Source: Chondrocystis sp. NIES-4102
Lineage (GTDB): Bacteria; Cyanobacteriota; Cyanobacteriia; Cyanobacteriales; Xenococcaceae
Reading direction: 5' to 3'
Assembly: GCA_002368355.1 (NCBI GenBank)
Contig: AP018281.1
Span: 62,001-126,000, forward strand
Length of the DNA: 64,000 nt
The position numbers and the translations under genes were made by a program. Shown piece after piece: positions 1 through 64,000 of this stretch (position 1 is the first letter of the stretch; each line of letters opens with the position of its first letter). The notes beneath the pieces were generated by a model that saw only the letters and a program-made list of their open reading frames with translations, ran no database searches and was not told the DNA's origin.

Positions 1-1117
1 CCCCTGTAATTATTTTGTGACTATTACGACCAATTATATATACATAACCAGCACAATCAATATATCCCAAATCATCGGTAATAAATTGTTGTTTACCCTT
101 ATTTAAATCTGGATAATATCCCAAAAAAAGAGAATTAGACTCTATTTTAATTATACCGATAGGCTGATCAGCAACAAAATCATTGTTGGGTTCAATTTCT
201 ATTTTTGCATGGGGTAAAACTTGACCACTACTATCATTACCAGCTAAAAAATCATGGGGTTTTAGGGTAACTATTTGAGATGCGGTTTCTGTCATTCCAT
301 AACTAATAGCTAGGGGTAAATGATATTCTCTGGCTAAATTTAAAAGCGATCGCTCTGCTGGCGCACCACCTATTAATATGGTTTTAAATTGTTTTAACCA
401 GTCTGGACTTTGTTGTATTATTTGGTTTAATTGGGTGGGTACTAAAGAGATAAAGCAGTCAGTATATTGAGGATTTATTTGCTGATTCTTTATTAAACTG
501 TATGGGCAAATAATTAGCTTTCCTTGGGTAATAAAAGAACGAACAAACTGCATCAAACCACTAACATGATAAAGTGGTAAGCTACAAAAACAATTAATTT
601 TATCACAATCAAAATAAGCTTGAAATCCCCTAACTGATGCTGTTAAAGTTGACCAATTATGTATGGCAAATTTAATTTTTCCAGAAGTGCCACCAGTGGG
701 AATCATAATTAATGATTGTCTATCTATATTAACTATATTAGATGTAATTGCTACTTTTTCTACTAAATTGTCGATAGAGCGATCGCGAAATATAGCATCT
801 GGTTTAATTATATTTAATGCTTCTTGCCATTCTTTTGCTTGCCAGTTGGGATTAGCAAGAAATATATCCACCTGCGCTGTAATTGCTGCGATTAAAGTAG
901 CTAAAAATTGAATTGGATCTGCTGCTGCTATAACTATTTTTATTTTTCTATCAGATGATTTTTTAATTATTAGTATATTTTCTAAATGTCTTAAAGTTAA
1001 TTGATATAACTGCTGGCTAATATTTTGAGGCTTAATTGTTATGGCATCATTATTTTGTGCCTGATAATACCATAACCAATTTTCTTCTGTGCAAAGTTTC
1101 AGATGTGCCAACAGCAT
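1..1117 (-). CDS. menE: 2-succinylbenzoate-CoA ligase, 3' end cut by window
   Basis: Adenylate-forming ligase that activates o-succinylbenzoate with CoA in phylloquinone (vitamin K1) synthesis; in cyanobacteria this supplies the photosystem I quinone. The minus-strand frame is open from an ATG at 1117, immediately preceded by an in-frame TAA, to the window edge (about 372 codons). Visible motifs are the phosphate-binding loop IPTGGTSGKIKF, the AMP-binding SYGMTETASQ, and the late GRNSHKIITG stretch where the frame leaves the window, so only the C-terminal lobe is missing. The short N-terminal domain fits cyanobacterial MenE better than long acyl-CoA synthetases. Another AMP-forming ligase is possible, but the overall form favours MenE. 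Confidence 0.85.
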   Translation of the reverse strand, partial: MLLAHLKLCTEENWLWYYQAQNNDAITIKPQNISQQLYQLTLRHLENILIIKKSSDRKIKIVIAAADPIQFLATLIAAITAQVDIFLANPNWQAKEWQEALNIIKPDAIFRDRSIDNLVEKVAITSNIVNIDRQSLIMIPTGGTSGKIKFAIHNWSTLTASVRGFQAYFDCDKINCFCSLPLYHVSGLMQFVRSFITQGKLIICPYSLIKNQQINPQYTDCFISLVPTQLNQIIQQSPDWLKQFKTILIGGAPAERSLLNLAREYHLPLAISYGMTETASQIVTLKPHDFLAGNDSSGQVLPHAKIEIEPNNDFVADQPIGIIKIESNSLFLGYYPDLNKGKQQFITDDLGYIDCAGYVYIIGRNSHKIITG

Positions 1118-1307
1118 TTACTAATAATGTTATTAAATGAACAGATAATAGATACCAAAAAAAGTATTTAATTGAATCATCTAGATAGATAGAAATACCG
1201 ATTTATTCAAATTTTATAGTCACAAGTTTCTGTATAAAAACTAATGGCAACGTCAGAAACATAACCGAAAATTAAAATAACTAAACTTAGTTATAAACTT
1301 GATATCT

Positions 1308-1454
1308 ATGACAATATTTGAGCGAGCAACTATCTTTTCTAGTGTGTTTGTCTTTATCCTTTTTGGAATTGTAGGTTTAAAATATTACCATTCCCTAGAA
1401 GGCAAAAAACAAGCCAGCACAACATCTATTAAAGCTGAACTTCAGCAAAAATAA
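1308..1454 (+). CDS. small single-pass membrane protein (48 aa)
   Basis: Short frame (ATG to TAA) predicting a 48-residue protein. One hydrophobic helix lies at about residues 8-24 (FSSVFVFILFGIVGLKY), followed by a charged Lys/Gln-rich tail. It sits alone between divergent genes and I see no strong Shine-Dalgarno site. It resembles the many small one-helix proteins of cyanobacteria in form, but I do not recognise it as a named photosystem or cytochrome subunit. The membrane prediction is read from the sequence; the function is unknown. Confidence 0.4.
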   Translation: MTIFERATIFSSVFVFILFGIVGLKYYHSLEGKKQASTTSIKAELQQK

Positions 1455-1580
1455 TAATTAATAATTACCTCAAGATATAGCAATACTAAATAATTAAGTT
1501 TTTAGCTAATAAATACTATCTACTATCTATTGGTTATATCTTATCCTTTAGGACTAGCTTTTAGCTTTTAGCTGGTAATA

Positions 1581-1604
1581 CCTACTACCTACTACCTACT
1601 ACCC
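1581..1604. repeat. heptameric tandem repeat (CCTACTA)n
   Basis: Three head-to-tail copies of the 7-mer CCTACTA between the small membrane-protein frame and the formaldehyde dehydrogenase terminus, flanked by TTAGCTTTTAGC and TCCTGACTCCT stretches. Related arrays recur near 21.1, 33.1 and 47.2 kb. This fits the STRR (short tandemly repeated repetitive) class described in filamentous and other cyanobacteria. Confidence 0.7.
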
Positions 1605-1624
1605 TATTCCTGACTCCTATCTAT

Positions 1625-2746
<1,122 letters not shown>

Positions 2747-2940
2747 CTAATTTAATCATAGTCAGGAGAATTTTAGCTTATTAGTTATGGTAATAAGTAT
2801 TTCAAGTTTTTTCTAAAGTTTACAGCTTGTAAATATATTAGTAATTCTTCAATGAAGAGTATTTTTTTGAATATATCTTGTCGGGGCTGTGCAAAAGTAG
2901 AAAGAGGTAATCAAAAGCCAAGGGGATAAGTATTAAAGTA

Positions 2941-3990
2941 ATGTCTAGTTTTTATATGTCTACTGAACAAAATTATAATTCGATAGAAGCGCGCTTAAAA
3001 ATTGATTATTTATTAGATGATAAAGTAAAAGAAGAAGCAGACAAGCAAGATGTGATCAATGGGTTACGAAAAAATATAAAATCCCTTCCTGCTCGCTATT
3101 TTTATGATCAATTAGGTTCACAATTATTTGAACAAATTTGTGAGTTACCAGAGTATTATCCGACTCGCACCGAAGCTAGTATACTATCGCAGTATGCTCA
3201 AGATATTGTGCAACAAACTGAGGTGATGGAAATAGTGGAGTTGGGTAGTGGAAGTTCTACTAAGACTCGTTATCTTTTAGATGCCTATCCAACTGAGCGT
3301 CCTTTATATTATACTCCTGTAGACGTTAGTGGGAGTATTTTAAAAACTAGTGCTTATGAATTACTAAAAGATTATCCACAATTAAAAATTCAAGGAAAAG
3401 TTGCTACTTATAATCAAGCTCTACAACAGTTAAATAGCTATTTTTTAGGTAAAAGAATAATTATTTTTCTAGGTAGTAGTATTGGTAATTTTGACTCAGC
3501 AGAATGCGATCGCTTAATAGAGGAAATTAATAATTCTCTAAATTCAGGAGATTATTTTCTTTTGGGTATTGATCTACAAAAACCCTTAGACATCCTGCTG
3601 GCTGCTTATAATGATGCTCAAGGAGTTACCGCAGCTTTTAACTTAAATATGTTGCAACACCTTAATAATCGTTTTCAAGCCAATTTTGATTTAAATTTAT
3701 TTAAACATGAAGCAATTTATAATCAAACTGCACAGCAAATTGAAATGTATTTAATTAGTCAACAGGCTCAGTCTGTAACTCTTGCTAGTCTCGACTTGAC
3801 TATTGAACTTGAACCACAGGAAAGAATTTTAACAGAAATCTCCCGTAAATTTGATCTACAACAAATGAAGGAATATTTAGGTAATTACTCCCAGTCAATA
3901 AATGGCGATCGCCATAGTCATTTAAAATTAGTTCAAACCTACACTGATCCTCAACAATGGTTTGGGCTATTACTTTGTCAAAAAACATAA
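2941..3990 (+). CDS. egtD: L-histidine N-alpha-methyltransferase (ergothioneine pathway)
   Basis: SAM-dependent enzyme that trimethylates the alpha-amino group of histidine to hercynine, the first step of ergothioneine synthesis. The 349-residue length, the N-terminal PARYFYDQLGSQLFEQICELPEYYPTR-type segment, the SAM loop ELGSGSSTKTR and the following YTPVDVSGSIL are diagnostic of the EgtD/DUF2260 family. An ATG is used; a second Met at codon 6 is an alternative start. The sulfoxide synthase gene egtB, often adjacent, is not in the window, so the rest of the pathway must be elsewhere if it exists. Confidence 0.9.
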   Translation: MSSFYMSTEQNYNSIEARLKIDYLLDDKVKEEADKQDVINGLRKNIKSLPARYFYDQLGSQLFEQICELPEYYPTRTEASILSQYAQDIVQQTEVMEIVELGSGSSTKTRYLLDAYPTERPLYYTPVDVSGSILKTSAYELLKDYPQLKIQGKVATYNQALQQLNSYFLGKRIIIFLGSSIGNFDSAECDRLIEEINNSLNSGDYFLLGIDLQKPLDILLAAYNDAQGVTAAFNLNMLQHLNNRFQANFDLNLFKHEAIYNQTAQQIEMYLISQQAQSVTLASLDLTIELEPQERILTEISRKFDLQQMKEYLGNYSQSINGDRHSHLKLVQTYTDPQQWFGLLLCQKT

Positions 3991-4075
3991 ACTTAGTTAT
4001 ATTCCGTCATGACAAGAATATTGTTAGTAGTTATATTAAAAGGAATTATCGAAGGATGATGATTATAAAAATCAG

Positions 4076-4300
4076 ATGGCTACTAATATTTCAAATACTT
4101 GGTGGGAAAATTATCGCAATACTGTAGAATTTACTAAAAGTTTTCGTGAACTTGTCAGTTTAGTTGATGATCGCGAGGATGTTGCTCGAAATATGATTAA
4201 TTGGGAAAAAAGTAGACATCCAGGTAAAGCTGAGATCTGGTACGCAAAAAAACTAATTAAAGAGCTTAAAAACCAACGTCTTGCTAGCATTATTTATTAG
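4076..4300 (+). CDS. hypothetical protein (74 aa)
   Basis: Small frame 85 bases downstream of egtD on the same strand. The predicted protein is basic and helical (WWENYRNTVEF, a DDRED acidic patch, then NWEKSRHPGKAEIWYAKKLIKELK). It has no signal peptide, no transmembrane helix and no cysteines. Codon use looks like that of the neighbours, and a terminator follows. I do not recognise a family. It could be a conserved small cyanobacterial protein cotranscribed with egtD. Confidence 0.5.
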   Translation: MATNISNTWWENYRNTVEFTKSFRELVSLVDDREDVARNMINWEKSRHPGKAEIWYAKKLIKELKNQRLASIIY

Positions 4301-4368
4301 CTTTAATGTTTTGCTGTATTGACGTAAGAGAAAATTGGCATTTATTGAGCTATATATCTCTAGGTTAT

Positions 4369-4391
4369 CCCAGGTATTAATAACACCTGGG
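4369..4391. terminator. intrinsic terminator hairpin between convergent genes
   Basis: Perfect 7-bp stem CCCAGGT/ACCTGGG with a 9-base AT loop, followed on the plus strand by TAATTATTTTG. It lies between the small plus-strand gene ending at 4300 and the minus-strand coiled-coil gene ending at 4417, so it probably terminates the plus-strand transcript and may serve both. Confidence 0.65.
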
Positions 4392-4416
4392 TAATTATTT
4401 TGTTTAGCTAGTGCAG

Positions 4417-6597
4417 CTACAGTAGCGAAGAAATAGTTAAGAGAATTCCTAAGAAAATTATTGTCCAAGTTCTATAAGCTATCGTAACCTTTCCTTTGTC
4501 TATTTGCGATCGCAAATCTTCAATTAAACTATTTTGTTCGTTACCTTTTATATCTAATGCACCATATTTTTGCTGTTGCTCTTCTAGCTGTTGGTTCAAT
4601 TGTTCTATAAAACTATAGCGATCGGTTAATTGTTGTTCAAGTTCCTGATTTTTGGTTGTTTGGTTTTGAACTTTGCTAATTTGTTCGGCTGTTTGCGTTT
4701 TTTCTTGTTCTAGTTGTTTTTGAATTTGACTAATATTGTCTTCTTGAGTGGTTATTTTTTGATTTAAATCATTGATTTGTTGTTCTAAGGTTTTTACTTG
4801 CTCTTGTGCGGTTGTTAATTGTTTGATGTTTGTTTGATTTTCTTCAACTAGGGTATCTAATTTTTGTTGCTGATCCTTGATATTGCTATTTAAGCCATCT
4901 ACTTCTTGTTGCTTATCATTTAACTGCTGTTGTAGTTGAGTTAATGCTGCATCTTTTTCGGATAACTGGTTATTAAACCCATCTACTTCCTGTTGTAATT
5001 GAGTTAAGGCTGTTTCTTTTTCCGATAACTGGCTAGCAGTAGTATTAATATTGCTATTTAAGCCATCTACTTCTTGTTGCTTATCATTTAACTGCTGTTG
5101 TAGTTGAGTTAATGCTGTTTCTTTTTCAGCTAACTGGTTATTAAAACTTTCTACTTCTTGTTGTAGTTGATTTAAAGCTGTTTCTTTTTCAGCTAACTGG
5201 TTATTAAACCCATCTACTTCCTGTTGCTTATCATTTAACTGCTGTTGTAGTTGAGTTAATGCTGCATCTTTTTCGGATAACTGGTTATTAAACCCATCTA
5301 CTTCCTGTTGTAATTGAGTTAAGGCTGTTTCTTTTTCCGATAACTGGCTAGCAGTAGTATTAATATTGCTATTTAAGCCATCTACTTCTTGTTGCTTATC
5401 ATTTAACTGCTGTTGTAGTTGAGTTAATGCTGTTTCTTTTTCCGATAACTGGTTATTAAAACTTTCTACTTCTTGTTGTAGTTGATTTAAAGCTGTTTCT
5501 TTTTCAGCTAACTGGTTATTAAACCCATCTACTTCCTGTTGCTTATCATGTAATTGCTGTTGTAGTTGAGTTAATGCTGCATCTTTTTCAGCTAACTGGT
5601 TATTAAACCCATCTACTTCCTGTTGTAATTGAGTTAAGGCTGTTTCTTTTTCAGCTAACTGGTTATTAAACCCATCTACTTCCTGTTGTAATTGAGTTAA
5701 GGCTGTTTCTTTTTCAGCTAACTGGTTATTAAACCCATCTACTTCTTGTTGCTTATCATTTAACTGCTGTTGTAGTTGAGTTAATGCTGTTTCTTTTTCC
5801 GATAACTGGTTATTAAACCCATCTACTTCCTGTTGTAGTTGAGTTAAAGCTGTTTCTTTTTCCGATAACTGGTTATTAAACCCCTCTACTTCCTGTTGTA
5901 GTTGAGTTAATGCTGTTTCTTTTTCAGCTAACTGGTTATTAAACCCATCTACTTCCTGTTGTAATTGAGTTAAGGCTGTTTCTTTTTCCGATAACTGATT
6001 TTTCCAATTATTATCGTTATCCTGTAACCCATGTAACTGTTGTGTTAATTCGTCAATAGTAGCTTTACTATCAGTTTCTTGCTGCGTTAACTGTTGTTTT
6101 AATTGATCAATTTCTTGCTGTAATTGCTGTTGTATAGCAGAATTATCTTTCTCATCTTCACCCGCACTATTTATAGAGTCTAGTTGTTGTTGTAGTTGAG
6201 CAACCAAAGCCTCTTTATCTTGGGAAAGTTGTTTTAAAGCTTGATTATCAGCAGAATATTCTTCTATTTTTGCTTTTAATTGTGCGACTTCTTCTCCCTC
6301 TAACCCAACAGATCCTTGCTGAGTTGGGCTATCGACTGTACCTTCTAATACTTCTATTGTTACAGTATCATCTACAGATACAATAGAAATAGTGGTTGCT
6401 GCTTCAGGGCTGGCGATCGCTATATTACCTGTAACTAAGTCTTCAATAATTTTTGATTTACTTAATCCTGTTTCCTGTACAATCTCATTAAGATTTTCTA
6501 AAGCGGATGGACTCAAAGAAATTCCCAATTGAGACTTATCTAAAAAACTAGTTTTCTTGGGCGGTCTTGCACCAGACTTAGTTTTTTTACGTGGCAT
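4417..6597 (-). CDS. ribbon-helix-helix-like / heptad-repeat coiled-coil / membrane-anchored protein (726 aa)
   Basis: Three parts are visible. Residues 1-20 are strongly basic (MPRKKTKSGARPPKK). Residues 24-58 read as a ribbon-helix-helix unit: strand LGISLSP, helix ALENLNEIVQETG, helix SKSKIIEDLVTG, as in CopG/Arc-type DNA-binding proteins. A long Gln/Glu-rich coiled coil follows from about residue 110 to 690. The last 20 residues (AYRTWTIIFLGILLTISSLL) form one membrane helix at the extreme C-terminus, a tail anchor. The centre holds near-identical L-[SA]-E-K units of 21, 28 or 35 residues. The architecture suggests a protein that links DNA or a partner to a membrane; that role is inference. 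There is no recognisable ortholog name. Confidence 0.8.
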   Translation of the reverse strand: MPRKKTKSGARPPKKTSFLDKSQLGISLSPSALENLNEIVQETGLSKSKIIEDLVTGNIAIASPEAATTISIVSVDDTVTIEVLEGTVDSPTQQGSVGLEGEEVAQLKAKIEEYSADNQALKQLSQDKEALVAQLQQQLDSINSAGEDEKDNSAIQQQLQQEIDQLKQQLTQQETDSKATIDELTQQLHGLQDNDNNWKNQLSEKETALTQLQQEVDGFNNQLAEKETALTQLQQEVEGFNNQLSEKETALTQLQQEVDGFNNQLSEKETALTQLQQQLNDKQQEVDGFNNQLAEKETALTQLQQEVDGFNNQLAEKETALTQLQQEVDGFNNQLAEKDAALTQLQQQLHDKQQEVDGFNNQLAEKETALNQLQQEVESFNNQLSEKETALTQLQQQLNDKQQEVDGLNSNINTTASQLSEKETALTQLQQEVDGFNNQLSEKDAALTQLQQQLNDKQQEVDGFNNQLAEKETALNQLQQEVESFNNQLAEKETALTQLQQQLNDKQQEVDGLNSNINTTASQLSEKETALTQLQQEVDGFNNQLSEKDAALTQLQQQLNDKQQEVDGLNSNIKDQQQKLDTLVEENQTNIKQLTTAQEQVKTLEQQINDLNQKITTQEDNISQIQKQLEQEKTQTAEQISKVQNQTTKNQELEQQLTDRYSFIEQLNQQLEEQQQKYGALDIKGNEQNSLIEDLRSQIDKGKVTIAYRTWTIIFLGILLTISSLL
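4882..5994 (-). repeat. coding tandem repeat array, units of 63, 84 and 105 bp
   Basis: Fifteen units begin with the codons for L-[S/A]-E-K-[E/D]. The first fourteen add up to exactly 343 codons (5994 to 4966): nine of 21, three of 28 and two of 35 residues. Every unit is therefore a whole number of heptads. A higher-order block of 105 residues (21+28+21+35) is duplicated: the sequence GGCTAGCAG occurs at 5031 and again 315 bases on at 5346. The near-identical DNA implies recent expansion by slippage or unequal recombination. Confidence 0.9.
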
Positions 6598-7127
6598 ACT
6601 ATTCTTTTGCTCCGATATTAAATTTAAACTTTCTCAAATACTGCTGTAATTAGTTTAATCCAATCACCATTTAACTAAATATTTATTTAATTTTATTAAG
6701 CAATATCAAATTGTATTTTAAAAAAATTACGCTATTATTTTCTATCTTTAACAAAATAGCTTTTCTCAATCTTGCCCGAGTACAATTAAATATATAATAA
6801 TGATTAATCTTATCTTTTCTTTAAGCAGGAAGGCTATATAAACCTAAATACAGTATAGCTATTTATAGTTTTAAAAGCTTGCATAAAAATATACTATATA
6901 TACCATATTAGTTAAGATTGAGATGCGCCGTATTTAAGGTTGGTTTCTTTCGGAATCTAATATTTTCACATCATCTTGACAAGTAATACTATACCCAAAT
7001 ATTGCCCACCAATAATTAATTATGCCATTAATATTTTTTACTTTAAAATAATAGCATAACAGATATCTTAACTAAAAAAATCAAATTTTATATTCAATTA
7101 TCGCAGCTTTAAACTTGATCAATAAAG
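6598..7127. other. 530-bp AT-rich intergenic region
   Basis: Very AT-rich spacer between the start of the coiled-coil gene and the end of cpeR. It should hold the promoter of the coiled-coil gene. I see no open frame of credible coding quality, no tRNA-like fold and no strong terminator stem. Confidence 0.5.
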
Positions 7128-7466
7128 CTAACATGACCTTTCATCAAATCTTGTATAAAATCCACCGTATTTAATCCAGTACTGTTTCAAATCATGATGG
7201 GGTGTATGTAAACTTGCTCTAGCTTGATATAAAATCACTTGACGATGATTACCAATCCAAACCTTGCGAATAGGTTCAACTGAAATAAAAGTACCTCCCA
7301 AACCAGTAACACATTCCTCAAATCTTTCAATTGTGGAATATTCCAAAGTTTCAAATATGAAAAAGTTACCAGAACAAATTAGATGACGGCTTCTAATCCA
7401 AGCTTGCATTTTTTTGCTAGCTACAGGTGGTAACATACTTCTAGTTGTTAGCTCCGATGTAATCAT
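7128..7466 (-). CDS. cpeR: CpeR-type phycoerythrin regulator
   Basis: Small protein (112 aa) matching CpeR, the activator needed for phycoerythrin (cpeBA) expression in chromatically acclimating cyanobacteria. Recognisable blocks are WIRSRHLICSGNFFIFETLEY, IERFEECVTGLGGTFISVEP and the C-terminal HHDLKQYWIKYGGFYTRFDE. It is the last gene of the minus-strand run cpeC-cpeD-small linker-cpeS-cpeT-cpeR, the gene order of the classical cpeCDESTR operon, and lies 97 bases after cpeT. It has no classical helix-turn-helix. Its target cpeBA genes are not in the window. Confidence 0.85.
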   Translation of the reverse strand: MITSELTTRSMLPPVASKKMQAWIRSRHLICSGNFFIFETLEYSTIERFEECVTGLGGTFISVEPIRKVWIGNHRQVILYQARASLHTPHHDLKQYWIKYGGFYTRFDERSC

Positions 7467-7563
7467 CTTTTTTTAATTTGATTTAAATTGATAATTTATG
7501 GTGATAAATCGCTCGATTCAAATAGTAAAATTGCTGTAATAAAATTGAAAACCAGAAAAATAT

Positions 7564-8190
7564 TTAAATACCCAATGTAGGAAGTTCCGCAGCAAAGCTA
7601 GTTCTTTTTTGAAATTTTAATGGCCCTACAGCAGAACCCCAAACCTGCTGATTAGTATCAAGATCCATCCCCCGATCCCAACTAATCCAAGTGGTAGCAG
7701 TCAATTCTACTTCACTAACCAAATAAGTTTTAGTACCTGTGCGATAACTAAAACACTTATTACCAGGCTCAACACAACCCTTAAACTTATCACCTTCCTT
7801 GTGAAAAACCATCGAGCAATTATAACGACGTTCGATGCTATCACTAGGAATAGTTAATAAGATATCGCGATTATGACCTGAACCTGCATAATTTTCCGCT
7901 TCTTTTAAACTGTAATTTTCTATGTATATATGATCACCTTGATCAACTAAACGGTGAACTCCTTGACGATAGGGAGTCCAAAGATCGTAATCATAAACTT
8001 GCTCAGAATAAAATCCAATTCCAGAGAAGAAATTCCAGGGTAGAGGGCGAAAAAATATACGAATATGAGCATAGTTTTTAGGATCAGCATCAGATTGTTG
8101 ACGATTGCAAAAATCTCCTGCCATCAAATAGGCTAACTCATAAAGTAGACTGTTTTCTTTTGGTGTTGAATTATTTGTGCTAATCAACAT
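7564..8190 (-). CDS. cpeT: phycoerythrin chromophore lyase CpeT/CpcT family
   Basis: Bilin lyase (208 aa) of the CpcT/CpeT family, which attaches the bilin to Cys165-type sites of beta subunits. Family hallmarks are the early LAYLMAGDFCNRQQS, the FFRPLPW and GIGFYSEQVYDYDLWTPYRQGVHRL segments, and YNCSMVFHKEGDKFKGCVEPGNKC. Its position between cpeS and cpeR and the presence of phycoerythrin linkers make phycoerythrobilin attachment to beta-phycoerythrin the likely task. That specificity is inferred from context. Confidence 0.85.
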   Translation of the reverse strand: MLISTNNSTPKENSLLYELAYLMAGDFCNRQQSDADPKNYAHIRIFFRPLPWNFFSGIGFYSEQVYDYDLWTPYRQGVHRLVDQGDHIYIENYSLKEAENYAGSGHNRDILLTIPSDSIERRYNCSMVFHKEGDKFKGCVEPGNKCFSYRTGTKTYLVSEVELTATTWISWDRGMDLDTNQQVWGSAVGPLKFQKRTSFAAELPTLGI

Positions 8191-8250
8191 TAGTTTGCAA
8201 ATATATAATTAATTTTTTTAAAAAAACGATAGAAACGGGCAACTTATCAT

Positions 8251-8793
8251 CTAGGGAGACTCATCTAAATTGAGAGCGCGAATCTCTGAAGAAAAGGAAG
8301 CAGTCGTAACTCCTTTGCCATCACCTGTTTTAATCAAAGAAACTCGCAGGCGCAAGTTTGGTGTTGCAAACCAGATTTTTTCTTCGGCGCAAGCTCTTTC
8401 ATATTGAGTAGTCAAAACAAAAGATCCGTCTTCAATTAATTGGTAAAAACCGATCGCTGGTACAGTTTCGGCATATCCTTGTTCTCTTAAAAGTCTTCCT
8501 ATAGTTGGGTTTTCTGGATCTGGTACAGGAACTAATACAGTTGAACCTCTTAATACTTCATCTTCATCCCAATCAGATTCTCCTTCCCACGTCATATAAA
8601 AAGGACTAGAAATTAAATGAGGATCTACTTGATTTGCTTTACACAGTTCTATTACCCTATGGTCATCATGATCTAAAGCAAGAATTTCAATTTCAGAATT
8701 AACTTCTTCAAAATGATGAAAAGCTAAATGATGTGCGCTACGCTGCGATCGCCATTTTCCTAAAGAACGTTCGACAAATTCATCGATATTCAT
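8251..8793 (-). CDS. cpeS: phycobiliprotein lyase CpeS
   Basis: Lipocalin-like bilin lyase (180 aa) of the CpcS/CpeS family. It begins MNIDEFVERSLGKWRSQRSAHHLAF, typical of CpeS-I, and carries the conserved ATPNLRLRVS strand near the C-terminus. Members attach phycoerythrobilin or phycocyanobilin to Cys82-type sites. It lies 60 bases upstream of cpeT in the phycoerythrin operon, supporting phycoerythrobilin as substrate. The ATG directly precedes the family N-terminus. Confidence 0.85.
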   Translation of the reverse strand: MNIDEFVERSLGKWRSQRSAHHLAFHHFEEVNSEIEILALDHDDHRVIELCKANQVDPHLISSPFYMTWEGESDWDEDEVLRGSTVLVPVPDPENPTIGRLLREQGYAETVPAIGFYQLIEDGSFVLTTQYERACAEEKIWFATPNLRLRVSLIKTGDGKGVTTASFSSEIRALNLDESP

Positions 8794-8945
8794 GGGCTGA
8801 TATTTTATAAATAATTCTGTTTTATTAGTTAATTTTCTATTTATAAATAGGTATTGTTCCTAGCAATAGATTGATAACTACTAGAAAAGCACGATTAATT
8901 ATTTATGATGTTGGTTTAAGATTTAGATCTTTGTTTGTTTGATGC

Positions 8946-9209
8946 TCAACTTTTTGCCTCAGGTTGAGTAACCATAGTTTTAGTTGCAGAAGTTGTAGAC
9001 ATGGCAGTGCCTCCGACGGAAACACCAGTTACTTTTCCACCCATACGGCTAATGTTTTGCATCGTTTGAGACATACGACTATAGGGAACTTTAACTGTAT
9101 AGTTACTTGTCCGCATCACGTCTTGACGACATACCCCTGTTACCTGGATGGCAATACGGCTACCATATTCACTAATACTGCTATTGCCAGTAGTAATCAT
9201 TCCTAACAT
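8946..9209 (-). CDS. small CpcD-domain phycobilisome rod linker (87 aa)
   Basis: A single CpcD domain: the ITTGNSSISEYGSR start, RIAIQVTGVCRQD, then the signature VKVPYSRMSQTMQNISRMGGKVTGV. CpcD-type proteins cap the distal end of rods and limit rod length. The tail after residue 66 is a Ser/Thr-rich extension beyond the usual CpcD fold. It sits between cpeD and cpeS, where the classical operon has the larger linker cpeE, so it may be a rod-capping linker specific to phycoerythrin discs. It could equally cap phycocyanin rods. Confidence 0.8.
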   Translation of the reverse strand: MLGMITTGNSSISEYGSRIAIQVTGVCRQDVMRTSNYTVKVPYSRMSQTMQNISRMGGKVTGVSVGGTAMSTTSATKTMVTQPEAKS

Positions 9210-9273
9210 CTGATTAAACCTCTATAATTTGTTGGAGGCTTGAAGCCCCCAATCTGTTTACCTTATTTACCCT

Positions 9274-10038
9274 CTAAACTTCCTCAATGCTAAGAATTTT
9301 TGCACCAGTGCGATGCAAGTTTTTAATCTTGGCATTTAGCTGTTGGTAACTAACCTCGTAAGTTTGATTGCTTAAACGGTTGAGAGAACCCACACTAGCT
9401 TTAGTTGCTTTGATGCGGAAGCGTTTATTATTAGCTCCTGGAGTTTTGCCAGAACTTTTAGTAGGAAAGACAATAGGAGTAGCTTTATTAGCTGCTAAAT
9501 CTGAAATTAGTTTAGCTTTATTAGTCAGGTTGTCGCTGCTTGCATAACCACGATAAAGGGCGTAAGTACGATTAAAACCTACATTTAGTATGCTACGTTG
9601 ATTACTTTCTGTTCTGGGACAAGGAACTATATTTTCACCGAAAGCATTGATGTATTCATCACTATCTATATAGGAATCAATCTCTGCTTCGTAACCAAAG
9701 TTGTTATAAATCTGTACGTGCTGGGAGATTTCTGCTTGATCTAAAGGCGCACGTCCTAAAAAATGTTTGCAGTTCATCTCAATAAAGCGATACTGGGAAG
9801 AACGCTCAAAAAACAAAGAGCGATACAGTTCTGATTGACCGATCGCCCTTACAAAGCCACGTACTGTAATGTCGCCATTCCTGAGTAAGGATTCTGCATT
9901 ACTGAGGCGATCGCCTTCTAAGAGGTAAGCATTACCTAATACTTGGGTATAAGCAGTACGAATAACGATATCTAAATCTTGCTGTGCTTGACGTTCCTTT
10001 AATTCTACTGGACGTACATCAGTTATCCATAAGGACAT
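9274..10038 (-). CDS. cpeD: phycoerythrin-associated rod linker
   Basis: Phycobilisome rod linker (254 aa). The N-terminal PBS-linker domain (about residues 20-160) shows AYTQVLGNAYL, FVRAIGQSELYRSLFF, RFIEMNCKHFLGRAPLDQAE and IDSYIDSDEYINAFGENIVP. A CpcD-like domain is at the C-terminus (about 205-254, FRIKATKASVGSLNRLSNQTYEVSYQQL). Linkers of this form sit inside hexamers and fix their order in the rod. A Shine-Dalgarno TAGGAG precedes the ATG. It is second in the operon, so the name cpeD rests on gene order as much as on sequence. Confidence 0.85.
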   Translation of the reverse strand: MSLWITDVRPVELKERQAQQDLDIVIRTAYTQVLGNAYLLEGDRLSNAESLLRNGDITVRGFVRAIGQSELYRSLFFERSSQYRFIEMNCKHFLGRAPLDQAEISQHVQIYNNFGYEAEIDSYIDSDEYINAFGENIVPCPRTESNQRSILNVGFNRTYALYRGYASSDNLTNKAKLISDLAANKATPIVFPTKSSGKTPGANNKRFRIKATKASVGSLNRLSNQTYEVSYQQLNAKIKNLHRTGAKILSIEEV

Positions 10039-10079
10039 GATATTTTTCTCCTAAATTGCAATTAGTTAAGTTTTAAAAA

Positions 10080-10139
10080 TTAATTAATCTTAGTTGCACT
10101 AGTAATTTTTGCCCTGGGTTTAGTATTAACTACACTCAT
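10080..10139 (-). CDS. 19-codon ORF with strong ribosome binding site between cpeC and cpeD
   Basis: ATG to TAA frame encoding MSVVNTKPRAKITSATKIN, preceded by AGGAGAG at a good distance. It lies just downstream of the intercistronic hairpin and 41 bases upstream of cpeD. The strong Shine-Dalgarno argues that it is translated. It could act as a translational coupling or leader peptide for cpeD, or be the remnant of a lost linker gene. No homologue is known to me. Confidence 0.35.
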   Translation of the reverse strand: MSVVNTKPRAKITSATKIN

Positions 10140-10190
10140 GTCTGGTCTCTCCTGAATTAAGATTGCTTTATTTAAATAGGCAATCAGCGA

Positions 10191-10227
10191 TCGGGAATAT
10201 TCCTTATTTCAGGCTTGCTATTCCCGA
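10191..10227 (-). promoter_or_regulatory. intercistronic stem-loop between cpeC and cpeD
   Basis: Perfect 9-bp inverted repeat TCGGGAATA/TATTCCCGA with a 19-base loop, about 40 bases after the cpeC stop. There is no T-tract after it on the minus strand, so full intrinsic termination is unlikely. A role as an RNA-stabilising or partial-termination element that sets the linker ratio is more plausible. Confidence 0.6.
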
Positions 10228-10268
10228 CTTCTGTTATTTAAGGGCGATTACTTTTTTTGAGTGCAACT

Positions 10269-11147
10269 TTAATTAACAACAGTAATACTTGCTATTTTGC
10301 CACCTTGCTTGTGAATACGTTGGTATTCTTGAGATAGCTGCTCATAAGGTACAAGGTAGACCTTATTACTACGACGGAAGCGAGATACACGATTAACTGC
10401 CCCTGGAGAGGAATATCCTGTTACCTCAAGACGATAAATTTTACCGTTTTCTCCTGCACCAGCACCTTGACGAGTACGCGCACCCAAAGGTGGTTCTTGG
10501 AACGACCAACCATTACCCGCAGCACCACCAGAAGGAGGAACTATAGCAATAGGTGTACCTTGAATTACATTTTTATTTAAAACAGGAGATTTACCCGCCA
10601 AACTGCCTTTAAAATCGCTAGAAGCAGCACCACGTGTTAAAGCAAACATATGGGTAAATTCCACCATTGTTTGACCTGGGCGACTCTTATATCCACGGTA
10701 GAAAGGTACAATGTTTTCTCCGTAAGCTTCTTGATATTCATCACTATCTAAATAAGAATCTATCTCTGCTTCCCAGCCACCCTCATCGAGGATAGCACTG
10801 TGAGCTTTCATTTCATCATAATCATTGGGCGCACGACCAAGAAAATGTTTGAAGTTTAGTTCTATGAAACGGTAGCGAGGACTAGTTTCAAAGAAACGGG
10901 ATATATAAGCGTTAGATTTGCCAATTGCTCTGACGAATTCTCTAACACTTAACTGTCCTGATTTGAATTGTGATTCAGGAATTGTAGCCCTTTCGCTTTC
11001 CATGACGTAAGCGTTTCCTAGTACCTGTCGATAGACTGCACGAATAATGCTTTCTAACTCAGATTCGCCTTGACCTGGTACTCTTTCAAAAGGGGCGGTA
11101 TCCTCAAATAGAGCGACACCTAATTCGGATGCTGGTCCAAAAGTCAT
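10269..11147 (-). CDS. cpeC: phycoerythrin-associated rod linker
   Basis: Rod linker (292 aa) with an N-terminal PBS-linker domain (about residues 25-170: IIRAVYRQVLGNAYVMESERA, FVRAIGKSNAYISRFF, RFIELNFKHFLGRAPNDYDE, SYLDSDEYQEAYGENIVPFYRGY). A Gly/Pro-rich hinge follows (GGAAGNGWSFQEPPLGAR), then a C-terminal CpcD domain (YRLEVTGYSSPG to GKIASITVV). It is the promoter-proximal gene of the minus-strand phycoerythrin linker/lyase operon, matching cpeC of cpeCDESTR. The 718-bp region upstream should hold the light-colour-regulated promoter. Confidence 0.87.
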   Translation of the reverse strand: MTFGPASELGVALFEDTAPFERVPGQGESELESIIRAVYRQVLGNAYVMESERATIPESQFKSGQLSVREFVRAIGKSNAYISRFFETSPRYRFIELNFKHFLGRAPNDYDEMKAHSAILDEGGWEAEIDSYLDSDEYQEAYGENIVPFYRGYKSRPGQTMVEFTHMFALTRGAASSDFKGSLAGKSPVLNKNVIQGTPIAIVPPSGGAAGNGWSFQEPPLGARTRQGAGAGENGKIYRLEVTGYSSPGAVNRVSRFRRSNKVYLVPYEQLSQEYQRIHKQGGKIASITVVN

Positions 11148-11865
11148 CTAAAAGATCTCCTTGTTAGGAATTAATTTTTCATAGGTTAACTATGTTAGTA
11201 AAGTATTTCATGATTAATTAGAGTTACTCTAATTTTCTCCTGCATATACTTTATTTATGAGTTGTAGATAAACACATTAACTAAAGGCGCGATCGCGAAT
11301 TGCTTTAGCTACTACTTGCCATAGTTTAATTACTCTATTGCGGTTGCAACTTGATTACCTAATTCATTCAATAGCAAGGATAATGTAGCGAGATATTGAC
11401 AGTTATGAATGCTGAGTATTTCACCACCTTATAGTCACTATCTTTAGAATTAAGTTTAATCAGTTTTATTGTAAATATTTAAGGTTATTCGCTTATCTAT
11501 TTAGATAGCTGCAACCCAAGCTTTATGCACTGTTATTGATAAATAGTGCAGCTTTATTTTAAAAAGGTGTTGGATCAATTGTTATCTAAAATAGACCACA
11601 TATTATTTGATCTTATATAACACCTAACGATAAATGTATTTCAACTTTGATTTATATAACTCAAAATCGCACTACACAGTCTATTTATACAATGCTGCCT
11701 GAACTGTTCTTTGCAAGTTTTGTAAAACTTAATGAGAATTATGTTAAAAATTATTAAGTTTTGCGGTTGTTCTATGAAGAGTGGGAGATTGCCAGGACAA
11801 TTATTAAAATGAACTTATTACTAAAGGATTTTGATTTTTTTGAGATCTAAATTTCTGTATTATAA
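11148..11865. other. 718-bp intergenic region upstream of cpeC
   Basis: No credible gene. It must contain the cpeC promoter and leader and the 3' flank of the lyase gene ending at 11866. Near 11724-11762 it holds a perfect 10-bp inverted repeat (AAAACTTAAT/ATTAAGTTTT). I could not identify a CpeR or RcaC binding site with confidence. Confidence 0.5.
11724..11762. repeat. 10-bp inverted repeat downstream of the second lyase gene
   Basis: AAAACTTAAT and its exact reverse complement ATTAAGTTTT, separated by 19 bases. It lies about 100 bases after the stop of the lyase gene on the minus strand. It could be a weak terminator or an operator. The minus-strand bases after it (ACAAAACTTGC) are not a T-tract. 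Confidence 0.5.
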
Positions 11866-12426
11866 TTATAGTAATTTTTGTTCTACGCCAAAACCAGCCA
11901 ACAAGACGGTTTCTAAGGGTTCTCTTGCTGCAGGTTTAGCATAATTAAGAATTTTACGGATACGCAAGGTGGGATTAATTAGGGTAATTGAATCTACAGA
12001 AACTACACGGGTATAATTAGTTGTCATCAGTAATTCGCGATTTTGACAATCAAAACGAAAATGCGAGACAATTGGTTTTGCTTCCTCATAGGCGCGATCG
12101 CGCAAATAATCTCCTTCTAAAACTGAACCTGCTTCTAATTTGGGTACAAACATTAAGTTAAGATTTTGCCTAACTTCTTCGCCTTTTTCCGAGATGGTAT
12201 AAAACCCTAAATTGAACCCAGGTAAGCTTTCTAGCTGGAGTTTTTCTAAATCTTCGTAAGCATTATCAGTCAAAACCTGAGTTTTTTGCTCGTTAGTTAA
12301 GGGTGCTACTTGAAAAGTGGTTTGCGATCGCTCTATTTCTTTATGAGTCAGATAGTGATAGGTGCGATCTGATTGCCAATTTCCTACACAGTCGGCAAAG
12401 AATTGTTCAAATATGGAATGATTCAT
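11866..12426 (-). CDS. CpcS/CpeS-family bilin lyase (CpcU/CpeU-like)
   Basis: 186-residue lipocalin-type lyase. It starts IFEQFFADCVGNWQSDRTYHYL (the family's FF...GxW.S.RT signature) and has the late strand VDSITLINPTLRIR corresponding to NPxLRxR of the family. It differs clearly from the cpeS product in this window and has the longer inner insertion of CpcU/CpeU-type proteins. It may act as a partner or a lyase for another subunit. Which bilin and subunit it serves cannot be read from the sequence. It is cotranscribed with the upstream 159-residue protein (9-base gap). Confidence 0.75.
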   Translation of the reverse strand: MNHSIFEQFFADCVGNWQSDRTYHYLTHKEIERSQTTFQVAPLTNEQKTQVLTDNAYEDLEKLQLESLPGFNLGFYTISEKGEEVRQNLNLMFVPKLEAGSVLEGDYLRDRAYEEAKPIVSHFRFDCQNRELLMTTNYTRVVSVDSITLINPTLRIRKILNYAKPAAREPLETVLLAGFGVEQKLL

Positions 12427-12435
12427 AAATTTTAA

Positions 12436-12915
12436 TTATTTATTTGTGCCTATTATTTCAATTTTAAAGACGCTATCGCTAGTTTTTGATGCGCTTAGGT
12501 TTTCCCAATTTATTTCGGCTAAAAAGATATCCGCTTGCTTGGTTTCTACTACATCTACTCCCCATTCTCCCATTTGTAAGGCTGTAGGGGAATTACTTAT
12601 GGCGATCGTACTTTTTCTTCCGCCTAAAATCAAAGTATCGCTATTTAATTGGGAGTCTGGATGTTGATTTTTTCTGTGGGTAGTTAATATTTCACCACAT
12701 ATCTGACCTATATTTTCAGGAGTAAACTTTTGTTGAGGAAAGATGATTTCTACTATCCAATGAGGGTTTTCTATCAAACTCACTGTCACATCTTTATTTT
12801 TAAACCCGTCAATAAATATTTGGGCAAATTCTTCACGTTTTAGTGCGGGAAGTTCATTATTGCGTAGATTAAAATTGTGAGAAAGTAACATTCTCTCGGT
12901 TGATTTATCGCTCAC
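12436..12915 (-). CDS. conserved hypothetical protein next to lyase (159 aa)
   Basis: Soluble protein with no signal peptide or membrane helix and mixed alpha/beta character (VTVSLIENPHWIVEIIFP, FLAEINW). It ends nine bases before the lyase gene on the same strand, so the two are very likely one transcript and it may have a role in phycobiliprotein maturation. That link is from context only. I do not recognise a domain. Confidence 0.6.
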   Translation of the reverse strand: MSDKSTERMLLSHNFNLRNNELPALKREEFAQIFIDGFKNKDVTVSLIENPHWIVEIIFPQQKFTPENIGQICGEILTTHRKNQHPDSQLNSDTLILGGRKSTIAISNSPTALQMGEWGVDVVETKQADIFLAEINWENLSASKTSDSVFKIEIIGTNK

Positions 12916-12975
12916 TATCTATATTTTATTTTTGGCAACTAATATTTTGATTTTAACTTATTTTGACTATATTTA

Positions 12976-14436
12976 ATGACTAATTCATTGGAAAATTTAA
13001 CTAATATAAATTGGCAACAATTAGCACAGTCATATCGTCGTAAATCTCAATCTTATCGCTTACGAGAAAAGAGAGAAAAATATCAGTTTAGTAAGCAAAA
13101 AATTCCTAGTTTTCCCCCAGATTTACACCTGAGAAAATATCAACAACAAGCAGTTGCTAATTGGCTTGAAAATAAAGGTAGGGGAACTTTAAAAATGGCT
13201 ACAGGTAGTGGTAAAACGATTATTGCCCTAGCGATCGCCTTGGAATTGTATCAACAAATTGGGTTAAAAGTATTATTAATAGTATGTCCTTATCGACACT
13301 TAGTAGTGCAATGGCAAAGGGAATGTGAAAAATTCAATCTTCACCCAATGATGGCGATGAATCGAGTTGAAAACTGGCAAGGTGAATTAGCTAACAATCT
13401 CTACAATTTAACTACTAATTCCCAAAATTTTCTCACAATTATTACTACAAATTCTACTTTAATCAGTGTAGGTTTTCAATCCCAGTTAAAATATTTTCCA
13501 CCTAAAACTTTAATTGTGGGTGATGAGGCGCATAATTTAGGTTCAACTCGTTTAAAATCATCTTTACCTCGTAACATAGGCTTACGTTTAGCACTTACCG
13601 CTACCCCTGAAAGACAATATGACGAAATAGGAACAGAAGCGATGTTAAACTATTTTGGTGGGATAATTGAGCCTGAATTTACTTTAGCTGATGCCATCGA
13701 GCAAGGAGCATTAGTACGATATTTATATTATCCAGTTTTTGTGGAATTGACTGCACCAGAAGCAGTTAGCTATGCTAATCTGACTAAGCGCATTGGCTGG
13801 ATTTTAAATAAAAACCCCAGTTTTGAAAATAACGAGACTTTAACTTCATTATTGACTAAGCGATCGCGTTTGATTGCCTCAGCAGCTAATAAGTTAAACT
13901 GTTTAAAGGAATTAATGCTGTCTCGCCTGGAAACTAGCCACACCTTATTTTATTGTGGAGACGGATATCTAAATAATTATAATGTTCGTCAAATTGATGC
14001 TGTTACTCGCCTATTAGGTCAAGAATTAGGATATCGTGTTAATACCTATACTACCCAAACCTCCATTGAAGAGCGAGAAAGTTTACGCCGTCAATTTGAA
14101 TTGGGAGAATTACAAGGGTTAGTAGCTATTCGTTGTTTAGATGAAGGTATAGATATTCCTGCTATCAAAACTGCGATTATTTTGGCAAGTAGTAGTAATC
14201 CTCGTCAATTTGTTCAACGTCGTGGCAGAATTTTACGCCCTTATCCTGGTAAAGATCAAGCAACTTTATTTGATACTATCGTTATTCCCCCTAATTTAGA
14301 GCGAGATATCTGGGAAGTTGAGAAAAATTTATTGCGTAAAGAATTATTGAGATTTATGACTTTTGCTCAATTAGCTGATAATTCTCAATTTGCTATACAG
14401 CAATTACTGCAACTTCAAGCCAGATATGATTTATAA
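12976..14436 (+). CDS. SF2 DEAH-box helicase (XPB/RadD-like)
   Basis: Superfamily 2 helicase (486 aa). Motif I is ATGSGKT (residues 75-81), motif II is DEAH, motif III is LTATPE, then DEGIDIP (motif V) and QRRGRILRP (motif VI). The DNA-binding entry LRKYQQQAVANWL resembles the XPB/type III restriction helicase group. Likely an ATP-driven DNA translocase in repair. It starts 61 bases from the divergent hypothetical gene, with the promoter in between. There is no restriction-modification or Cas gene nearby, so it appears chromosomal rather than part of a defence island. Confidence 0.85.
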   Translation: MTNSLENLTNINWQQLAQSYRRKSQSYRLREKREKYQFSKQKIPSFPPDLHLRKYQQQAVANWLENKGRGTLKMATGSGKTIIALAIALELYQQIGLKVLLIVCPYRHLVVQWQRECEKFNLHPMMAMNRVENWQGELANNLYNLTTNSQNFLTIITTNSTLISVGFQSQLKYFPPKTLIVGDEAHNLGSTRLKSSLPRNIGLRLALTATPERQYDEIGTEAMLNYFGGIIEPEFTLADAIEQGALVRYLYYPVFVELTAPEAVSYANLTKRIGWILNKNPSFENNETLTSLLTKRSRLIASAANKLNCLKELMLSRLETSHTLFYCGDGYLNNYNVRQIDAVTRLLGQELGYRVNTYTTQTSIEERESLRRQFELGELQGLVAIRCLDEGIDIPAIKTAIILASSSNPRQFVQRRGRILRPYPGKDQATLFDTIVIPPNLERDIWEVEKNLLRKELLRFMTFAQLADNSQFAIQQLLQLQARYDL

Positions 14437-14454
14437 GCTTGCTTAATTAAATGG

Positions 14455-14946
14455 TTAACCTATTGCATAAGGCTGCACACCAGAAGTATTAACATTCTTT
14501 AGTAGGGTGGCGATGCTTTTACCCGATATCGGCTCAATCCAATCTGCTGCAATTTCAGCTAAAGGTACAAGTACAAAACCCCGTTGTGTCATTCTAGGGT
14601 GGGGTATGGTTAAATGAGGTAAATTTAAAACTAAATCCCCATATAATAGTAAATCGAGATCTAAAGTTCTAGGTTGCATTGTTCCTTTATCGACTCTGCC
14701 AAATTGAATTTCAGTAGCTTGTAAAATAGCTAATAAATCATCAGGGGTTTGATCGACAGACAATAAAGCACAACCATTGAGATAATCTGGCTGAGGTGTT
14801 GGAGTATCTTGGGGTTTAGTTTGATACCAGTTAGAAGTATTCTCAAGAGTGATACCAGGAATTTTGCCCAATGCAGTCAAAGAATCCTCCAGAATATTAA
14901 GAGAGTTTCCCTGATTACTACCTAAAGCGATCGCGCATTTAACCAT
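14455..14946 (-). CDS. folK: 6-hydroxymethyl-7,8-dihydropterin pyrophosphokinase
   Basis: HPPK (163 aa) transfers pyrophosphate from ATP to 6-hydroxymethyl-dihydropterin in folate synthesis. Hallmarks are the start CAIALGSNQGN, the NWYQTKPQ and PDYLNGCALL segments, and PRTLDLDLLLYGD followed by LTIPHPRMTQRGFVLVPLAEIA. The length is normal for a monofunctional enzyme. No other folate gene is adjacent; the 3' end faces the helicase gene, 18 bases apart. Confidence 0.95.
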   Translation of the reverse strand: MVKCAIALGSNQGNSLNILEDSLTALGKIPGITLENTSNWYQTKPQDTPTPQPDYLNGCALLSVDQTPDDLLAILQATEIQFGRVDKGTMQPRTLDLDLLLYGDLVLNLPHLTIPHPRMTQRGFVLVPLAEIAADWIEPISGKSIATLLKNVNTSGVQPYAIG

Positions 14947-15085
14947 TATTACTTTTTGTATAGATAAATAACTGTATTAAGATTCAATTTAAATTTTAAC
15001 GGGGAAATCTCAACAGGATTTGGTAATAGTATTGTTAACAGCTTACAATTTAAGATCCAATAGCAGTATACTACGATTTATAATT

Positions 15086-15193
15086 ATGCCTGACGATATA
15101 ATTCCTTTCCTAGTAGGAGTAGGTTTATTAATTACCTATCTAATTTTTTCCGCAGCTACAGAAATGGGAACAAAATTACCCTGGAAAAAGTAA
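15086..15193 (+). CDS. small one-helix membrane protein (35 aa)
   Basis: A short frame, PDDIIPFLVGVGLLITYLIFSA then TEMGTKLPWKK, with one clear membrane helix and a basic C-terminus. It ends 46 bases before the metal permease gene on the same strand, so it may be in the same transcript. It has the size and form of small cyanobacterial subunit proteins, but I do not recognise it. Confidence 0.45.
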   Translation: MPDDIIPFLVGVGLLITYLIFSAATEMGTKLPWKK

Positions 15194-15239
15194 TACACTG
15201 AGGCTAGATATTCAATCAAGATAATTAAAACCAGCAATA

Positions 15240-16142
15240 ATGTTAGAGACTATATTTGAACCATTACAATATGGCTTTATGCAGCGATCTTTGATAGTAG
15301 CTATTACTGTCGGGGTAATTTGTGCTGTGGTAGGGAGTTATTTAATGGTACAAAGATTAGCATTATTAGGAGATGCAATCAGTCATTCCGTTTTACCAGG
15401 ATTAGCGATCGCCTATATTATTGATGCTAATATTTTCCTCGGTGCATTTATTGCAGGAATCATTAGCACTATTTTAATTAATTTAATTGCGACTCAATCC
15501 AATATCAAAGAAGATACAGCAATGGGAATTGTCTTCTCTGCCTTTTTTGCTTTGGGAATTACTTTAATTACGGTGGTGCAGAAAGATAATAAGATTGATC
15601 TCAATCATTTTTTATTTGGGAATATCTTAGCTGTTAATGGCAATGATGTTAGAGACACCCTAATTATTGCTGGGATAGTCTTGAGTGTTGTCATTCTATT
15701 TTACAAGGAATTATTATTCTATACCTTTGATAAACTAGGGGCGCAAGCTGTTGGTTTACCAGTAGCTCTACTTGATTTAGGATTAATGATTTTAATTGGT
15801 TTAACTATTGTCGCTTCTCTCAAAGCAGTGGGAGTGGTTTTAGTTTTATCTTTATTAATCACCCCTTCAGCTTCTGCTTACCTTCTAGTTAGCCGTTTAC
15901 ATTTAGTTATGCTTTTAGGCGTAGCAATTGGCGTGTTTTCCAGCATTACAGGAATGTATCTCAGCTATAACTATAATCTGCCTTCTGGTGCTGCGATCGT
16001 TTTAGTTGCTTCTGGTATATTTGTTCTGACTCTACTGTTTAGCCCTAGTCAAGGATTATTAACCAACCCGAGTTTTAACTGGGGAAGCTCACCTATAATT
16101 AAGGAGTTAAAAAGCTTAACATCAAAAAGAAATAGATCTTAA
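15240..16142 (+). CDS. metal ABC transporter permease (MntB/ZnuB family)
   Basis: Integral membrane permease (300 aa, about 8-9 helices) of the ABC-3 family for Mn or Zn uptake. Family blocks are GDAISHSVLPG, EDTAMGIVFSAFFALG, and the late DLGLMILIGLTIVASLKAVGVVLVLSLLITP with PSASAYLL. It normally works with an ATPase and a periplasmic binding lipoprotein, neither of which is next to it here, so its partners must be encoded elsewhere. The sequence is closer to the MntB-like cyanobacterial permeases, but metal choice cannot be fixed from it. Confidence 0.85.
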   Translation: MLETIFEPLQYGFMQRSLIVAITVGVICAVVGSYLMVQRLALLGDAISHSVLPGLAIAYIIDANIFLGAFIAGIISTILINLIATQSNIKEDTAMGIVFSAFFALGITLITVVQKDNKIDLNHFLFGNILAVNGNDVRDTLIIAGIVLSVVILFYKELLFYTFDKLGAQAVGLPVALLDLGLMILIGLTIVASLKAVGVVLVLSLLITPSASAYLLVSRLHLVMLLGVAIGVFSSITGMYLSYNYNLPSGAAIVLVASGIFVLTLLFSPSQGLLTNPSFNWGSSPIIKELKSLTSKRNRS

Positions 16143-16145
16143 ATA

Positions 16146-16628
16146 CTATTGGTTAAGACAATAAGCGTTAATTTGTTTAATTAAACCTCTTTGCATTTCC
16201 CCTGCTTTTTTCGCTTCGTCGCGGGCGGTTTCTAGAGCCTCAAGATTTTCACTTTCCCTAGCTTGCACTGCATCATAAGTAGCTTGAGAGTAAATGCGGT
16301 AGATATTAATCAACTGATTTTGATAGCTAATCAATTCACTATCATTAATATGTAAACCCTTAATTTGTTCTGCTGCTTGGTTTAGCATACTAGCAGATTC
16401 TAACCAACTTTTAGTAGCTACAGCTTGTTGATTATTACTATAGCTAACATTGTTGCTACTTTCTTTCACTCCTTGAGCGATGCGGAAAATTTGCTCACAC
16501 TGAGTCAAACGACTTTCACCACAGCTTGAAAGTAATAAGCTTAAAACAATTCCCAACCAGATCAATTGATGCCTATGTATTTTTTTATCGTTATTTAGAC
16601 ACTGATTGACCTGTTTAGAAAGTAACAT
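16146..16628 (-). CDS. probable lipoprotein, hypothetical (160 aa)
   Basis: The N-terminal region has a hydrophobic segment (WLGIVLSLLLSSC) ending in a lipobox-like LLSSC with Cys36, so the mature protein would be lipid-anchored from residue 36. The long pre-signal region suggests the true start may be internal. The mature part is helical and Gln/Ala/Glu-rich (ESENLEALETARDEAKKAGEM). It faces the permease tail to tail, three bases apart. No recognised domain. Confidence 0.65.
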   Translation of the reverse strand: MLLSKQVNQCLNNDKKIHRHQLIWLGIVLSLLLSSCGESRLTQCEQIFRIAQGVKESSNNVSYSNNQQAVATKSWLESASMLNQAAEQIKGLHINDSELISYQNQLINIYRIYSQATYDAVQARESENLEALETARDEAKKAGEMQRGLIKQINAYCLNQ

Positions 16629-16788
16629 CTGAATATAAGGAATTGAATACCCTAGGCAAAAAAAGTATTGCTATTATAAGATGCTAGCTGCCCTATAACT
16701 AAGTTAGTTGCAATAAATATTTTAAAGGGCAACTCAACTAGATACTTTGCAGCTTAACATCTAAAGCATCCTTTATTTAAATACAATA

Positions 16789-17178
16789 CTATTGACCAGT
16801 TAACTTTTTATCGTTAGTGCCAGTTACTTGTGGTAAACTTTCAGCAAAATAGTTATTGATAAAAGTATTGGCAAATGATAGTACAACAGGAGCAGCCAAG
16901 AAAGCAACTAAGCCTCCTACTTGAAATCCTGGTACTAATATAGAAGCCAACCAAAAACAAAAACCATTAACTACTAAGGTAAATCCACCCAAGGTTAAAA
17001 GATTTACAGGCAAAGAAAGTACTGATAATATTGGTCTAATACCACTATTTACAGCACCAATAACTAAAGCAGCTACGATCGCAGCAGGAAAATTTGCTAA
17101 TTTAACTCCAGGAAAGATTATGTCAACTACCAAAAGACTAAGAGTAGTTGCTAATAGGGTTAAGAGTGTTCCTAACAT
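16789..17178 (-). CDS. phage holin 4_2-type membrane protein (YvlD-like)
   Basis: 129-residue protein with four hydrophobic helices and the family's internal block AVNSGIRPILSVLSLPVNLLTLGGFTLVVNGFCFWLAS. Members of this family (PF04020, the YvlD group) are small chromosomal membrane proteins despite the holin name, and no other phage gene is nearby. The function in cyanobacteria is unknown. Confidence 0.85.
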   Translation of the reverse strand: MLGTLLTLLATTLSLLVVDIIFPGVKLANFPAAIVAALVIGAVNSGIRPILSVLSLPVNLLTLGGFTLVVNGFCFWLASILVPGFQVGGLVAFLAAPVVLSFANTFINNYFAESLPQVTGTNDKKLTGQ

Positions 17179-17448
17179 TGTTGATGTTCTCCTGATATTT
17201 ATGGTTATTTTACTAAAAACTAACTCAGAGATTGTTCTCCAATTTTAATACATCCAATTATTTATTATTTCCCAAATATTGATAATAATGTCTCTCTTAA
17301 AAGATAGATTTTTCAAATATTTTTAGATAACAATAACAGTATAAACTATTTAGTTTATATCTCTCGATAGAAGACTAATTCAATAATTTTTGTCAATGTA
17401 TATAATTAAATGAAGATTTAACTGTCTATAAAACTAACAATAAAAATC

Positions 17449-17628
17449 ATGAAAATCATACAATTGCTTGCGTGTATTGTATTGCCTCCTCTAGGTGTGT
17501 TTTTAACAGTTGGTGTAAGTTCTGCCTTAATTATTAATATTCTTTTAACTATTTTAGGTTTTGTACCAGGGCTAATTCATGCACTCTGGATTTATACAAA
17601 ACAAGCAGAAAATCAAGCTAACGTTTAA
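17449..17628 (+). CDS. PMP3/YqaE-family small membrane proteolipid (59 aa)
   Basis: Two-helix hydrophobic protein with the diagnostic CIVLPPLGVFLTVG near the N-terminus and ILLTILGFVPGLIHALWI in the second helix. The PMP3 (YqaE/RCI2) family responds to salt, cold and membrane stress in plants, yeast and bacteria. The ATG follows an AT-rich leader. It stands alone between two minus-strand genes. Confidence 0.85.
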   Translation: MKIIQLLACIVLPPLGVFLTVGVSSALIINILLTILGFVPGLIHALWIYTKQAENQANV

Positions 17629-17666
17629 TAAAAATAAACAATCTAGATCTAAATGTAATCAATTAC

Positions 17667-18371
17667 TCAAACTCGACCATAACGAGCGACAAATTGATAA
17701 TCAGGCTTAGTTTGATTTTGTAACCAAGCCCACATTTGATCTCCTAAACAAAAGTGCCACCACTCATTAGGATGTTGTAAAAAACCAGCTTTGGTCATGA
17801 TGCGTTGCAATAGTTGGCGATGAAAGTGATATTGCTGACTTTTATTGTTAGGATCGCCATAGTAATAGTCAGGTTGCGATCGCTCTGAAAGTTCGTCAAT
17901 TTCTCCCCCCATATTCAAAGCTTCACCCTGAGCATCAACTATTGTTACATCCACTGCTGCTCCAGTACTATGAGGAGGGGGCATTTTTTTATCTAAGCTA
18001 GGTGCAGCCCAAAACTGATATACTTTTCCCCACAGGTTTTGTCTTTGTTGAGCGGATAATTGTTGCTCCTGTATGTTTAAACTTTTTACTAAGGATTCAT
18101 AAGTATAGTTAACCATAAATTGCTGTACCCCAACTGGGCGGTAAGCATCATATATTTTAATTTTCCATTGAGGATGTCTTTTTTCCAAAAGAAATTGTGC
18201 TTCTAATAAAGCTTCTACAACTCCTTGACGTAAATAGTAAGGTGATTTATCTCCATATTCTGCCCCTAATTTTACATAAGGATGAGGTATTTCTAGTGAG
18301 AAATTATCTAAGGGGATAGGAATTAAAGGCTCGCAACAATCTTGAATTGTAATTTGATGATATGGTTTCAT
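17667..18371 (-). CDS. D-alanyl-D-alanine dipeptidase, VanX/DdpX family
   Basis: Zinc peptidase of family M15D (234 aa). It shows the substrate Arg motif YDAYRP, the zinc motif PHSTGAAVDVT (SxHxxGxAxD-like) and the second zinc site NEWWHF with its catalytic Glu. It cleaves D-Ala-D-Ala, probably for wall turnover or recycling. No VanA/VanH or peptide transporter is beside it, so vancomycin resistance is unlikely. It has no signal peptide and so is cytoplasmic. Confidence 0.88.
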   Translation of the reverse strand: MKPYHQITIQDCCEPLIPIPLDNFSLEIPHPYVKLGAEYGDKSPYYLRQGVVEALLEAQFLLEKRHPQWKIKIYDAYRPVGVQQFMVNYTYESLVKSLNIQEQQLSAQQRQNLWGKVYQFWAAPSLDKKMPPPHSTGAAVDVTIVDAQGEALNMGGEIDELSERSQPDYYYGDPNNKSQQYHFHRQLLQRIMTKAGFLQHPNEWWHFCLGDQMWAWLQNQTKPDYQFVARYGRV

Positions 18372-18582
18372 TACAATTGAGAACTAAATAAGTTTTTAGG
18401 TTATAGCCTAATATTTAGCAATAGTGCCATAAGTAATCTATCAGCTTTAAAATCAAAATAATAAATTATAAAATTTTTTCGCGATCGCATATAGTTATAT
18501 GCCTTACAGTATCTACTCTCATTACTATTAGCTTTTTAATAAGTAAAACAGACTATTATACATTCACCAATGCCCATAAAAA

Positions 18583-18619
18583 TACCCACTTTCTGGATTA
18601 ATAATTAAGAAAATGGGTA
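18583..18619 (-). terminator. intrinsic terminator of the alpha-amylase gene
   Basis: Inverted repeat TACCCA-x-TTTCT / AGAAA-x-TGGGTA with one internal mismatch and a 13-base AT loop. On the minus strand it is followed by TTTTTA. It lies about 45 bases after the amylase stop. Confidence 0.7.
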
Positions 18620-18662
18620 ATAAATATCAAAACTAATAATATTTAGTCAAATATGGAGTAGA

Positions 18663-20147
18663 TTAATCAGATTCTTTAGGAACCCAAACAGAAACAGATC
18701 CAGCAGGACAGAGAAACTCCGCCCAACCATCTTCGTTAGTAACTACAGGATCATTAATATGCTCGGTAATATCAATATAGGTCTGGTTAGGTGTTCCTGT
18801 TTCCATCCATTTATGACCGTCGTCACTATTACTTACAACTACAGCCATTCCCCCTGGATGTTTTTCATCCCCTATGCGTGTCCAACCAAGACAGTTACCG
18901 TGGTCAAAATAATCATATTGATCACCGTAAGCATAGTTTTGACGGGCTTCTAAAAACTTATCAATAATCCACTTATGGGAATCTAACCAAACTTCGTGTT
19001 CTTGACCGTCATTACCCCAATCTTTGTAATGTGCGCCATAGTAATCTGCATAAAAAATGCAAGGATAACCATCTCTGCGTAACAGAATTAAAGCGTAAGC
19101 TATGGGCTTAAACCAACTTTCTACCACTGATTCTAAAGATTGTAGAGGCTGAGAATCATGATTTTCTACTAAGGTAACAGCGAGGGTTGGCTGATCTTTA
19201 ACTAAGCTGTTGTCAAATATTTGACGCATATCATAGTCATTACCAGATTTACTAGCTTCGCTGAAATTGTAATGTAAAGGTGCATCAAATAAAGCCACAT
19301 CACCACCTGTAACATCGATAAAATGATGTAAAGCTTCAATATGGGTTGACCAATACTCTCCCACTGCAAATAGTTGTTTACCTGCATAATGACGAACATG
19401 ATTTAGCCAATCTGGGAAAAAACCAGCTTTAACGTGTTTGACAGCATCAAAGCGAAAACCATCTACCCCAGTAGTATCTATATACCATTCACCCCAGTAT
19501 TTGAGTTCGCCTCTTACTTCAGGATGTTCCACATCAAGATCGCAACCCATCAAGTAATCGAAAGAACCTTGTTCTAAATCAACCTGATCATCAAATTGCT
19601 TATCTTTAAACAGATAAATAGCGTTAGCGTCTCCATCGTAGGCATTGTAATCTACAGCATCAAAATGCCACCAGTGCCACTCTAGACTGGAATATTTACC
19701 TTGACGACCAGGGAAAGTAAAATGAGTCCAAACTTTAACTTTTTGTAAATCGCCGATCGCATGATGACGATCATTAGGATTAAAAGGTGTTGCTTCAACT
19801 TCTTCGTCTTGATCTCCACCAAGTTTATGATTTAATACCACATCTGCATAAACATGGACACCTGCGTCTTGAGCGATTCTAATGGCTTTTAAATATTCTT
19901 CTTTTGTGCCATATTTTGTTCTGACTGAACCTTTTTGATCAAACTCACCAAGGTCAAACATATCATAGACACCGTACCCCACATCATAACCACCAGCAGA
20001 CCCCTTATAGGCTGGAGGTAACCATACGGCAGTAATTCCAGCTTTTGCCAAGTCTTCTGCATCTGCTGCCAATTGATTCCACAGGCTACCATCTGGCTCA
20101 TTGTACCAGTGGAAATACTGCATCATGACACCATTAAATTCTGCCAT
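18663..20147 (-). CDS. alpha-amylase, GH13 (GH13_5-like)
   Basis: 494-residue endo-acting alpha-amylase. The barrel motifs are DVVLNHK (region I), GFRFDAVKH (region II with the catalytic Asp), GEYW (region III with the acid Glu) and VENHDSQ (region IV). The start MMQYFHWYNEPDGSLWNQL and the Trp/His-rich middle are like the bacterial liquefying and cytoplasmic amylases of GH13_5. There is no signal peptide, so it acts inside the cell, probably on glycogen. It is a single gene with its own terminator. Confidence 0.93.
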   Translation of the reverse strand: MAEFNGVMMQYFHWYNEPDGSLWNQLAADAEDLAKAGITAVWLPPAYKGSAGGYDVGYGVYDMFDLGEFDQKGSVRTKYGTKEEYLKAIRIAQDAGVHVYADVVLNHKLGGDQDEEVEATPFNPNDRHHAIGDLQKVKVWTHFTFPGRQGKYSSLEWHWWHFDAVDYNAYDGDANAIYLFKDKQFDDQVDLEQGSFDYLMGCDLDVEHPEVRGELKYWGEWYIDTTGVDGFRFDAVKHVKAGFFPDWLNHVRHYAGKQLFAVGEYWSTHIEALHHFIDVTGGDVALFDAPLHYNFSEASKSGNDYDMRQIFDNSLVKDQPTLAVTLVENHDSQPLQSLESVVESWFKPIAYALILLRRDGYPCIFYADYYGAHYKDWGNDGQEHEVWLDSHKWIIDKFLEARQNYAYGDQYDYFDHGNCLGWTRIGDEKHPGGMAVVVSNSDDGHKWMETGTPNQTYIDITEHINDPVVTNEDGWAEFLCPAGSVSVWVPKESD

Positions 20148-20347
20148 TTGATATACCTCTTAATCGCTAATTAAATATATAGTTATAAATTTTGGAAATT
20201 TTTTTGTGACTCAATAAAATTACTGTAAATCAATTTAAATAAAAAAGGTGTATTTAACTTGTTTTACTATTTAAACTTATATATAATCACATAGGGTAAA
20301 TTTTTTTTTAATCTATCTTAAGTAGGAAATTATTTACTAATTAAATT

Positions 20348-20947
20348 TTAATCCCCTTGAGAATCGATAATCGACTGTTCCAAATTTTCTTGTAAAATAT
20401 CTAAAACCACTTGGGGATCAGTAGCTTTTTGCATAATTTCGGCTTCTAAATCGTAGCGATCGCGAACTATTGGTAGATCGGTACGTAATTCTTCTATCAA
20501 TTCAATTAATTTAGCAATTTTCTGTTCGTTTAAAAGATTAATTTGTAAAATTAAATGCGATCGTTGTTCAGCTAACTTATCCTGACGTGTCTGCTGTATT
20601 AATACGCCTGTAGCAATCAATAAAGAAGCTAGATCTATGGCTACTTCTTGTAATTCAAATCTAGGTATTTTAAATGGTAATAACTCTGGTGCTATATGAC
20701 TACAAATTGCCCAACTGGTAAAAAATAATAGTTGCAAATATAAAAATTCCGACTTGCCAAAAAAAGAAGCTATTTTATCAATTATGCGATCTCGTAAAGG
20801 TAGATCTTGCTCTTGTTTGATTTGAAATCCAATAACTGTTTCAATATTTTTTATAACCTGTTCGGATAAAGGATATTTCTTACCGTTGAGATAAACTGAT
20901 TTCGCCGAATTAGGAATTGCAGTAGGTTTATTGGAATCGGGAATCAT
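20348..20947 (-). CDS. DUF1003-type membrane protein
   Basis: 199 residues. A DRIIDKIASFFGKSEFLYLQLLFFTSWAI start of the domain is followed by a second helix (ALDLASLLIATGVLIQQ-like) and QDKLAEQRSHLILQINLLNEQKIAKLIELIEEL, the usual two-helix plus amphipathic layout of DUF1003. Function unknown. The N-terminal 45 residues are an extra hydrophilic extension. It is not linked to an obvious operon. Confidence 0.75.
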   Translation of the reverse strand: MIPDSNKPTAIPNSAKSVYLNGKKYPLSEQVIKNIETVIGFQIKQEQDLPLRDRIIDKIASFFGKSEFLYLQLLFFTSWAICSHIAPELLPFKIPRFELQEVAIDLASLLIATGVLIQQTRQDKLAEQRSHLILQINLLNEQKIAKLIELIEELRTDLPIVRDRYDLEAEIMQKATDPQVVLDILQENLEQSIIDSQGD

Positions 20948-21371
20948 ACGTTCAACATCTCGACGAAATACTAACAGTTATCTTAATACTATAAACTAAT
21001 GGCAATTCAACCAGACTTGATTAATCGAATAATAATGAGCAAGGTTTAGATATAGAGACATTTTTTAGTTTTGATCTTCTTAGCTTTTAGCTGGTAACTC
21101 AACCTATTACCTACTATTTACCCAAACCCCCACTACCTACATTGTCCCCTTGTGGGATTACCTACTACCTACTACCTACTACCTACTACCTACATTGTCC
21201 CCTTGTGGGATTTGCTCCGCTTATCCTTTAGGGCTACCACTACCAAAATCGTCCTAAATTAATCTTGTGTGAATATAAATAAGAGAGCCAAGGCATTAAA
21301 ATCAATTTAAGTCTTTAATTATTATTTGCAGATATAGAAGCCAAACAAAATTAACGGTAATTTAAAACTTT
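20948..21371. other. intergenic region with STRR-type heptamer repeats
   Basis: Noncoding 424 bp. Around 21092-21220 are TTAGCTTTTAGCTGG, runs of the 7-mer CCTACTA (21161 onward, five or so copies in two groups) and two copies of ACATTGTCCCCTTGTGGGAT. This is repeat material of the same kind as at 1.58, 33.1 and 47.2 kb. No gene was seen. Confidence 0.65.
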
Positions 21372-22448
21372 TTAACTTTGAGATTGCAAGATCTTCATCG
21401 GTATCACTTCAACTTTTAAATCAATTGGTCTTCCTATTCTGCGAGATAGAGCCTCTTTGACCAAATTAACCTGATTTTGGGAAATTGCATCAGGCAAAGC
21501 TGCTACCTCTATTTTCACCTCAAGCGAGCCCTTTGCAGGAATTACATCAATTGACTTAACGTTTAAATTGCCAAAGGTTTCTGTTTCATCCACAATAAAA
21601 CTTTCAATCTGACTGCGGACATTAGAAGTTACAATTAATTCTCGCATCGAAATAGTTAAAGGGATACCTAAAACAAACATAACTATAGTCGATAGTGCCA
21701 AACCCTTTTTAGCACGGTTAATACTGCCATAGGATTGAAACACAAAAACTAAACTACCAAAGAAAATAATACAAACTAAATTAGTTAAAAATAATAATAA
21801 TGCACCGAAAGCTATATCAAATTCTTGCAAACCCAAACCAATACCAACTACACTTAGGGGTGGAACTAAAGCCACAGCGATCGCAACTCCAGGTAAAGCA
21901 TTAGCAATACTAGGACGTGTATAAGCAAAAGTCCCTGCTGCCCCTGCTGCCATTGCCACTCCAAAATCGATTAAAGTAGGTTTTACCCGAGCCATAATTT
22001 CTGTATCAACGGTTTGTAAACCAATTATGGAAGAAACAATCCAGGCAATGCCGATTGTCAATAAAATACCTTTAATTAAAGTAAAAATAGAACGGCGTAA
22101 TAGTTTACGATTACCCATAGCTGTTGAATAAGCTACACCCAAAATTGGGCCCATTAAAGGTGCAACAATCATCGCCCCAATAATTACCGCAGTACTATTA
22201 GCAAGCAAGCCTAAAGTTGCAATCACCCCCGATAAAGTCAACATCAGAAAAAAGCTAAAGGAAGGGACTGATAACTGCCAGATAGTACGGTTGAGATCGG
22301 CAACAGGAGTAGGGGCTTCTTTTAACCATTGCCAGTCTCCGTTATCTTGATACCAAAGCCTCTTTAGGTGCAGAGTCCGATTGATTTTTCTAAGAAAATA
22401 TCTTAATCGAACTACTGAACGCGGGTTATGGGTAAGTATAACTGCCAT
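21372..22448 (-). CDS. DUF389 family membrane protein
   Basis: 358 residues, about seven to eight helices, with the DUF389 core: VIATLGLLANSTAVIIGAMIVAPLMGPILG and later GVAIAVALVPPLSVVGIGLGL. The C-terminal about 80 residues are a soluble alpha/beta domain (VIPAKGSLEVKIEVAALP). The family is widespread and uncharacterised; some members sit beside ion channels. The gene stands alone. Confidence 0.85.
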   Translation of the reverse strand: MAVILTHNPRSVVRLRYFLRKINRTLHLKRLWYQDNGDWQWLKEAPTPVADLNRTIWQLSVPSFSFFLMLTLSGVIATLGLLANSTAVIIGAMIVAPLMGPILGVAYSTAMGNRKLLRRSIFTLIKGILLTIGIAWIVSSIIGLQTVDTEIMARVKPTLIDFGVAMAAGAAGTFAYTRPSIANALPGVAIAVALVPPLSVVGIGLGLQEFDIAFGALLLFLTNLVCIIFFGSLVFVFQSYGSINRAKKGLALSTIVMFVLGIPLTISMRELIVTSNVRSQIESFIVDETETFGNLNVKSIDVIPAKGSLEVKIEVAALPDAISQNQVNLVKEALSRRIGRPIDLKVEVIPMKILQSQS

Positions 22449-22554
22449 TGACGTTATTTTATAGATTCTTTCTTGCTGTTGTGCTACGCAAGTATATATT
22501 TATTTTAGTAAATCGTCTTCTCCCTCAAGACAGAATATTTAACTATTAAATAAT

Positions 22555-23727
22555 TTAGCAGTAAACCAAAGGCGGTAATAAACGGCAGACAACTTGTTTT
22601 AACACCATTGCTGTCCAGTCTATATCAGCTTGAATAGTTTCCCTACCCAAAGTTAAACGAATTCCTCTTTTAGCTGCTGCTGCATCATATCCCATCGCCA
22701 ATAAAGTAGGGCTGGGATTAAGTTTACCACTATGGCAAGCAGAACCTGCACTAATTCCAATGCCTGCTAAATTTAATTGCCGTACAATAGTTTTACCTGT
22801 AATATTTTGAGCTTGAGCAGTTGCGCGATCGCTTAAGATAAAACTGACATGATGGGGTAAACGATATAATCGATCTCCAGTTGCTTCTAAGTAAGGATAA
22901 TCTGCCAATAAATCAAATAGACGATCGCGTAAGGCTCTTAAACGTGGAACTTCGGTTTTAATTTCCTGTGCAGCCATTTGTGCAGCCACCCCGAAAGCTG
23001 CGATCGCAGGAAGTGCCTGAGTACCTGAACGTATTTGAGCCTCTTGTCCACCGCCTCTAATATAAGGTAAAAGTTTAGTCCCTGGACGAATATATAACGC
23101 GCCTGCGCCCTGAAGTCCATAAATTTTGTGGGAAGATAAAGATAATAAATCTACCCCCAATTGTTGAACATCTAAAGGTAAACGTCCTGCGACTTGTACG
23201 GCATCGGTATGGAATAGACTACCGTGATCTTTAGTTATTTGAACTAGCTGTTCAATAGGTTGTAGTGTTCCTACTTCGCTTTGTCCATAAATAATCGAGA
23301 CTAACACTGTATTTTCTTGCAATGCTGCTTGTAAATCTAAGGGATTAACTCGACCATATTGATTTACTGCTAATCTAGTTACCTGCCAACCAGATTTTTC
23401 TAATAATTTGCAAGGCTCATTAATCGCGGAATGTTCCACACTAGAAATAATTATATGTTGTGGAGTCGAGTATTGTTGAGCTATACCCAAAATTGCTAAA
23501 TTATTCGCTTCTGTCCCCCCAGAAGTAAAAACAATTGATTCGCTCTCCAAAGCATTTAATAAGCCAGCTACCTGCATTCTAGCTGTTTCTAAAACTGTTG
23601 CTGATCTCTGTCCCCAGTCGTGCAAACTTGAAGGATTACCCCACTGTTGTTGTAATACAGTTTCGAGTATGGCGATCGCTTCTGGACGCGGTTTAGTTGT
23701 CGCACTATTATCTAGATAAATTTGCAT
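22555..23727 (-). CDS. cysteine desulfurase (IscS/NifS-like)
   Basis: PLP enzyme (390 aa) that removes sulfur from cysteine for Fe-S clusters and other thio-cofactors. It starts with IYLDNSATTKPRPEA. The PLP lysine motif is LSSHKIYGLQGAGALYI, and the catalytic loop Cys is in GISAGSACHSGKLNPS. The long loop after the catalytic Cys places it in group I (IscS/NifS) rather than SufS. No Fe-S scaffold gene is adjacent. Confidence 0.92.
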   Translation of the reverse strand: MQIYLDNSATTKPRPEAIAILETVLQQQWGNPSSLHDWGQRSATVLETARMQVAGLLNALESESIVFTSGGTEANNLAILGIAQQYSTPQHIIISSVEHSAINEPCKLLEKSGWQVTRLAVNQYGRVNPLDLQAALQENTVLVSIIYGQSEVGTLQPIEQLVQITKDHGSLFHTDAVQVAGRLPLDVQQLGVDLLSLSSHKIYGLQGAGALYIRPGTKLLPYIRGGGQEAQIRSGTQALPAIAAFGVAAQMAAQEIKTEVPRLRALRDRLFDLLADYPYLEATGDRLYRLPHHVSFILSDRATAQAQNITGKTIVRQLNLAGIGISAGSACHSGKLNPSPTLLAMGYDAAAAKRGIRLTLGRETIQADIDWTAMVLKQVVCRLLPPLVYC

Positions 23728-24062
23728 ACAGTTATAGTTTGAAACCTAAAATAATTTCTCAACTTTAGAGGCGTTGGGTATTTAACCTGTTCTTAGGTTT
23801 ATTTTCCCCTGTCAAGATGGTTTTAGGCTACCTACTAAGATATATTTTTTATCAAAAAGCTTTTAGATGTGATATGACGTACTCTAGCATGAATTAGGTT
23901 CAAGACCTGACTGCAATAATAATGCTAAAACTCATATCTGGTCTAAAAACTTATTTGAGTTGGCATATAAAGCTATTAGGTGTTGTTAATAACTGTTTTT
24001 ATAGATTAAGTATCATATTTAGAAACTAGAAACTAATTGAGACCCAATGGTTACTGGCAAGC
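23728..24062. other. 335-bp intergenic region
   Basis: No credible gene. A T-arm-like stretch near 23896-23910 was examined and does not complete a tRNA cloverleaf. It contains the desulfurase promoter region only. Confidence 0.45.
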
Positions 24063-24293
24063 TTACGCTGATACTAGGCGAGATTCGGCGGTATCCTTAA
24101 TCAAGCTAATTTTGGAATGGAGATAATCGTGTAAATATATACGTTCTTGATCAGCTAGGGGCTTTTGGGCATCTAGATAATCTAATAATCTTTGGATTAA
24201 TTCCGCTTCACTAAATTCTAATAGTTCTACGGCATTGATAGTTTCGATTAAACTCCAGGTTTGGCGTAATAATGTAATACTCAATTGCTTCAC
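24063..24293 (-). CDS. small conserved hypothetical protein (76 aa)
   Basis: GTG start with an AAGAGG Shine-Dalgarno eight bases before it. The product is acidic and helical (LLRQTWSLIETINAVELLEFSEAELIQRLLDYL) with no cysteines or membrane segments. I know of no function. The good ribosome binding site and neighbour-like codon use support it as a real gene. Confidence 0.6.
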   Translation of the reverse strand: MKQLSITLLRQTWSLIETINAVELLEFSEAELIQRLLDYLDAQKPLADQERIYLHDYLHSKISLIKDTAESRLVSA

Positions 24294-24470
24294 CTCTTAA
24301 TCTGAATAAGTTGTGCTGTCTTTAGTTCCTTATGAAACTTGATCAACAATATAAATTCTAGTCTACTTAACTTAAATCTAAAGAAAATATTGAGATTTTG
24401 GGTTAATATTCACACAAAGCTTAATATTAAGTGTTGATTGTTTACTGTTTAACTCTACAAAATAAAAGGT

Positions 24471-25538
24471 TTATTTGAGTTCTGGATGTTCTGTAGCCCT
24501 ACACTCGTCGCCCATTTGATTGATTTTAGTGATTAGTTGGTATAGACGACCGAAGTTTTTTTGATTGAAGTAAAAAGTTAAGCGAGGTAGATTTAAAGTT
24601 TCCAATTCTTTTTGTTCTGCTGGTAGGGCATGGCTTTTAGAAATTTGACCTTCACTGAGGATATCTGCAAATTCTTGATTAAGTTGTGCGACTGCTAAAT
24701 CACTAAGTTCTAATTTAAGGCGCATCACAAATAGTTTATCAATATAACGACTGGAATGATAAACACGGTAAAAATCTTTAATAGTTTGACAAGCTACATC
24801 AAGTTGATCGGTAATGGTGTAGAGGCTAGGATCATCAGGACTAATCAAGCCTTTGCTTTTTAACTGTTGATGAATATATCGATTCCAAGAATGCCAGTAA
24901 TCACCCCCTGGTTGATCCACCAAAACCAAGGGAACGGGGCCATACTTACCAGTTTGACAAAGAGTTAAAGTTTCAAAAGCTTCATCTTGAGTGCCGAAGC
25001 CACCAGGAAAAAGAGCGATCGCGTCACTTTCTTTTAAAAAAAAGAGTTTACGGGTAAAAAAGTACTTAAAGTTGATTAATTTGTGATCATTAATAATTGC
25101 CGAGTTGGCACTTTGTTCAAAAGGCAATTTAATATTGAGTCCAAAAGAATTATCTCTACCTGCCCCTTCATTACCTGCCTGCATTATACCGCCCCCTGCC
25201 CCTGTAATTACCATAAATCCTGCTTCGGTGACGCAGCGAGCAAAATCTACTGCCATTTGATATTCTGCTGACTCGACAGAGGTTCTAGCCGAACCAAAGA
25301 TAGCTATTTTTCTCGTATGGCGATAGGGATAAAACTTTTTAAATCCTTGTTCTAGGTCTTCGATGGATGCAGTTAAAATTTTCCAGTCCAGACGGTCGGT
25401 ATCTGACTGAGCAATTCTTAATAAGGAACTTAAAGCTCTTTGAATTAATTGACGATGAGGATGAGCGGATAAGTTATTAAGTAATGTTTCTAGCTGCTGA
25501 TGGAGTAGTTCAAACTCGTTAGAAGAAGATAAAGCCAT
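24471..25538 (-). CDS. LOG-family Rossmann protein (TIGR00730-like)
   Basis: 355 residues. The central LOG domain (about 90-270) has IFGSARTS, ITGAGGGIMQAGNEGAG and PGGFGTQDEAFETL, matching GGGxGxM and PGGxGTxxE. Such proteins are 5'-phosphoribohydrolases acting on cytokinin nucleotides or other nucleoside monophosphates, formerly misnamed lysine decarboxylases. Here about 85 residues precede the domain and about 90 follow it, typical of the larger bacterial PpnN-like forms. The substrate is not readable from the sequence. Confidence 0.85.
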   Translation of the reverse strand: MALSSSNEFELLHQQLETLLNNLSAHPHRQLIQRALSSLLRIAQSDTDRLDWKILTASIEDLEQGFKKFYPYRHTRKIAIFGSARTSVESAEYQMAVDFARCVTEAGFMVITGAGGGIMQAGNEGAGRDNSFGLNIKLPFEQSANSAIINDHKLINFKYFFTRKLFFLKESDAIALFPGGFGTQDEAFETLTLCQTGKYGPVPLVLVDQPGGDYWHSWNRYIHQQLKSKGLISPDDPSLYTITDQLDVACQTIKDFYRVYHSSRYIDKLFVMRLKLELSDLAVAQLNQEFADILSEGQISKSHALPAEQKELETLNLPRLTFYFNQKNFGRLYQLITKINQMGDECRATEHPELK

Positions 25539-25661
25539 AATTTTTGAAAATTAAAGATTATTTATCTTCTCTAATTTAGGCTATAAAATTAGCCTCAGCT
25601 TGATCTTAAATTAAGATTTGCTGAAGCCAAATGAATTTTATAATCAAATTTTATAGAAAAA

Positions 25662-25988
25662 TTAAAGATATTTTTCCAGGGTATTTGCCAAAGTAGTTTT
25701 AGGTACAGCCCCAACCACCATATCAACTCGCTGTCCATCTTTAAAAATCATTAAAGTGGGGATACTGCGAATACCATATTGGCTAGCAACTTGGGGGTTT
25801 TCGTCTGTATTTAATTTAACTACTTTAATTTGTCCGTCGTATTGCTCGGCGATTTCATCGACTACTGGTGCTACCATACGGCAGGGTCCACACCAAGGAG
25901 CCCAGAAGTCAACCAATACAGGAACTGAGCTTTCTAGAACCTGTTCTGCAAAACTTGCATCTGTTACTGGTGCAGCTGATGATGACAT
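25662..25988 (-). CDS. trxA: thioredoxin, m-type
   Basis: Disulfide reductase with the active site WCGPCRM, the following [12 protein letters not shown], and the cis-Pro region [11 protein letters not shown]. The start is taken at the Met of [13 protein letters not shown] (25988), where the family begins, with AAGAAG before it; an ATG eight codons upstream (26012) is an alternative. It is 108 aa, normal length. The small RNA gene yfr1 lies about 145 bases upstream on the same strand, a linkage known in other cyanobacteria. Confidence 0.95.
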
Positions 25989-26133
25989 TCTTCTTAAGTC
26001 CTTATTTACCACAAATCCTTTTCAATAATACAGAATTCTACCATAGTCAATGGTTATTACTACCTTAAACAACGAGACTTTACATATAGAGAAAGAGAAA
26101 TGATAATCCTAAGAAACACTTATGCAACAAATA

Positions 26134-26206
26134 GAAAACCGCCCGATAAATTTTCGAGCGGAATGTGGTGTGAGGAGTGAACGGAAACTTTAGTCTCCGC
26201 CCTCTC
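26134..26206 (-). ncRNA. yfr1: Yfr1 small regulatory RNA
   Basis: The minus strand shows the complete Yfr1 design. A 5' hairpin (CGGAGACTAAAGTTTCCG, with a mismatch) is followed by the ultraconserved single-stranded ACTCCTCACAC (26178 to 26168). A 3' Rho-independent terminator (CCGCTCGAAAATTTATCGGGCGG, one mismatch) ends in TTTTCT. Yfr1 is a cyanobacterial antisense regulator of outer-membrane protein mRNAs. Its place upstream of trxA repeats the known synteny. Confidence 0.9.
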
Positions 26207-26330
26207 CATTCTAAAATAGAACTCTGAAAATGCCAGAATTTTATAGCTAAATAAATCAAAAATTGAGATTTTTTTTAGATTGTAGTAGAAAGTACACTGG
26301 TAATCGCTAAAATAACTTGAGTAATTCTAG

Positions 26331-27998
26331 ATGGAAAAGATGTCATCAAAATTGGGGAGTAAGACTGAAAACACAGCCGTATTCTGGTGGGCGATCGCTT
26401 TTTTGATAATTACCCTATCATTAACTCTGCATCGGCATTTCTCGTTTTACTCTTCTTATGATCAAGGGATTTTTAATCAGGTATTCTGGAATGGGACACA
26501 TGGTAATTTTTTCCAAAGTACTCTTTCTTCCCAACTCTCTACTAATGTGGTTCACAGTGGTGAAGTTCCCTATGTAGCCTATCACCGTTTGGGACAACAC
26601 TTTACCCCAGCTTTATTATTATGGTTGCCGATTTATTATCTGTTTCCTTATCCTGCCACTCTGACAGTTTTACAGGCAGTATTTGTAACGGCTGGGGGTT
26701 TAGTATTATATGCTTTAGCCAGAATCTATTTAGACCGAGCGATCGCCACTTTAATTGCAATTAGTTATTACGGTGCTAATGCGATTTTAGGGCCGACTTT
26801 GGCAAATTTTCATGATATTTCCCAAATACCTTTATTTGTCTTTGGTTTACTCCTGGCAATGGAGAAACGCTGCTGGTGGGTATTTTGGATTTTAGTAATC
26901 TGTATTTTAGCAGTTAGGGAAGATAGTGGCATTACCCTATTTGGCATCGGGATGTATATGCTTTTGAGTCGCAGATTTCCTCGTCTGGGTTTTGCTGTTT
27001 GTATCCTCAGTTTTCTTTATATGGTGGCATTGACGAATTTAATTATGCCCTTGTTTTCTGATGATATTGCTAAACGCTTTATGTTAGAAAGATTTGGGCA
27101 ATATGCCGATGGGAATGAGGCTTCGACGGTAGAAATTATTATTAATATGCTTACTCGCCCTGGATTACTATTAAAAGAGTTATTTACTCCTGTTTGGGAT
27201 ACTTGCAAATATCTCTTAGGTCATTGGCTACCACTAGCATTTATTCCTGCGGTTGCGCCTGCTGCTTGGATTATTGCTATTTTTCCTCTACTTAAATTAC
27301 TTTTGGGTAAAGGGGAAACTGTCTTAGTAATTTCTATTCGCTATGCCATGAGTGTTACCCCTGGTTTGTTTTATGGGGCAATTCTTTGGTGGGCTGGGCA
27401 AGGTTTTAATAATTTTGGGAAATCTTTGCAGCAATGTCAACCTAGAAAGTTGCGCCCTAAATTCCGTCGCTTTTGGATTTTTTGTATTTGTTTATCTTTG
27501 CTATTTACCATCACTTCTAACCCTAGTCGTACCTTATCTTTCATTATTCCTGATTCAATTGATCCTAGGGTTTATGTTTCTGCCCCCAAACAATGGCAAC
27601 ACGTTACTTCTATTCGGGCTTTGATGTCTCAAATTCCTGCTGATGCAAGTGTTTCTGCTACTACTTATATTATTCCTCATCTGTCTGGAAGAAGAGAAAT
27701 TATTCGTTTACCTGGTTTAGAAATAAAGAATGATCAGCAACAAATTAAACAGGTGGATTATATTATTGCTGATTTTTGGCAGATGCAGCAGTATCAAGCA
27801 GCTTTTGGGGAAGATCGGGAGGCTTTAAAGGGTGTTAGTGCTTTAGTTAATGAACTTATAGAGCAAAACAAATATGGCATGAGTGATTTTGCCGATGGAG
27901 TAGTTTTGTTGCGTAAAGCAGAGATTTCTAATAAATCTGCTTTAACTGCTTGGCAAACCTATCAGAAACAGTTAGTAGTGAGTGAGGTAGAAAGTTAG
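26331..27998 (+). CDS. DUF2079 multi-pass membrane protein
   Basis: 555 residues with about ten hydrophobic helices. The family opening FSSYDQGIFNQVFWN and later HFTPALLLWLPIYYLFPYPATLTVLQAV and FHDISQIPLFVFGLLLA are typical of DUF2079. A C-terminal soluble part contains SIRALMSQIPADASVSATTYIIPHLSGR. The fold is related to GT-C glycosyltransferases and protein mannosyltransferases, so transfer of a sugar from a lipid carrier is possible but unproven. The second Met (26340) is an alternative start. Confidence 0.8.
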   Translation: MEKMSSKLGSKTENTAVFWWAIAFLIITLSLTLHRHFSFYSSYDQGIFNQVFWNGTHGNFFQSTLSSQLSTNVVHSGEVPYVAYHRLGQHFTPALLLWLPIYYLFPYPATLTVLQAVFVTAGGLVLYALARIYLDRAIATLIAISYYGANAILGPTLANFHDISQIPLFVFGLLLAMEKRCWWVFWILVICILAVREDSGITLFGIGMYMLLSRRFPRLGFAVCILSFLYMVALTNLIMPLFSDDIAKRFMLERFGQYADGNEASTVEIIINMLTRPGLLLKELFTPVWDTCKYLLGHWLPLAFIPAVAPAAWIIAIFPLLKLLLGKGETVLVISIRYAMSVTPGLFYGAILWWAGQGFNNFGKSLQQCQPRKLRPKFRRFWIFCICLSLLFTITSNPSRTLSFIIPDSIDPRVYVSAPKQWQHVTSIRALMSQIPADASVSATTYIIPHLSGRREIIRLPGLEIKNDQQQIKQVDYIIADFWQMQQYQAAFGEDREALKGVSALVNELIEQNKYGMSDFADGVVLLRKAEISNKSALTAWQTYQKQLVVSEVES

Positions 27999-28224
27999 GA
28001 ATAATCGATCTATTGAGAAGATATACAGAACATATACGCAAAAATGCCTCAAAACTACTGATGTCCTACCTAAAGCTGCTCAAAATTTGTTCTAGCTTAT
28101 TTATTAATTAATATTAATTATTCAAAAAAATTTTATGTCTATGGTGGGATACATTTAACTAATAAGGAGCGCAAAATACAAACATAGTTAGAAAGTTCTG
28201 AAAAACTGCTTTAATTGAATAATT

Positions 28225-28779
28225 ATGCAAAATGTCAAACGTGCTGTAGGTACATTTTCTACCCGCCAAGATGCCGAAGCTGCTCTAATTGAATTGCGTG
28301 ACTCTGGGTACAATATGGATAAAATATCAGCGATCGCTCGTAACCCAAAGAAAAAAGAAAATCTTGCTGATGTGGAAGTACAATCTAGAGATAATGCAGC
28401 AGGTGTAGGAGCAACTATGGGCGCAACTATGGGCGCAACCACTGGAGGAATATTAGGATTAATTGGTAGTTTGAGTATTTTAGCAATTCCTGGAATTGGT
28501 GTAGCGACAGAGATAGCTGTATTACTAGGTAATGTTTTATTAGGAAGCGGTCTTGGTGCAACTGGCGGTGGCTTAGTTGGCGCGCTAATTGGTTGGGGAA
28601 TTCCTGAAGATCAGGCTAAGTATTACGATGAATTGTTATCTAAAGGTAGTTATATAGTTTTGGTTGAGGGCACAGAAGCTGAAATTAACGGTGCTAAAGC
28701 TATTTTAATGAATAAACGTCAAATTGAAAACTGGAATATCTACAACGTGGCTGCAAATCAAAATTTAACAGGATTTTAG
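28225..28779 (+). CDS. general stress / low-temperature-induced-type protein
   Basis: 184 residues. The N-terminal ferredoxin-like segment (RAVGTFSTRQDAEAALIELRDSGYNMDKISAIARN) is typical of GSP17M/YflT-like proteins. A Gly/Ala-rich amphipathic membrane hairpin follows (about 75-130, GATMGATMGATTGG, GLGATGGGLVGALIGWGIP), then a short C-terminal alpha/beta unit (YIVLVEGTEAEINGAKAIL). Cyanobacterial homologues are called low-temperature-induced or general stress proteins. Role unknown. A GCAACTATGGGC unit is tandemly repeated inside the gene. Confidence 0.75.
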   Translation: MQNVKRAVGTFSTRQDAEAALIELRDSGYNMDKISAIARNPKKKENLADVEVQSRDNAAGVGATMGATMGATTGGILGLIGSLSILAIPGIGVATEIAVLLGNVLLGSGLGATGGGLVGALIGWGIPEDQAKYYDELLSKGSYIVLVEGTEAEINGAKAILMNKRQIENWNIYNVAANQNLTGF

Positions 28780-28861
28780 TAGCGAGGTTTAATTAATTAT
28801 TAATGATAGGGCAAAGTAAAATAATAATAAACGGTTAACAGCACTAATAATAAATAATTAA

Positions 28862-29470
28862 ATGATTGAAAATATAGTTGATATAGTTAATTCTCTGGGT
28901 TACTGGGGAATTGCTTTTTTAATGGCATTAGAAAATATTATTCCGCCAATTCCTTCAGAATTAATTATGCCTTTGGCAGGATTTGTGGTAACTCAAGGTA
29001 AATTAAATTTTTTTCTAGTAGTAATTGCAGGTACAATTGGTTCAGTAGTAGGGTCAACTCCTTGGTATTTTTTAGGCAAATCTTGGGGTTTACAACGGAC
29101 TAAACAAATTACCGATCGCTATGGTAAATGGTTGACTTTATCGGGTGAAGACGTAGAAAAAGCTAAAATTTGGTTTGATCGTAGAGGTTATGTGGCAACA
29201 GCACTCGGAAGAATCATACCAGGAATACGTACTTATATTTCTTTACCCGCAGGTATTAGTAAAATGCCATTTTTACCCTATTTAATTTATTCTACTTTAG
29301 GTAGTATTGTTTGGATAAGTTTGCTCACAACTGCGGGTTATATTTTTGGGGCTAATTATGAAAAGGTAGGGGCTTATCTCAAACCAGTTTCTACAGCAGT
29401 TTTAGTTATAGTATTCGTATTTCTTGTTATTAGTTATATTAGAAGAAGACAAGCTATAGTTAAAAAGTAG
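28862..29470 (+). CDS. DedA-family (VTT domain) membrane protein
   Basis: 202 residues, four to five helices. Hallmarks are FLMALENIIPPIPSELIMPLAGFV at the start, GTIGSVVGSTPWYFLGKSWG, and GRIIPGIRTYISLPAGISKMPFLPYLIYSTLGSIVW, the F/GR-x-x-P-x-x-R-T motif. DedA proteins act as lipid scramblase-like or undecaprenyl-phosphate recycling transporters and affect proton balance. It lies 82 bases after the stress-protein gene and may share its transcript. Confidence 0.88.
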   Translation: MIENIVDIVNSLGYWGIAFLMALENIIPPIPSELIMPLAGFVVTQGKLNFFLVVIAGTIGSVVGSTPWYFLGKSWGLQRTKQITDRYGKWLTLSGEDVEKAKIWFDRRGYVATALGRIIPGIRTYISLPAGISKMPFLPYLIYSTLGSIVWISLLTTAGYIFGANYEKVGAYLKPVSTAVLVIVFVFLVISYIRRRQAIVKK

Positions 29471-30027
29471 AAGTATTGTGACAAAAGTTTCTAAAAAGTT
29501 ATATTTATCTATCAAACTAACAGCCGTTTTCAGTTGAATAGACTACCTATTTAATTAATTAGTTCGTAGCTTTTTTTGAATCTACTCATTTGCCAACTTC
29601 AATATATTTATTAATATCTTGTCTAATAACTAGCTCGTTGCTCATATTTAATAGTGGGTAAGAGGTAATAATAATCAGTGATTACTTAGCAATTAAAAGC
29701 TAAAAAGCTAAAATAACTAAAAAAAAATTTTATCTTTTCAACTAACTGTAAGAATTGATATTATTTTGTAGTGCAAAAATATATACTTATACTTTTTTAT
29801 GACTGCACAAGTTAATATTAATAAATTTGTTCTAAAAGATACAGCTTCGCATAACGCTATTACTTGCTTACGCTACTATTAAAATCAGAGATAATCAACG
29901 TAGATTTTTACCAAGCCATTCTAGGAATTTTAACTCATTGTCTAGAGCTTAAAATAATAGTATATTTCTTGAAAAAACCTTTAAGATAACAATATATAAG
30001 CAGCTTATAAGAAAAGGAGTTTCAAGT
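29471..30027. other. 557-bp intergenic region upstream of the Nif11-type gene
   Basis: AT-rich with no convincing gene. A 27-codon frame at 29799-29882 has no ribosome binding site. The last bases contain AAAAGGAG, the ribosome binding site of the Nif11-type peptide. Confidence 0.5.
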
Positions 30028-30243
30028 ATGGCTATAGATCAACTCGAAGCATTTATAATGAAAATACAGTCTGATCCTGCACTTAAATCCGAGGTGGTTG
30101 CAGCAGCAACAGCAGACGATATTGCACGAATAGCACTAAAACATGGGTACGAATTTTCAGGTGATGAATTAGTGAGAATGTCTGGTAGTAAATTTGGCAA
30201 GGTTACTGTTAGAAAAGTTCAGACTCCTGGAGAGTACTTTTAA
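30028..30243 (+). CDS. Nif11-like leader peptide family protein (71 aa)
   Basis: A Nif11 domain (MAIDQLEAFIMKIQSDPALKS, then DDIARIALKHGYEFSGDELV) fills residues 1-50. A 20-residue tail (SGSKFGKVTVRKVQTPGEYF) has no Cys and no double-Gly. In RiPP biology Nif11 domains serve as long leaders, with a core after a GG site. Here the tail lacks the modifiable Cys of lanthipeptide or thiazole products. No modification enzyme is adjacent. It may be a free-standing Nif11 protein or a precursor acted on in trans. Strong ribosome binding site AAAGGAG. Confidence 0.8.
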   Translation: MAIDQLEAFIMKIQSDPALKSEVVAAATADDIARIALKHGYEFSGDELVRMSGSKFGKVTVRKVQTPGEYF

Positions 30244-30536
30244 ATTATTTTTGCCATATTTGATTGTACCAGCACAGGAAGAACTAAGTTAATGTTTTTC
30301 TCAAAATAAGAGCTTCTAGGTTGGAATTAAATGCCTTCTGAGGAAGCTTTCATAACTCTTTATTATACTGACGTTTTCCAAATAACTATTTTATATAGTG
30401 TAAATATAGTTATCGCCACCTTTTATAACTTTATTTTTTACTTAGCAGCAGCGATCGCTTTATTATTAGTGGTAATTAAGCAAGATCTTGATTTATGTCG
30501 CAACATTGCTTACCTATACAAAAGTATGATGCTGGT

Positions 30537-30956
30537 TTATTTTGCGGAATTATAAAACTGCAAGCGATCGCCTTGGGGAATAAGAGCTTGATCAATAAAC
30601 TCTCGACAATGATTCTGCTCATCTGCTACTATTATTTGTGCTTGATGTCCCTTTTGCATCACTTCAGCGCGATCGCGATATTCATAGGCAATAATAATTA
30701 ATAGATCCCCTGGCTGACAAAGTAACGCTGCACCACCATTAGGACAAATTTCTCCCGATCCTGCTACTCCAGCGATCGCATAAGTAGACCATCTTTTACC
30801 ATTATTAAGGTTGATTACGTCTACTTCTTCTAAAGGCAAAATTCCCACTTTATCCATCAGGTCTTGATCTATACTAATACTACCAACATAATCTACATTG
30901 GCGGATGTAACTGTTACCCGATGAAGCTTGGCGTGCATTAATTTAATTTGAGTCAT
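30537..30956 (-). CDS. panD: aspartate 1-decarboxylase
   Basis: Pyruvoyl enzyme (139 aa) making beta-alanine from aspartate for pantothenate and CoA. The self-cleavage Gly-Ser is in YVGSISID. Other family blocks are [45 protein letters not shown] and DLLIIIAY. It follows an aminotransferase gene by 20 bases on the same strand, so both are probably cotranscribed. Confidence 0.95.
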
Positions 30957-30976
30957 TGATTAATGATTATTCGTTG

Positions 30977-32161
30977 CTAGTTATTAATTACTGATTTTAG
31001 TCCTATAATTAATCGTTCAATTCCTGTTTTTGCGGTTGTTAATTGTAAACTACCATAAGCTACCCTCAAATAACACCCGTTGTGCATACCAAAAGTGCTA
31101 CCAGGAATTACAGCTACACGATGTTTTTCTATTAATTGTTTAACTAATTGAAGATCATCTAGATCGGTGTTGACTTTAAGAAAACAATAGAATGCCCCTT
31201 GTGCTGGTGCTACCTTACAGAGATCTGGAATTGACTGTAGTTGATTTAAGACAATCTCTCTTACTTTAGCAATTTCCGTTAAATGTTGCTGACAATAATC
31301 TTTCCCTACTTCTAAAGCCCCCACTGCTGCATATTGAGAAACTACAGGAGGGCAAATAAGGTTTGTATCCTGTACTTTTTTTACAGACATCAGAAGATGT
31401 TTGGGGATAACCATATACCCAATACGCCAGCTTGCAAAACCGTAGGCTTTAGAAAGACTAAATAAGGAAATAGTATGATTTGAGCTATCTTTAAATGAGC
31501 CTGGGGAAGTATGTTTTACACCATCGTAAGTAAAGTATTCGTAAGCCTCATCACTAATATGATAAATACCCCTGTCTCGGCATAAATCATTAATTGCTTT
31601 GAGGGTAGTTTGAGGATATACAGCCCCTGTGGGATTATTAGGAGAGATAGTAACTATGGCTTTGGTTTTTGGTGTAATGGAAAGAGCGATCGCTGCTAGA
31701 TCTAACTGATAATTAGGATCGCTATTAACTAATACGGGATGACAGTTAATCATCCTAATTGCCATCTCATGATTAAAATAGTAGGGAGTATTGAGGATTA
31801 TTTCATCCCCTGCTTGAGTAATAGCTAGGATCGCATTGATAAATGCCATATTTGCTCCTGCAGTAACCACAATGCTATTTTCTGAATTGATGATCATGTG
31901 GTTATCCCTTGCCAGTTTTTCGCTAATAGCTTGGTGTAAAGATTCTATCCCCGTAACATCTTTATATAAATGATTATTTGACTGAGCGAGAAATTTTTCT
32001 AATGCGATCGCGATCGCCTTTTGCGGTGGTGGATAGGCAACAACCCCTTGTCCTAATGAAATTGTACCAGGATTCTTATTAATTAATTCTCCCACAAAAG
32101 GAATCAGAGGTAACTGTACCTGCTCCATTCGAGAATCTAAATTTTGATTGTTATAGGGCAT
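30977..32161 (-). CDS. class I/II PLP-dependent aminotransferase
   Basis: 394 residues, fold type I. GTISLGQGVVAYPPP opens the enzyme. The substrate/PLP contacts are in ISPNNPTGAVYP, DEAYEYFTYD and the PLP lysine in SLSKAYGFASWRIGY; the Arg of YLRVAYGS binds the alpha-carboxylate. It is like aspartate or aromatic aminotransferases of subgroup I-gamma. Its pairing with panD suggests it could supply aspartate for beta-alanine; that is inference. The exact donor is not readable. Confidence 0.85.
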   Translation of the reverse strand: MPYNNQNLDSRMEQVQLPLIPFVGELINKNPGTISLGQGVVAYPPPQKAIAIALEKFLAQSNNHLYKDVTGIESLHQAISEKLARDNHMIINSENSIVVTAGANMAFINAILAITQAGDEIILNTPYYFNHEMAIRMINCHPVLVNSDPNYQLDLAAIALSITPKTKAIVTISPNNPTGAVYPQTTLKAINDLCRDRGIYHISDEAYEYFTYDGVKHTSPGSFKDSSNHTISLFSLSKAYGFASWRIGYMVIPKHLLMSVKKVQDTNLICPPVVSQYAAVGALEVGKDYCQQHLTEIAKVREIVLNQLQSIPDLCKVAPAQGAFYCFLKVNTDLDDLQLVKQLIEKHRVAVIPGSTFGMHNGCYLRVAYGSLQLTTAKTGIERLIIGLKSVINN

Positions 32162-32428
32162 TAATGGCAGTATTTAAGAGTATTGAGGATTTATTTTGAT
32201 ATTTTATGAGCTTTCTTTTAATTACGAGCTATTTTGAGTTAAGAAATGTAAAAAAATTGCATAATAGTTACTACTACTACAGATAGGATTTTAGAAAAGC
32301 GAAATCTACGGAGATAAATTTTAATATTAAGTCTTCTAGAACTAAATATAAAAAAAGTTAAATGCGATCGCAGCTTTTCATACCTTTTTCTATTTTGGCG
32401 ATCGCTTTCATTATTATTACAACTAACA

Positions 32429-32481
32429 GTGACGTGACCATAAGATTTTACATCCTGTAGCTTCCGTCACCCTATACGGGT
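32429..32481 (+). promoter_or_regulatory. putative structured mRNA leader
   Basis: Directly upstream of a small plus-strand gene. One stem is GTGACG (32429-32434) with CGTCAC (32465-32470). A second hairpin ACCC-TATAC-GGGT at 32469-32481 shares bases with the first, so the two cannot fully form together. The ribosome binding site TAGGAG follows. Mutually exclusive stems would suit attenuation or a riboswitch, but I do not recognise a known class. Confidence 0.35.
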
Positions 32482-32511
32482 AAATCAAATTAGTTTAGGA
32501 GTATTTAAGTA

Positions 32512-32763
32512 ATGAGCGAATTCTACCCAAATCCAGTTAATAGTAATCCAAAAATTAATAGTGTTTCACAACTGTTTAGGGATTGTAAATCGCCAGATCA
32601 CAATTGTAGAAGTTATAAGAAGATATTTAAAAGTAGTCTTGCGTCTTCAGTTATTAATAATTCTTCAGGACATGAAATAGTTATTAGTAATTCAGGTTTG
32701 GCAAAGATAGATAATTTTAGTAGCTGTTTGGATTTGGAAGAGTGTGATTTTATTGTTTTTTAG
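32512..32763 (+). CDS. hypothetical protein (83 aa)
   Basis: Good ribosome binding site (TAGGAG about ten bases before the ATG). The product is Ser/Asn-rich, has four Cys (CKSPDHNC early, CLDLEEC late) and a hydrophobic C-terminus (CDFIVF), with no signal peptide or membrane helix. The Cys spacing is irregular. It could be a small metal-binding or peptide-like product. It is isolated, with long noncoding flanks. I do not recognise a family. Confidence 0.45.
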   Translation: MSEFYPNPVNSNPKINSVSQLFRDCKSPDHNCRSYKKIFKSSLASSVINNSSGHEIVISNSGLAKIDNFSSCLDLEECDFIVF

Positions 32764-33502
32764 TATGTTTTTGAGATATTGATGTGCTAATTGTATTCCT
32801 TCATTCTACTTTTAGGTAAGGATGTATAAAATATTAGGATAAGGGTAATTAAAACATCAAAACTCAATGATTTTTCCAGATAAACCTTTGGCACAATCAC
32901 TTATAATTTCTCTACTTTAAAACCTAATAAAATAGCAAAATATTATCTAATTATCTCTCACAAACAATTAATAACTATTTGTTTTATTTTTGGCAAGCAG
33001 GGCGACAGAATGACAAATATAAACACCTTGTGAAATATCTTTGCGCCTTAACGTCTTTGCGTGATTTTAATATAGTAATAGTGGATAATTAAGGGACATT
33101 TTTTACCTATTAGCTATTAGCTATTAGCCTTTCTCGTTACTCATTACTCAACCCTTACTACCCCCTACCCCCTACCTACTACCCAAACCCCCACTACCTA
33201 CTACCTCAGATGGCGGGTAATAACCCGAATTATCCTAACCGATGCTGCGACTGCTAGATTAAATAAAACTAATTAATATTTTATTCATTGGTAAAAAGAA
33301 TATTGCTTTTTCCTAGTTATCTTTTTATTTAAGCCGCGAAGAAAATAGACCAAATTAAATAACTATCCGTTAATAATAAATATATACGCCAGGGCTGAAC
33401 AATTAAAAATATTAGCATATCAACTATAGCTTTTTATTTTAAAACAAGATCTAAATTAATTCCTGACTGTATATTAAATAAGAGTCATTGCTATTTAATT
33501 AA
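32764..33502. other. 739-bp intergenic region with repeat patches
   Basis: No gene seen. It contains a Rickettsia/cyanobacteria-like phrase of repeated CTTTGCG (TCTTTGCGCCTTAACGTCTTTGCGTG, near 33040) and heptamer runs TTAGCTA / CCCCCTA / CCTACTA between 33109 and 33205. Confidence 0.5.
33109..33205. repeat. heptameric tandem repeats (TTAGCTA, CCCCCTA, CCTACTA)
   Basis: Consecutive 7-mers: TTAGCTA twice or more, CCCCTAC/CCCCCTA, then CCTACTA copies, like the arrays at 1.58 and 21.1 kb. STRR-type cyanobacterial intergenic repeats. Confidence 0.6.
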
Positions 33503-34378
33503 ATGTCCCAAAACAATTTAGAACATAATTTTATCAAAACCAACGGTGTAAACTTACATTACGTGAGTGCAGGAAAAGGAAAACTAATGTTGATGCTGCA
33601 TGGCTTTCCCGAATTTTGGTATTCCTGGCGACATCAAATAAACGAATTTGCCGAAGACTATCATGTAGTAGCGGTAGATTTGCGAGGCTATAACGATAGC
33701 GACAAACCCGAAGATTTAAATGCTTATAAAATGTCGGTATTAGTAGCAGACATCCAAGGTATAATTACAGGTTTAGGTTATCAAGATTGCATTTTAGTAG
33801 CCCATGACTGGGGAGGGGCGATCGCTTGGAGTTTTGCCTATACTTATCCTAAAATGGTGGAAAAACTAATAGTTTTAAATATTCCCCATCCAGCCAAATT
33901 TATCGAAGGGTTAACCACTCCACAACAAATATTAAAAAGTTGGTATATTCTCGCCTTTCAACTCCCTTGGCTACCAGAATTAGTTTTACAGTCAAATAAC
34001 TATAGGGCGATCGCTGAAGCTTTTAGCAACATGGCAATTGATAAAACCGCCTTTAGCGAAATAGATTTAGATGCCTATCGCACTGCTGCTGCAAAACCAG
34101 GTGCATTAACAGCTATGCTAAATTACTATCGTGCTAATTTTAATCCCCTATTTATAGATCAACAAAAGCAGACATGGGGTGTATTGGATATCCCAACTTT
34201 AACTATCTGGGGAGAAAATGATACAGCTTTGGGTAAAGAATTAACTTATGGCACAGAAGCTTACGTTAGAGATTGGCAAGTTAAATATATTCCTAATTGT
34301 AGCCATTGGGTGCAACAAGAACAACCTGTATTAGTTAACCGTTACATAAAAGAATTTTTAATTTCTAGTATTGACTAA
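33503..34378 (+). CDS. alpha/beta hydrolase, epoxide hydrolase / haloacid dehalogenase-like
   Basis: 291 residues. The oxyanion motif HGFPEFWYSWR, RGYNDSDKP, and the nucleophile elbow VAHDWGGAIAW with an Asp nucleophile place it in the epoxide hydrolase/fluoroacetate dehalogenase branch. The catalytic His is in NCSHWVQQEQP. A cap domain lies between about 140 and 215. Substrate unknown. Single gene. Confidence 0.87.
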   Translation: MSQNNLEHNFIKTNGVNLHYVSAGKGKLMLMLHGFPEFWYSWRHQINEFAEDYHVVAVDLRGYNDSDKPEDLNAYKMSVLVADIQGIITGLGYQDCILVAHDWGGAIAWSFAYTYPKMVEKLIVLNIPHPAKFIEGLTTPQQILKSWYILAFQLPWLPELVLQSNNYRAIAEAFSNMAIDKTAFSEIDLDAYRTAAAKPGALTAMLNYYRANFNPLFIDQQKQTWGVLDIPTLTIWGENDTALGKELTYGTEAYVRDWQVKYIPNCSHWVQQEQPVLVNRYIKEFLISSID

Positions 34379-34791
34379 TTAGCTAATTAGTAATATAATT
34401 GGCATGATAGAATGGGAAAATCCTTGGCAAAATGGTACAGGAGTAAGATCTTTCCCTTGCATCTGCTGAATATAATGGTGAAGTATTTAGCTTTTAGTTA
34501 CTAATACTAAATCCTTTTCTACTAGCTACTACTATTAGCAATGATGCTGCGCTAACCCGTGATAGGTAGCTTTTAGTTTTCAAATAATAATAGATCCATT
34601 GAATACTTCTGACTAGGATTCAATAATCACCCGAATTATCAAGCAACTAACCATATACGGCTAGATCAACTATCTTAATCTTTGCTGCGACTGCTATAAA
34701 GTAGGCGATAACTATTAAGAGGAATGCTACCTAAATCAATAGATTAGAGATTAACCCCTAATCTAAGATTTTCCCCAAACTCTTACTTAAT
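34379..34791. other. 413-bp intergenic region
   Basis: No convincing gene. A 21-codon frame at 34404-34469 (begins MIEWENPWQNG) has no ribosome binding site and looks like a remnant. Some TTAGCTTTTAG repeat phrases occur. It separates two convergent genes. Confidence 0.45.
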
Positions 34792-36282
34792 TTAACCAAA
34801 TCTTTCGCTCAAGTGATCACCTACCCTCAAGGCATTAGCAATAACGGTTAAAGCAGGGCTTACCGCAGGATTAGAAGGAAAAAAGCTACTATCAACCACA
34901 TAAAGATTATCAAGATCGTGGGTGCGACAGTTAAGATCCAAGACGGAAGATTGAGGATCTGTGCCAAAACAACAAGTACCACATTGATGTGCCACCACTT
35001 GAATAGGTGCATTACCGTAGGGATGAATACCGCGAGAATCCTTATCGGTTGCTTTTAAAGTTTCTTGCCAACGATATAAAAGGCGATCGTGTGCCTCAAG
35101 ATTATTAGGTGTATAGTGGAGATAAATTTTTTCACCTTTAACTCGAACACGATTTTGAGTATCAGGTAAATCCTCCGTTTGTAACCACCAACCGATCGAA
35201 CGTTTAGCTAGTTGCTTCAAACCAAAACCTGGCATAAGTTTAGCTGCAACGGATAACAGTGGTGGAGATTCCGAAAAGATTACATCTTGTAGAATGCCTC
35301 CTGCATCCTGAATATGCCCCATAGGATAAGGAAAATCAGGATCACCCCAATAAAAATCATTAATATACATACTGCGTTGAAATAAACCTGAATTAGATTG
35401 CGGAGATTGTTGCAAAATTACCGTCATCAGGTGTTTCATTAAATTACGCCCGACTAAATCCGAACTATTGGCTAATCCATTAGGGTATTTTTCATTTGCC
35501 GATCGCAATAATAAAGCAGCAGAATTAATTGCACCACAGGCAAGCACGATAATATGCGCCATAAATAAATAGGATTGCCCGTTAATTTGGGCTTCTACGG
35601 CTTTTACTTCTGTTCCTGTAGGATTGGTATGAATAGCGACAACTTTCGCCCCAGTCTTTAGGGTAAGATCAGCACCACCTCGAATAGCAGGGCTAACTCC
35701 TGTATCTTCCGAGTCTGTGCGCCCTTCATCGCCAATACCAATAGGAAGATAGGCAGGATGTAAACCATAGTTACTCAAGCGATCGCCTAATTCACTAATT
35801 TGAGGAATACGTTCTACTGGTGGTACAGGAAAATCCTCTGTTCTAGGGGGTTCTGTGGGGTCATCTCCTGCCTTACCGTGGACACGATAGAGTTTTTCAG
35901 CTTCGGTGTAATAAGGGGCGAAATCTTGGTATTTTAGACCCCATTCGGGAGAAATACCGTTTTGATGCATTACTTGCTCAAAATCTTTCTCTCTAAAACG
36001 TAATAAAGCACCACTATAGATTTTGGTATTACCGCCAACACAATATTTAGTTTGAGGATAAAAGGGTTCACCTTCGCGATCATACCATTGCTCAGGAGCG
36101 TGATAGTCTTCCTTTTTAAATACTTCCACCTCGACTAATTCTGAACTTTCTTTGGCTGTAAATTCGCCTCTTTCTAAAACCAGGATTTTCTTACCAACCT
36201 CTCCTAGTTTTCTAGCTAATGTTCCACCACCAGCACCAGTACCAACAATAATTACATCGTAGAAGATATCATCAATAATCAT
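34792..36282 (-). CDS. GMC-family FAD oxidoreductase
   Basis: 496 residues. The FAD-binding start is VIIVGTGAGGGTLARKLGEVGKKILVLERG, the middle block CVGGNTKIYSGALLRFRE, and the C-terminal catalytic His region VVAHQCGTCCFGTDP followed by VVDSSFFPSNPAVSPALTVIANALRVGDHL. GMC enzymes oxidise alcohols or sugars. It has a Cys cluster (CGTCC) near the active-site His. It is the last gene of the putative metal-responsive operon, 85 bases after the beta-barrel gene, suggesting a redox role there. Confidence 0.87.
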   Translation of the reverse strand: MIIDDIFYDVIIVGTGAGGGTLARKLGEVGKKILVLERGEFTAKESSELVEVEVFKKEDYHAPEQWYDREGEPFYPQTKYCVGGNTKIYSGALLRFREKDFEQVMHQNGISPEWGLKYQDFAPYYTEAEKLYRVHGKAGDDPTEPPRTEDFPVPPVERIPQISELGDRLSNYGLHPAYLPIGIGDEGRTDSEDTGVSPAIRGGADLTLKTGAKVVAIHTNPTGTEVKAVEAQINGQSYLFMAHIIVLACGAINSAALLLRSANEKYPNGLANSSDLVGRNLMKHLMTVILQQSPQSNSGLFQRSMYINDFYWGDPDFPYPMGHIQDAGGILQDVIFSESPPLLSVAAKLMPGFGLKQLAKRSIGWWLQTEDLPDTQNRVRVKGEKIYLHYTPNNLEAHDRLLYRWQETLKATDKDSRGIHPYGNAPIQVVAHQCGTCCFGTDPQSSVLDLNCRTHDLDNLYVVDSSFFPSNPAVSPALTVIANALRVGDHLSERFG

Positions 36283-36367
36283 GTTACTTGAATCTTTGTT
36301 CTGCTTTTCCTATTTAAGAGGATATCGAAAAAGTAATTAATCCTGCTAAATAGTGGAACACGATCTT

Positions 36368-37150
36368 TTAAAAAGCCATAGAATAACCACCCACTAAACG
36401 TAACTCCGAGCGATCGCCTAGATCTCCTTGAATACCCAGATCGAGTACACTTTGATATCCAATTTGTTGACGTAATCCTGCGCCTAAAGTAACTATTGCG
36501 CCATCTGCCTCTATTTCACTACTTCTTACCCCCACTTCGGCTAAAAAGGTACGGGTAAAGGTTTCAGGGTAGCCTATCGGTCGAGAATAACCAATAATCA
36601 AACCAGGGATAAAAGAGCGATCGCTTTCTTCTGTATCAGTACTAAAATTGGCATCTACATTTAGATGAACACGATTATATTGTCCGACGGTTTTACTGAT
36701 GATACCTCGCAGACGAAAATCAACCCCTTGGGAATCTTTACCAGTAGGTAAACCTACATCACCACGAATAGCAAAAGCAGGAGTATTGTTATATTCGCGG
36801 TTAAAGTTATGTAAAACCCCTAGGGATAAATCGCCGATACTAAATTCTGTCTCATTATTATCTGATCTAACCGCAGGATCTAAACCAATATTAAGATGGG
36901 TATTAAGGGCAAAACCATAAAGATATTCAATTTCAAATTCACCCCCAACAGATTCATCTTCAGGAATAGTTAAGGCTGCACCTAAATCTATAGCTTGTTC
37001 ACGATAACCAATTGATTCTGCATCGTCAAAATTAAGAGGGCGATTAGCATCTATATTATTGTGATCTACTGCAACAGCTTGATCTACGCTAGTTAAGACA
37101 AGAGTTAACCCACCTAGTAAGACTAGGAAAGAAAATTTTAGTTTGGACAT
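36368..37150 (-). CDS. secreted outer-membrane beta-barrel-like protein
   Basis: 260 residues. The signal peptide is about residues 1-27 (FSFLVLLGGLTLVLTSVDQAVA). The mature part is made of alternating amphipathic strands (GGEFEIEYLYGF, HLNIGLDPAVR, FSIGDLSLGVLHNF, LRLVGGYSMAF), ending in Phe as outer-membrane proteins do. It resembles transporter/porin-like MetA-pathway proteins. It follows the His/Met-rich gene by 18 bases, so the pair is cotranscribed. It could be a metal-exporting or -importing porin. Confidence 0.75.
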   Translation of the reverse strand: MSKLKFSFLVLLGGLTLVLTSVDQAVAVDHNNIDANRPLNFDDAESIGYREQAIDLGAALTIPEDESVGGEFEIEYLYGFALNTHLNIGLDPAVRSDNNETEFSIGDLSLGVLHNFNREYNNTPAFAIRGDVGLPTGKDSQGVDFRLRGIISKTVGQYNRVHLNVDANFSTDTEESDRSFIPGLIIGYSRPIGYPETFTRTFLAEVGVRSSEIEADGAIVTLGAGLRQQIGYQSVLDLGIQGDLGDRSELRLVGGYSMAF

Positions 37151-37168
37151 TTGTTTATATTTTTAGGA

Positions 37169-38545
37169 TTAATGGTTATGGTGGGTATGATCTTGATGAT
37201 TGGGTGTTTTTTGCTGATGCTGTCCATGATTCATCTGATGCTGCATATGTTGAGGATTATGCTGTCCATGATTCATCTGATGCTGCATATGTTGAGGATT
37301 ATGCTGTCCATGATTCATCTGATGCTGCATATGTTGAGGTTGATGCTGATCATGATTCATCTGATGTTGCATATGTTGAGGTTGATGCTGTCCATGATTC
37401 ATCTGATGCTGCATATGTTGAGGATTATCCTGTCCATGATTCATCTGATGATCGTAACCTTCAATATCTCCCATCCAGCCCATTCCAGGCATTCCCTCCA
37501 TAAAACGGTGGTCGTGTAGCTTATTATCGCCGTAGGTCTTTCCTGCTTCCATTCCCTGATGATTAGCAGCCATTACTAACCAAGTTGCCCTTTGAATTTG
37601 TTCTGCTTGTTGTTCCTCACTCATCCATTGGGAGGCTAAAATATCGTTAACTAGGTCGTGTAGCATATGGAGATTGTCAAAAGTATTAGCAATTTCGGGA
37701 AAGCGATCGGCAAAACGAGGGCTAAGTTCGGCAAACATAGGCATAAACGGACGATCTCTACGATATAACTCTACTTGGTGATATTGTTTACCCATTTGCT
37801 CGTAAACTTTATTTTGTTCTTCTAAAGTCTTGTTGTAGAGTAAGTCATACATTGAACCTTGTAACCAGTGGTAGCCCCAAAATAAGCCGTTAACTTTCGG
37901 ATATTTTTCTCTAAAAGCTTTAGAATAGGGCTGGGAATCTAGATATCCCATATTCATCGGTAAGCCCGTAATAGCATAGGGGACTTCCTTGAGATAAAAC
38001 TGATAGAGTGCGTCGATTTCTGCTTCTTTTTCCGCCTCAGTCATTTCTGTGCTGGCTAATACGTCTACCGTTTGAAAGTGGAGAATGTGCGCCCAGTCGA
38101 ATACTTGTTCTAATACACCATACCTGCGTCCGAAGGTAGGGGAAATATTGGCTTCATCGGGCATAAAACGGGGAGGATTTTTTAAAACACGATTGATTTT
38201 AGCAAAAGTTGCCGTTTCTAATTCCCCACTCTTACCCGTCACTAAATCTTCATAAGCAAAAGCATGACCTACCGCTACTGCATTTAAATCCTTAGCTAGG
38301 GCGCGAACGTTATAGATATCATCATTATACTTGCCTCTTTTACGATAAATATGATTTTTATCCTTATTATTCATCCATTTAGGCAAATTCTGAGGTACGG
38401 GGGGTAAATTTTTGGCAGTTTCTGCTGACTTTGGATGTAGATGATCTTGGTGGGATGATTGGGCTGATGCGGGTAATGATCCTATAGTTAATAATAGAGC
38501 GATCGCTCCTTTGATAGTATTTTTAAAAATTGGATGATTAAACAT
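37169..38545 (-). CDS. exported His/Met-rich repeat protein, putative metal binding
   Basis: 458 residues. The signal peptide ends near ASAQ (residues 1-29). The body is rich in His, Met, Tyr and Trp (about 30-350) and contains MAANHQGMEAGKTYG. The last 95 residues are five and a half near-perfect 14-residue copies of QMNHGQHNPQHMQH. The His/Met density strongly suggests binding of Cu, Ag or another soft metal in the periplasm. It lies after a MerR regulator and before a beta-barrel gene. The body has no family I recognise. The first ATG gives the complete signal peptide. Confidence 0.82.
   Translation of the reverse strand: MFNHPIFKNTIKGAIALLLTIGSLPASAQSSHQDHLHPKSAETAKNLPPVPQNLPKWMNNKDKNHIYRKRGKYNDDIYNVRALAKDLNAVAVGHAFAYEDLVTGKSGELETATFAKINRVLKNPPRFMPDEANISPTFGRRYGVLEQVFDWAHILHFQTVDVLASTEMTEAEKEAEIDALYQFYLKEVPYAITGLPMNMGYLDSQPYSKAFREKYPKVNGLFWGYHWLQGSMYDLLYNKTLEEQNKVYEQMGKQYHQVELYRRDRPFMPMFAELSPRFADRFPEIANTFDNLHMLHDLVNDILASQWMSEEQQAEQIQRATWLVMAANHQGMEAGKTYGDNKLHDHRFMEGMPGMGWMGDIEGYDHQMNHGQDNPQHMQHQMNHGQHQPQHMQHQMNHDQHQPQHMQHQMNHGQHNPQHMQHQMNHGQHNPQHMQHQMNHGQHQQKTPNHQDHTHHNH
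37238..37447 (-). repeat. 42-bp coding tandem repeat (14-residue His/Met/Gln unit, 5 copies)
   Basis: Five full copies of the 42-bp unit plus a partial sixth towards 37211, each encoding QMNHGQxxPQHMQH with G/D, H/D and Q/N variants. DNA identity is very high. The opposite strand also shows open frames over the array; these are shadows of the repeat, not genes. Confidence 0.9.
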
Positions 38546-38673
38546 ATAGGGAATTTGGAGTTTTGCAGGGTTGATGATTGTATTGTTGATTACGTTAGTT
38601 CGTAGCTAAAAGCTAATAACTTTTAAAATACTCATTGGCAAACCACAGTAAATCAGAGTTAAATAAATGCGCG

Positions 38674-39099
38674 TTAATGTGTAGATACACTGGAAATTAA
38701 AGGACAGACTTGGGAGGAATCAAACTCAGGATAGGTGTTATTTTGCCAAATAGTCCGATATGCTTCTAATTCAGCTTTAAATAAGGTCATCTGTTGAATT
38801 TGAAGTTCCAATTGCTCTATCTTTTCATTTAATAAACTTTGCACTAGATTACAAGGTTTTTCTCCCCGATCTCGAATATCTAGTAAGCGTTTAATTTCTT
38901 CTAATGTAAATCCTAATGTCTGAGCCTTTTTAATAAACTCTACTTGATCACTAGCATCTTGACCATAATAACGATAATTATTGTCTCCCCGTAGTCTAGG
39001 GCGCAGTAAGCCTAAATCGCTATAGTAACGTAAAGTTCTGACCCCAACCCCTGTTTGCTTGGCTAATTCCCCAATTTTAAGCAAAGTTACCACACTCAT
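38674..39099 (-). CDS. MerR-family transcriptional regulator
   Basis: 141 residues. The winged helix (LKIGELAKQTGVGVRTLRYYSDLGLLRP) is followed by the long dimerisation helix. Cys83 (GEKPCNLV) occupies the place of the first metal-site Cys of MerR/ZntR proteins; Cys132 lies in the C-terminal loop (SSQVCPLI). A metal or thiol effector is therefore likely. It is eight bases downstream of the glutaredoxin-MauE gene. A MerR-type operator lies upstream of the inserted IS element at 41.86 kb. Confidence 0.87.
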   Translation of the reverse strand: MSVVTLLKIGELAKQTGVGVRTLRYYSDLGLLRPRLRGDNNYRYYGQDASDQVEFIKKAQTLGFTLEEIKRLLDIRDRGEKPCNLVQSLLNEKIEQLELQIQQMTLFKAELEAYRTIWQNNTYPEFDSSQVCPLISSVSTH

Positions 39100-39106
39100 A
39101 ATTACT

Positions 39107-39901
39107 TTAATCTTTAATCATTGTCTCTACTGCAATCGCCCTCGGTTGAGTTTCCTTAAATTTAAGAGATTCCATATCTTGAATGGTTGCAGAAGAAAAT
39201 AATATAGTTGCGCCCATAATTGCCATAATGGCATTTTCACTCAAACTTACCACTCCTAAAGGTGCTTTGGAATTTCCCCCCACGCAAGCACAATTTAGGG
39301 CTAATTTATCAATATACACAGCTTTAAATACCGATATACTGCCACTGATGCCAATTAATAGAGAAGTGATTCCCGTGGCTAAAGGTGCAATACCTGAGAG
39401 AAAACCTAATGCGATCGCTAATTCAGCAAAAGGGTAAATTTTGGCATAAGGCTTGATTTTTTGAGTAATTAAATCGTATTTAGTAAAGCTTTTAGCAAAT
39501 GATTCGATATCCATTAACTTTAATGAAGCGAGTAGAGACAAAGAAAAACCCATAAATCCTGTAAGCCCCATACTAGTTGCCAAAGCCATTAAGCCTGCGG
39601 TGGAAAAAATTGCCACAACAGGAGTGTAGGAATATTGAGGAGTTTCAGCTTTTACTTGTAGTTTTTGCGCTAAATCAGTATAACCACCAATTTTTTGTTC
39701 ACCAAAGAAGATTAAAGGAGTCGTTGCAACCTTATATTTAGCTTTTAAAGCCTCTGTTTCCTCTTTGGAAGTTAACTTATAGTCTTCATATTTAATACCT
39801 TTTTCCTCAAGTAAATTAATGGCTTTCACTCCCCAAGGACATTCATGATCTGGGGTAGACATACGGTACACTTTAACTGGAGCAACAGTACCACTATTCA
39901 T
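39107..39901 (-). CDS. glutaredoxin-MauE fusion membrane protein
   Basis: 264 residues. The N-terminal about 80 residues are glutaredoxin-like with a single active Cys (HECPWG) and TTPLIFFGEQKIGGYTDL. Four to five helices of MauE/DoxX type follow (about 95-240), ending with a Cys pair CACVGG. It should move electrons or reduce periplasmic thiols and may support metal handling by the operon. The ATG is only a few bases from the right end of the IS element, so its native leader has been replaced. Confidence 0.8.
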   Translation of the reverse strand: MNSGTVAPVKVYRMSTPDHECPWGVKAINLLEEKGIKYEDYKLTSKEETEALKAKYKVATTPLIFFGEQKIGGYTDLAQKLQVKAETPQYSYTPVVAIFSTAGLMALATSMGLTGFMGFSLSLLASLKLMDIESFAKSFTKYDLITQKIKPYAKIYPFAELAIALGFLSGIAPLATGITSLLIGISGSISVFKAVYIDKLALNCACVGGNSKAPLGVVSLSENAIMAIMGATILFSSATIQDMESLKFKETQPRAIAVETMIKD

Positions 39902-39914
39902 TTTCGTGACTTCT

Positions 39915-39945
39915 CCAGACGTTAACTCTTCGAGTATAACGCTGG
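39915..39945. repeat. right-end hairpin of the IS element
   Basis: Stem CCAG-CGTTA / TAACG-CTGG with one bulged A on one side. It lies just before the last bases of the element and is the likely RE recognition hairpin for TnpA. It overlaps the tnpB stop, and on the minus strand the RNA here could form the 3' part of a TnpB guide (omega) RNA. Confidence 0.65.
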
Positions 39946-41307
39946 CTTCTCCAAACCTCGGAGGGTAGAGAGAACTTCCTTTAAGGTACTATTAGTAGTA
40001 GATGCAATCACTACTGGATTCCCTTTACAGCGTTTTATAGTGGGGAACAAGTCCAGCCCCACTCTCTTGACATTGATAGAGGCTGAAACGTCTCTATCAA
40101 TCAAAAGGTTTAATTCTTCATCCCAATACTCCCGAATACCGCAATCAGTAAAGACAAACTCATCTTTGTACGGCAACAACATTGAGGTGTATTGTGGATT
40201 TACAGGTATTACCAAAGCCCCAGCTTTTTCAGCTTTGAACTTCAGTATGTTGAAAAACTGACCAAAAGCAGCATCAGCCCAAGACTTATTTAATCCTGAT
40301 TTCGCCGACTGCCCATTAGGTAAAAATTTACCATTAGTATCAGTTTTTGCTTTATTCCTTCGACTCAACCCAACAAGATTGAGCTTTTCATGAAAGAAAA
40401 CTTTTTTGCCCGTTTTCAGTAGCGCGTGGGCAGTATTGTAAGCGTGATCTTTTCTAGCTCTAGCTATTGAGGAGTGAAGTTTTGCTTCCCGTTTTGCTAG
40501 TTTTCGTCTTGATTTACTACCTTTCTTTTTGGTAGATTTGCGTTTTGATACCTTGGCTAGCTTGTCTCGTGAGGAGCGAAAAGACTTAAGGCTAGGCAAT
40601 TTAACACCTTCGCTGGTAGCCAGATAATCATCTTCATGCAGTACTGCATCCATCCCCAAGGAATTATTCCAACTGGGAGTAATATTTGATTTGAAGTCAG
40701 GTACAGAATCATCTTGAAGCCGTAGATTAATATACCATCCGTCACTTTTTTTGATTATCTGTGCTTGCTTTAATACTGCACCATTAGGCAGTGGACGATG
40801 ATGGCGCACATTGATTATGCCAATTTTAGGTAATGATAAATAAAGCCATTTGCCTCCAACAGAACAAGAATGTAGTTTGAAGGAGTCAAACACTATTGAC
40901 CTAAAACGAGCAGTGTTTTTATATCTTGGTTTTCCACTACGCTTTCCTTTTGAATCACCAGCAATGAACCGCTCAAAAGCTAGTTTGACTCTTTTGCACA
41001 CCTCTTGTAGTGTTTGAGATGGCACAGAGTTAAAATCTAGCAATTCACCACTCCAGCCTACAATAACCAAATCTTGTTTGATTACGGGTAACTGCTTTTT
41101 CTGTCCGTAAAACTCAGGTTTGTCCTTGAGTTCAGGCAAATGACATACCAAAAGACATCTATCAATGTAGCTACGATTTTGTTCCCACCAGTCAAACCGC
41201 TCGCCAAGCTGTCGATTATACCAATACTGACAAATCCGAAGCCAGTCATTGAGTACTAGCTTGTGTTCTGTAGTGGGCTTTAGTCGGTACTGATAATTGT
41301 AAATCAA
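39922..41307 (-). CDS. tnpB: TnpB RNA-guided nuclease, zinc finger degenerate
   Basis: 461 residues. The RuvC-like acidic residues are in LGMDAVL, FHEKLNLVGL and LIDRDVSASINV, so the catalytic triad is present. The usual four-Cys zinc finger between the second and third sites is missing: VNPQYTSMLLPYKDEFVFTDCG retains only one Cys. TnpB normally cuts DNA with an omega RNA made from the right end, promoting retention of the element. It is transcribed on the same strand as the metal operon downstream. Confidence 0.9.
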   Translation of the reverse strand: MIYNYQYRLKPTTEHKLVLNDWLRICQYWYNRQLGERFDWWEQNRSYIDRCLLVCHLPELKDKPEFYGQKKQLPVIKQDLVIVGWSGELLDFNSVPSQTLQEVCKRVKLAFERFIAGDSKGKRSGKPRYKNTARFRSIVFDSFKLHSCSVGGKWLYLSLPKIGIINVRHHRPLPNGAVLKQAQIIKKSDGWYINLRLQDDSVPDFKSNITPSWNNSLGMDAVLHEDDYLATSEGVKLPSLKSFRSSRDKLAKVSKRKSTKKKGSKSRRKLAKREAKLHSSIARARKDHAYNTAHALLKTGKKVFFHEKLNLVGLSRRNKAKTDTNGKFLPNGQSAKSGLNKSWADAAFGQFFNILKFKAEKAGALVIPVNPQYTSMLLPYKDEFVFTDCGIREYWDEELNLLIDRDVSASINVKRVGLDLFPTIKRCKGNPVVIASTTNSTLKEVLSTLRGLEKPALYSKS

Positions 41308-41353
41308 AGTCAGCGTTGTTATAATTGGATACAGTTATTGTAGCACAAGAAGA

Positions 41354-41764
41354 ATGAGGAATGATTTTGTTTCTAGTGCCAGGTCTGTATCTGATTTAAA
41401 AGCTCATTTAGTTTTGACAACCAAGTATAGAAAAAAGGTTTTAACTGGCGAAATGATTAGCAGATTGAGAGACGTGATAACTGAATTGTGTGAAAAATGG
41501 GATTGCAAAGTGATTGAGTTCAATGGAGAAGACAATCATATACATTTGTTATTTCAGTACTACCCACAAATGGAACTACCCAAATTCATAGGCAATATTA
41601 AATCAGTTACCAGCAGGAGATTGAGACAAGAATTTCCAGAAGAAATAAACAAAATTTATTGGAAAAAAGTATTTTGGAATGAGTCTTACTTTATAGCTTC
41701 TTGTGGTGGAGTTACAATATCTGTATTAAAAAATTATATCGAGAATCAAAATACGCCAAGCTAG
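41354..41764 (+). CDS. tnpA: IS200-like Y1 transposase
   Basis: 136 residues. The HUH motif is NHIHLLFQY and the catalytic Tyr is in ISVLKNYIENQ. The domain start HLVLTTKYRKKVLTGEM is typical of IS200/IS605 TnpA. It is full length, so transposition may still be possible. It is divergent from tnpB with a 46-bp shared promoter region. The nucleotides after the stop form the left-end hairpin. Confidence 0.93.
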   Translation: MRNDFVSSARSVSDLKAHLVLTTKYRKKVLTGEMISRLRDVITELCEKWDCKVIEFNGEDNHIHLLFQYYPQMELPKFIGNIKSVTSRRLRQEFPEEINKIYWKKVFWNESYFIASCGGVTISVLKNYIENQNTPS

Positions 41765-41765
41765 A

Positions 41766-41822
41766 CCCAGCCCACGATTCATCCAGACATTCGGCTGCGC
41801 CAGAATGCTGGGCTTCTCGTGG
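41766..41822. repeat. left-end hairpin of the IS element
   Basis: Nested stems CCCAGC/GCTGGG, CCACG/CGTGG and an inner CATTC-GGC/GCC-GAATG with one bulge. This is the likely recognition structure of TnpA at the tnpA end. Confidence 0.65.
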
Positions 41823-41855
41823 TTTGGCTAAATTAGTTTTACTGAAATTAAGTTA

Positions 41856-41887
41856 AGTGTAAACTCTCTAGTTAACTGGAAAGTCAA
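41856..41887 (-). promoter_or_regulatory. MerR-type promoter/operator
   Basis: On the minus strand there is a -35 TTGACT and a -10 TACACT separated by 20 bp, the long spacer typical of MerR-family promoters. Between them lies a 22-bp imperfect palindrome centred on GTTAAC (41863-41884; halves ACTCTCTAGTT and AACTGGAAAGT; nine of eleven positions match). It points towards the glutaredoxin-MauE/merR operon but is now about 1.95 kb upstream because of the IS element. Confidence 0.6.
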
Positions 41888-42275
41888 GTTATTGTTTGCT
41901 GGGGAGAGATTAGATAATGCAGTATTTTAACCAAATTATCACAGAGCGATCGCCATTATTGTAATTTCAGATAGAAACATTTAGTAATCTAGTTGTATGT
42001 AAATAGTTATGGAGCTAAAAACTGGTAATAAAATGTTAGAAACTGTTGAAGGTTTAAGTTATTTCTGAAAAGCTACTACTAAGAGCGATTGGGCATAGCC
42101 CACACTTGGTGATCGCAGTAGACAACTATTAATAAAAAGCGATCGTGGTTATATTTATTTTTAAATAGCTTTTATATAGTCTTTACACTTAATACATTTA
42201 CAAGAAAGCTCGGTTATGATATTACAGATTATATTACATAAATATAAAATGAATTGCTAAAAGAAAGGAGCTTCT
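41888..42275. other. 388-bp intergenic region upstream of the nucleotidyltransferase
   Basis: No gene seen. It includes the upstream side of the MerR-type promoter and the AT-rich leader of the nucleotidyltransferase gene, which has the ribosome binding site AAAGGAG before its TTG start. A short GGGCATAGCCC hairpin lies near 42089. Confidence 0.5.
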
Positions 42276-43430
42276 TTGAACTACAAAAACTTAGAAACAG
42301 AACTTATTCTTAGATGTTCTACCACAGAAATCAATCCCAACTCGATTATAAGAATTAAAGAAATAATAGAACAAGATATTGATTGGGACTATTTTATAAC
42401 TACAGCTAAAATCCATAAGGTAGCCCCCTTAGTTTTCGTAAATATTATTAAGATAGCCTCTAAAGTAATTCCCTCAGATAAGCTTTCTACCTTACAAACA
42501 TTTATCAGAAGTTTAGTAATAAAAAATCTATATATTATTAAAGAATTAATTTATTTAATGGAATGTTTTGAGTCTAATAATATTCCTGCAATACCCTATA
42601 AGGGAGTAATTTTAGCTGCTGCATTTTATAAAGATCCCTCCCTTAGACAATTTACAGATTTAGACTTTTTAGTACCTAGGGAAAAATATATTGAAACTCA
42701 ACAACTGTTAATGAGTTTAGGATATCAAGCACCTCCTCAAACTAATGTTGATTGGGAAAGAGGCTTTATCAATCCTCAAAAGCAAATTGCAGTCGATCTT
42801 CACCAAGGGTTGACACGTTTTTCTAATCTTATAAATATAGATTTTACAAGTTTTTGCGATCGCTTAGAATCTGTTTTAATTGGCGGAGTTGAGGTTAAAA
42901 GTTTTTCATCTGAAGATATGTTAATAGTACTTTGCGTACAGTTAGCTAAGGATTCACAATGGACAGCAGAGGTTTTAATCAAAGTTTGTGATATTGCCCA
43001 GTTACTGCGTGCTAATCCTGCTTTAGATTGGCAATTGATTTGGCAACGTTGTAAAAAGTTGGGGACGAGAAGAATATTGTTGTTTAGTTTATCTGTAACC
43101 AAAGAAATGCTGGAAATAGAGTTACCAGATTTAATTACTCAAAAAATACAAGCAGATCAAGTAGTTCAAAAAGCAGCACTTCAAGTATGTCAGGAGTTTT
43201 TTGATCGCAGTGAAGAATCATTTCTCAATCGCACATTTAAAGAAAGAATTTATTTAAGAAAGCTTTTTAGGGAACGCTGGCAAGATAAAATTAGTTACAA
43301 TTTTAAAAAGGCTGTGACACCCAATGAACGAGATCAAGAAGTAGTTGAATTACCAACGCAGCTTAGTTTTATATATTATTTCCTCAGACCGATTAGACTA
43401 ACTTTTAAATATTTAAATAGATTATTTTAG
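42276..43430 (+). CDS. nucleotidyltransferase family protein (NTP_transf_5 type)
   Basis: 384 residues with a TTG start after AAAGGAG. The core segment NIPAIPYKGVILAAAFYKDPSLRQFTDLDFLVPREK contains the DLD acidic pair of polymerase-beta-type nucleotidyltransferases, and DLH follows at about residue 175. PF14907-like proteins recur in RiPP and exopolysaccharide clusters, in some lasso loci next to HPr-kinase-like genes. The stop overlaps the end of the convergent beta-propeller gene by nine bases, so it belongs spatially with the RiPP locus. The substrate is unknown. Confidence 0.8.
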   Translation: MNYKNLETELILRCSTTEINPNSIIRIKEIIEQDIDWDYFITTAKIHKVAPLVFVNIIKIASKVIPSDKLSTLQTFIRSLVIKNLYIIKELIYLMECFESNNIPAIPYKGVILAAAFYKDPSLRQFTDLDFLVPREKYIETQQLLMSLGYQAPPQTNVDWERGFINPQKQIAVDLHQGLTRFSNLINIDFTSFCDRLESVLIGGVEVKSFSSEDMLIVLCVQLAKDSQWTAEVLIKVCDIAQLLRANPALDWQLIWQRCKKLGTRRILLFSLSVTKEMLEIELPDLITQKIQADQVVQKAALQVCQEFFDRSEESFLNRTFKERIYLRKLFRERWQDKISYNFKKAVTPNERDQEVVELPTQLSFIYYFLRPIRLTFKYLNRLF

Positions 43431-44717
43431 TAATTGGAAATGTTTGCCTGTAACCCTGAGTATTTGTCCTGTTTGAGATAAAAGTTCCTTTTGTTGCCAA
43501 TCTAGAGGATCTTTAACTTCGCAACCCAAACCAAAATAAAAATCTCCATTTAAGATTTCAAACGAACGTGCAAATGTTGGGGCAGAAAATTGTAAAATAG
43601 TTTGCCATTGCTGCATATCTGTCGTGGCTATTACCTTAACCTCTGTTTTATTCTGCTGATTATTTTCTAAAAGAACATACAACACGTCATTATGAATAAG
43701 TAAATCCCAAGCTTTGGTGTTGGTAGGCATTGGCAATTGACGAACATTGACTTTTCCTGATCTTAGATCCGCAGCGTAAAAAACTCCAAAGGGAATATAC
43801 TGATGATCGTTATGACTTTTGCCACCAATATAGACTGTTCCAGAACGCCATTGTTGAGGTTTGGCTATCCTAAATATATCAAAGCCTTCGGGATAAAAAC
43901 CTGGAAAAATAGTTGCAGTTGAAAGATCGGCGCGCTCAGTGTTAATACCTTCTTGATTAAATTCGTATACGGGGATGTACTCTAAATTATTATTGCTGAG
44001 GTATTGATTATACGTACTCCCAAGAAACATATCAGTAGAATACAAAAGCCCTTGAGCTTTTAGAAACTCATATAGTCTAAACCCTTTGGTATGTTCTATA
44101 TTTTTCCAAGTTTTGCCCCAATCTGTCGAAATACCAATAGCAGAAGTAGCATTTTTGTCTTCTCCTTTAGTATTAATACTCAAACCAGCAAAAAGTAGTT
44201 TTTGAGTAGCAGACAAGGCATAGACATGAATTGCATGAGGAATGTTGCGATATTTTTGCCATTGATTTTTCCCAAGGCGATATATATTACCATATCTCCA
44301 GCTTTGGGTTGGGTCGTGTCCTGGAATATATAAATCTTGGTTTAATATGTAAAATGTGTCTATCTGTTCTTCGTCTACGGTAAATTCCGACTCAAACTTA
44401 TTTAACTTTGGATTCCAATATATAACGGGAACTTCTCCAGCATTAGGAGCAGGACCTCTATTACTACTATTTCCCGCAGCAATATATAATTTACCGTCAA
44501 AAGATTGTAAATCCCAGACATTTCTAGCATAGATAGCGTCACCTCTTTTGTATTGTTGTCTATAGGGAATACCCAAACGTTCGACATAGCGAGAAACGTC
44601 ATAGGGATTGCTATTGTTGTTGTTGAACCAGAAAACTTTTAAGGCTATTACCGTTATTAATGATAGAAGTAGCAAGATTATCAATTTTGACTTTTTTGCT
44701 GTCATCAGTCTTTTCAA
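43422..44717 (-). CDS. exported/anchored beta-propeller-like protein
   Basis: 431 residues. One N-terminal helix (LIILLLLSLITVIALKVFW, about 11-29) acts as a signal anchor. The rest is repeated beta-strand units: VWDLQSFDGKLYIAAGNSS, STDWGKTWKNI (an Asp box), TVYIGGKSHN, KAWDLLIHNDVLYVLLENN. The fold is a beta-propeller facing the periplasm. It is the last gene of the second RiPP subcluster, 29 bases after the kinase. It may bind or process the exported peptide; this is inference. No enzyme motif is recognised. Confidence 0.7.
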   Translation of the reverse strand: MKRLMTAKKSKLIILLLLSLITVIALKVFWFNNNNSNPYDVSRYVERLGIPYRQQYKRGDAIYARNVWDLQSFDGKLYIAAGNSSNRGPAPNAGEVPVIYWNPKLNKFESEFTVDEEQIDTFYILNQDLYIPGHDPTQSWRYGNIYRLGKNQWQKYRNIPHAIHVYALSATQKLLFAGLSINTKGEDKNATSAIGISTDWGKTWKNIEHTKGFRLYEFLKAQGLLYSTDMFLGSTYNQYLSNNNLEYIPVYEFNQEGINTERADLSTATIFPGFYPEGFDIFRIAKPQQWRSGTVYIGGKSHNDHQYIPFGVFYAADLRSGKVNVRQLPMPTNTKAWDLLIHNDVLYVLLENNQQNKTEVKVIATTDMQQWQTILQFSAPTFARSFEILNGDFYFGLGCEVKDPLDWQQKELLSQTGQILRVTGKHFQLLK

Positions 44718-44746
44718 TCTCTACTTACTATTTTTATGTGCTTCTT

Positions 44747-45649
44747 TTATAATTTAGCAATATGTTCCTCGATCAATTCAGTTAGTTTGGCTAAAGAACT
44801 TAAATCGTTGGTTCTTTTTAAAGCAAAAACATTAGTATGTTTGACTAAACTACTTGATTGTTGAAAATGTTCCACTGCCGAAAGGGTGTTATACATTTGT
44901 TTACAGAAGCGCGTACAATAACAATTCTGCATTATTTTAAATAAGGCTTCGCTAGGGGAGAGAGATTCGATAGTTAATTCTTCCGCCCCTCCCAAAATAT
45001 ATACACATTTAAGCGGAACTAGATCAGTAACTAAAGATTCATTAATTAAGTATTCTCGTTTCTCAAAATTTGGATGTACTTTAGGTAAATTTTGCGCTTC
45101 TAAACCCAAAGCCTCAACAGAATCTGTCCAAAGTTTAATACGTCCGTACCCAGGAACTAAATAAGCTTGGGAATTTTCAAATTTAATGGCTGTAACGTCA
45201 TCACTAACTATGGGATAACCTTTAAAATATAGGCTGGCTGAGATGGTTGATTTACCAAAGCCCCTATTACCAATAAAACAAACTCCTTTACCTTTGATGT
45301 TGATACTATTGCCATGAAGTATCATAAACCCGCGCTGATGCAGCAGTAAGCCAAAAGCAGCACCCAAAACAAAGATACGCAAAATTTGTTCGTCAAAGTT
45401 ATCGATAGGATCGACAACGATCTGTTTCCCTTCTTTGACTAAAATAGTTCCAGCTTCACTCCAATAGAGATAAGCTGAGTCTTGGGAAATGGCAGATAAA
45501 ATGTTGCTATCGGTAGGATGAAGTTCGGGAGCTTGTAGCTTAGATTGATATATTTTAATATCTGGATGGCATTGATTATCTGATTTAAGAGCTAATTCTG
45601 GCAAGAAAAAATCAGATTGGATTACTAAGCCATAAGCTGAAAAAAACAA
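44747..45649 (-). CDS. HPr-kinase-like protein of RiPP cluster (copy 2)
   Basis: 300 residues related to HPr kinase. The P-loop is IGNRGFGKSTIS, the acidic pair is in PIVSDDVTAI, and GYGRIKLWTDSVEALG is shared with the first copy. Homologues in lasso clusters phosphorylate the C-terminal Ser of the precursor (the paeninodin kinase type). The precursor just upstream ends in Ser, so it is the likely substrate. The first copy lies at 51.2-52.2 kb, and the two differ enough to suggest one kinase for each precursor. Confidence 0.8.
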   Translation of the reverse strand: MFFSAYGLVIQSDFFLPELALKSDNQCHPDIKIYQSKLQAPELHPTDSNILSAISQDSAYLYWSEAGTILVKEGKQIVVDPIDNFDEQILRIFVLGAAFGLLLHQRGFMILHGNSINIKGKGVCFIGNRGFGKSTISASLYFKGYPIVSDDVTAIKFENSQAYLVPGYGRIKLWTDSVEALGLEAQNLPKVHPNFEKREYLINESLVTDLVPLKCVYILGGAEELTIESLSPSEALFKIMQNCYCTRFCKQMYNTLSAVEHFQQSSSLVKHTNVFALKRTNDLSSLAKLTELIEEHIAKL

Positions 45650-45981
45650 TTTTTAATAAGTGATTTAAATAAGTTAGAATTTTTAGGTTTTAGGCACGCT
45701 TGCACGCTTGCACGACTTTAAAGAAGGGACGATAATCTATTGGGGCTATTTGCAAGGATAGCCAGATTGCTAACGGACAAAACATATAACATTTAGATAT
45801 AACTATTTTCTTCAAACGCTTAGTGCGAATTATTTTCTAGAAACTAGCAATTTTATTGTAATTATTAGATAAGTTTTTTACGCCTACTATAAAACTATTA
45901 ATTTAGCAAGGTCTATTCTGATTCACACTAAACGTTTCTTAGGTTATATAGGCTATTTCTAGATTAATTTATTTGGTCGGC
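45650..45981. other. 332-bp spacer between precursor 2 and its kinase
   Basis: No gene. There is an 8-bp tandem GCACGCTT repeat near 45693. The region after the precursor stop may hold a partial terminator that keeps precursor mRNA more abundant than kinase mRNA; I see no clean stem with a T-tract. Confidence 0.45.
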
Positions 45982-46218
45982 TTAGGAAATTGCTCCGCCA
46001 CTGCCTCCACCACCACCATCGTTCTGGGAGTTGCCATCGGGAAGACCAGGTATTTTACCATTGGCAGCACCGCCACCGCCACCATCGGGACTACCACCGT
46101 TTCCAGGACCAGGACCACCACTTACCCCATCGTTGATCCCCTGTCCTTGAAGAGTAATTTCTTCAACGTTACCTAAAAAGGATAATTCTGGTTCTACAAA
46201 AACTTTCTTAGCTTTCAT
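45982..46218 (-). CDS. RiPP precursor 2, Gly-rich (78 aa)
   Basis: The leader KKVFVEPELSFLGNVEEIT (residues 4-22) fits the lasso leader rule [Y/F]xxPxLxxxGxxxxxT exactly. Cleavage two residues after the Thr gives a core starting Gln24 (QGQGIND...), with Asp30 at core position 7 as a possible ring acceptor. The rest is Gly/Asn/Asp/Pro-rich (GGPGPGNGGSPDGGGGG and GNSQNDGGGGGSGGAIS) and ends in Ser78. A core of about 55 residues is far longer than known lasso cores. Its leader is nearly the same as that of precursor 1, so both probably share the same RRE protein. Confidence 0.85.
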   Translation of the reverse strand: MKAKKVFVEPELSFLGNVEEITLQGQGINDGVSGGPGPGNGGSPDGGGGGAANGKIPGLPDGNSQNDGGGGGSGGAIS

Positions 46219-46323
46219 TAGTTAGAAATATCTAAATTATTTAAATGTTTGCTATAGGTATAATACGATACTTAATGCTATTTTTGCAATAAAAAAATGA
46301 AAGTTTAACACTCCATATTAGCT

Positions 46324-47118
46324 TTATTGACACTTAATGTCAATCTCAAATAGTTTATTCCAGAATTTACCAGTTACAAAAAGTCGGTTTTGATCACGAT
46401 CGTAGGCAATACCATTTAATACCGCATCTTGTTTGGGGGTTGGTAGAGGGTCAATTATTCCTGTAAGATCGATCCAGCCTTTTACCTGACCAGTTTTAGG
46501 AGAAATTCGGGCAATACGATTGGTTAACCAGACATTAGCAAAAATTTCACCGTTAATGTATTCTAGTTCGTTGAGCTTATCTATAGGATTTTGACCGTCT
46601 CTAACTTCGATCTGCCTAACTAATTGAAAATTATCTGGATCTAAAAAGTAGAGTTTGCTAGATCCATCACTAAGAATTAATTCGCGATCATTGTGAGTTA
46701 GTCCCCAACCCTCTGTAGGATAGGTAAAGGTTTGCAACTGCTGGAAAGTGTGGCGATCATAGACAAAACCAAGCTTAGATACCCATGTAAGTTGAATTAG
46801 GCGATCTTGCCAGAGAGTCATCCCCTCACCGAAATAACTATCTTGTAAACGATGAATTTGTAAGACTTTCCCTGTTGGCAATTCAACTCGTCGAATAGAA
46901 GACTGTCCTGCTATCCCAGTACTTTCATAAAGTTCTCCTTGATGATAAATCAAGCCTTGAGTAAAAGCAGTTGGATCGTGAGGATAGGTATTAACAACTT
47001 GGTAGCCACAGGTTTTAGGAGGAGTAGATAAAAACTGATTTTCTCGAGCATAAACCGAGGTGATGAACATTGCTGTTATGATAGCCAGTGCGATAAATTT
47101 TTTTTTCATGTATAGCAA
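46324..47118 (-). CDS. glutaminyl-peptide cyclotransferase (plant/bacterial beta-propeller type), exported
   Basis: 264 residues. The signal peptide is KKKFIALAIITAMFITSVYA; the true start may be Met4. The mature part matches the PF05096 five-bladed propeller: NTYPHDPTAFTQGLIYHQGELYESTG, EGMTLWQDRLIQLTW, TYPTEGWGLTHNDRELILSDGSS, LNELEYINGEIFANVW and LNGIAYD near the end. It converts N-terminal Gln to pyroglutamate in the periplasm. It lies between cyclase 2 and precursor 2. Both precursors have a Gln at the predicted core start, so the peptide is a credible substrate. Confidence 0.88.
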   Translation of the reverse strand: MLYMKKKFIALAIITAMFITSVYARENQFLSTPPKTCGYQVVNTYPHDPTAFTQGLIYHQGELYESTGIAGQSSIRRVELPTGKVLQIHRLQDSYFGEGMTLWQDRLIQLTWVSKLGFVYDRHTFQQLQTFTYPTEGWGLTHNDRELILSDGSSKLYFLDPDNFQLVRQIEVRDGQNPIDKLNELEYINGEIFANVWLTNRIARISPKTGQVKGWIDLTGIIDPLPTPKQDAVLNGIAYDRDQNRLFVTGKFWNKLFEIDIKCQ

Positions 47119-47139
47119 TACGAGATAACTGACGGGACA

Positions 47140-47345
47140 TTTTTTAGTTTTTAGCTGTTAGCTTTTAGGTGTTAGCTTTTACTCCTGACTCCTGACTTCT
47201 TGGTGCATTCGCTCAAGACATGGAAACCGTACCGTTAGCACAGCACCGCTCCTGACTCCTGACTTCTTGATGCAGTCCAATACGCGGGAAACCCCCTTTT
47301 CTGCGCGCTAATCGCTCCTGACTCCTGACTCCTGACTTCTAACTC
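47140..47345. repeat. STRR-type heptamer repeats (CTCCTGA, TTAGCTT)
   Basis: Intergenic stretch with GTTAGCTTTTAG phrases and three clusters of the 7-mer CTCCTGA/GACTCCT (near 47180, 47250 and 47313). Two copies of a CTTGGTGCA/CTTGATGCA phrase follow the first two. It separates the cyclotransferase from cyclase 2. Confidence 0.65.
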
Positions 47346-47374
47346 AATCCCCATAATCACCCAGAGCGATCGCC

Positions 47375-49303
47375 TTAATCATGTTGCTGTTTGAGCCACA
47401 ACGCCAATTCTACCGCTAAGAGGACTGAAGGTATATTATTACCACCAGGATTAGATATATATTGTTGGTATTGTTGTTTAAAAGCTTTCAAATCTATATA
47501 GGGTTCGATTAGAGAGGAACATTCGGCAACAGTATTATCAAAAATATCTCGCTCGAAGTTAATTAATCCATAATGAAAGCCAGCCGAAAGATTACCTTTA
47601 TCGTGACGCAGACGTATTTTATCTGGTAAGTACCCACTTAAAGCTCGGCGAACTATATTTCTGGTGAAACCCTGACTAAGTTTTTGTTGTAGGGGGATTG
47701 ATAGACAAAAATCTGTCAGTCGAATATCTGTAAAGGGAAACCAAGGTTCTATACCAAACGCTGTTGCTGCTGCATGGTCTTCTTCTAACCCAATGGTAAT
47801 TCCTCTCGATAGAAGGGCGTAGTAGTGGGATTCTTTGGCTGTGGAAATGTGTTCTATATATTGCTGTTGTTGGTGCAATTCTTGTGTCAATAGGTCTTGG
47901 AAATTGGTTCTTGCTATTAATTCTTGAGCGATAATGGCTTTTGGTAATAGCTGTGGTTTTTTGATGTTACGCTTGCGCCATATCTGTAAAAGAGGCAGAG
48001 GTATAAAGCGATCTCTAACGTATCTTCTAGCTACGGGAAGGGAATAATTTTTAAGGTATTTTCGGAAGTTTTTGCCATATTTATACCCCTGTACCCGAGA
48101 AATAGCCTTAAGTTCTTTGCTTAGTTTCCACCAGCTAAAAGTTGTAGCTAAATCTATTAAATATTCCCACCCGTGAAAAACAGCATCGTCACCAAAAAAA
48201 CCATCTAAAAAGATTTTTGTTCCTTGTTTTTGTGCTTCTTTATATAAATTCCAGTGAAGATATAAGTTAGATCCAAAGGGTTTATCTAGATGCCATAGCA
48301 TTTTTTCCCAGTCTGTCAAAGGGCTGTAACGATCTGCTGCAACATAATAGGGTTCGATGTTTCCTTGTTGCACTACGGACTGGATATAAGGACTTTCATC
48401 GGATTCGGTTGCATCATTAAATATAGCGGAAAATGTTTTAAGTTTTGGTCTTTGCTGCTGCAATAATAGTTCCCTGGCGACGCAAACTATGGAAGAAGAA
48501 TCTAAACCGCCACTCAATGTAGAACCTATAGCAAAATTACTACGTAGGCGACAGTTGACTGCTTGAGTAAAGACTTCTAGGTATGCTTCGGCGTATTCTT
48601 GATCGGAGTCTAATTTGAGGGTTTTATTGATGTCGGGAGTCCAATATTTGCTAACGCTAACATGGTTATTCTGAATTTCTAGTAGGCTTGCGGGTGGAAG
48701 TTTAAAGATATCTTGGTAGAAAGTATTGATCTGACTTTGAAATCCACCTTGGAGATAATAAGCGATAGTTAGATCGTTAGGAATATTAGGAATTTCTGAC
48801 AGACATAAAAGTGCTTTGATTTGAGAGGCAAAAACTAAAGTTTTTCCAGGTGCATGGTAATAATAAAAGGGTTTGACTCCGTAATGATCTCTAGCACAAA
48901 AAAGCTTATGCTCCCGACAATTCCAAATAGCAAAAGCAAAATCACCAATTAGATGTTGCACACAAGCAGAACCCCATTGTTGATAGGCTGCTAAAATAAT
49001 CTGGCTATCGGTAATTATATCGGCAGAATTTAGTAATTTTAGATGGGAAATTAATTCTTGACGGTTATCAATACGCGCATCGGCTGTAATGGTTAAATTA
49101 CCATCAATAGTAGTGCTAGGAAGTTGTTCAAACATTGATTCTGGGGTAGTCCAGAGCATTCGGTGTCCCAAAGCCACATGGCGATCGCACCAAATATTAG
49201 CAGCATCAGAGCCTGTATGACTGAGTATGTTTGACATTTTTTGTATGTCTTTTGGCTGCGTCAGTCGTTGATCTAGATAGTAAATTCCGAAGATAGCACT
49301 CAT
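47375..49303 (-). CDS. asparagine-synthetase-like lasso cyclase (copy 2)
   Basis: 642 residues. The N-terminal glutaminase-like domain begins MSAIFGIYYL; the catalytic Cys2 of true asparagine synthetases is absent, so ammonia production from Gln is not expected. The AMP-forming synthetase domain has TLSGGLDSSSIVC (about residue 262) and FLDGFFGDDAVFHG. In lasso pathways this protein adenylates the Asp/Glu side chain and closes the macrolactam. It is the second of two cyclases in the locus and belongs with precursor 2 by position. Confidence 0.88.
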   Translation of the reverse strand: MSAIFGIYYLDQRLTQPKDIQKMSNILSHTGSDAANIWCDRHVALGHRMLWTTPESMFEQLPSTTIDGNLTITADARIDNRQELISHLKLLNSADIITDSQIILAAYQQWGSACVQHLIGDFAFAIWNCREHKLFCARDHYGVKPFYYYHAPGKTLVFASQIKALLCLSEIPNIPNDLTIAYYLQGGFQSQINTFYQDIFKLPPASLLEIQNNHVSVSKYWTPDINKTLKLDSDQEYAEAYLEVFTQAVNCRLRSNFAIGSTLSGGLDSSSIVCVARELLLQQQRPKLKTFSAIFNDATESDESPYIQSVVQQGNIEPYYVAADRYSPLTDWEKMLWHLDKPFGSNLYLHWNLYKEAQKQGTKIFLDGFFGDDAVFHGWEYLIDLATTFSWWKLSKELKAISRVQGYKYGKNFRKYLKNYSLPVARRYVRDRFIPLPLLQIWRKRNIKKPQLLPKAIIAQELIARTNFQDLLTQELHQQQQYIEHISTAKESHYYALLSRGITIGLEEDHAAATAFGIEPWFPFTDIRLTDFCLSIPLQQKLSQGFTRNIVRRALSGYLPDKIRLRHDKGNLSAGFHYGLINFERDIFDNTVAECSSLIEPYIDLKAFKQQYQQYISNPGGNNIPSVLLAVELALWLKQQHD

Positions 49304-49350
49304 TTGTTGTCAAGATTAGATTGGGAGTTGGGCAATAAAGCCAGGGTTTT

Positions 49351-51184
49351 TTAATATGATTCTGGTTGCTTCATTTGTTTATTCCAAGAATCAGCATACA
49401 ATCCCCCAAGACTTATGAGCTTCTCGTGGTTGCCAGTCTCAACTATTTTGCCACCGCGCATGACATAAATTAAATCGGCGCGCATTGCTAGAGTAAAACG
49501 ATGGGTAATGACAATTGAAGTTTGTTCTCTTGCCAAATTACGAAATCTTTCGAGCCAATCAAATTCTGCCCAAGGATCCATCGCGCTAGTTGGTTCATCG
49601 AGGATAATTATTTGTGCTTGTTTAAGAAACGCCCTAGCTAGTGCTAAACGCTGCCATTCTCCACCGCTTAAGTCTGTACCATTGGGAAACCATTTACCCA
49701 AAACCGTATCGTAACCTTGGGGTAGATTGATTAATTTTTGATGAATTCCCGAACCTTTGGCAGCAGCTTCTATTTGCGATCGCTCAAAATCTGTAGTTAA
49801 ATCCCCCAAAATGATATTTTCTTCTGCAGTTAGATAGTAGGGAATAGGAAATTGAAACAATACAGAAATACTTTTACGTAGTTTATCTACAGAGAAATAA
49901 CGAATATCCGTACCGTCTACGGTAATACCACCTGCTTGAGGATCGTAAAAACGACATAAAAGTTTGATTAAAGTGCTTTTGCCTGCCCCATTATCTCCAA
50001 CGATCGCGATAATTTTTCCTGCGGGAATTGTTAGGTTAAAATTCTCTAATACCAGGCGATCGCTACCTGGATAGGAAAAGCTGACATTTTCAAAGCGAAT
50101 ACTTTTTCTTAAGCGTTTGGGTATTTCTACCAACTGGGGAGAATCTACAATTTCGGGTTTAAGTGCCAAGAACTCGAATAAATTACTAATAAACAGGCTA
50201 TTTTTATAAATTACATTGAAATTACCCAGTATAGCTTTAATTATGCCCTGTCCTCTATTAAAAGCTTGATAAAACAGGGCTAAATCACCCAGAGTAATCG
50301 TACCGAGGAGGGCTTTGCTTCCCATCCAGACTAATGCCCCTCCAGATATCAATAGAGCGATCGCGCTAGCCCCAAGACGAGCTACCCCCCGATCTCTAAT
50401 TAGCTTCAGATTTTCATTTCGTAGACGACGGCGTAATTTTTGATACTTGTTTTGAAAATAAGACCCTAAATTGAATAGTCTTACCTCGGCAGCAAAGGCA
50501 CTGCCAGTCAAGATTATTTCATAATAATTAAGTCTGCGTCTATCGGTGGTAGTTTTCTGCGACCAATCATACTGGATTTTATTAATACGGAGAAAGATAT
50601 AGAAAGCAGGTATGGCACTGACAACCAGAACTATAGGCAACCACCAACCGTAGGGAAGCAGAATAGCCCCCATAGTTAATAAGGTAATGGTGTTTTGGAC
50701 TAAACCACCACTGCTATCCAATAGGTTTAATGATGTATTACTAGCGTTATCTCTAGCGCGACTCAGGCGATCGCTATATTCTGAAGATTCGTAACAGGCA
50801 AAATCGATATCTACTGACTGTGAATGAATTAAACCGCTAATATGGTCTTGTAAATATTCCGACTGCGCCGAACGAATATAATCACTTGCTCCTTTAAGCA
50901 GTTCTGTTAAGCCTAAAACTCCTGCCATCAAGCCTACAGGAATGGCTAAAGAACGAATATTGGCTGGGTTTATTCCTGTACCGATAACTGCAACCAGACT
51001 ATTGACTACTATCTTAGTTAGATAAACCGTCGCACCAGGTAAAACTCCTTGCACTAGCAATAATATTATCCAAGCTAATGTCGATTGTGGCGAGGCTGTC
51101 CAAAGTAACTTAAAAGTGCGCGGTAAATATGATATTTGCTCTAGGAAACTAGTTATTTTTTTTTTTTCTATGGTTTTTAGACAT
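49351..51184 (-). CDS. RiPP exporter, ABC transporter with fused permease-ATPase; frame broken at A12
   Basis: The protein has six membrane helices and an ATPase: Walker A VGDNGAGKST, signature LSGGEWQRLALARA, Walker B IIILDEPTSAMD and the H-loop THR. It would export the mature peptide. The continuous frame begins only at a TTG (51060), inside the first helix. Upstream codons still read PRTFKLLWTASPQSTLAW, normal for the family. They join to an ATG at 51184 (MSKNHRKKK) only if the A12 run (51156-51167) lost one A. So there is a +1 frameshift at a homopolymer: a sequencing error, a pseudogene, or slippage control. Confidence 0.82.
51156..51167 (-). repeat. A12 homopolymer in the 5' end of the exporter gene
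   Basis: Twelve consecutive As on the coding strand, the point where the exporter frame shifts. With eleven As the ATG at 51184 and the body are in frame; with twelve the ATG frame ends at a TAG a few codons on. Long A runs are known slippage sites for polymerases. Confidence 0.75.
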
Positions 51185-51253
51185 ATATCTGTGAAATCTA
51201 TACAGTTTGATGCTGTTTTTTATATAAAAATTTTATAAGCTAATTAAGAAAAT

Positions 51254-52171
51254 TTATTTTGATTTTAAATACTGTTCTACTGTTTGACTTACTTGAGATA
51301 GCAATTCTAAATTCTTTGGGCGTAAAAGTAGATTGATCGGGATAAGATTTGCCAACTTAGTTATTTTTAAAAGATGGGCTGCATCCGACGGTTTTAATAG
51401 GGATGAGCCAAATCTGGCGACGTAAGAATGACGTAGGAGATTGAGTAGAATTTCTTGTGCCGAAAGTGATTTTATGGCAATGTGAGAATTGTAATCTAAG
51501 ATAAAAATTTGCTGCAATTGCAAGGGTGTTTGAGAAAACTTGTCTTTATTTATATATTCTCTCTTCTCGAATTGCTCAATTAGTTTTGGCAACTTATGGG
51601 GATCTTTGCCAGTTTGAGTAACTGCATCTGTCCACAATTTTAGCTGCGGAAAAGCAGGATAAACGATAAATTCCTCTTCAAAACCTATAGCAACTACATC
51701 ATCTGCGAGCAAATTATACCCTCTAGCTTCTAGATCTGCTGCCATTGTCGATTTTCCCCGACCCTTATCTGCCACAAAAACTACCGCCCTCTGGTTAATG
51801 GCTACCGCACTACCATGTAAAACTATATACCCTCTTTGATGAAGAATAGCCCCCATTGCTGCTCCTAAAATGAACAGTCGTAATCGACGCTCATCAAAAC
51901 CAGTTACAGGATCTATGACAATTTTATTTCCTTGTGAGATAAATAATGTTCCCAAACCTGACCAATAAGCATATAGTCCTTCTGCCGTAGCATCACAACA
52001 GAAAAAATATTTATCTAAGTCTTTGAGCGGAGAATTAAGTAAATCGGCAAACTCAATTGATACATCAAAATTAGTTGCTTGAGACTCTATTAATTCGGGC
52101 AACTCGATCGCAGATTCAATCTTTAATCCATAGGCTAAATAATTGTATTTAGTTTTACTTTTAATTGTCAC
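51254..52171 (-). CDS. HPr-kinase-like protein of RiPP cluster (copy 1)
   Basis: 305 residues. The P-loop is FVADKGRGKSTMA, the acidic pair is in NLLADDVVAI, and the pattern FPQLKLWTDAVTQTG is parallel to copy 2. The N-terminal about 100 residues (YGLKIESAIELPEL, GTLFISQGNKIVIDP) are shared by RiPP-associated HPr kinases. It follows precursor 1, whose last residue is Ser53, the target of this kinase class in paeninodin. It probably phosphorylates that Ser. Confidence 0.8.
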   Translation of the reverse strand: MTIKSKTKYNYLAYGLKIESAIELPELIESQATNFDVSIEFADLLNSPLKDLDKYFFCCDATAEGLYAYWSGLGTLFISQGNKIVIDPVTGFDERRLRLFILGAAMGAILHQRGYIVLHGSAVAINQRAVVFVADKGRGKSTMAADLEARGYNLLADDVVAIGFEEEFIVYPAFPQLKLWTDAVTQTGKDPHKLPKLIEQFEKREYINKDKFSQTPLQLQQIFILDYNSHIAIKSLSAQEILLNLLRHSYVARFGSSLLKPSDAAHLLKITKLANLIPINLLLRPKNLELLSQVSQTVEQYLKSK

Positions 52172-52328
52172 TATTTAAAGATAATAATATGTTTATTAAA
52201 ATTAATTTTAAGTGTATAGATGGTTACAACAACCAAATAAATATTAAATATTAAAAAGAAAAAAATATAAAACCGATCGCGCGATCGGCTTAAATAAATC
52301 TAACAACTATTTTATTAGTTGCCAAAAA

Positions 52329-52490
52329 CTACGAACCTAAAATTCCCATACCTGGTAGGGTGGGGTCTGCTGCCGTTCCTTGAGGAACATCGGTATAAGC
52401 TATTGCATTGTTTTGTTCTGTAATTTCTTCAATGCCACCGTGAACAAAAAGCTCTGGTTCAATAAATACTTTTTTGTGGGAATTTGTCAT
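52329..52490 (-). CDS. RiPP precursor 1, lasso-type (53 aa)
   Basis: ATG with GGAG eight bases before it. The leader KKVFIEPELFVHGGIEEIT (residues 6-24) fits [Y/F]xxPxLxxxGxxxxxT. With the usual cut after the residue following Thr24, the core is Gln26 to Ser53 (28 residues): QNNAIAYTD gives a nine-residue ring closed on Asp34, then VPQGTAADPTLPGMGILGS. The C-terminal Ser could be phosphorylated by the next gene's product. It lies between cyclase 1 and kinase 1. Confidence 0.87.
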   Translation of the reverse strand: MTNSHKKVFIEPELFVHGGIEEITEQNNAIAYTDVPQGTAADPTLPGMGILGS

Positions 52491-52598
52491 TTTAATACTC
52501 CATTAAAATTAGTTGCTCAATCTCAAAATAGTAATACAACTATTTCAAATAAATTATACAATAAAAAATCAGAATATCTACAATTGTATTATTAAAAC

Positions 52599-54554
52599 TT
52601 AAGCTTTAGTTTGGTTGTTGATCTGATGTTCAAACCACAAATACAAATTAACACTAATCCAAATCTTAATTGCATCTACAGCCGTATAAGATGATGAAAA
52701 AAAACGTTCATAAGCTTCTTGATAACAAACTGTATTTATATAATCTTTAATATATTTATAATCGTTATCTATGACTTTTTCTAATAAATGCTGTTCATAA
52801 CTTTGCATTCCACGCTCAAAAGCATAACTAAGATTTCCTTTTCCTTCGCGCCATTGTATTTCTTTGGGTAAGATATTTTCCATCCCACGACGCATGATCA
52901 TTCTTGTCCAGCCGTTACGCATTTTTTGGTTGGCAGGAAGAGATAGGCAAAACTCAACTAAACGTTTATCCCAAAAAGGGTATCTAACTTCAGTAGAAAA
53001 GGCTGCTGCTGTTCGATCTAAAAGTTCTAAAGTTGTGGAAATTGAACCGACATTGATAGTATTATAATGTTCTTCTTTTTCATTTTTTGTAGCAATATAG
53101 CTTTTTTCTAGCAGTTTTCTACGGTGTTGTTTATAGTTGAGATTCTCTGCCAACTGATGATTTAATAAAGCTGATAATAAAGCTTGGGGACTGATGTTAA
53201 TATTTCTTGAATTGATTTTGTCTATGATTGATTTGCAACGCCAATAAATAAAACGCAGAAACTTATACTTAGTCATAAATGGCTTAAGGGCATAAAGATG
53301 GAAATAAGTCCAAAATAGCGGGAGAAAAGGCACATTGAAACTTCGACAATATCCAGCCAATTCTGGAATAAGTTTGAGCCATCTACCTGCTTGCGCCAAT
53401 TCTCGCATATACCCAAAACCATGAGAAACAGCACTATCCCCATCAAATCCATCTAAAATTACACGCACGCCTAAAGAATTAGCTAACTCATAGGTTTTCC
53501 AGTTTAGATAAAGATTGCCAGCAAATTGGGGTTCATCTTGATGCCAAATTACTTTTTCAATATCGACAAAAGGACTAATTTTATCGCCATTAATGAAATG
53601 GGGTTTAACACCACCTCCATCGATAACCGCATTCATATAATAACGCTCGTCGGACTGGGAAACGGTATCGAAAATAGCAGAGAAAGTATGTAAATCCGAT
53701 TTACCATCTTCAGTTAAAATCTTGCGACCCATGCAGGTAATGGAAGAAGAATCTAAGCCTCCACTCAGCATCGATCCTACTGGATATGGCGAACGTAATC
53801 TACAGCGTACTGCTTCGGCGAAAATTTCTTTAAACTTAGCACTATATTCGGCATCAGATCCCAGCTTAAGTTCATAGGTCGGGTCGAGTGACCAATAGGA
53901 GTTAATATTAATTCCCTCACTGTTAACTTTTAAGGTATGAGCAGGGGGCAATCTTAAGATATCGTGATAGATAGTAATTTCTTTATCGTAAAAAGTAGAG
54001 GTGATAAATTCTGCTATTCTGATTTCATTAAGTATGCGCTTAACTTCTGGAACACAAAATAGAGCTTTTATTTCGGAGGCAAAGACAAAAATTTTTTGTG
54101 AGTAATAGTAGTAAAAAGGCTTAACGCCAAAATGATCTCTGGCGCAAAATAGAGACTGTTGTTGCTTATCCCAAATAGCAAAGGCAAAATCACCAAGGAG
54201 TTTATCGACGCAAGCCTCGCCCCAATATTGATAGGATGAGAGAATTAACTGACTATCGGTAATTGTTTCTGCATCAATATCAGCGATCGCTAATAATTTA
54301 ATTAACTCTTCGCGGTTGTCGATCCTAGCATCAGCAGTAATAACAAATTCTTCATTTTCACTAATATAGGGTAACTTTTCCCTCAAAGACTCTGGTGTCG
54401 TCCATAACATCCGATGAGCCAAACCTATACAATTATCTTGCCAAATGCCAGAATCATCGAGGCCTCGATGAGCCAATAATTCATTGATAGCAATCAAATG
54501 TTGGGGATCGACGGTTGTGTCATCGTTATAATAAATTCCTGCTATCGCGCTCAT
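52599..54554 (-). CDS. asparagine-synthetase-like lasso cyclase (copy 1)
   Basis: 651 residues. The start MSAIAGIYYN has no Cys2, so the glutaminase is inactive. The synthetase domain has MLSGGLDSSSITC (SGGLDSS at 264-270) and ILDGFDGDSAVSHG. It should adenylate the acceptor Asp and form the macrolactam of precursor 1. It overlaps the leader peptidase gene by four bases, indicating translational coupling. It is about as long as copy 2 and collinear with it, but clearly diverged. Confidence 0.9.
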   Translation of the reverse strand: MSAIAGIYYNDDTTVDPQHLIAINELLAHRGLDDSGIWQDNCIGLAHRMLWTTPESLREKLPYISENEEFVITADARIDNREELIKLLAIADIDAETITDSQLILSSYQYWGEACVDKLLGDFAFAIWDKQQQSLFCARDHFGVKPFYYYYSQKIFVFASEIKALFCVPEVKRILNEIRIAEFITSTFYDKEITIYHDILRLPPAHTLKVNSEGININSYWSLDPTYELKLGSDAEYSAKFKEIFAEAVRCRLRSPYPVGSMLSGGLDSSSITCMGRKILTEDGKSDLHTFSAIFDTVSQSDERYYMNAVIDGGGVKPHFINGDKISPFVDIEKVIWHQDEPQFAGNLYLNWKTYELANSLGVRVILDGFDGDSAVSHGFGYMRELAQAGRWLKLIPELAGYCRSFNVPFLPLFWTYFHLYALKPFMTKYKFLRFIYWRCKSIIDKINSRNINISPQALLSALLNHQLAENLNYKQHRRKLLEKSYIATKNEKEEHYNTINVGSISTTLELLDRTAAAFSTEVRYPFWDKRLVEFCLSLPANQKMRNGWTRMIMRRGMENILPKEIQWREGKGNLSYAFERGMQSYEQHLLEKVIDNDYKYIKDYINTVCYQEAYERFFSSSYTAVDAIKIWISVNLYLWFEHQINNQTKA

Positions 54555-55000
54555 GGTTTTAAATCTAATGGGGGAAGGGGCAGAATACGATAGCGATCAA
54601 GATCTGTTAAATCTCCAATTAATACCCGACCTTGGCTTTCGACCCAAGCGTGGGCTTCTAATTTTCCTGTGTTTTCTTTAGCTACGCCAATTTTTAAATT
54701 TGCAGCATAATCATTACAACTAAGCAAAACTTCCGTGGTCAAAGCACGAGCCAAACATTTTACATTTCCTGGCATATAACGACTGCTGACGTTTACAGCC
54801 CAAATTAACTTTTCAATACTATTACAGCGATAAAAGAAATGATATTTAGTCTGGATGGATAATAAAAATCTACGTAAGTTTGAGAATGTTACTCGCCATA
54901 AGCCTAACCTAACTAACGCAAGTAAAACAAAAACCTTAGAAACTAGCAAAATATCGCCTTGTCTAAACAATATTAGCTCAATCAACCGTTTTATTTTCAA
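54551..55000 (-). CDS. lasso leader peptidase B2 (transglutaminase-like Cys protease)
   Basis: 149 residues. The catalytic triad is Cys82 (VKCLARALT), His117 (EAHAWVE) and Asp130 (LIGDLTD), as in McjB-type B2 proteins. It removes the leader after delivery by the RRE protein. The split B1/B2 form is usual in most lasso clusters. It overlaps the B1 gene by 23 bases and the cyclase by four. It is the only B2 of the locus, so it must serve both precursors. Confidence 0.9.
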   Translation of the reverse strand: MKIKRLIELILFRQGDILLVSKVFVLLALVRLGLWRVTFSNLRRFLLSIQTKYHFFYRCNSIEKLIWAVNVSSRYMPGNVKCLARALTTEVLLSCNDYAANLKIGVAKENTGKLEAHAWVESQGRVLIGDLTDLDRYRILPLPPLDLKP

Positions 55001-55295
55001 TTGTCACTAAACCTTTATCTGCTAAATCTCTAACTAATTTTAGAATATAGTTATTGCATTGTTCGGGTTCTATGTCGTACTCTGATAAAATGCGATCGCT
55101 AATCTCTTCTAGAGTTTTTGATTGATTGATTAAGTTCCAGATTAAAGTACCAGTTTCGTTTAAACCGTAGTAAACTCCCGATTCAAGCTCCAAAATCACC
55201 GTTTCTCCCATTAAATCGGAAGAAGCTTGAGATTTACTAGGAGATATGAGCGAACTTAAAGTTATCTGTTGTGTGTCCCCTCTAAATGTTTCCAT
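54978..55295 (-). CDS. RRE / PqqD-like B1 protein of lasso locus
   Basis: 105 residues with the PqqD fold: VILELESGVYYGLNETGTLIWNLIN, SKTLEEISDRILSEYDIEPEQC, LVRDLADKGLVTI. RRE proteins bind the leader, here through the F-x-x-P-x-L motif. It is the first gene of the minus-strand RiPP run, so the main promoter is expected in the 362-bp region upstream. Only one RRE is present for two precursors. Confidence 0.9.
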   Translation of the reverse strand: METFRGDTQQITLSSLISPSKSQASSDLMGETVILELESGVYYGLNETGTLIWNLINQSKTLEEISDRILSEYDIEPEQCNNYILKLVRDLADKGLVTIENKTVD

Positions 55296-55657
55296 TCCTT
55301 TAAAATTTCTAGGTAAAATTACTTGCTATAACTAAAATAATACAGATATGCTTATAAAGAGTAAAGATAAATAAGTTTTTTTACAAAGCTGAAAATAATA
55401 AGTATTTTTCCTATTTTTTATCTTTTGTAGTCTAAAAGAATATATTGTATATCAAACTATAGTTATAGTAAAAAATTTTTAAGGATATGCGATCAAGCAT
55501 TTAGGTTTGGCAAAGCGTAAAAATATTAGAATTGCATATTATTAGTGGTTAGTATACCTCAACCCTCAACCAATATAAATGTATAGCAAGTTTTTACAAT
55601 AATAAGTTTGTTTTTAAGATTCAATTTATTTTTATTTAGTTTAATAGGAGAATAGCA
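55296..55657. other. 362-bp divergent promoter region
   Basis: AT-rich spacer between the RiPP operon (minus) and the polysaccharide genes (plus). It ends with AGGAGA, the ribosome binding site of the Wzc-like gene with its TTG start. No gene and no strong dyad was identified. Confidence 0.5.
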
Positions 55658-57919
55658 TTGTCAGACATAGTTGCCATTGAGGGAAAAAGTACAGATACAA
55701 CTCCCCGACAAGGAATGAATTTCACACCACTGTTAAGAACAGCAAAGAGAAAAGCCTTGTTAATTGTTGCTATTGCTTCATTAGTAACCTCAGTTTACAT
55801 TTATAAAGACAACCAAAAAAATCCTGCACTTAAATATACGGGGGGTTTCCAACTTTTAGTCGAACCTCTAACCCTAGAAGCAAAGTCCTCAGAACCTAGT
55901 ACCCTGATTAATTCACAGGGAATTCCTAACGATAGGCTGGCAACTGTAGATTATCCCACGATGTTAAGGATATTAAAATCCCCAGATATATTATCTCAAA
56001 TTACAGAACGAGTAAAAAAAACGTACAAAAATTTTACTGTCGATAGATTAGCTCAAAATCTTATAGTAGAGAGGGTAGCAGATAGTAAAAATGCTTTAGA
56101 TGCGAGTAAAATTTTGGCAGTAAGCTATACAGAACAAGATCCAGATCTTGTTGAATTGGTTTTAGAAACAACGGCTCAAAAATATTTAGAATATTCCCTC
56201 AACAGTCGTAAACAGGGAATTAATAAAGGTATAGAATTTATCGAACGACAACTACCAGAATTAGATCAAGAAGTAACTCAAGATTTAAATGAAATCCAAA
56301 AGATCCAAGAGCAGTATCGGTTATTTCAAGCAGATGCCAAGGGTGAGTCGTTATTAGGAAAATTGAGTGAGCTTGAGTCTCAGCAACTGGAAACTCAAAA
56401 AGAAATTCAAGAACAAACACAGGTGATCAAGAGCTTGGAGTCTCAGCTTGGAATAACTGCTAATGAAGCTGTAACTATTGCAGCATTGAGGGAAAATCCT
56501 AGCTATCAAAAGTTAATAGAGCAATTTAAAGATAGAGAAAGAGAACTAGCATTAGCATCAACAAAATTTAAGTCAAACTCACCTCAAGTAACAAATCTAC
56601 TGGAAGAAAAACAAAAAATATCAGATCTACTCGATATAGAGACAAAGAAAACTATAGTGGATGGAGAAATATCAGATCAAGTCAATAAATTTTTAGTCTT
56701 AGACAATAAAGACTCAATACTATTAACTTTAGTAGAGAAACTGGTGGAAGCTACAAATGAAAGAGACAAGTTACAAGCTCGCGAAGGGGTTTTAAGTAAA
56801 AACATTGCCTTATATGACAACCAAGCACAAAATTTTCCTGAAGTATCTCGCCAGTATAAGCAATTGCAGCAAGAACTAAGTATTGCTAATCGAACTAGGG
56901 AACAATTATTGGTTCAAAAAGATAAATTACACATACAGGCTTCGCAAACAGAAACCCCGTGGACAGTCGTTTCACAGCCTGAAATTATGAGAGATAACGC
57001 TGGAAACCCCAAACCTCTTCCTACTGATGCGGACAATGGAGCTTTGAAAGGGTTAATGGGAGGCTTGTTTTTGGGTTTAGCAACGGCATTTTTATTAGAG
57101 AAAATACGCAATGTTTTTTATTCTACCGATGACATTAGCGATGCTTTTAAATCATCCATAATTTTGGCACAGATCCCTTTAGAGCCAAGAGGTAAAATCG
57201 TCAAAAATCCTCAAACAATTAAAAATATTATCAATAAAGGCAAAAGGGCGCAGAATAACGATCGCAGTTCTTTTATAGATTCTATCGACGGCGTTTATAC
57301 GAACGTTGAATTTAAAACTGCTTTTGAAGATCTTTATGCCAACATATACTTCCGATATCGCCAAGATTCAATCAAAACCATAGCAGTTTGTTCAGCATCA
57401 GAAGGAGATGGCAAATCCACTATTGCGTTAAATTTAGCTCGTGCGATCGCTGCTGATGGTAAAAGAGTATTACTGGTCGATGCTAGTTTATTTAACTCTC
57501 AACTTGCCGAAATGTTGGTTTCAGCTAATCAAGTCGAAGATAACTTGTTTACTCTAATTGCTCCTCAAAAAATGTTGAAAAATTCAATAAATAGAGAGAA
57601 GCTGATGAATGAGTTTAGAAATAATTATGATTACGTGATTTATGATACGCCTTCACTTTTAGATTCAACTACTGCTGGCTTTTTAGCGGTAAATACAGAC
57701 GGTGTTCTATTAGTAGCAGCAATAAATAAAACTAAAAAATCATTATTTACTAAAGCCTACAAGCAAATAGAGCATTTCAAAATTCCTTTACTGGGTATAG
57801 TTACTAATCACGCAGGTTCAGTAAAGTTGGAGACAAACCCTTTAGTAAATCTGGAGCAGATTAAACTATTAGAGCCATCTAGCGCAAGAAAGTCTTCAGA
57901 TGCTCAAATCAATTCATAA
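55658..57919 (+). CDS. Wzc-like polysaccharide chain-length / BY-kinase-type protein
   Basis: 753 residues with a TTG start after AGGAGA. The first helix is about 33-50, a large periplasmic coiled coil lies between about 180 and 420 (Gln/Glu-rich), and the second helix is about 466-482 (GLMGGLFLGLATAFLLEK). A cytoplasmic P-loop domain follows: ASEGDGKST, VLLVDASLF and YVIYDTPSLLD. It regulates exopolysaccharide length. The C-terminal tail lacks the Tyr cluster of classical BY-kinases, so autophosphorylation may be absent or at other residues. Confidence 0.88.
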   Translation: MSDIVAIEGKSTDTTPRQGMNFTPLLRTAKRKALLIVAIASLVTSVYIYKDNQKNPALKYTGGFQLLVEPLTLEAKSSEPSTLINSQGIPNDRLATVDYPTMLRILKSPDILSQITERVKKTYKNFTVDRLAQNLIVERVADSKNALDASKILAVSYTEQDPDLVELVLETTAQKYLEYSLNSRKQGINKGIEFIERQLPELDQEVTQDLNEIQKIQEQYRLFQADAKGESLLGKLSELESQQLETQKEIQEQTQVIKSLESQLGITANEAVTIAALRENPSYQKLIEQFKDRERELALASTKFKSNSPQVTNLLEEKQKISDLLDIETKKTIVDGEISDQVNKFLVLDNKDSILLTLVEKLVEATNERDKLQAREGVLSKNIALYDNQAQNFPEVSRQYKQLQQELSIANRTREQLLVQKDKLHIQASQTETPWTVVSQPEIMRDNAGNPKPLPTDADNGALKGLMGGLFLGLATAFLLEKIRNVFYSTDDISDAFKSSIILAQIPLEPRGKIVKNPQTIKNIINKGKRAQNNDRSSFIDSIDGVYTNVEFKTAFEDLYANIYFRYRQDSIKTIAVCSASEGDGKSTIALNLARAIAADGKRVLLVDASLFNSQLAEMLVSANQVEDNLFTLIAPQKMLKNSINREKLMNEFRNNYDYVIYDTPSLLDSTTAGFLAVNTDGVLLVAAINKTKKSLFTKAYKQIEHFKIPLLGIVTNHAGSVKLETNPLVNLEQIKLLEPSSARKSSDAQINS

Positions 57920-58004
57920 TCAAAAATTGTTAAACATCAAAGCCAAATAATCAAGACATCAAATCAATTTAAATTTGAGTTGAATCACTATAAAAAAGCT
58001 AATT

Positions 58005-58970
58005 ATGGATTTACGATGGCATATCAATACAGCTTTAGCCCAAATAGCTATTAAGTTCTTAAAATGGAGCAAATGGTATGATGGTTACTGGAATCATTGG
58101 CGAGGAGATATTTTTAACTACGCCCAAAAACAGGGATTACACATATTACCAGTTCACTATTACTCTCCAATTCCCAATACAGCAGAACTTCCTACATCTG
58201 TTTGGAATAATCAAAGCGAGTTAAAAGGGATAAATCTTAATATAGAATCGGGACTTGAATTATTAACCAAACTGTCGACGTGTTATCAACAAGAATACCT
58301 GAAGTTTCCATCAGAACCGATAAATAGCGATCGCGAATATTATCTTAATAACTCTGCTTATGGGCGTGGCGATGCAGAAATTCTGTATAGCATGATTAGA
58401 CATATTAAACCTAAAAGAATCATTGAAATTGGTTCTGGAAGAACAACATTATTGATATCACAAGCTATTAATCAGAATAAATTAGAAAATACTAGTTACT
58501 CCTGTGATTTTCTAGCAATTGAGCCTTATCCTCCTGAATATTTAGTACCCCCACCTGCTGAGGTTACTAAAATGTTACCAGTTCAACTTCAATTAGTTCC
58601 CATCGATCAGTTTACTTGTTTAGAAGAAAATGACATTTTATTTATAGACTCTACTCATGTTGCAAGCATTGGGAGCGATGTAGTTTATGAATATCTGGAA
58701 ATTCTTCCTCGCTTAGCTTCTGGAGTGATGGTACATATAGACGATATATTTTTACCTATGAACTATCCGAAAAAATGGATTGATGAAGCGCGATTTTTTT
58801 GGAATGAACAGTATTTACTGCAAGCATTTTTGTCTTTTAATCAGGCATTTCAAGTCATTATGCCAACCTATGCTTTAAGTAAACAATATACTGAAGTTTT
58901 TGAAGCTTGTATTCCATCTTGTAAAGAACAAAAATCGTCTCCAAGCTCATTTTGGATCAAGAAAACTTAG
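58005..58970 (+). CDS. class I SAM-dependent methyltransferase-like protein
   Basis: 321 residues. The SAM loop RIIEIGSGRTTLLIS follows a region YGRGDAEILYSMIRHIKP. The acidic FIDSTHVASIGSDVVYEYLEILPRL and HIDDIFLP complete the Methyltransf_24-like pattern. It may methylate a sugar or other precursor of the extracellular polymer. It lies between the Wzc-like and flippase genes in the same orientation. Confidence 0.75.
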   Translation: MDLRWHINTALAQIAIKFLKWSKWYDGYWNHWRGDIFNYAQKQGLHILPVHYYSPIPNTAELPTSVWNNQSELKGINLNIESGLELLTKLSTCYQQEYLKFPSEPINSDREYYLNNSAYGRGDAEILYSMIRHIKPKRIIEIGSGRTTLLISQAINQNKLENTSYSCDFLAIEPYPPEYLVPPPAEVTKMLPVQLQLVPIDQFTCLEENDILFIDSTHVASIGSDVVYEYLEILPRLASGVMVHIDDIFLPMNYPKKWIDEARFFWNEQYLLQAFLSFNQAFQVIMPTYALSKQYTEVFEACIPSCKEQKSSPSSFWIKKT

Positions 58971-59063
58971 ATGTTATAGAGGCGAATATTTGCAGACTTG
59001 TTGCTCAATGATGCTTTTGGCTATTTATATAACTACAAAATATTAACTTAAAATTAAATTACA

Positions 59064-60410
59064 GTGTCATCAAGTTTACTTAAAAAACAAGCTGTCAAAG
59101 GAACTATTTGGACTATTTTTGCGTATGGAGCAAGTCAAGTATTAAGATTTGGTAGTAACATCATCTTAACTCGATTGCTAGTACCAGAACTGTTTGGGTT
59201 GATGGCTCTGGTTCAGGTATTTATTCAAGGTTTAAATTTATTTTCTGATATTGGAATTAATCCAAGTATTATCAGGAGCGAGCGCGGAGACGATCCTGAA
59301 TTTTTGAATACAGCCTGGACTTTACAGGTGATACGAGGATTTTGTTTGTGGTTTGGTTGTTTAGTAATTGCTTACCCAGTAGCCAACTATTACGAAGAAC
59401 CACGGCTTATCTGGCTAATTCCTTTAGTCGGGTTAAATACAATTATTTCAGGATTTAATTCCACCAGTCTTGCTACCCTCAATCGACATATGGAGATTGA
59501 CAAGCTATCAAAACTGGAGTTGGGAGTACAGATTGTTTCTATAGCAGTCATGATTATCTGGGCTTGGATAAGTCCAACTATTTGGGCTTTGGTTGCAGGA
59601 AATTTAATATCTATTTTTCTTAAGACATTTTGGAGTCATTATTTAAATGTAGGAAAGAGTAACCGTTTTAGTTGGAATAAAGATGTCCTAAATGAAATAA
59701 TTTCTTTTGGAAGATGGATATTTGTTTCTACCACCATGACATTTTTAGCTTCTCAAGCAGATCGAATTTTGTTAGGTAAGCTTTTTTCTTTAGAGATGTT
59801 GGGGGTATATATAATTGCTTTTACTTTTGCCGATATACCAAAACAAATAAGCTTAAAAATTAGCACCCAAGTGATATTTCCTGCGATATCTAAAATGACA
59901 AATTTGTCTCGTAAAGCATTTAGAGCCAAAATTATCCAGAAACGCTGGAAAATGCTTATTATATTAGCATTGGTGGTTACTATTTTAGTTAGCTTTGGAG
60001 ACTTAATTATTATTAGGCTGTACGATGCCAGATATCAATCAGCAGCTTGGATGTTACCTATTTTAGCTTTAGGTCTTTGGCCGTTACTACTCTCTGTAAC
60101 TATAGATCCTTCTCTTTATGTAATTGGCAAACCTGTATATCCAGCTATCGGTAGTTTATTTAAGTTTATATATATGTTGATTATGCTACCTCTAGGATTT
60201 TCTAAGTTTGGTACTGTTGGAGCGGTAACCGTCATTGCCTTTAACGATTTGCCTTTTTATGCAGTAGTTATCTATGGTTTGTGGAAAGAAAAATTATCAG
60301 CAATCTTGCAAGATATCCAAGCAACTATTTTACTATTAGCTTTAGTTACATCATTGGTCATGACTCGATGGATATTAGGTTTTGGTTTGCCGTTAGAGAA
60401 AATTTTATAA
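59064..60410 (+). CDS. polysaccharide flippase (Wzx-like, MATE/MOP superfamily)
   Basis: 448 residues with a GTG start. About twelve helices. AVKGTIWTIFAYGASQVLRFGSNIILTRLLVPELFGLMALV is typical of the N-terminus of the Wzx-type family. A cytoplasmic Arg/Lys segment RKAFRAKIIQKRWKM lies in the middle. It should move lipid-linked repeat units across the inner membrane. Operon position is third of the plus-strand polysaccharide run. Confidence 0.88.
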   Translation: MSSSLLKKQAVKGTIWTIFAYGASQVLRFGSNIILTRLLVPELFGLMALVQVFIQGLNLFSDIGINPSIIRSERGDDPEFLNTAWTLQVIRGFCLWFGCLVIAYPVANYYEEPRLIWLIPLVGLNTIISGFNSTSLATLNRHMEIDKLSKLELGVQIVSIAVMIIWAWISPTIWALVAGNLISIFLKTFWSHYLNVGKSNRFSWNKDVLNEIISFGRWIFVSTTMTFLASQADRILLGKLFSLEMLGVYIIAFTFADIPKQISLKISTQVIFPAISKMTNLSRKAFRAKIIQKRWKMLIILALVVTILVSFGDLIIIRLYDARYQSAAWMLPILALGLWPLLLSVTIDPSLYVIGKPVYPAIGSLFKFIYMLIMLPLGFSKFGTVGAVTVIAFNDLPFYAVVIYGLWKEKLSAILQDIQATILLLALVTSLVMTRWILGFGLPLEKIL

Positions 60411-60426
60411 AAAAGAACAAACATCA

Positions 60427-61518
60427 ATGAAAATCATATTTGTTTTGCCACGTCTTTCTCTATCAGGAGGAAATCGTGTTGTAGCTATTTATGCAGACAA
60501 GTTGCAACAGCGAGGTCATGATGTTTTTTTGATTTCTCAACCTATGAGACCAATAACTATAAAAGAGCAAATCAAATCATTATTAAGAAATAAAAAAATA
60601 GCTCTAAAGGAAAAGCCAGCACCTTTTTTTGATATTTTAAATGTTCCGCACAAAGTTTTAGAGCGAGAGCGTCCCGTAACTGATGCAGATGTTCCAGATG
60701 CAGATATAGTCATAGCTACTTGGTGGCAAACTGCGGAATGGGTTGCTAATTTATCTAATACTAAAGGCGCGAAAGCTTATTTCATACAGCACCATGAAAT
60801 TCACGATCCTTTACCAAGAAATAGAGTGGAAGCTACTTATTTATTACCATTGTATAAAATTACTATTGCTAAATGGTTGGTAAATTTAATGAATATAAAA
60901 TATCAAGATAATCATGTTTCTCTAGTGCCAAATAGCGTTGATACGAAACAGTTTTTTTCTTCACCTCGTAGTAAACAATCAGTTCCAACTGTAGGAATGA
61001 TGTATAGTCTTCAAAAATGGAAAGGTGTGGATATTAGTTTAGAAGCTTTTAAATTAGCTAATAGCACTATTAAAGATCTACGTTTGCTTGTACTTGGACA
61101 ACACAAACCTTTGCCTGAACTATTATTACCTTCAAACAGTGAATTCATTTATCAACCACCTCAAGAGCAAATAAAAGATATTTATTCTCAATGTGATGCA
61201 TGGCTTTTTGGTAGTCGTTCGGAAGGTTTTGGGCTACCAATTTTAGAAGCAATGGCTTGTCGAACTCCAGTTATAGCAACTCCTGCTGGTGCTGCTCCAG
61301 AACTTCTAGCTAATGGTGGTGGAATATTAGTTAAACCAGAAGATCCAGAAGATATGGCAAGAGCTATTTTACATATTTGTAATCTTTCTAATCAAGAATG
61401 GCGATTTATGTCTGATGCTGCTTATAAAACTGCCACTAGTTACACTTGGGATGATGCTACCAACTTATTTGAAAAAGCTCTTTATACTGCAATAGGAAGG
61501 AAAACAGACGATGACTAA
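60427..61518 (+). CDS. glycosyltransferase family 4
   Basis: 363 residues, GT-B fold. N-terminal RLSLSGGNRVVAIYADKL. Donor-site motif GSRSEGFGLPILEAMACRTPVIATPAGAAPELL (E-x7-E) and GGILVKPEDPEDMARAIL. It adds a sugar to the repeat unit, probably at the cytoplasmic face. It follows the flippase by 16 bases, so the two are cotranscribed. Which sugar is used cannot be read. Confidence 0.9.
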   Translation: MKIIFVLPRLSLSGGNRVVAIYADKLQQRGHDVFLISQPMRPITIKEQIKSLLRNKKIALKEKPAPFFDILNVPHKVLERERPVTDADVPDADIVIATWWQTAEWVANLSNTKGAKAYFIQHHEIHDPLPRNRVEATYLLPLYKITIAKWLVNLMNIKYQDNHVSLVPNSVDTKQFFSSPRSKQSVPTVGMMYSLQKWKGVDISLEAFKLANSTIKDLRLLVLGQHKPLPELLLPSNSEFIYQPPQEQIKDIYSQCDAWLFGSRSEGFGLPILEAMACRTPVIATPAGAAPELLANGGGILVKPEDPEDMARAILHICNLSNQEWRFMSDAAYKTATSYTWDDATNLFEKALYTAIGRKTDDD

Positions 61519-61881
61519 ATGTATTTAAAATAATGTCTTTATAAAGAGACAATAGTCTTTTATGACATATCATTTATCACAAATTTATGGCAAAATTTTT
61601 GACAATAAAGTTGGAGCAGATAAGCGCGAAGTTATCACAAGAAGAAACAAGTAAGCGAAGCCTTTAATTTACTTACAAAGATTTCAAAAAGCAAAAAATG
61701 TAGCTTTTGATTAACCTATACAAAACTATAAATTGTTATCAAAGAAACTTAAATACTTATTAATATATAAGGCAAGGATTATAGTTAAAGAACAGTTTGA
61801 ACTTTTTTAAACGCCTCTTTAGCTGCAAAATTATTTAAATTATCCCTCATGTTACGTTCCCACTGAAAGAATATAAAGAAT
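61519..61881. other. 363-bp intergenic region
   Basis: No secure gene. A 30-codon frame at 61562-61654 (begins MTYHLSQIYGKIF) has no ribosome binding site and may be a remnant. The leader of the polymerase gene follows. Confidence 0.45.
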
Positions 61882-63213
61882 ATGACTATTCAAGCACAAT
61901 TAGTAATGATTGCTTGGCTGCCAATAGTTTTTTATTTATTTACAAGATTTAAAACTCAAGAAGCAGTAATTATAAGCTTTATAGCAGCATGGCTGCTTTT
62001 ACCCCAAAGAGCAGAATTTTCTTTCCCAGGTTTACCCGATTATGAAAGAATGTCTGCCACTGTTTATAGTATTTCCCTCGCTACAATTATTTATGATTTC
62101 GAGCGGATTAATAAGTTTAGCCCAAGCTGGATAGATATACCAATGCTTGTATGGTGTATTTGTCCTTTATTTTCTTCCCTTAGCAATGGGTTAGGCATAT
62201 ATGATGGTGTTTCAGAATCTCTTATTAATACTGTTGCTTATGGAGGACCGTATTTTATTGGCAGAATTTATCTCAATAGTTTAACAGGAATGCGTCAGCT
62301 GGCGATCGCTATATTTATAGGTGGATTAGCCTATATTCCTTTATGTTTATATGAAATTCGTTTTAGTCCTCAATTACATAGAATGGTTTATGGATATCAT
62401 CCTAACAGTTTTGGGCAAACAGTACGCTATGGAGGATTTAGACCAACTGTATTTATGGAGCATGGTTTAGCAGTTGGTATGTGGATGATGGCTGCTACGT
62501 TAATCGGGATTTGGCTATGGAAGACCAATGTTATTAAACAGCTTTTTGGTATTTCAATGCTTTGGTTAGTAGCAATGTTATTCGCTACATTTATTTTGGT
62601 AAAATCCACTGGTGCTTATGGATTATTGTTTGCTGGAACTATTATTTTATTGATAGCTTGGCAATTTCGCACTTCCGTCACTTTATTATTAGTAGTTCTT
62701 TTCACTATTTTTTACCTCCAGCAAAATGTGTCTGCTAATGCAAATTTGACAGAACAAGTAGTTACAACTTTAAATAGCTATGGGTTACCTGAAGACAGAA
62801 TACAATCTTTACAATTTAGGTTTGACAATGAAGAACTTCTAGCTGACAAAGCTAGAGAAAGAATAGTTTTTGGTTGGGGAGGATGGGGAAGAAACCGCGT
62901 ATATGACTATAACTGGAGAGGAGAACTTGTAGATGTATCTATTACTGATAGCCTTTGGATTATTGCTTTTGGAGTCAATGGACTTGTTGGCTTGATTTCT
63001 TTATATGGTTCGGTATTTATCCCAGTTGTAGCTTTTGTTTTGTCATATCCTGCTGAAAATTGGTCTAATTATAAGGTGGGTCCAGCAGCAGCAATAGTAG
63101 TAGTTCTTACCCTCTATATGGTCGATTGTACTTTAAATAATCAAGTCAACCCCGTATTTACCTTAGCAACAGGTGGCATATCTGGTTTAATTGTACAAAA
63201 CAAAGATATTTAA
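61882..63213 (+). CDS. O-antigen polymerase/ligase-type membrane protein (Wzy-like)
   Basis: 443 residues with about 11 helices. A periplasmic loop between about 280 and 360 (LTEQVVTTLNSYGLPEDRIQSLQFR, FGWGGWGRNRVYDYNW) is of the Wzy_C type. FRPTVFMEHGLAVGMWMM is a conserved periplasmic site of cyanobacterial polymerase-like proteins. It probably polymerises or ligates the exopolysaccharide. Its stop overlaps the convergent gene by four bases. Confidence 0.75.
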   Translation: MTIQAQLVMIAWLPIVFYLFTRFKTQEAVIISFIAAWLLLPQRAEFSFPGLPDYERMSATVYSISLATIIYDFERINKFSPSWIDIPMLVWCICPLFSSLSNGLGIYDGVSESLINTVAYGGPYFIGRIYLNSLTGMRQLAIAIFIGGLAYIPLCLYEIRFSPQLHRMVYGYHPNSFGQTVRYGGFRPTVFMEHGLAVGMWMMAATLIGIWLWKTNVIKQLFGISMLWLVAMLFATFILVKSTGAYGLLFAGTIILLIAWQFRTSVTLLLVVLFTIFYLQQNVSANANLTEQVVTTLNSYGLPEDRIQSLQFRFDNEELLADKARERIVFGWGGWGRNRVYDYNWRGELVDVSITDSLWIIAFGVNGLVGLISLYGSVFIPVVAFVLSYPAENWSNYKVGPAAAIVVVLTLYMVDCTLNNQVNPVFTLATGGISGLIVQNKDI

Positions 63214-64000
63214 TTAGCATGAGTTGATGATTCAACAAATCCTTCTTTTACATAATTAATAAAAGAATTAACATTAATACCACTATTTCCAGTCATAGTA
63301 TTCTTTTGTTTTGCCAAATCTATAAATTTTTCAAATAAAATATCATCGTGCATTATTTGACAATTACTTTTAGTATTTCCTAAAACAAAATCATCATAAT
63401 ATGTAGCAAAGGTTCGGCAGGGATCGACAAAACTAATCTGATTTTTTCCAACTGCTCTTGATTCTGCATTTTCTTTCCAGGCAAAAAAACTAACATTAGG
63501 CTGTCCTGGAAGCGAAAACATATTTTTAACTGTCAGATAATTACTAATGTATGTATTACCCGCAAAATTATAGCGATTATTTAAAATTTCATTATTAGCA
63601 GTTACAAATTTTATGCCATTATTAATTGCTATAAATGAGTTTTCTTGCAAAGTATGATTAATAACTAAGGAATTCTTATAGTTATTAGTATTAATTAAAC
63701 TACCTCCTAATTCATTTCCCCAATTATAAATAAAGTTATGTGAGAAATTAGATTTACATTCATCGGTAATACTTGTATGAACATCATCCGTTCTACATAC
63801 TATATCCAACGCATTTTTATTGTATTTGGATGGAGATAAGAGGTGAGCAATTATATTATTTTCATAATAAGCATTATAAGCATTGTTATGCTGAATTCCA
63901 GTGCCTCTTTGCTGTAGATCATTAATATCATTTCCTTCTAGAACAACATTATTTCTAGCCACCATAGCCTGTTTATTAGAAATTCCATTGTATCCTTTAC
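63210..64000 (-). CDS. right-handed beta-helix repeat protein, 5' end beyond the window
   Basis: The frame is open from the stop at 63210 to the edge, with in-frame codons upstream of the Met at 63965 (KGYNGISNKQAMVARNNVV), so the N-terminus lies outside. It has repeated N-rich strand turns (ARNNVVLEGNDI, HNNAYNAYYENNIIAH, SLVINHTLQENSFIAINN) of pectate-lyase-like parallel beta-helices, then a C-terminal unit. Possibly an exopolysaccharide lyase or modifying enzyme; no active-site motif was identified. Confidence 0.7.
   Translation of the reverse strand, partial: KGYNGISNKQAMVARNNVVLEGNDINDLQQRGTGIQHNNAYNAYYENNIIAHLLSPSKYNKNALDIVCRTDDVHTSITDECKSNFSHNFIYNWGNELGGSLINTNNYKNSLVINHTLQENSFIAINNGIKFVTANNEILNNRYNFAGNTYISNYLTVKNMFSLPGQPNVSFFAWKENAESRAVGKNQISFVDPCRTFATYYDDFVLGNTKSNCQIMHDDILFEKFIDLAKQKNTMTGNSGINVNSFINYVKEGFVESSTHAN

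Follow-up and report, generated by a model that had tools for sequence, protein, structure and literature searches.

Gene content of the locus

The window is the whole stretch of 64,000 nucleotides analysed here, from Chondrocystis sp. NIES-4102. Its open reading frames and profile searches reveal a lasso peptide locus of 11 minus-strand genes at positions 43,422-55,295, among them one RRE (B1), one leader peptidase (B2), one exporter (D), two cyclases (C1, C2), two precursors (A1, A2) and two HprK-like kinases (K1, K2), as listed in Table 1. The open reading frames, gene order and coordinates of this two-precursor, two-cyclase, two-kinase locus agree with the preliminary description, to whose gene list the convergent nucleotidyltransferase at 42,276-43,430 has been added as a member of the cluster. 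An NTP_transf_5 nucleotidyltransferase is a common last gene of such lasso clusters.

Table 1. Features of the lasso peptide locus, with their positions in the window.
Feature	Position	Strand	Evidence or remark
B1, discrete RRE (PqqD fold)	54978..55295	-	PF05402 72.7 bits; alignments to 9x8z, 9x90, 5v1u; column 83
B2, transglutaminase-like leader peptidase	54551..55000	-	NF033537 101 bits; own-genome search; Cys82 and His117 conserved
C1, lasso cyclase, host lineage (sister L082)	52599..54554	-	NF033535 849 bits; trees
A1 precursor, 53 aa, leader FIEPELFVHGGIEEIT	52329..52490	-	Predicted core from Gln1, Asp9, C-terminal Ser
K1, HprK-like precursor kinase (sister L082)	51254..52171	-	PF07475, TIGR04352 below cut-off; motif; trees
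D, ABC exporter	49351..51060	-	PF00005; 70% identity over 563 aa to L082 D
C2, second lasso cyclase, other lineage (sister L084)	47375..49303	-	NF033535 723 bits; trees
Short repeats, gap C2/cyclotransferase	47142..47350		Sequence repeats
Glutaminyl cyclotransferase, signal-peptide-like start, probably passenger	46324..47118	-	PF05096 335.5 bits; solved relatives 3mbr, 3nol
A2 precursor, 78 aa, leader FVEPELSFLGNVEEIT	45982..46218	-	Predicted core from Gln1, Asp7, Gly-rich tail, C-terminal Ser
K2, second HprK-like kinase (sister L084)	44747..45649	-	PF07475 2.6e-07, below cut-off; motif; trees
PROP, propeller-like protein	43422..44717	-	Hydrophobic N-terminal stretch; one Asp-box-like stretch
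NTP_transf_5 nucleotidyltransferase, convergent	42276..43430	+	PF14907 184 bits; place and orientation as in L082

B1 is a PqqD/RRE protein over the cut-off of PF05402 and below that of the stricter lasso-PqqD model NF033536 (69.6 vs 80 bits), and its alignments show a resemblance to PbaB1 and TbiB1; a B1 RRE is one of the parts of a lasso cluster. B2 lies well over the cut-off of the leader peptidase model NF033537 (33 bits) and was its sole match in a search of the same genome. The only other PqqD match in the genome is fused to a glycosyltransferase-like protein at a different locus. D is an MsbA-like ABC exporter with an apparent frameshift at its 5' end (about 51149-51184), the homologous N-terminus being located further upstream, across the frameshift.

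Two origins of the cyclases and kinases

Both cyclases exceed the cut-off of the lasso cyclase model NF033535 (525 bits) by a wide margin. The asparagine synthase model TIGR01536 also gives 303 bits for C1, above its cut-off of 267, and 266 for C2, just below, as their common fold leads one to expect. The preliminary description had allowed that the two might turn out to be ordinary asparagine synthetases; this reading was rejected, although C1 passes the TIGR01536 cut-off, since NF033535 fits each of them far better than any other model. K1 matches the HprK-type models PF07475 (1.7e-06) and TIGR04352 (1.9e-10), each below the curated cut-off, and K1 and K2 both retain the His, GxGKS and Asp-Asp motif of kinases from the phosphorylated lasso subgroup.

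In the wider trees (45 cyclase and 49 kinase rows), C1 and K1 are each sister to their counterparts in L082, a single-branch cluster, at 100/99, while C2 (99/91) and K2 (98/97) are sister to those of another single-branch cluster, L084. The same pairs were recovered in smaller trees of 23 and 24 rows, where C2 and K2 joined L084 at 97/93 and 92/86. L082 has the same gene order and the convergent nucleotidyltransferase, with no second branch. These placements point to the merging of two lasso lineages; judged from the trees, the second branch is derived from another lasso lineage and is not a recent in-place duplicate. The preliminary description had proposed a branch duplicated and diverged in place, a view to which the double occurrence of the C-A-K order and the 13 of 19 leader residues common to A1 and A2 (KKVF to Thr) lend some credit. 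Recent duplication of this kind was rejected on the cyclase and kinase trees, and the leader DNA, identical at 40 of 57 bases and using the same codon for 8 of the 13 common residues, likewise shows no recent copy. In-place tandem duplication followed by divergence is thus highly improbable, its already low odds having been reduced slightly further by the wider trees. An old duplication with differential loss may also be considered. Recent gene conversion of the leader was rejected, only 40 of 57 bases being common. Leader similarity is mildly unusual, in that 26 of 459 pairs of similar cyclase divergence were at least as similar, and leader identity alone was set aside as too weak an argument. 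Searches for plasmid relatives returned none for PROP and, for C2, 348 records, every one below 60% identity; a scan of genome contigs with C2 alone confirmed no relative.

C2 is full-length and keeps the SGGLDSSS motif. It deviates at 8 near-invariant columns, the fourth most among 42 cyclases, and K2 deviates at two positions (Asn121 and Gly175, K1 numbering). These deviations, together with the frameshift in D and the short repeats between C2 and the cyclotransferase gene, might be read as decay or silencing of the second branch. However, the open reading frames of C2, K2, A2 and PROP are uninterrupted, and the kinase motif, SGGLDSSS and the A2 leader motif are all retained, so that decay is considered unlikely.

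Precursors and leader recognition

A1 and A2 both carry the leader motif, Thr(-2) and the C-terminal Ser characteristic of the phosphorylated lasso subgroup. The leader aromatic residue is Phe in each (codons 52464-52466 in A1 and 46198-46200 in A2), FxxP replacing the YxxP or WxxP of other leaders, and the acidic residue expected at core position 7-9 is Asp9 in A1 and Asp7 in A2. NCBIfam lasso precursor models match A1 weakly (E 0.009, below cut-off); A2, scanned with Pfam as the sole model set, gave no match.

Residue 83 of B1 is Tyr (codon 55047-55049); apart from that of L082, every other cyanobacterial B1 in the alignment has Asp or Glu there. This residue pairs with the leader aromatic in 44 of 44 single-class cyanobacterial loci, as Asp-YxxP, Glu-WxxP or Tyr-FxxP, and when B1 columns were scanned against leader class, column 83 ranked top by far (z 20.9; next 4.6). 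By alignment to 9x8z, 9x90 and 5v1u, and by spacing to the named Phe74 and Phe83, the column corresponds to LppB Asp70 and PbaB1 Gln79, which are described as bonding the leader aromatic in solved complexes (PMC13381572). Phe at the leader aromatic was found in 3 of 70 pattern matches, namely A1, A2 and L082, and in none of 16 fresh loci; the donor-like L084 is Asp-YxxP. The 16 fresh loci in which a leader was found all have Asp83, with 14 YxxP and two WxxP leaders (L185, L186), and so probe the Asp pairing, the Glu-Trp and Tyr-Phe pairings stemming from the original loci. Tyr with FxxP occurs at two loci whose B1 proteins form one clade (100/99). L087 combines Asp with one Tyr and one Trp leader, and the non-cyanobacterial L144 is Asp-Trp. 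A strict one-to-one RRE code is weakened by the fresh Asp-WxxP loci.

Shared recognition of both precursors by B1 gains support from these sequence matches. The arrangement set out in the preliminary description, one unit for leader recognition and removal serving two branches of cyclisation and phosphorylation, is supported by the single B2, the FxxP of both leaders and Tyr83 in the single B1. It should be noted that promiscuous RREs such as FusB1 exist (PMC13381572), and sharing of one RRE therefore need not demand matched leaders.

Glutaminyl cyclase and propeller-like protein

The product of 46,324-47,118 is a glutamine cyclotransferase of the plant-type glutaminyl cyclase family by its match to PF05096, far above the cut-off of 22.3 bits. 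Pyroglutamate capping would block the amine needed by the lasso cyclase, which counts against a role in the pathway. The enzyme could be envisaged to cap Gln1 of uncyclised cores after export, both predicted cores beginning with Gln and its gene lying between C2 and A2. Nevertheless, it is absent from the fetched stretches of other Gln1 loci (L032, L042, L087), and none of the 8 other loci fetched for the enzyme within the family has a lasso cyclase, B1, B2 or kinase nearby. A pathway function is therefore very unlikely, and the gene is probably a bystander or passenger.

PROP (43,422-44,717) matches no Pfam or NCBIfam model above cut-off. Its propeller label comes from weak repeat matches (BNR_2, E 0.059; Kelch_6 in the L087 homologue, E 9e-4, below cut-off), and it contains one stretch, ISTDWGKTW, which we take to be Asp-box-like. 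Sequence comparison returned no solved relative (best E 0.38), and a single-protein search of 386 genomes of the phylum returned its own genome and one weak match only. PROP is a recurrent neighbour of lasso loci; outside them its neighbours are mixed. There is also a hint that PROP loci favour precursors with a C-terminal Ser.

Proposed history and pathway

Two different knotted peptides seem to arise from this cluster by way of a single, common step of recognition and cleavage, since another set of lasso genes joined the first and its peptide bears the unusual recognition letter of the host. The whole is probably best explained as a phosphorylated-lasso cluster of usual order together with an incoming C2-A2-K2, using B1, B2 and D in common with matched FxxP leaders. 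A B1-B2-C1-A1-K1-D host cluster, as in L082, would have gained C2-A2-K2 between D and the nucleotidyltransferase. Neither a B1, a B2 nor an exporter accompanies the second branch, and A2 now bears the FxxP leader of the host, so that both precursors can be handed to the single B2 by the one B1 with its Tyr83.

During the first steps of the presumed pathway, K1 and K2 would add phosphate to their precursors, the C-terminal Ser being the probable site, and B1 would bind either leader through FxxP. The phosphorylation site could differ, since BsfK phosphorylates Ser3 (PMC10368454). Subsequently, B2 would cleave after Thr-Glu in A1 or Thr-Leu in A2, C1 would close Gln1-Asp9 of A1 and C2 Gln1-Asp7 of A2, and D would export both products; the anchored propeller may then work outside the cytoplasm.

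Threading of the second core is doubtful, as the tail of A2 is rich in Gly, Asn, Pro and Ser and has no aromatic residue to plug the ring. That the product of the second branch is a macrolactam without threading, or else a Gly-rich phosphopeptide that stays linear, is a possibility of some weight, linear phosphorylated relatives of lasso peptides (LPPs) being known in Bacillota (PMC13381572). Against this stand the full-length C2 with its intact motif and the occurrence of Asp7-first cores (L130, L131) and of a Gly-rich tail (L046) in cyanobacterial lasso loci that encode B1, B2, C and K.

More broadly, it is tentatively proposed, at somewhat less than even chance, that a few residues at a single pocket position form a code by which cyanobacterial lasso RREs read leaders (Asp-Tyr, Glu-Trp, Tyr-Phe, Asp-Trp being tolerated to some extent), that clusters grow by capturing C-A-K cassettes without a front-end, the leader being re-keyed to the host RRE, and that an exported family of propellers has been taken on repeatedly to act with the products outside the cytoplasm. 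The locus illustrates a way in which a peptide pathway might acquire another product while keeping a single recognition system. A single position in the RRE and a single residue in the leader are named as swap targets, so that the way in which leaders occurring together share, or avoid, the same RRE becomes directly testable, and a possible rule for routing engineered precursors is offered. The propeller-like family is named as an uncharacterised candidate accessory of lasso loci.

Comparison with known systems

Phosphorylated lasso clusters of the paeninodin-like and bsf kinds are reported to contain B1, B2, C, an HprK-like kinase, a nucleotidyltransferase and an ABC exporter, and the paeninodin precursor ends in Ser (PMC9266682, PMC10368454). 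As far as these accounts go, the window resembles them in gene kinds and shares the C-terminal Ser with paeninodin, but differs in having two C, two A and two K on one B1/B2, an FxxP leader and RRE Tyr83. With FxxP and Tyr83, it falls outside the paeninodin family proper, defined by a WxxP leader and a Gln79-type RRE pocket. The LPP and paeninodin pair of Bacillota, as described in PMC13381572, likewise places two related pathways side by side, and the leader aromatic counts there as well, as does the corresponding position of the RRE; in that pair each pathway has its own discriminating RRE, whereas the window has one RRE and one leader type for two precursors. The lasso isopeptidases AtxE2 and SpI-IsoP tie a beta-propeller protein to lasso peptides, in the account of PMC9266682, as the propeller-like PROP may do; it differs from them in being about 430 aa long with no hydrolase domain by Pfam.

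The preliminary description had regarded the combination of genes as unfamiliar, a novelty that is reduced here: the glutaminyl cyclase probably lies outside the pathway, the propeller recurs beside lasso loci, and two cyclases with one B2 are found in three further genomes, G386 (L087), G641 (L117) and G660 (L118), each likewise with two precursors. These differ from the window in that L117 and L118 have two exporters each and L087 has one kinase and mixed Tyr and Trp leaders, FxxP occurring, among these loci, in the window only.

Gene content of the locus

On the minus strand of the window, genes run in the order B1 (RRE, PqqD fold), B2 (leader peptidase), C1 (lasso cyclase), A1 (precursor), K1 (HprK-like kinase), D (ABC exporter), C2, QC (glutaminyl cyclotransferase), A2, K2 and PROP (propeller-like protein), followed by a convergent NTP_transf_5 (nucleotidyltransferase) gene. 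Apart from the nucleotidyltransferase, this is the order claimed in the preliminary description, with two cyclases, precursors and kinases beside one RRE, peptidase and exporter. Its assignment to the lasso type also held, C1 and C2 both exceeding the lasso cyclase cut-off and B2 that of its own model. B1 shares 23 bases with B2, and B2 shares 4 with C1; after C1, gaps of 29-332 bases are found, of which A2-K2 (332) and C2-QC (256, where short repeats occur) are the widest. Cys82 and His117 are kept in B2, and His, GxGKS and Asp-Asp in both kinases. Across the whole genome (5.0 Mb, 7 contigs) a single B2 match was obtained, in line with leader removal shared by both branches. PqqD matches numbered two, B1 and a domain fused to a glycosyltransferase-like protein at a different locus.

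Several observations concern the surroundings (Table). At the apparent frameshift in D, reading from an ATG like the start of D in L082, a single-branch cluster, ends at a stop 11 codons on, and beyond an A-rich run the main frame carries on with the homologous first membrane helix; sequencing error, slippage and damage seem indistinguishable as its cause. Polysaccharide genes adjoin lasso loci here, and likewise in Bacillota according to a passage of PMC13381572.

Table. Coordinates of features observed in and around lasso-type loci and at one other locus of the window's genome
Feature	Sequence	Coordinates	Observation
5' end of D	window	51149-51184	Apparent frameshift
Transposase pair	window	39922-41764	IS200/IS605 type; directly past the nucleotidyltransferase end of the locus
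Polysaccharide genes	window	55658-60410	AAA_31 or Wzz type, flippase
Polysaccharide genes	L090	10096-12387	AAA_31 or Wzz type, flippase
PqqD-like domain	G000:C1 (own genome; L175)	1248842-1249042	C-terminus of a 518-aa glycosyltransferase-like protein; gene adjoins a chain-length-type gene (names by eye)
Lasso-type precursors	L121	11042-11227	EEILESIETT-like or QILESIETT-like stretch replacing Thr(-2)
Lasso-type precursors	L122	9997-10441	As for L121
Two adjacent proteins	L038	8308-10234	~311-327 aa, each a weak B1 match, beside lasso cyclases that include a tandem pair
Five adjacent proteins	L039	10143-14982	~311-327 aa, each a weak B1 match, beside lasso cyclases

Origin of the two branches

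In small trees (23 cyclases, 24 kinases), C1 and K1 were each joined to L082 (both 100/99), C2 to L084, another single-branch cluster (97/93), and K2 to L084 (92/86, not starred). The same pairs were recovered in wide trees (45 cyclases, 49 kinases), with 100/99 for C1 and K1, 99/91 for C2 and 98/97 for K2; in the earliest, smaller tree, from which L082 and L084 were left out, C2 and K2 were unplaced. Because of these pairings, the locus is read from its sequences as two merged lasso lineages, and the branch duplicated and diverged in place, as first proposed, was not borne out. An old duplication followed by losses is a possible explanation for the same pairs. As to the merger, L082, from the window's family, holds counterparts of B1, B2, C1, K1, D and the nucleotidyltransferase at 53-70% identity, the last convergent as in the window, and the second branch is absent from it.

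Leader recognition

Leader-pattern matches numbered 70, two of them spurious; 57 have Y as their first aromatic, 8 have W and 3 have F, the F-type leaders being A1, A2 and that of L082. Residue 83 of B1 aligns with Asp in 9x8z (LppB) and 5v1u (TbiB1) and with Gln in 9x90 (PbaB1); their distance from Phe74 and Phe83 identifies them as LppB Asp70 and PbaB1 Gln79, which, in a passage of PMC13381572, bond leader Tyr or Trp in crystals. For 47 cyanobacterial B1 proteins, the 44 loci with a single leader class were Asp-Y (34), Glu-W (8) or Tyr-F (2) without exception; L087 combines Asp with one Y and one W leader, and a usable leader is absent in L091 and L132. In a column scan, the shuffles of which ignore kinship, column 83 ranked top (z 20.9 vs 4.6 for the next; 27.8 vs 6.2 when restricted to Y and W loci). 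Glu at this position requires 4 changes on the B1 tree, 2 forced by well-supported branches. A fresh test on 20 further loci gave 16 with B1 and leader, several of them close kin of one another or of earlier loci and all carrying Asp, so that only the Asp class is covered: 14 were Asp-Y as predicted, and L185 and L186 were Asp-W, contrary to prediction. The remaining four are L188 (no leader), L183 and L191 (no B1) and L187, which has Glu and in which no precursor was found. L144, outside cyanobacteria, is Asp-W. Wherever seen, Glu pairs with W and Tyr with F, and Asp takes Y and sometimes W.

The F leaders of both precursors, together with Tyr83 in the sole discrete B1, support the claim of shared recognition. 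Since the pairing in L084, the sister cluster for C2 and K2, is Asp-Y, A2 fits the host B1 and not the donor-like one.

Related loci

A cyclase match was present in 25 of 386 phylum genomes (E <= 1e-80) and 91 of 388 order genomes (E <= 1e-70; 46 above the cut-off), and B2 in 10 of 27 family genomes. The usual cluster in fetched stretches is B1-B2-C-A(1 to 5)-K-D, to which a nucleotidyltransferase is often added. Cyclase pairs both above the cut-off and <=12 kb apart occur in at least 4 of 388 order genomes (the window's, G386, G641, G660), a lower bound with at most two candidates scored per genome. The latter three have one B2 apiece, G386 being 81% complete and L118 of G660 beginning at a contig end. 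In G475 the second cyclase, 5.6 kb off, is below the cut-off, as are both tandem cyclases of G096 (phylum set). The order is B1-B2-C-A-K-D-C-A-K-D-nucleotidyltransferase in L117 (G641) and B1-B2-C-A-K-C-A-PROP-D-nucleotidyltransferase in L087 (G386); L167 (CALLPS010000180.1) equals L087 in gene order, with identical precursors. The lasso-type precursors of L121 and L122 adjoin two nucleotidyltransferase genes and a cyclase, and no B2 match was found in these fetched stretches.

In the literature searched, nothing was found for lasso peptide with FxxP or two-cyclase phrases, and only other subjects, by title, with glutaminyl. No title among the matches listed describes such a two-branch locus, and a 2026 review (PMC13352647) gave no match to the terms used, save "tandem" in other senses. 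Subscription literature being mostly outside coverage, absence of such a locus from print cannot be claimed.

Predicted products and accessory genes

Cut after Thr-x, both predicted cores begin with Gln1, with Asp9 in A1 and Asp7 and a long Gly-rich tail in A2. Threading of the A2 product is uncertain, since its tail is without aromatic residues. Both precursors end in Ser, the phosphorylation site of paeninodin in a passage of PMC9266682; BsfK acts at Ser3 instead (passage of PMC10368454).

QC is a good PF05096 member and the sole cyclotransferase of its genome; a search of 40 genomes located the enzyme in 8, counting that of the window. Eight other QC loci (10-20 kb fetched) gave no lasso cyclase, B1, B2 or kinase match; in L064 and L065 QC adjoins a ~1,005-residue gene, that of L064 having a counterpart in the window's genome at 4.06 Mb. 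QC is best read, from this gene content, as a passenger.

A PROP profile built from two members (G000, G386) gave four strong matches (E <= 4e-42) in 388 order genomes, the two sources and the independent G397 and G413, all inside lasso clusters (window, L087, L113, L114), and two weak ones (E 0.004 and 0.0097). A five-member scan of the genome contig database led to 36 loci in many phyla. In eight of them the flanking DNA fetched contains lasso genes, namely those of a Caldilineaceae bacterium, Scalindua (L145, whose fetched sequence shows no cyclase), a second Chloroflexi bacterium, three Paenibacillus, one further bacterium and L087 itself. In L156 and L157 PROP lies close to lasso genes, outside their run, and the 17 kb of L163 and 5 kb of L168, both cyanobacterial, showed no lasso gene. 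The 12 lasso-linked rows of a 30-row tree are scattered (10 changes, 5 forced by starred branches; 373 of 500 shuffles equally low), which points to repeated recruitment to, or loss from, lasso loci. Most relatives have a hydrophobic or signal-like start by eye, and PROP may be an extracytoplasmic partner of the lasso product; one printed passage pairing lasso peptide and propeller concerns isopeptidases (part of PMC9266682). Relatives outside lasso loci include L136, L139, L140, L142, L151 and L162; the preceding gene has a Mur-ligase or ATP-grasp domain in L136 and L140, and all of these loci except L140 have genes of 1,025-1,041 aa in the vicinity.
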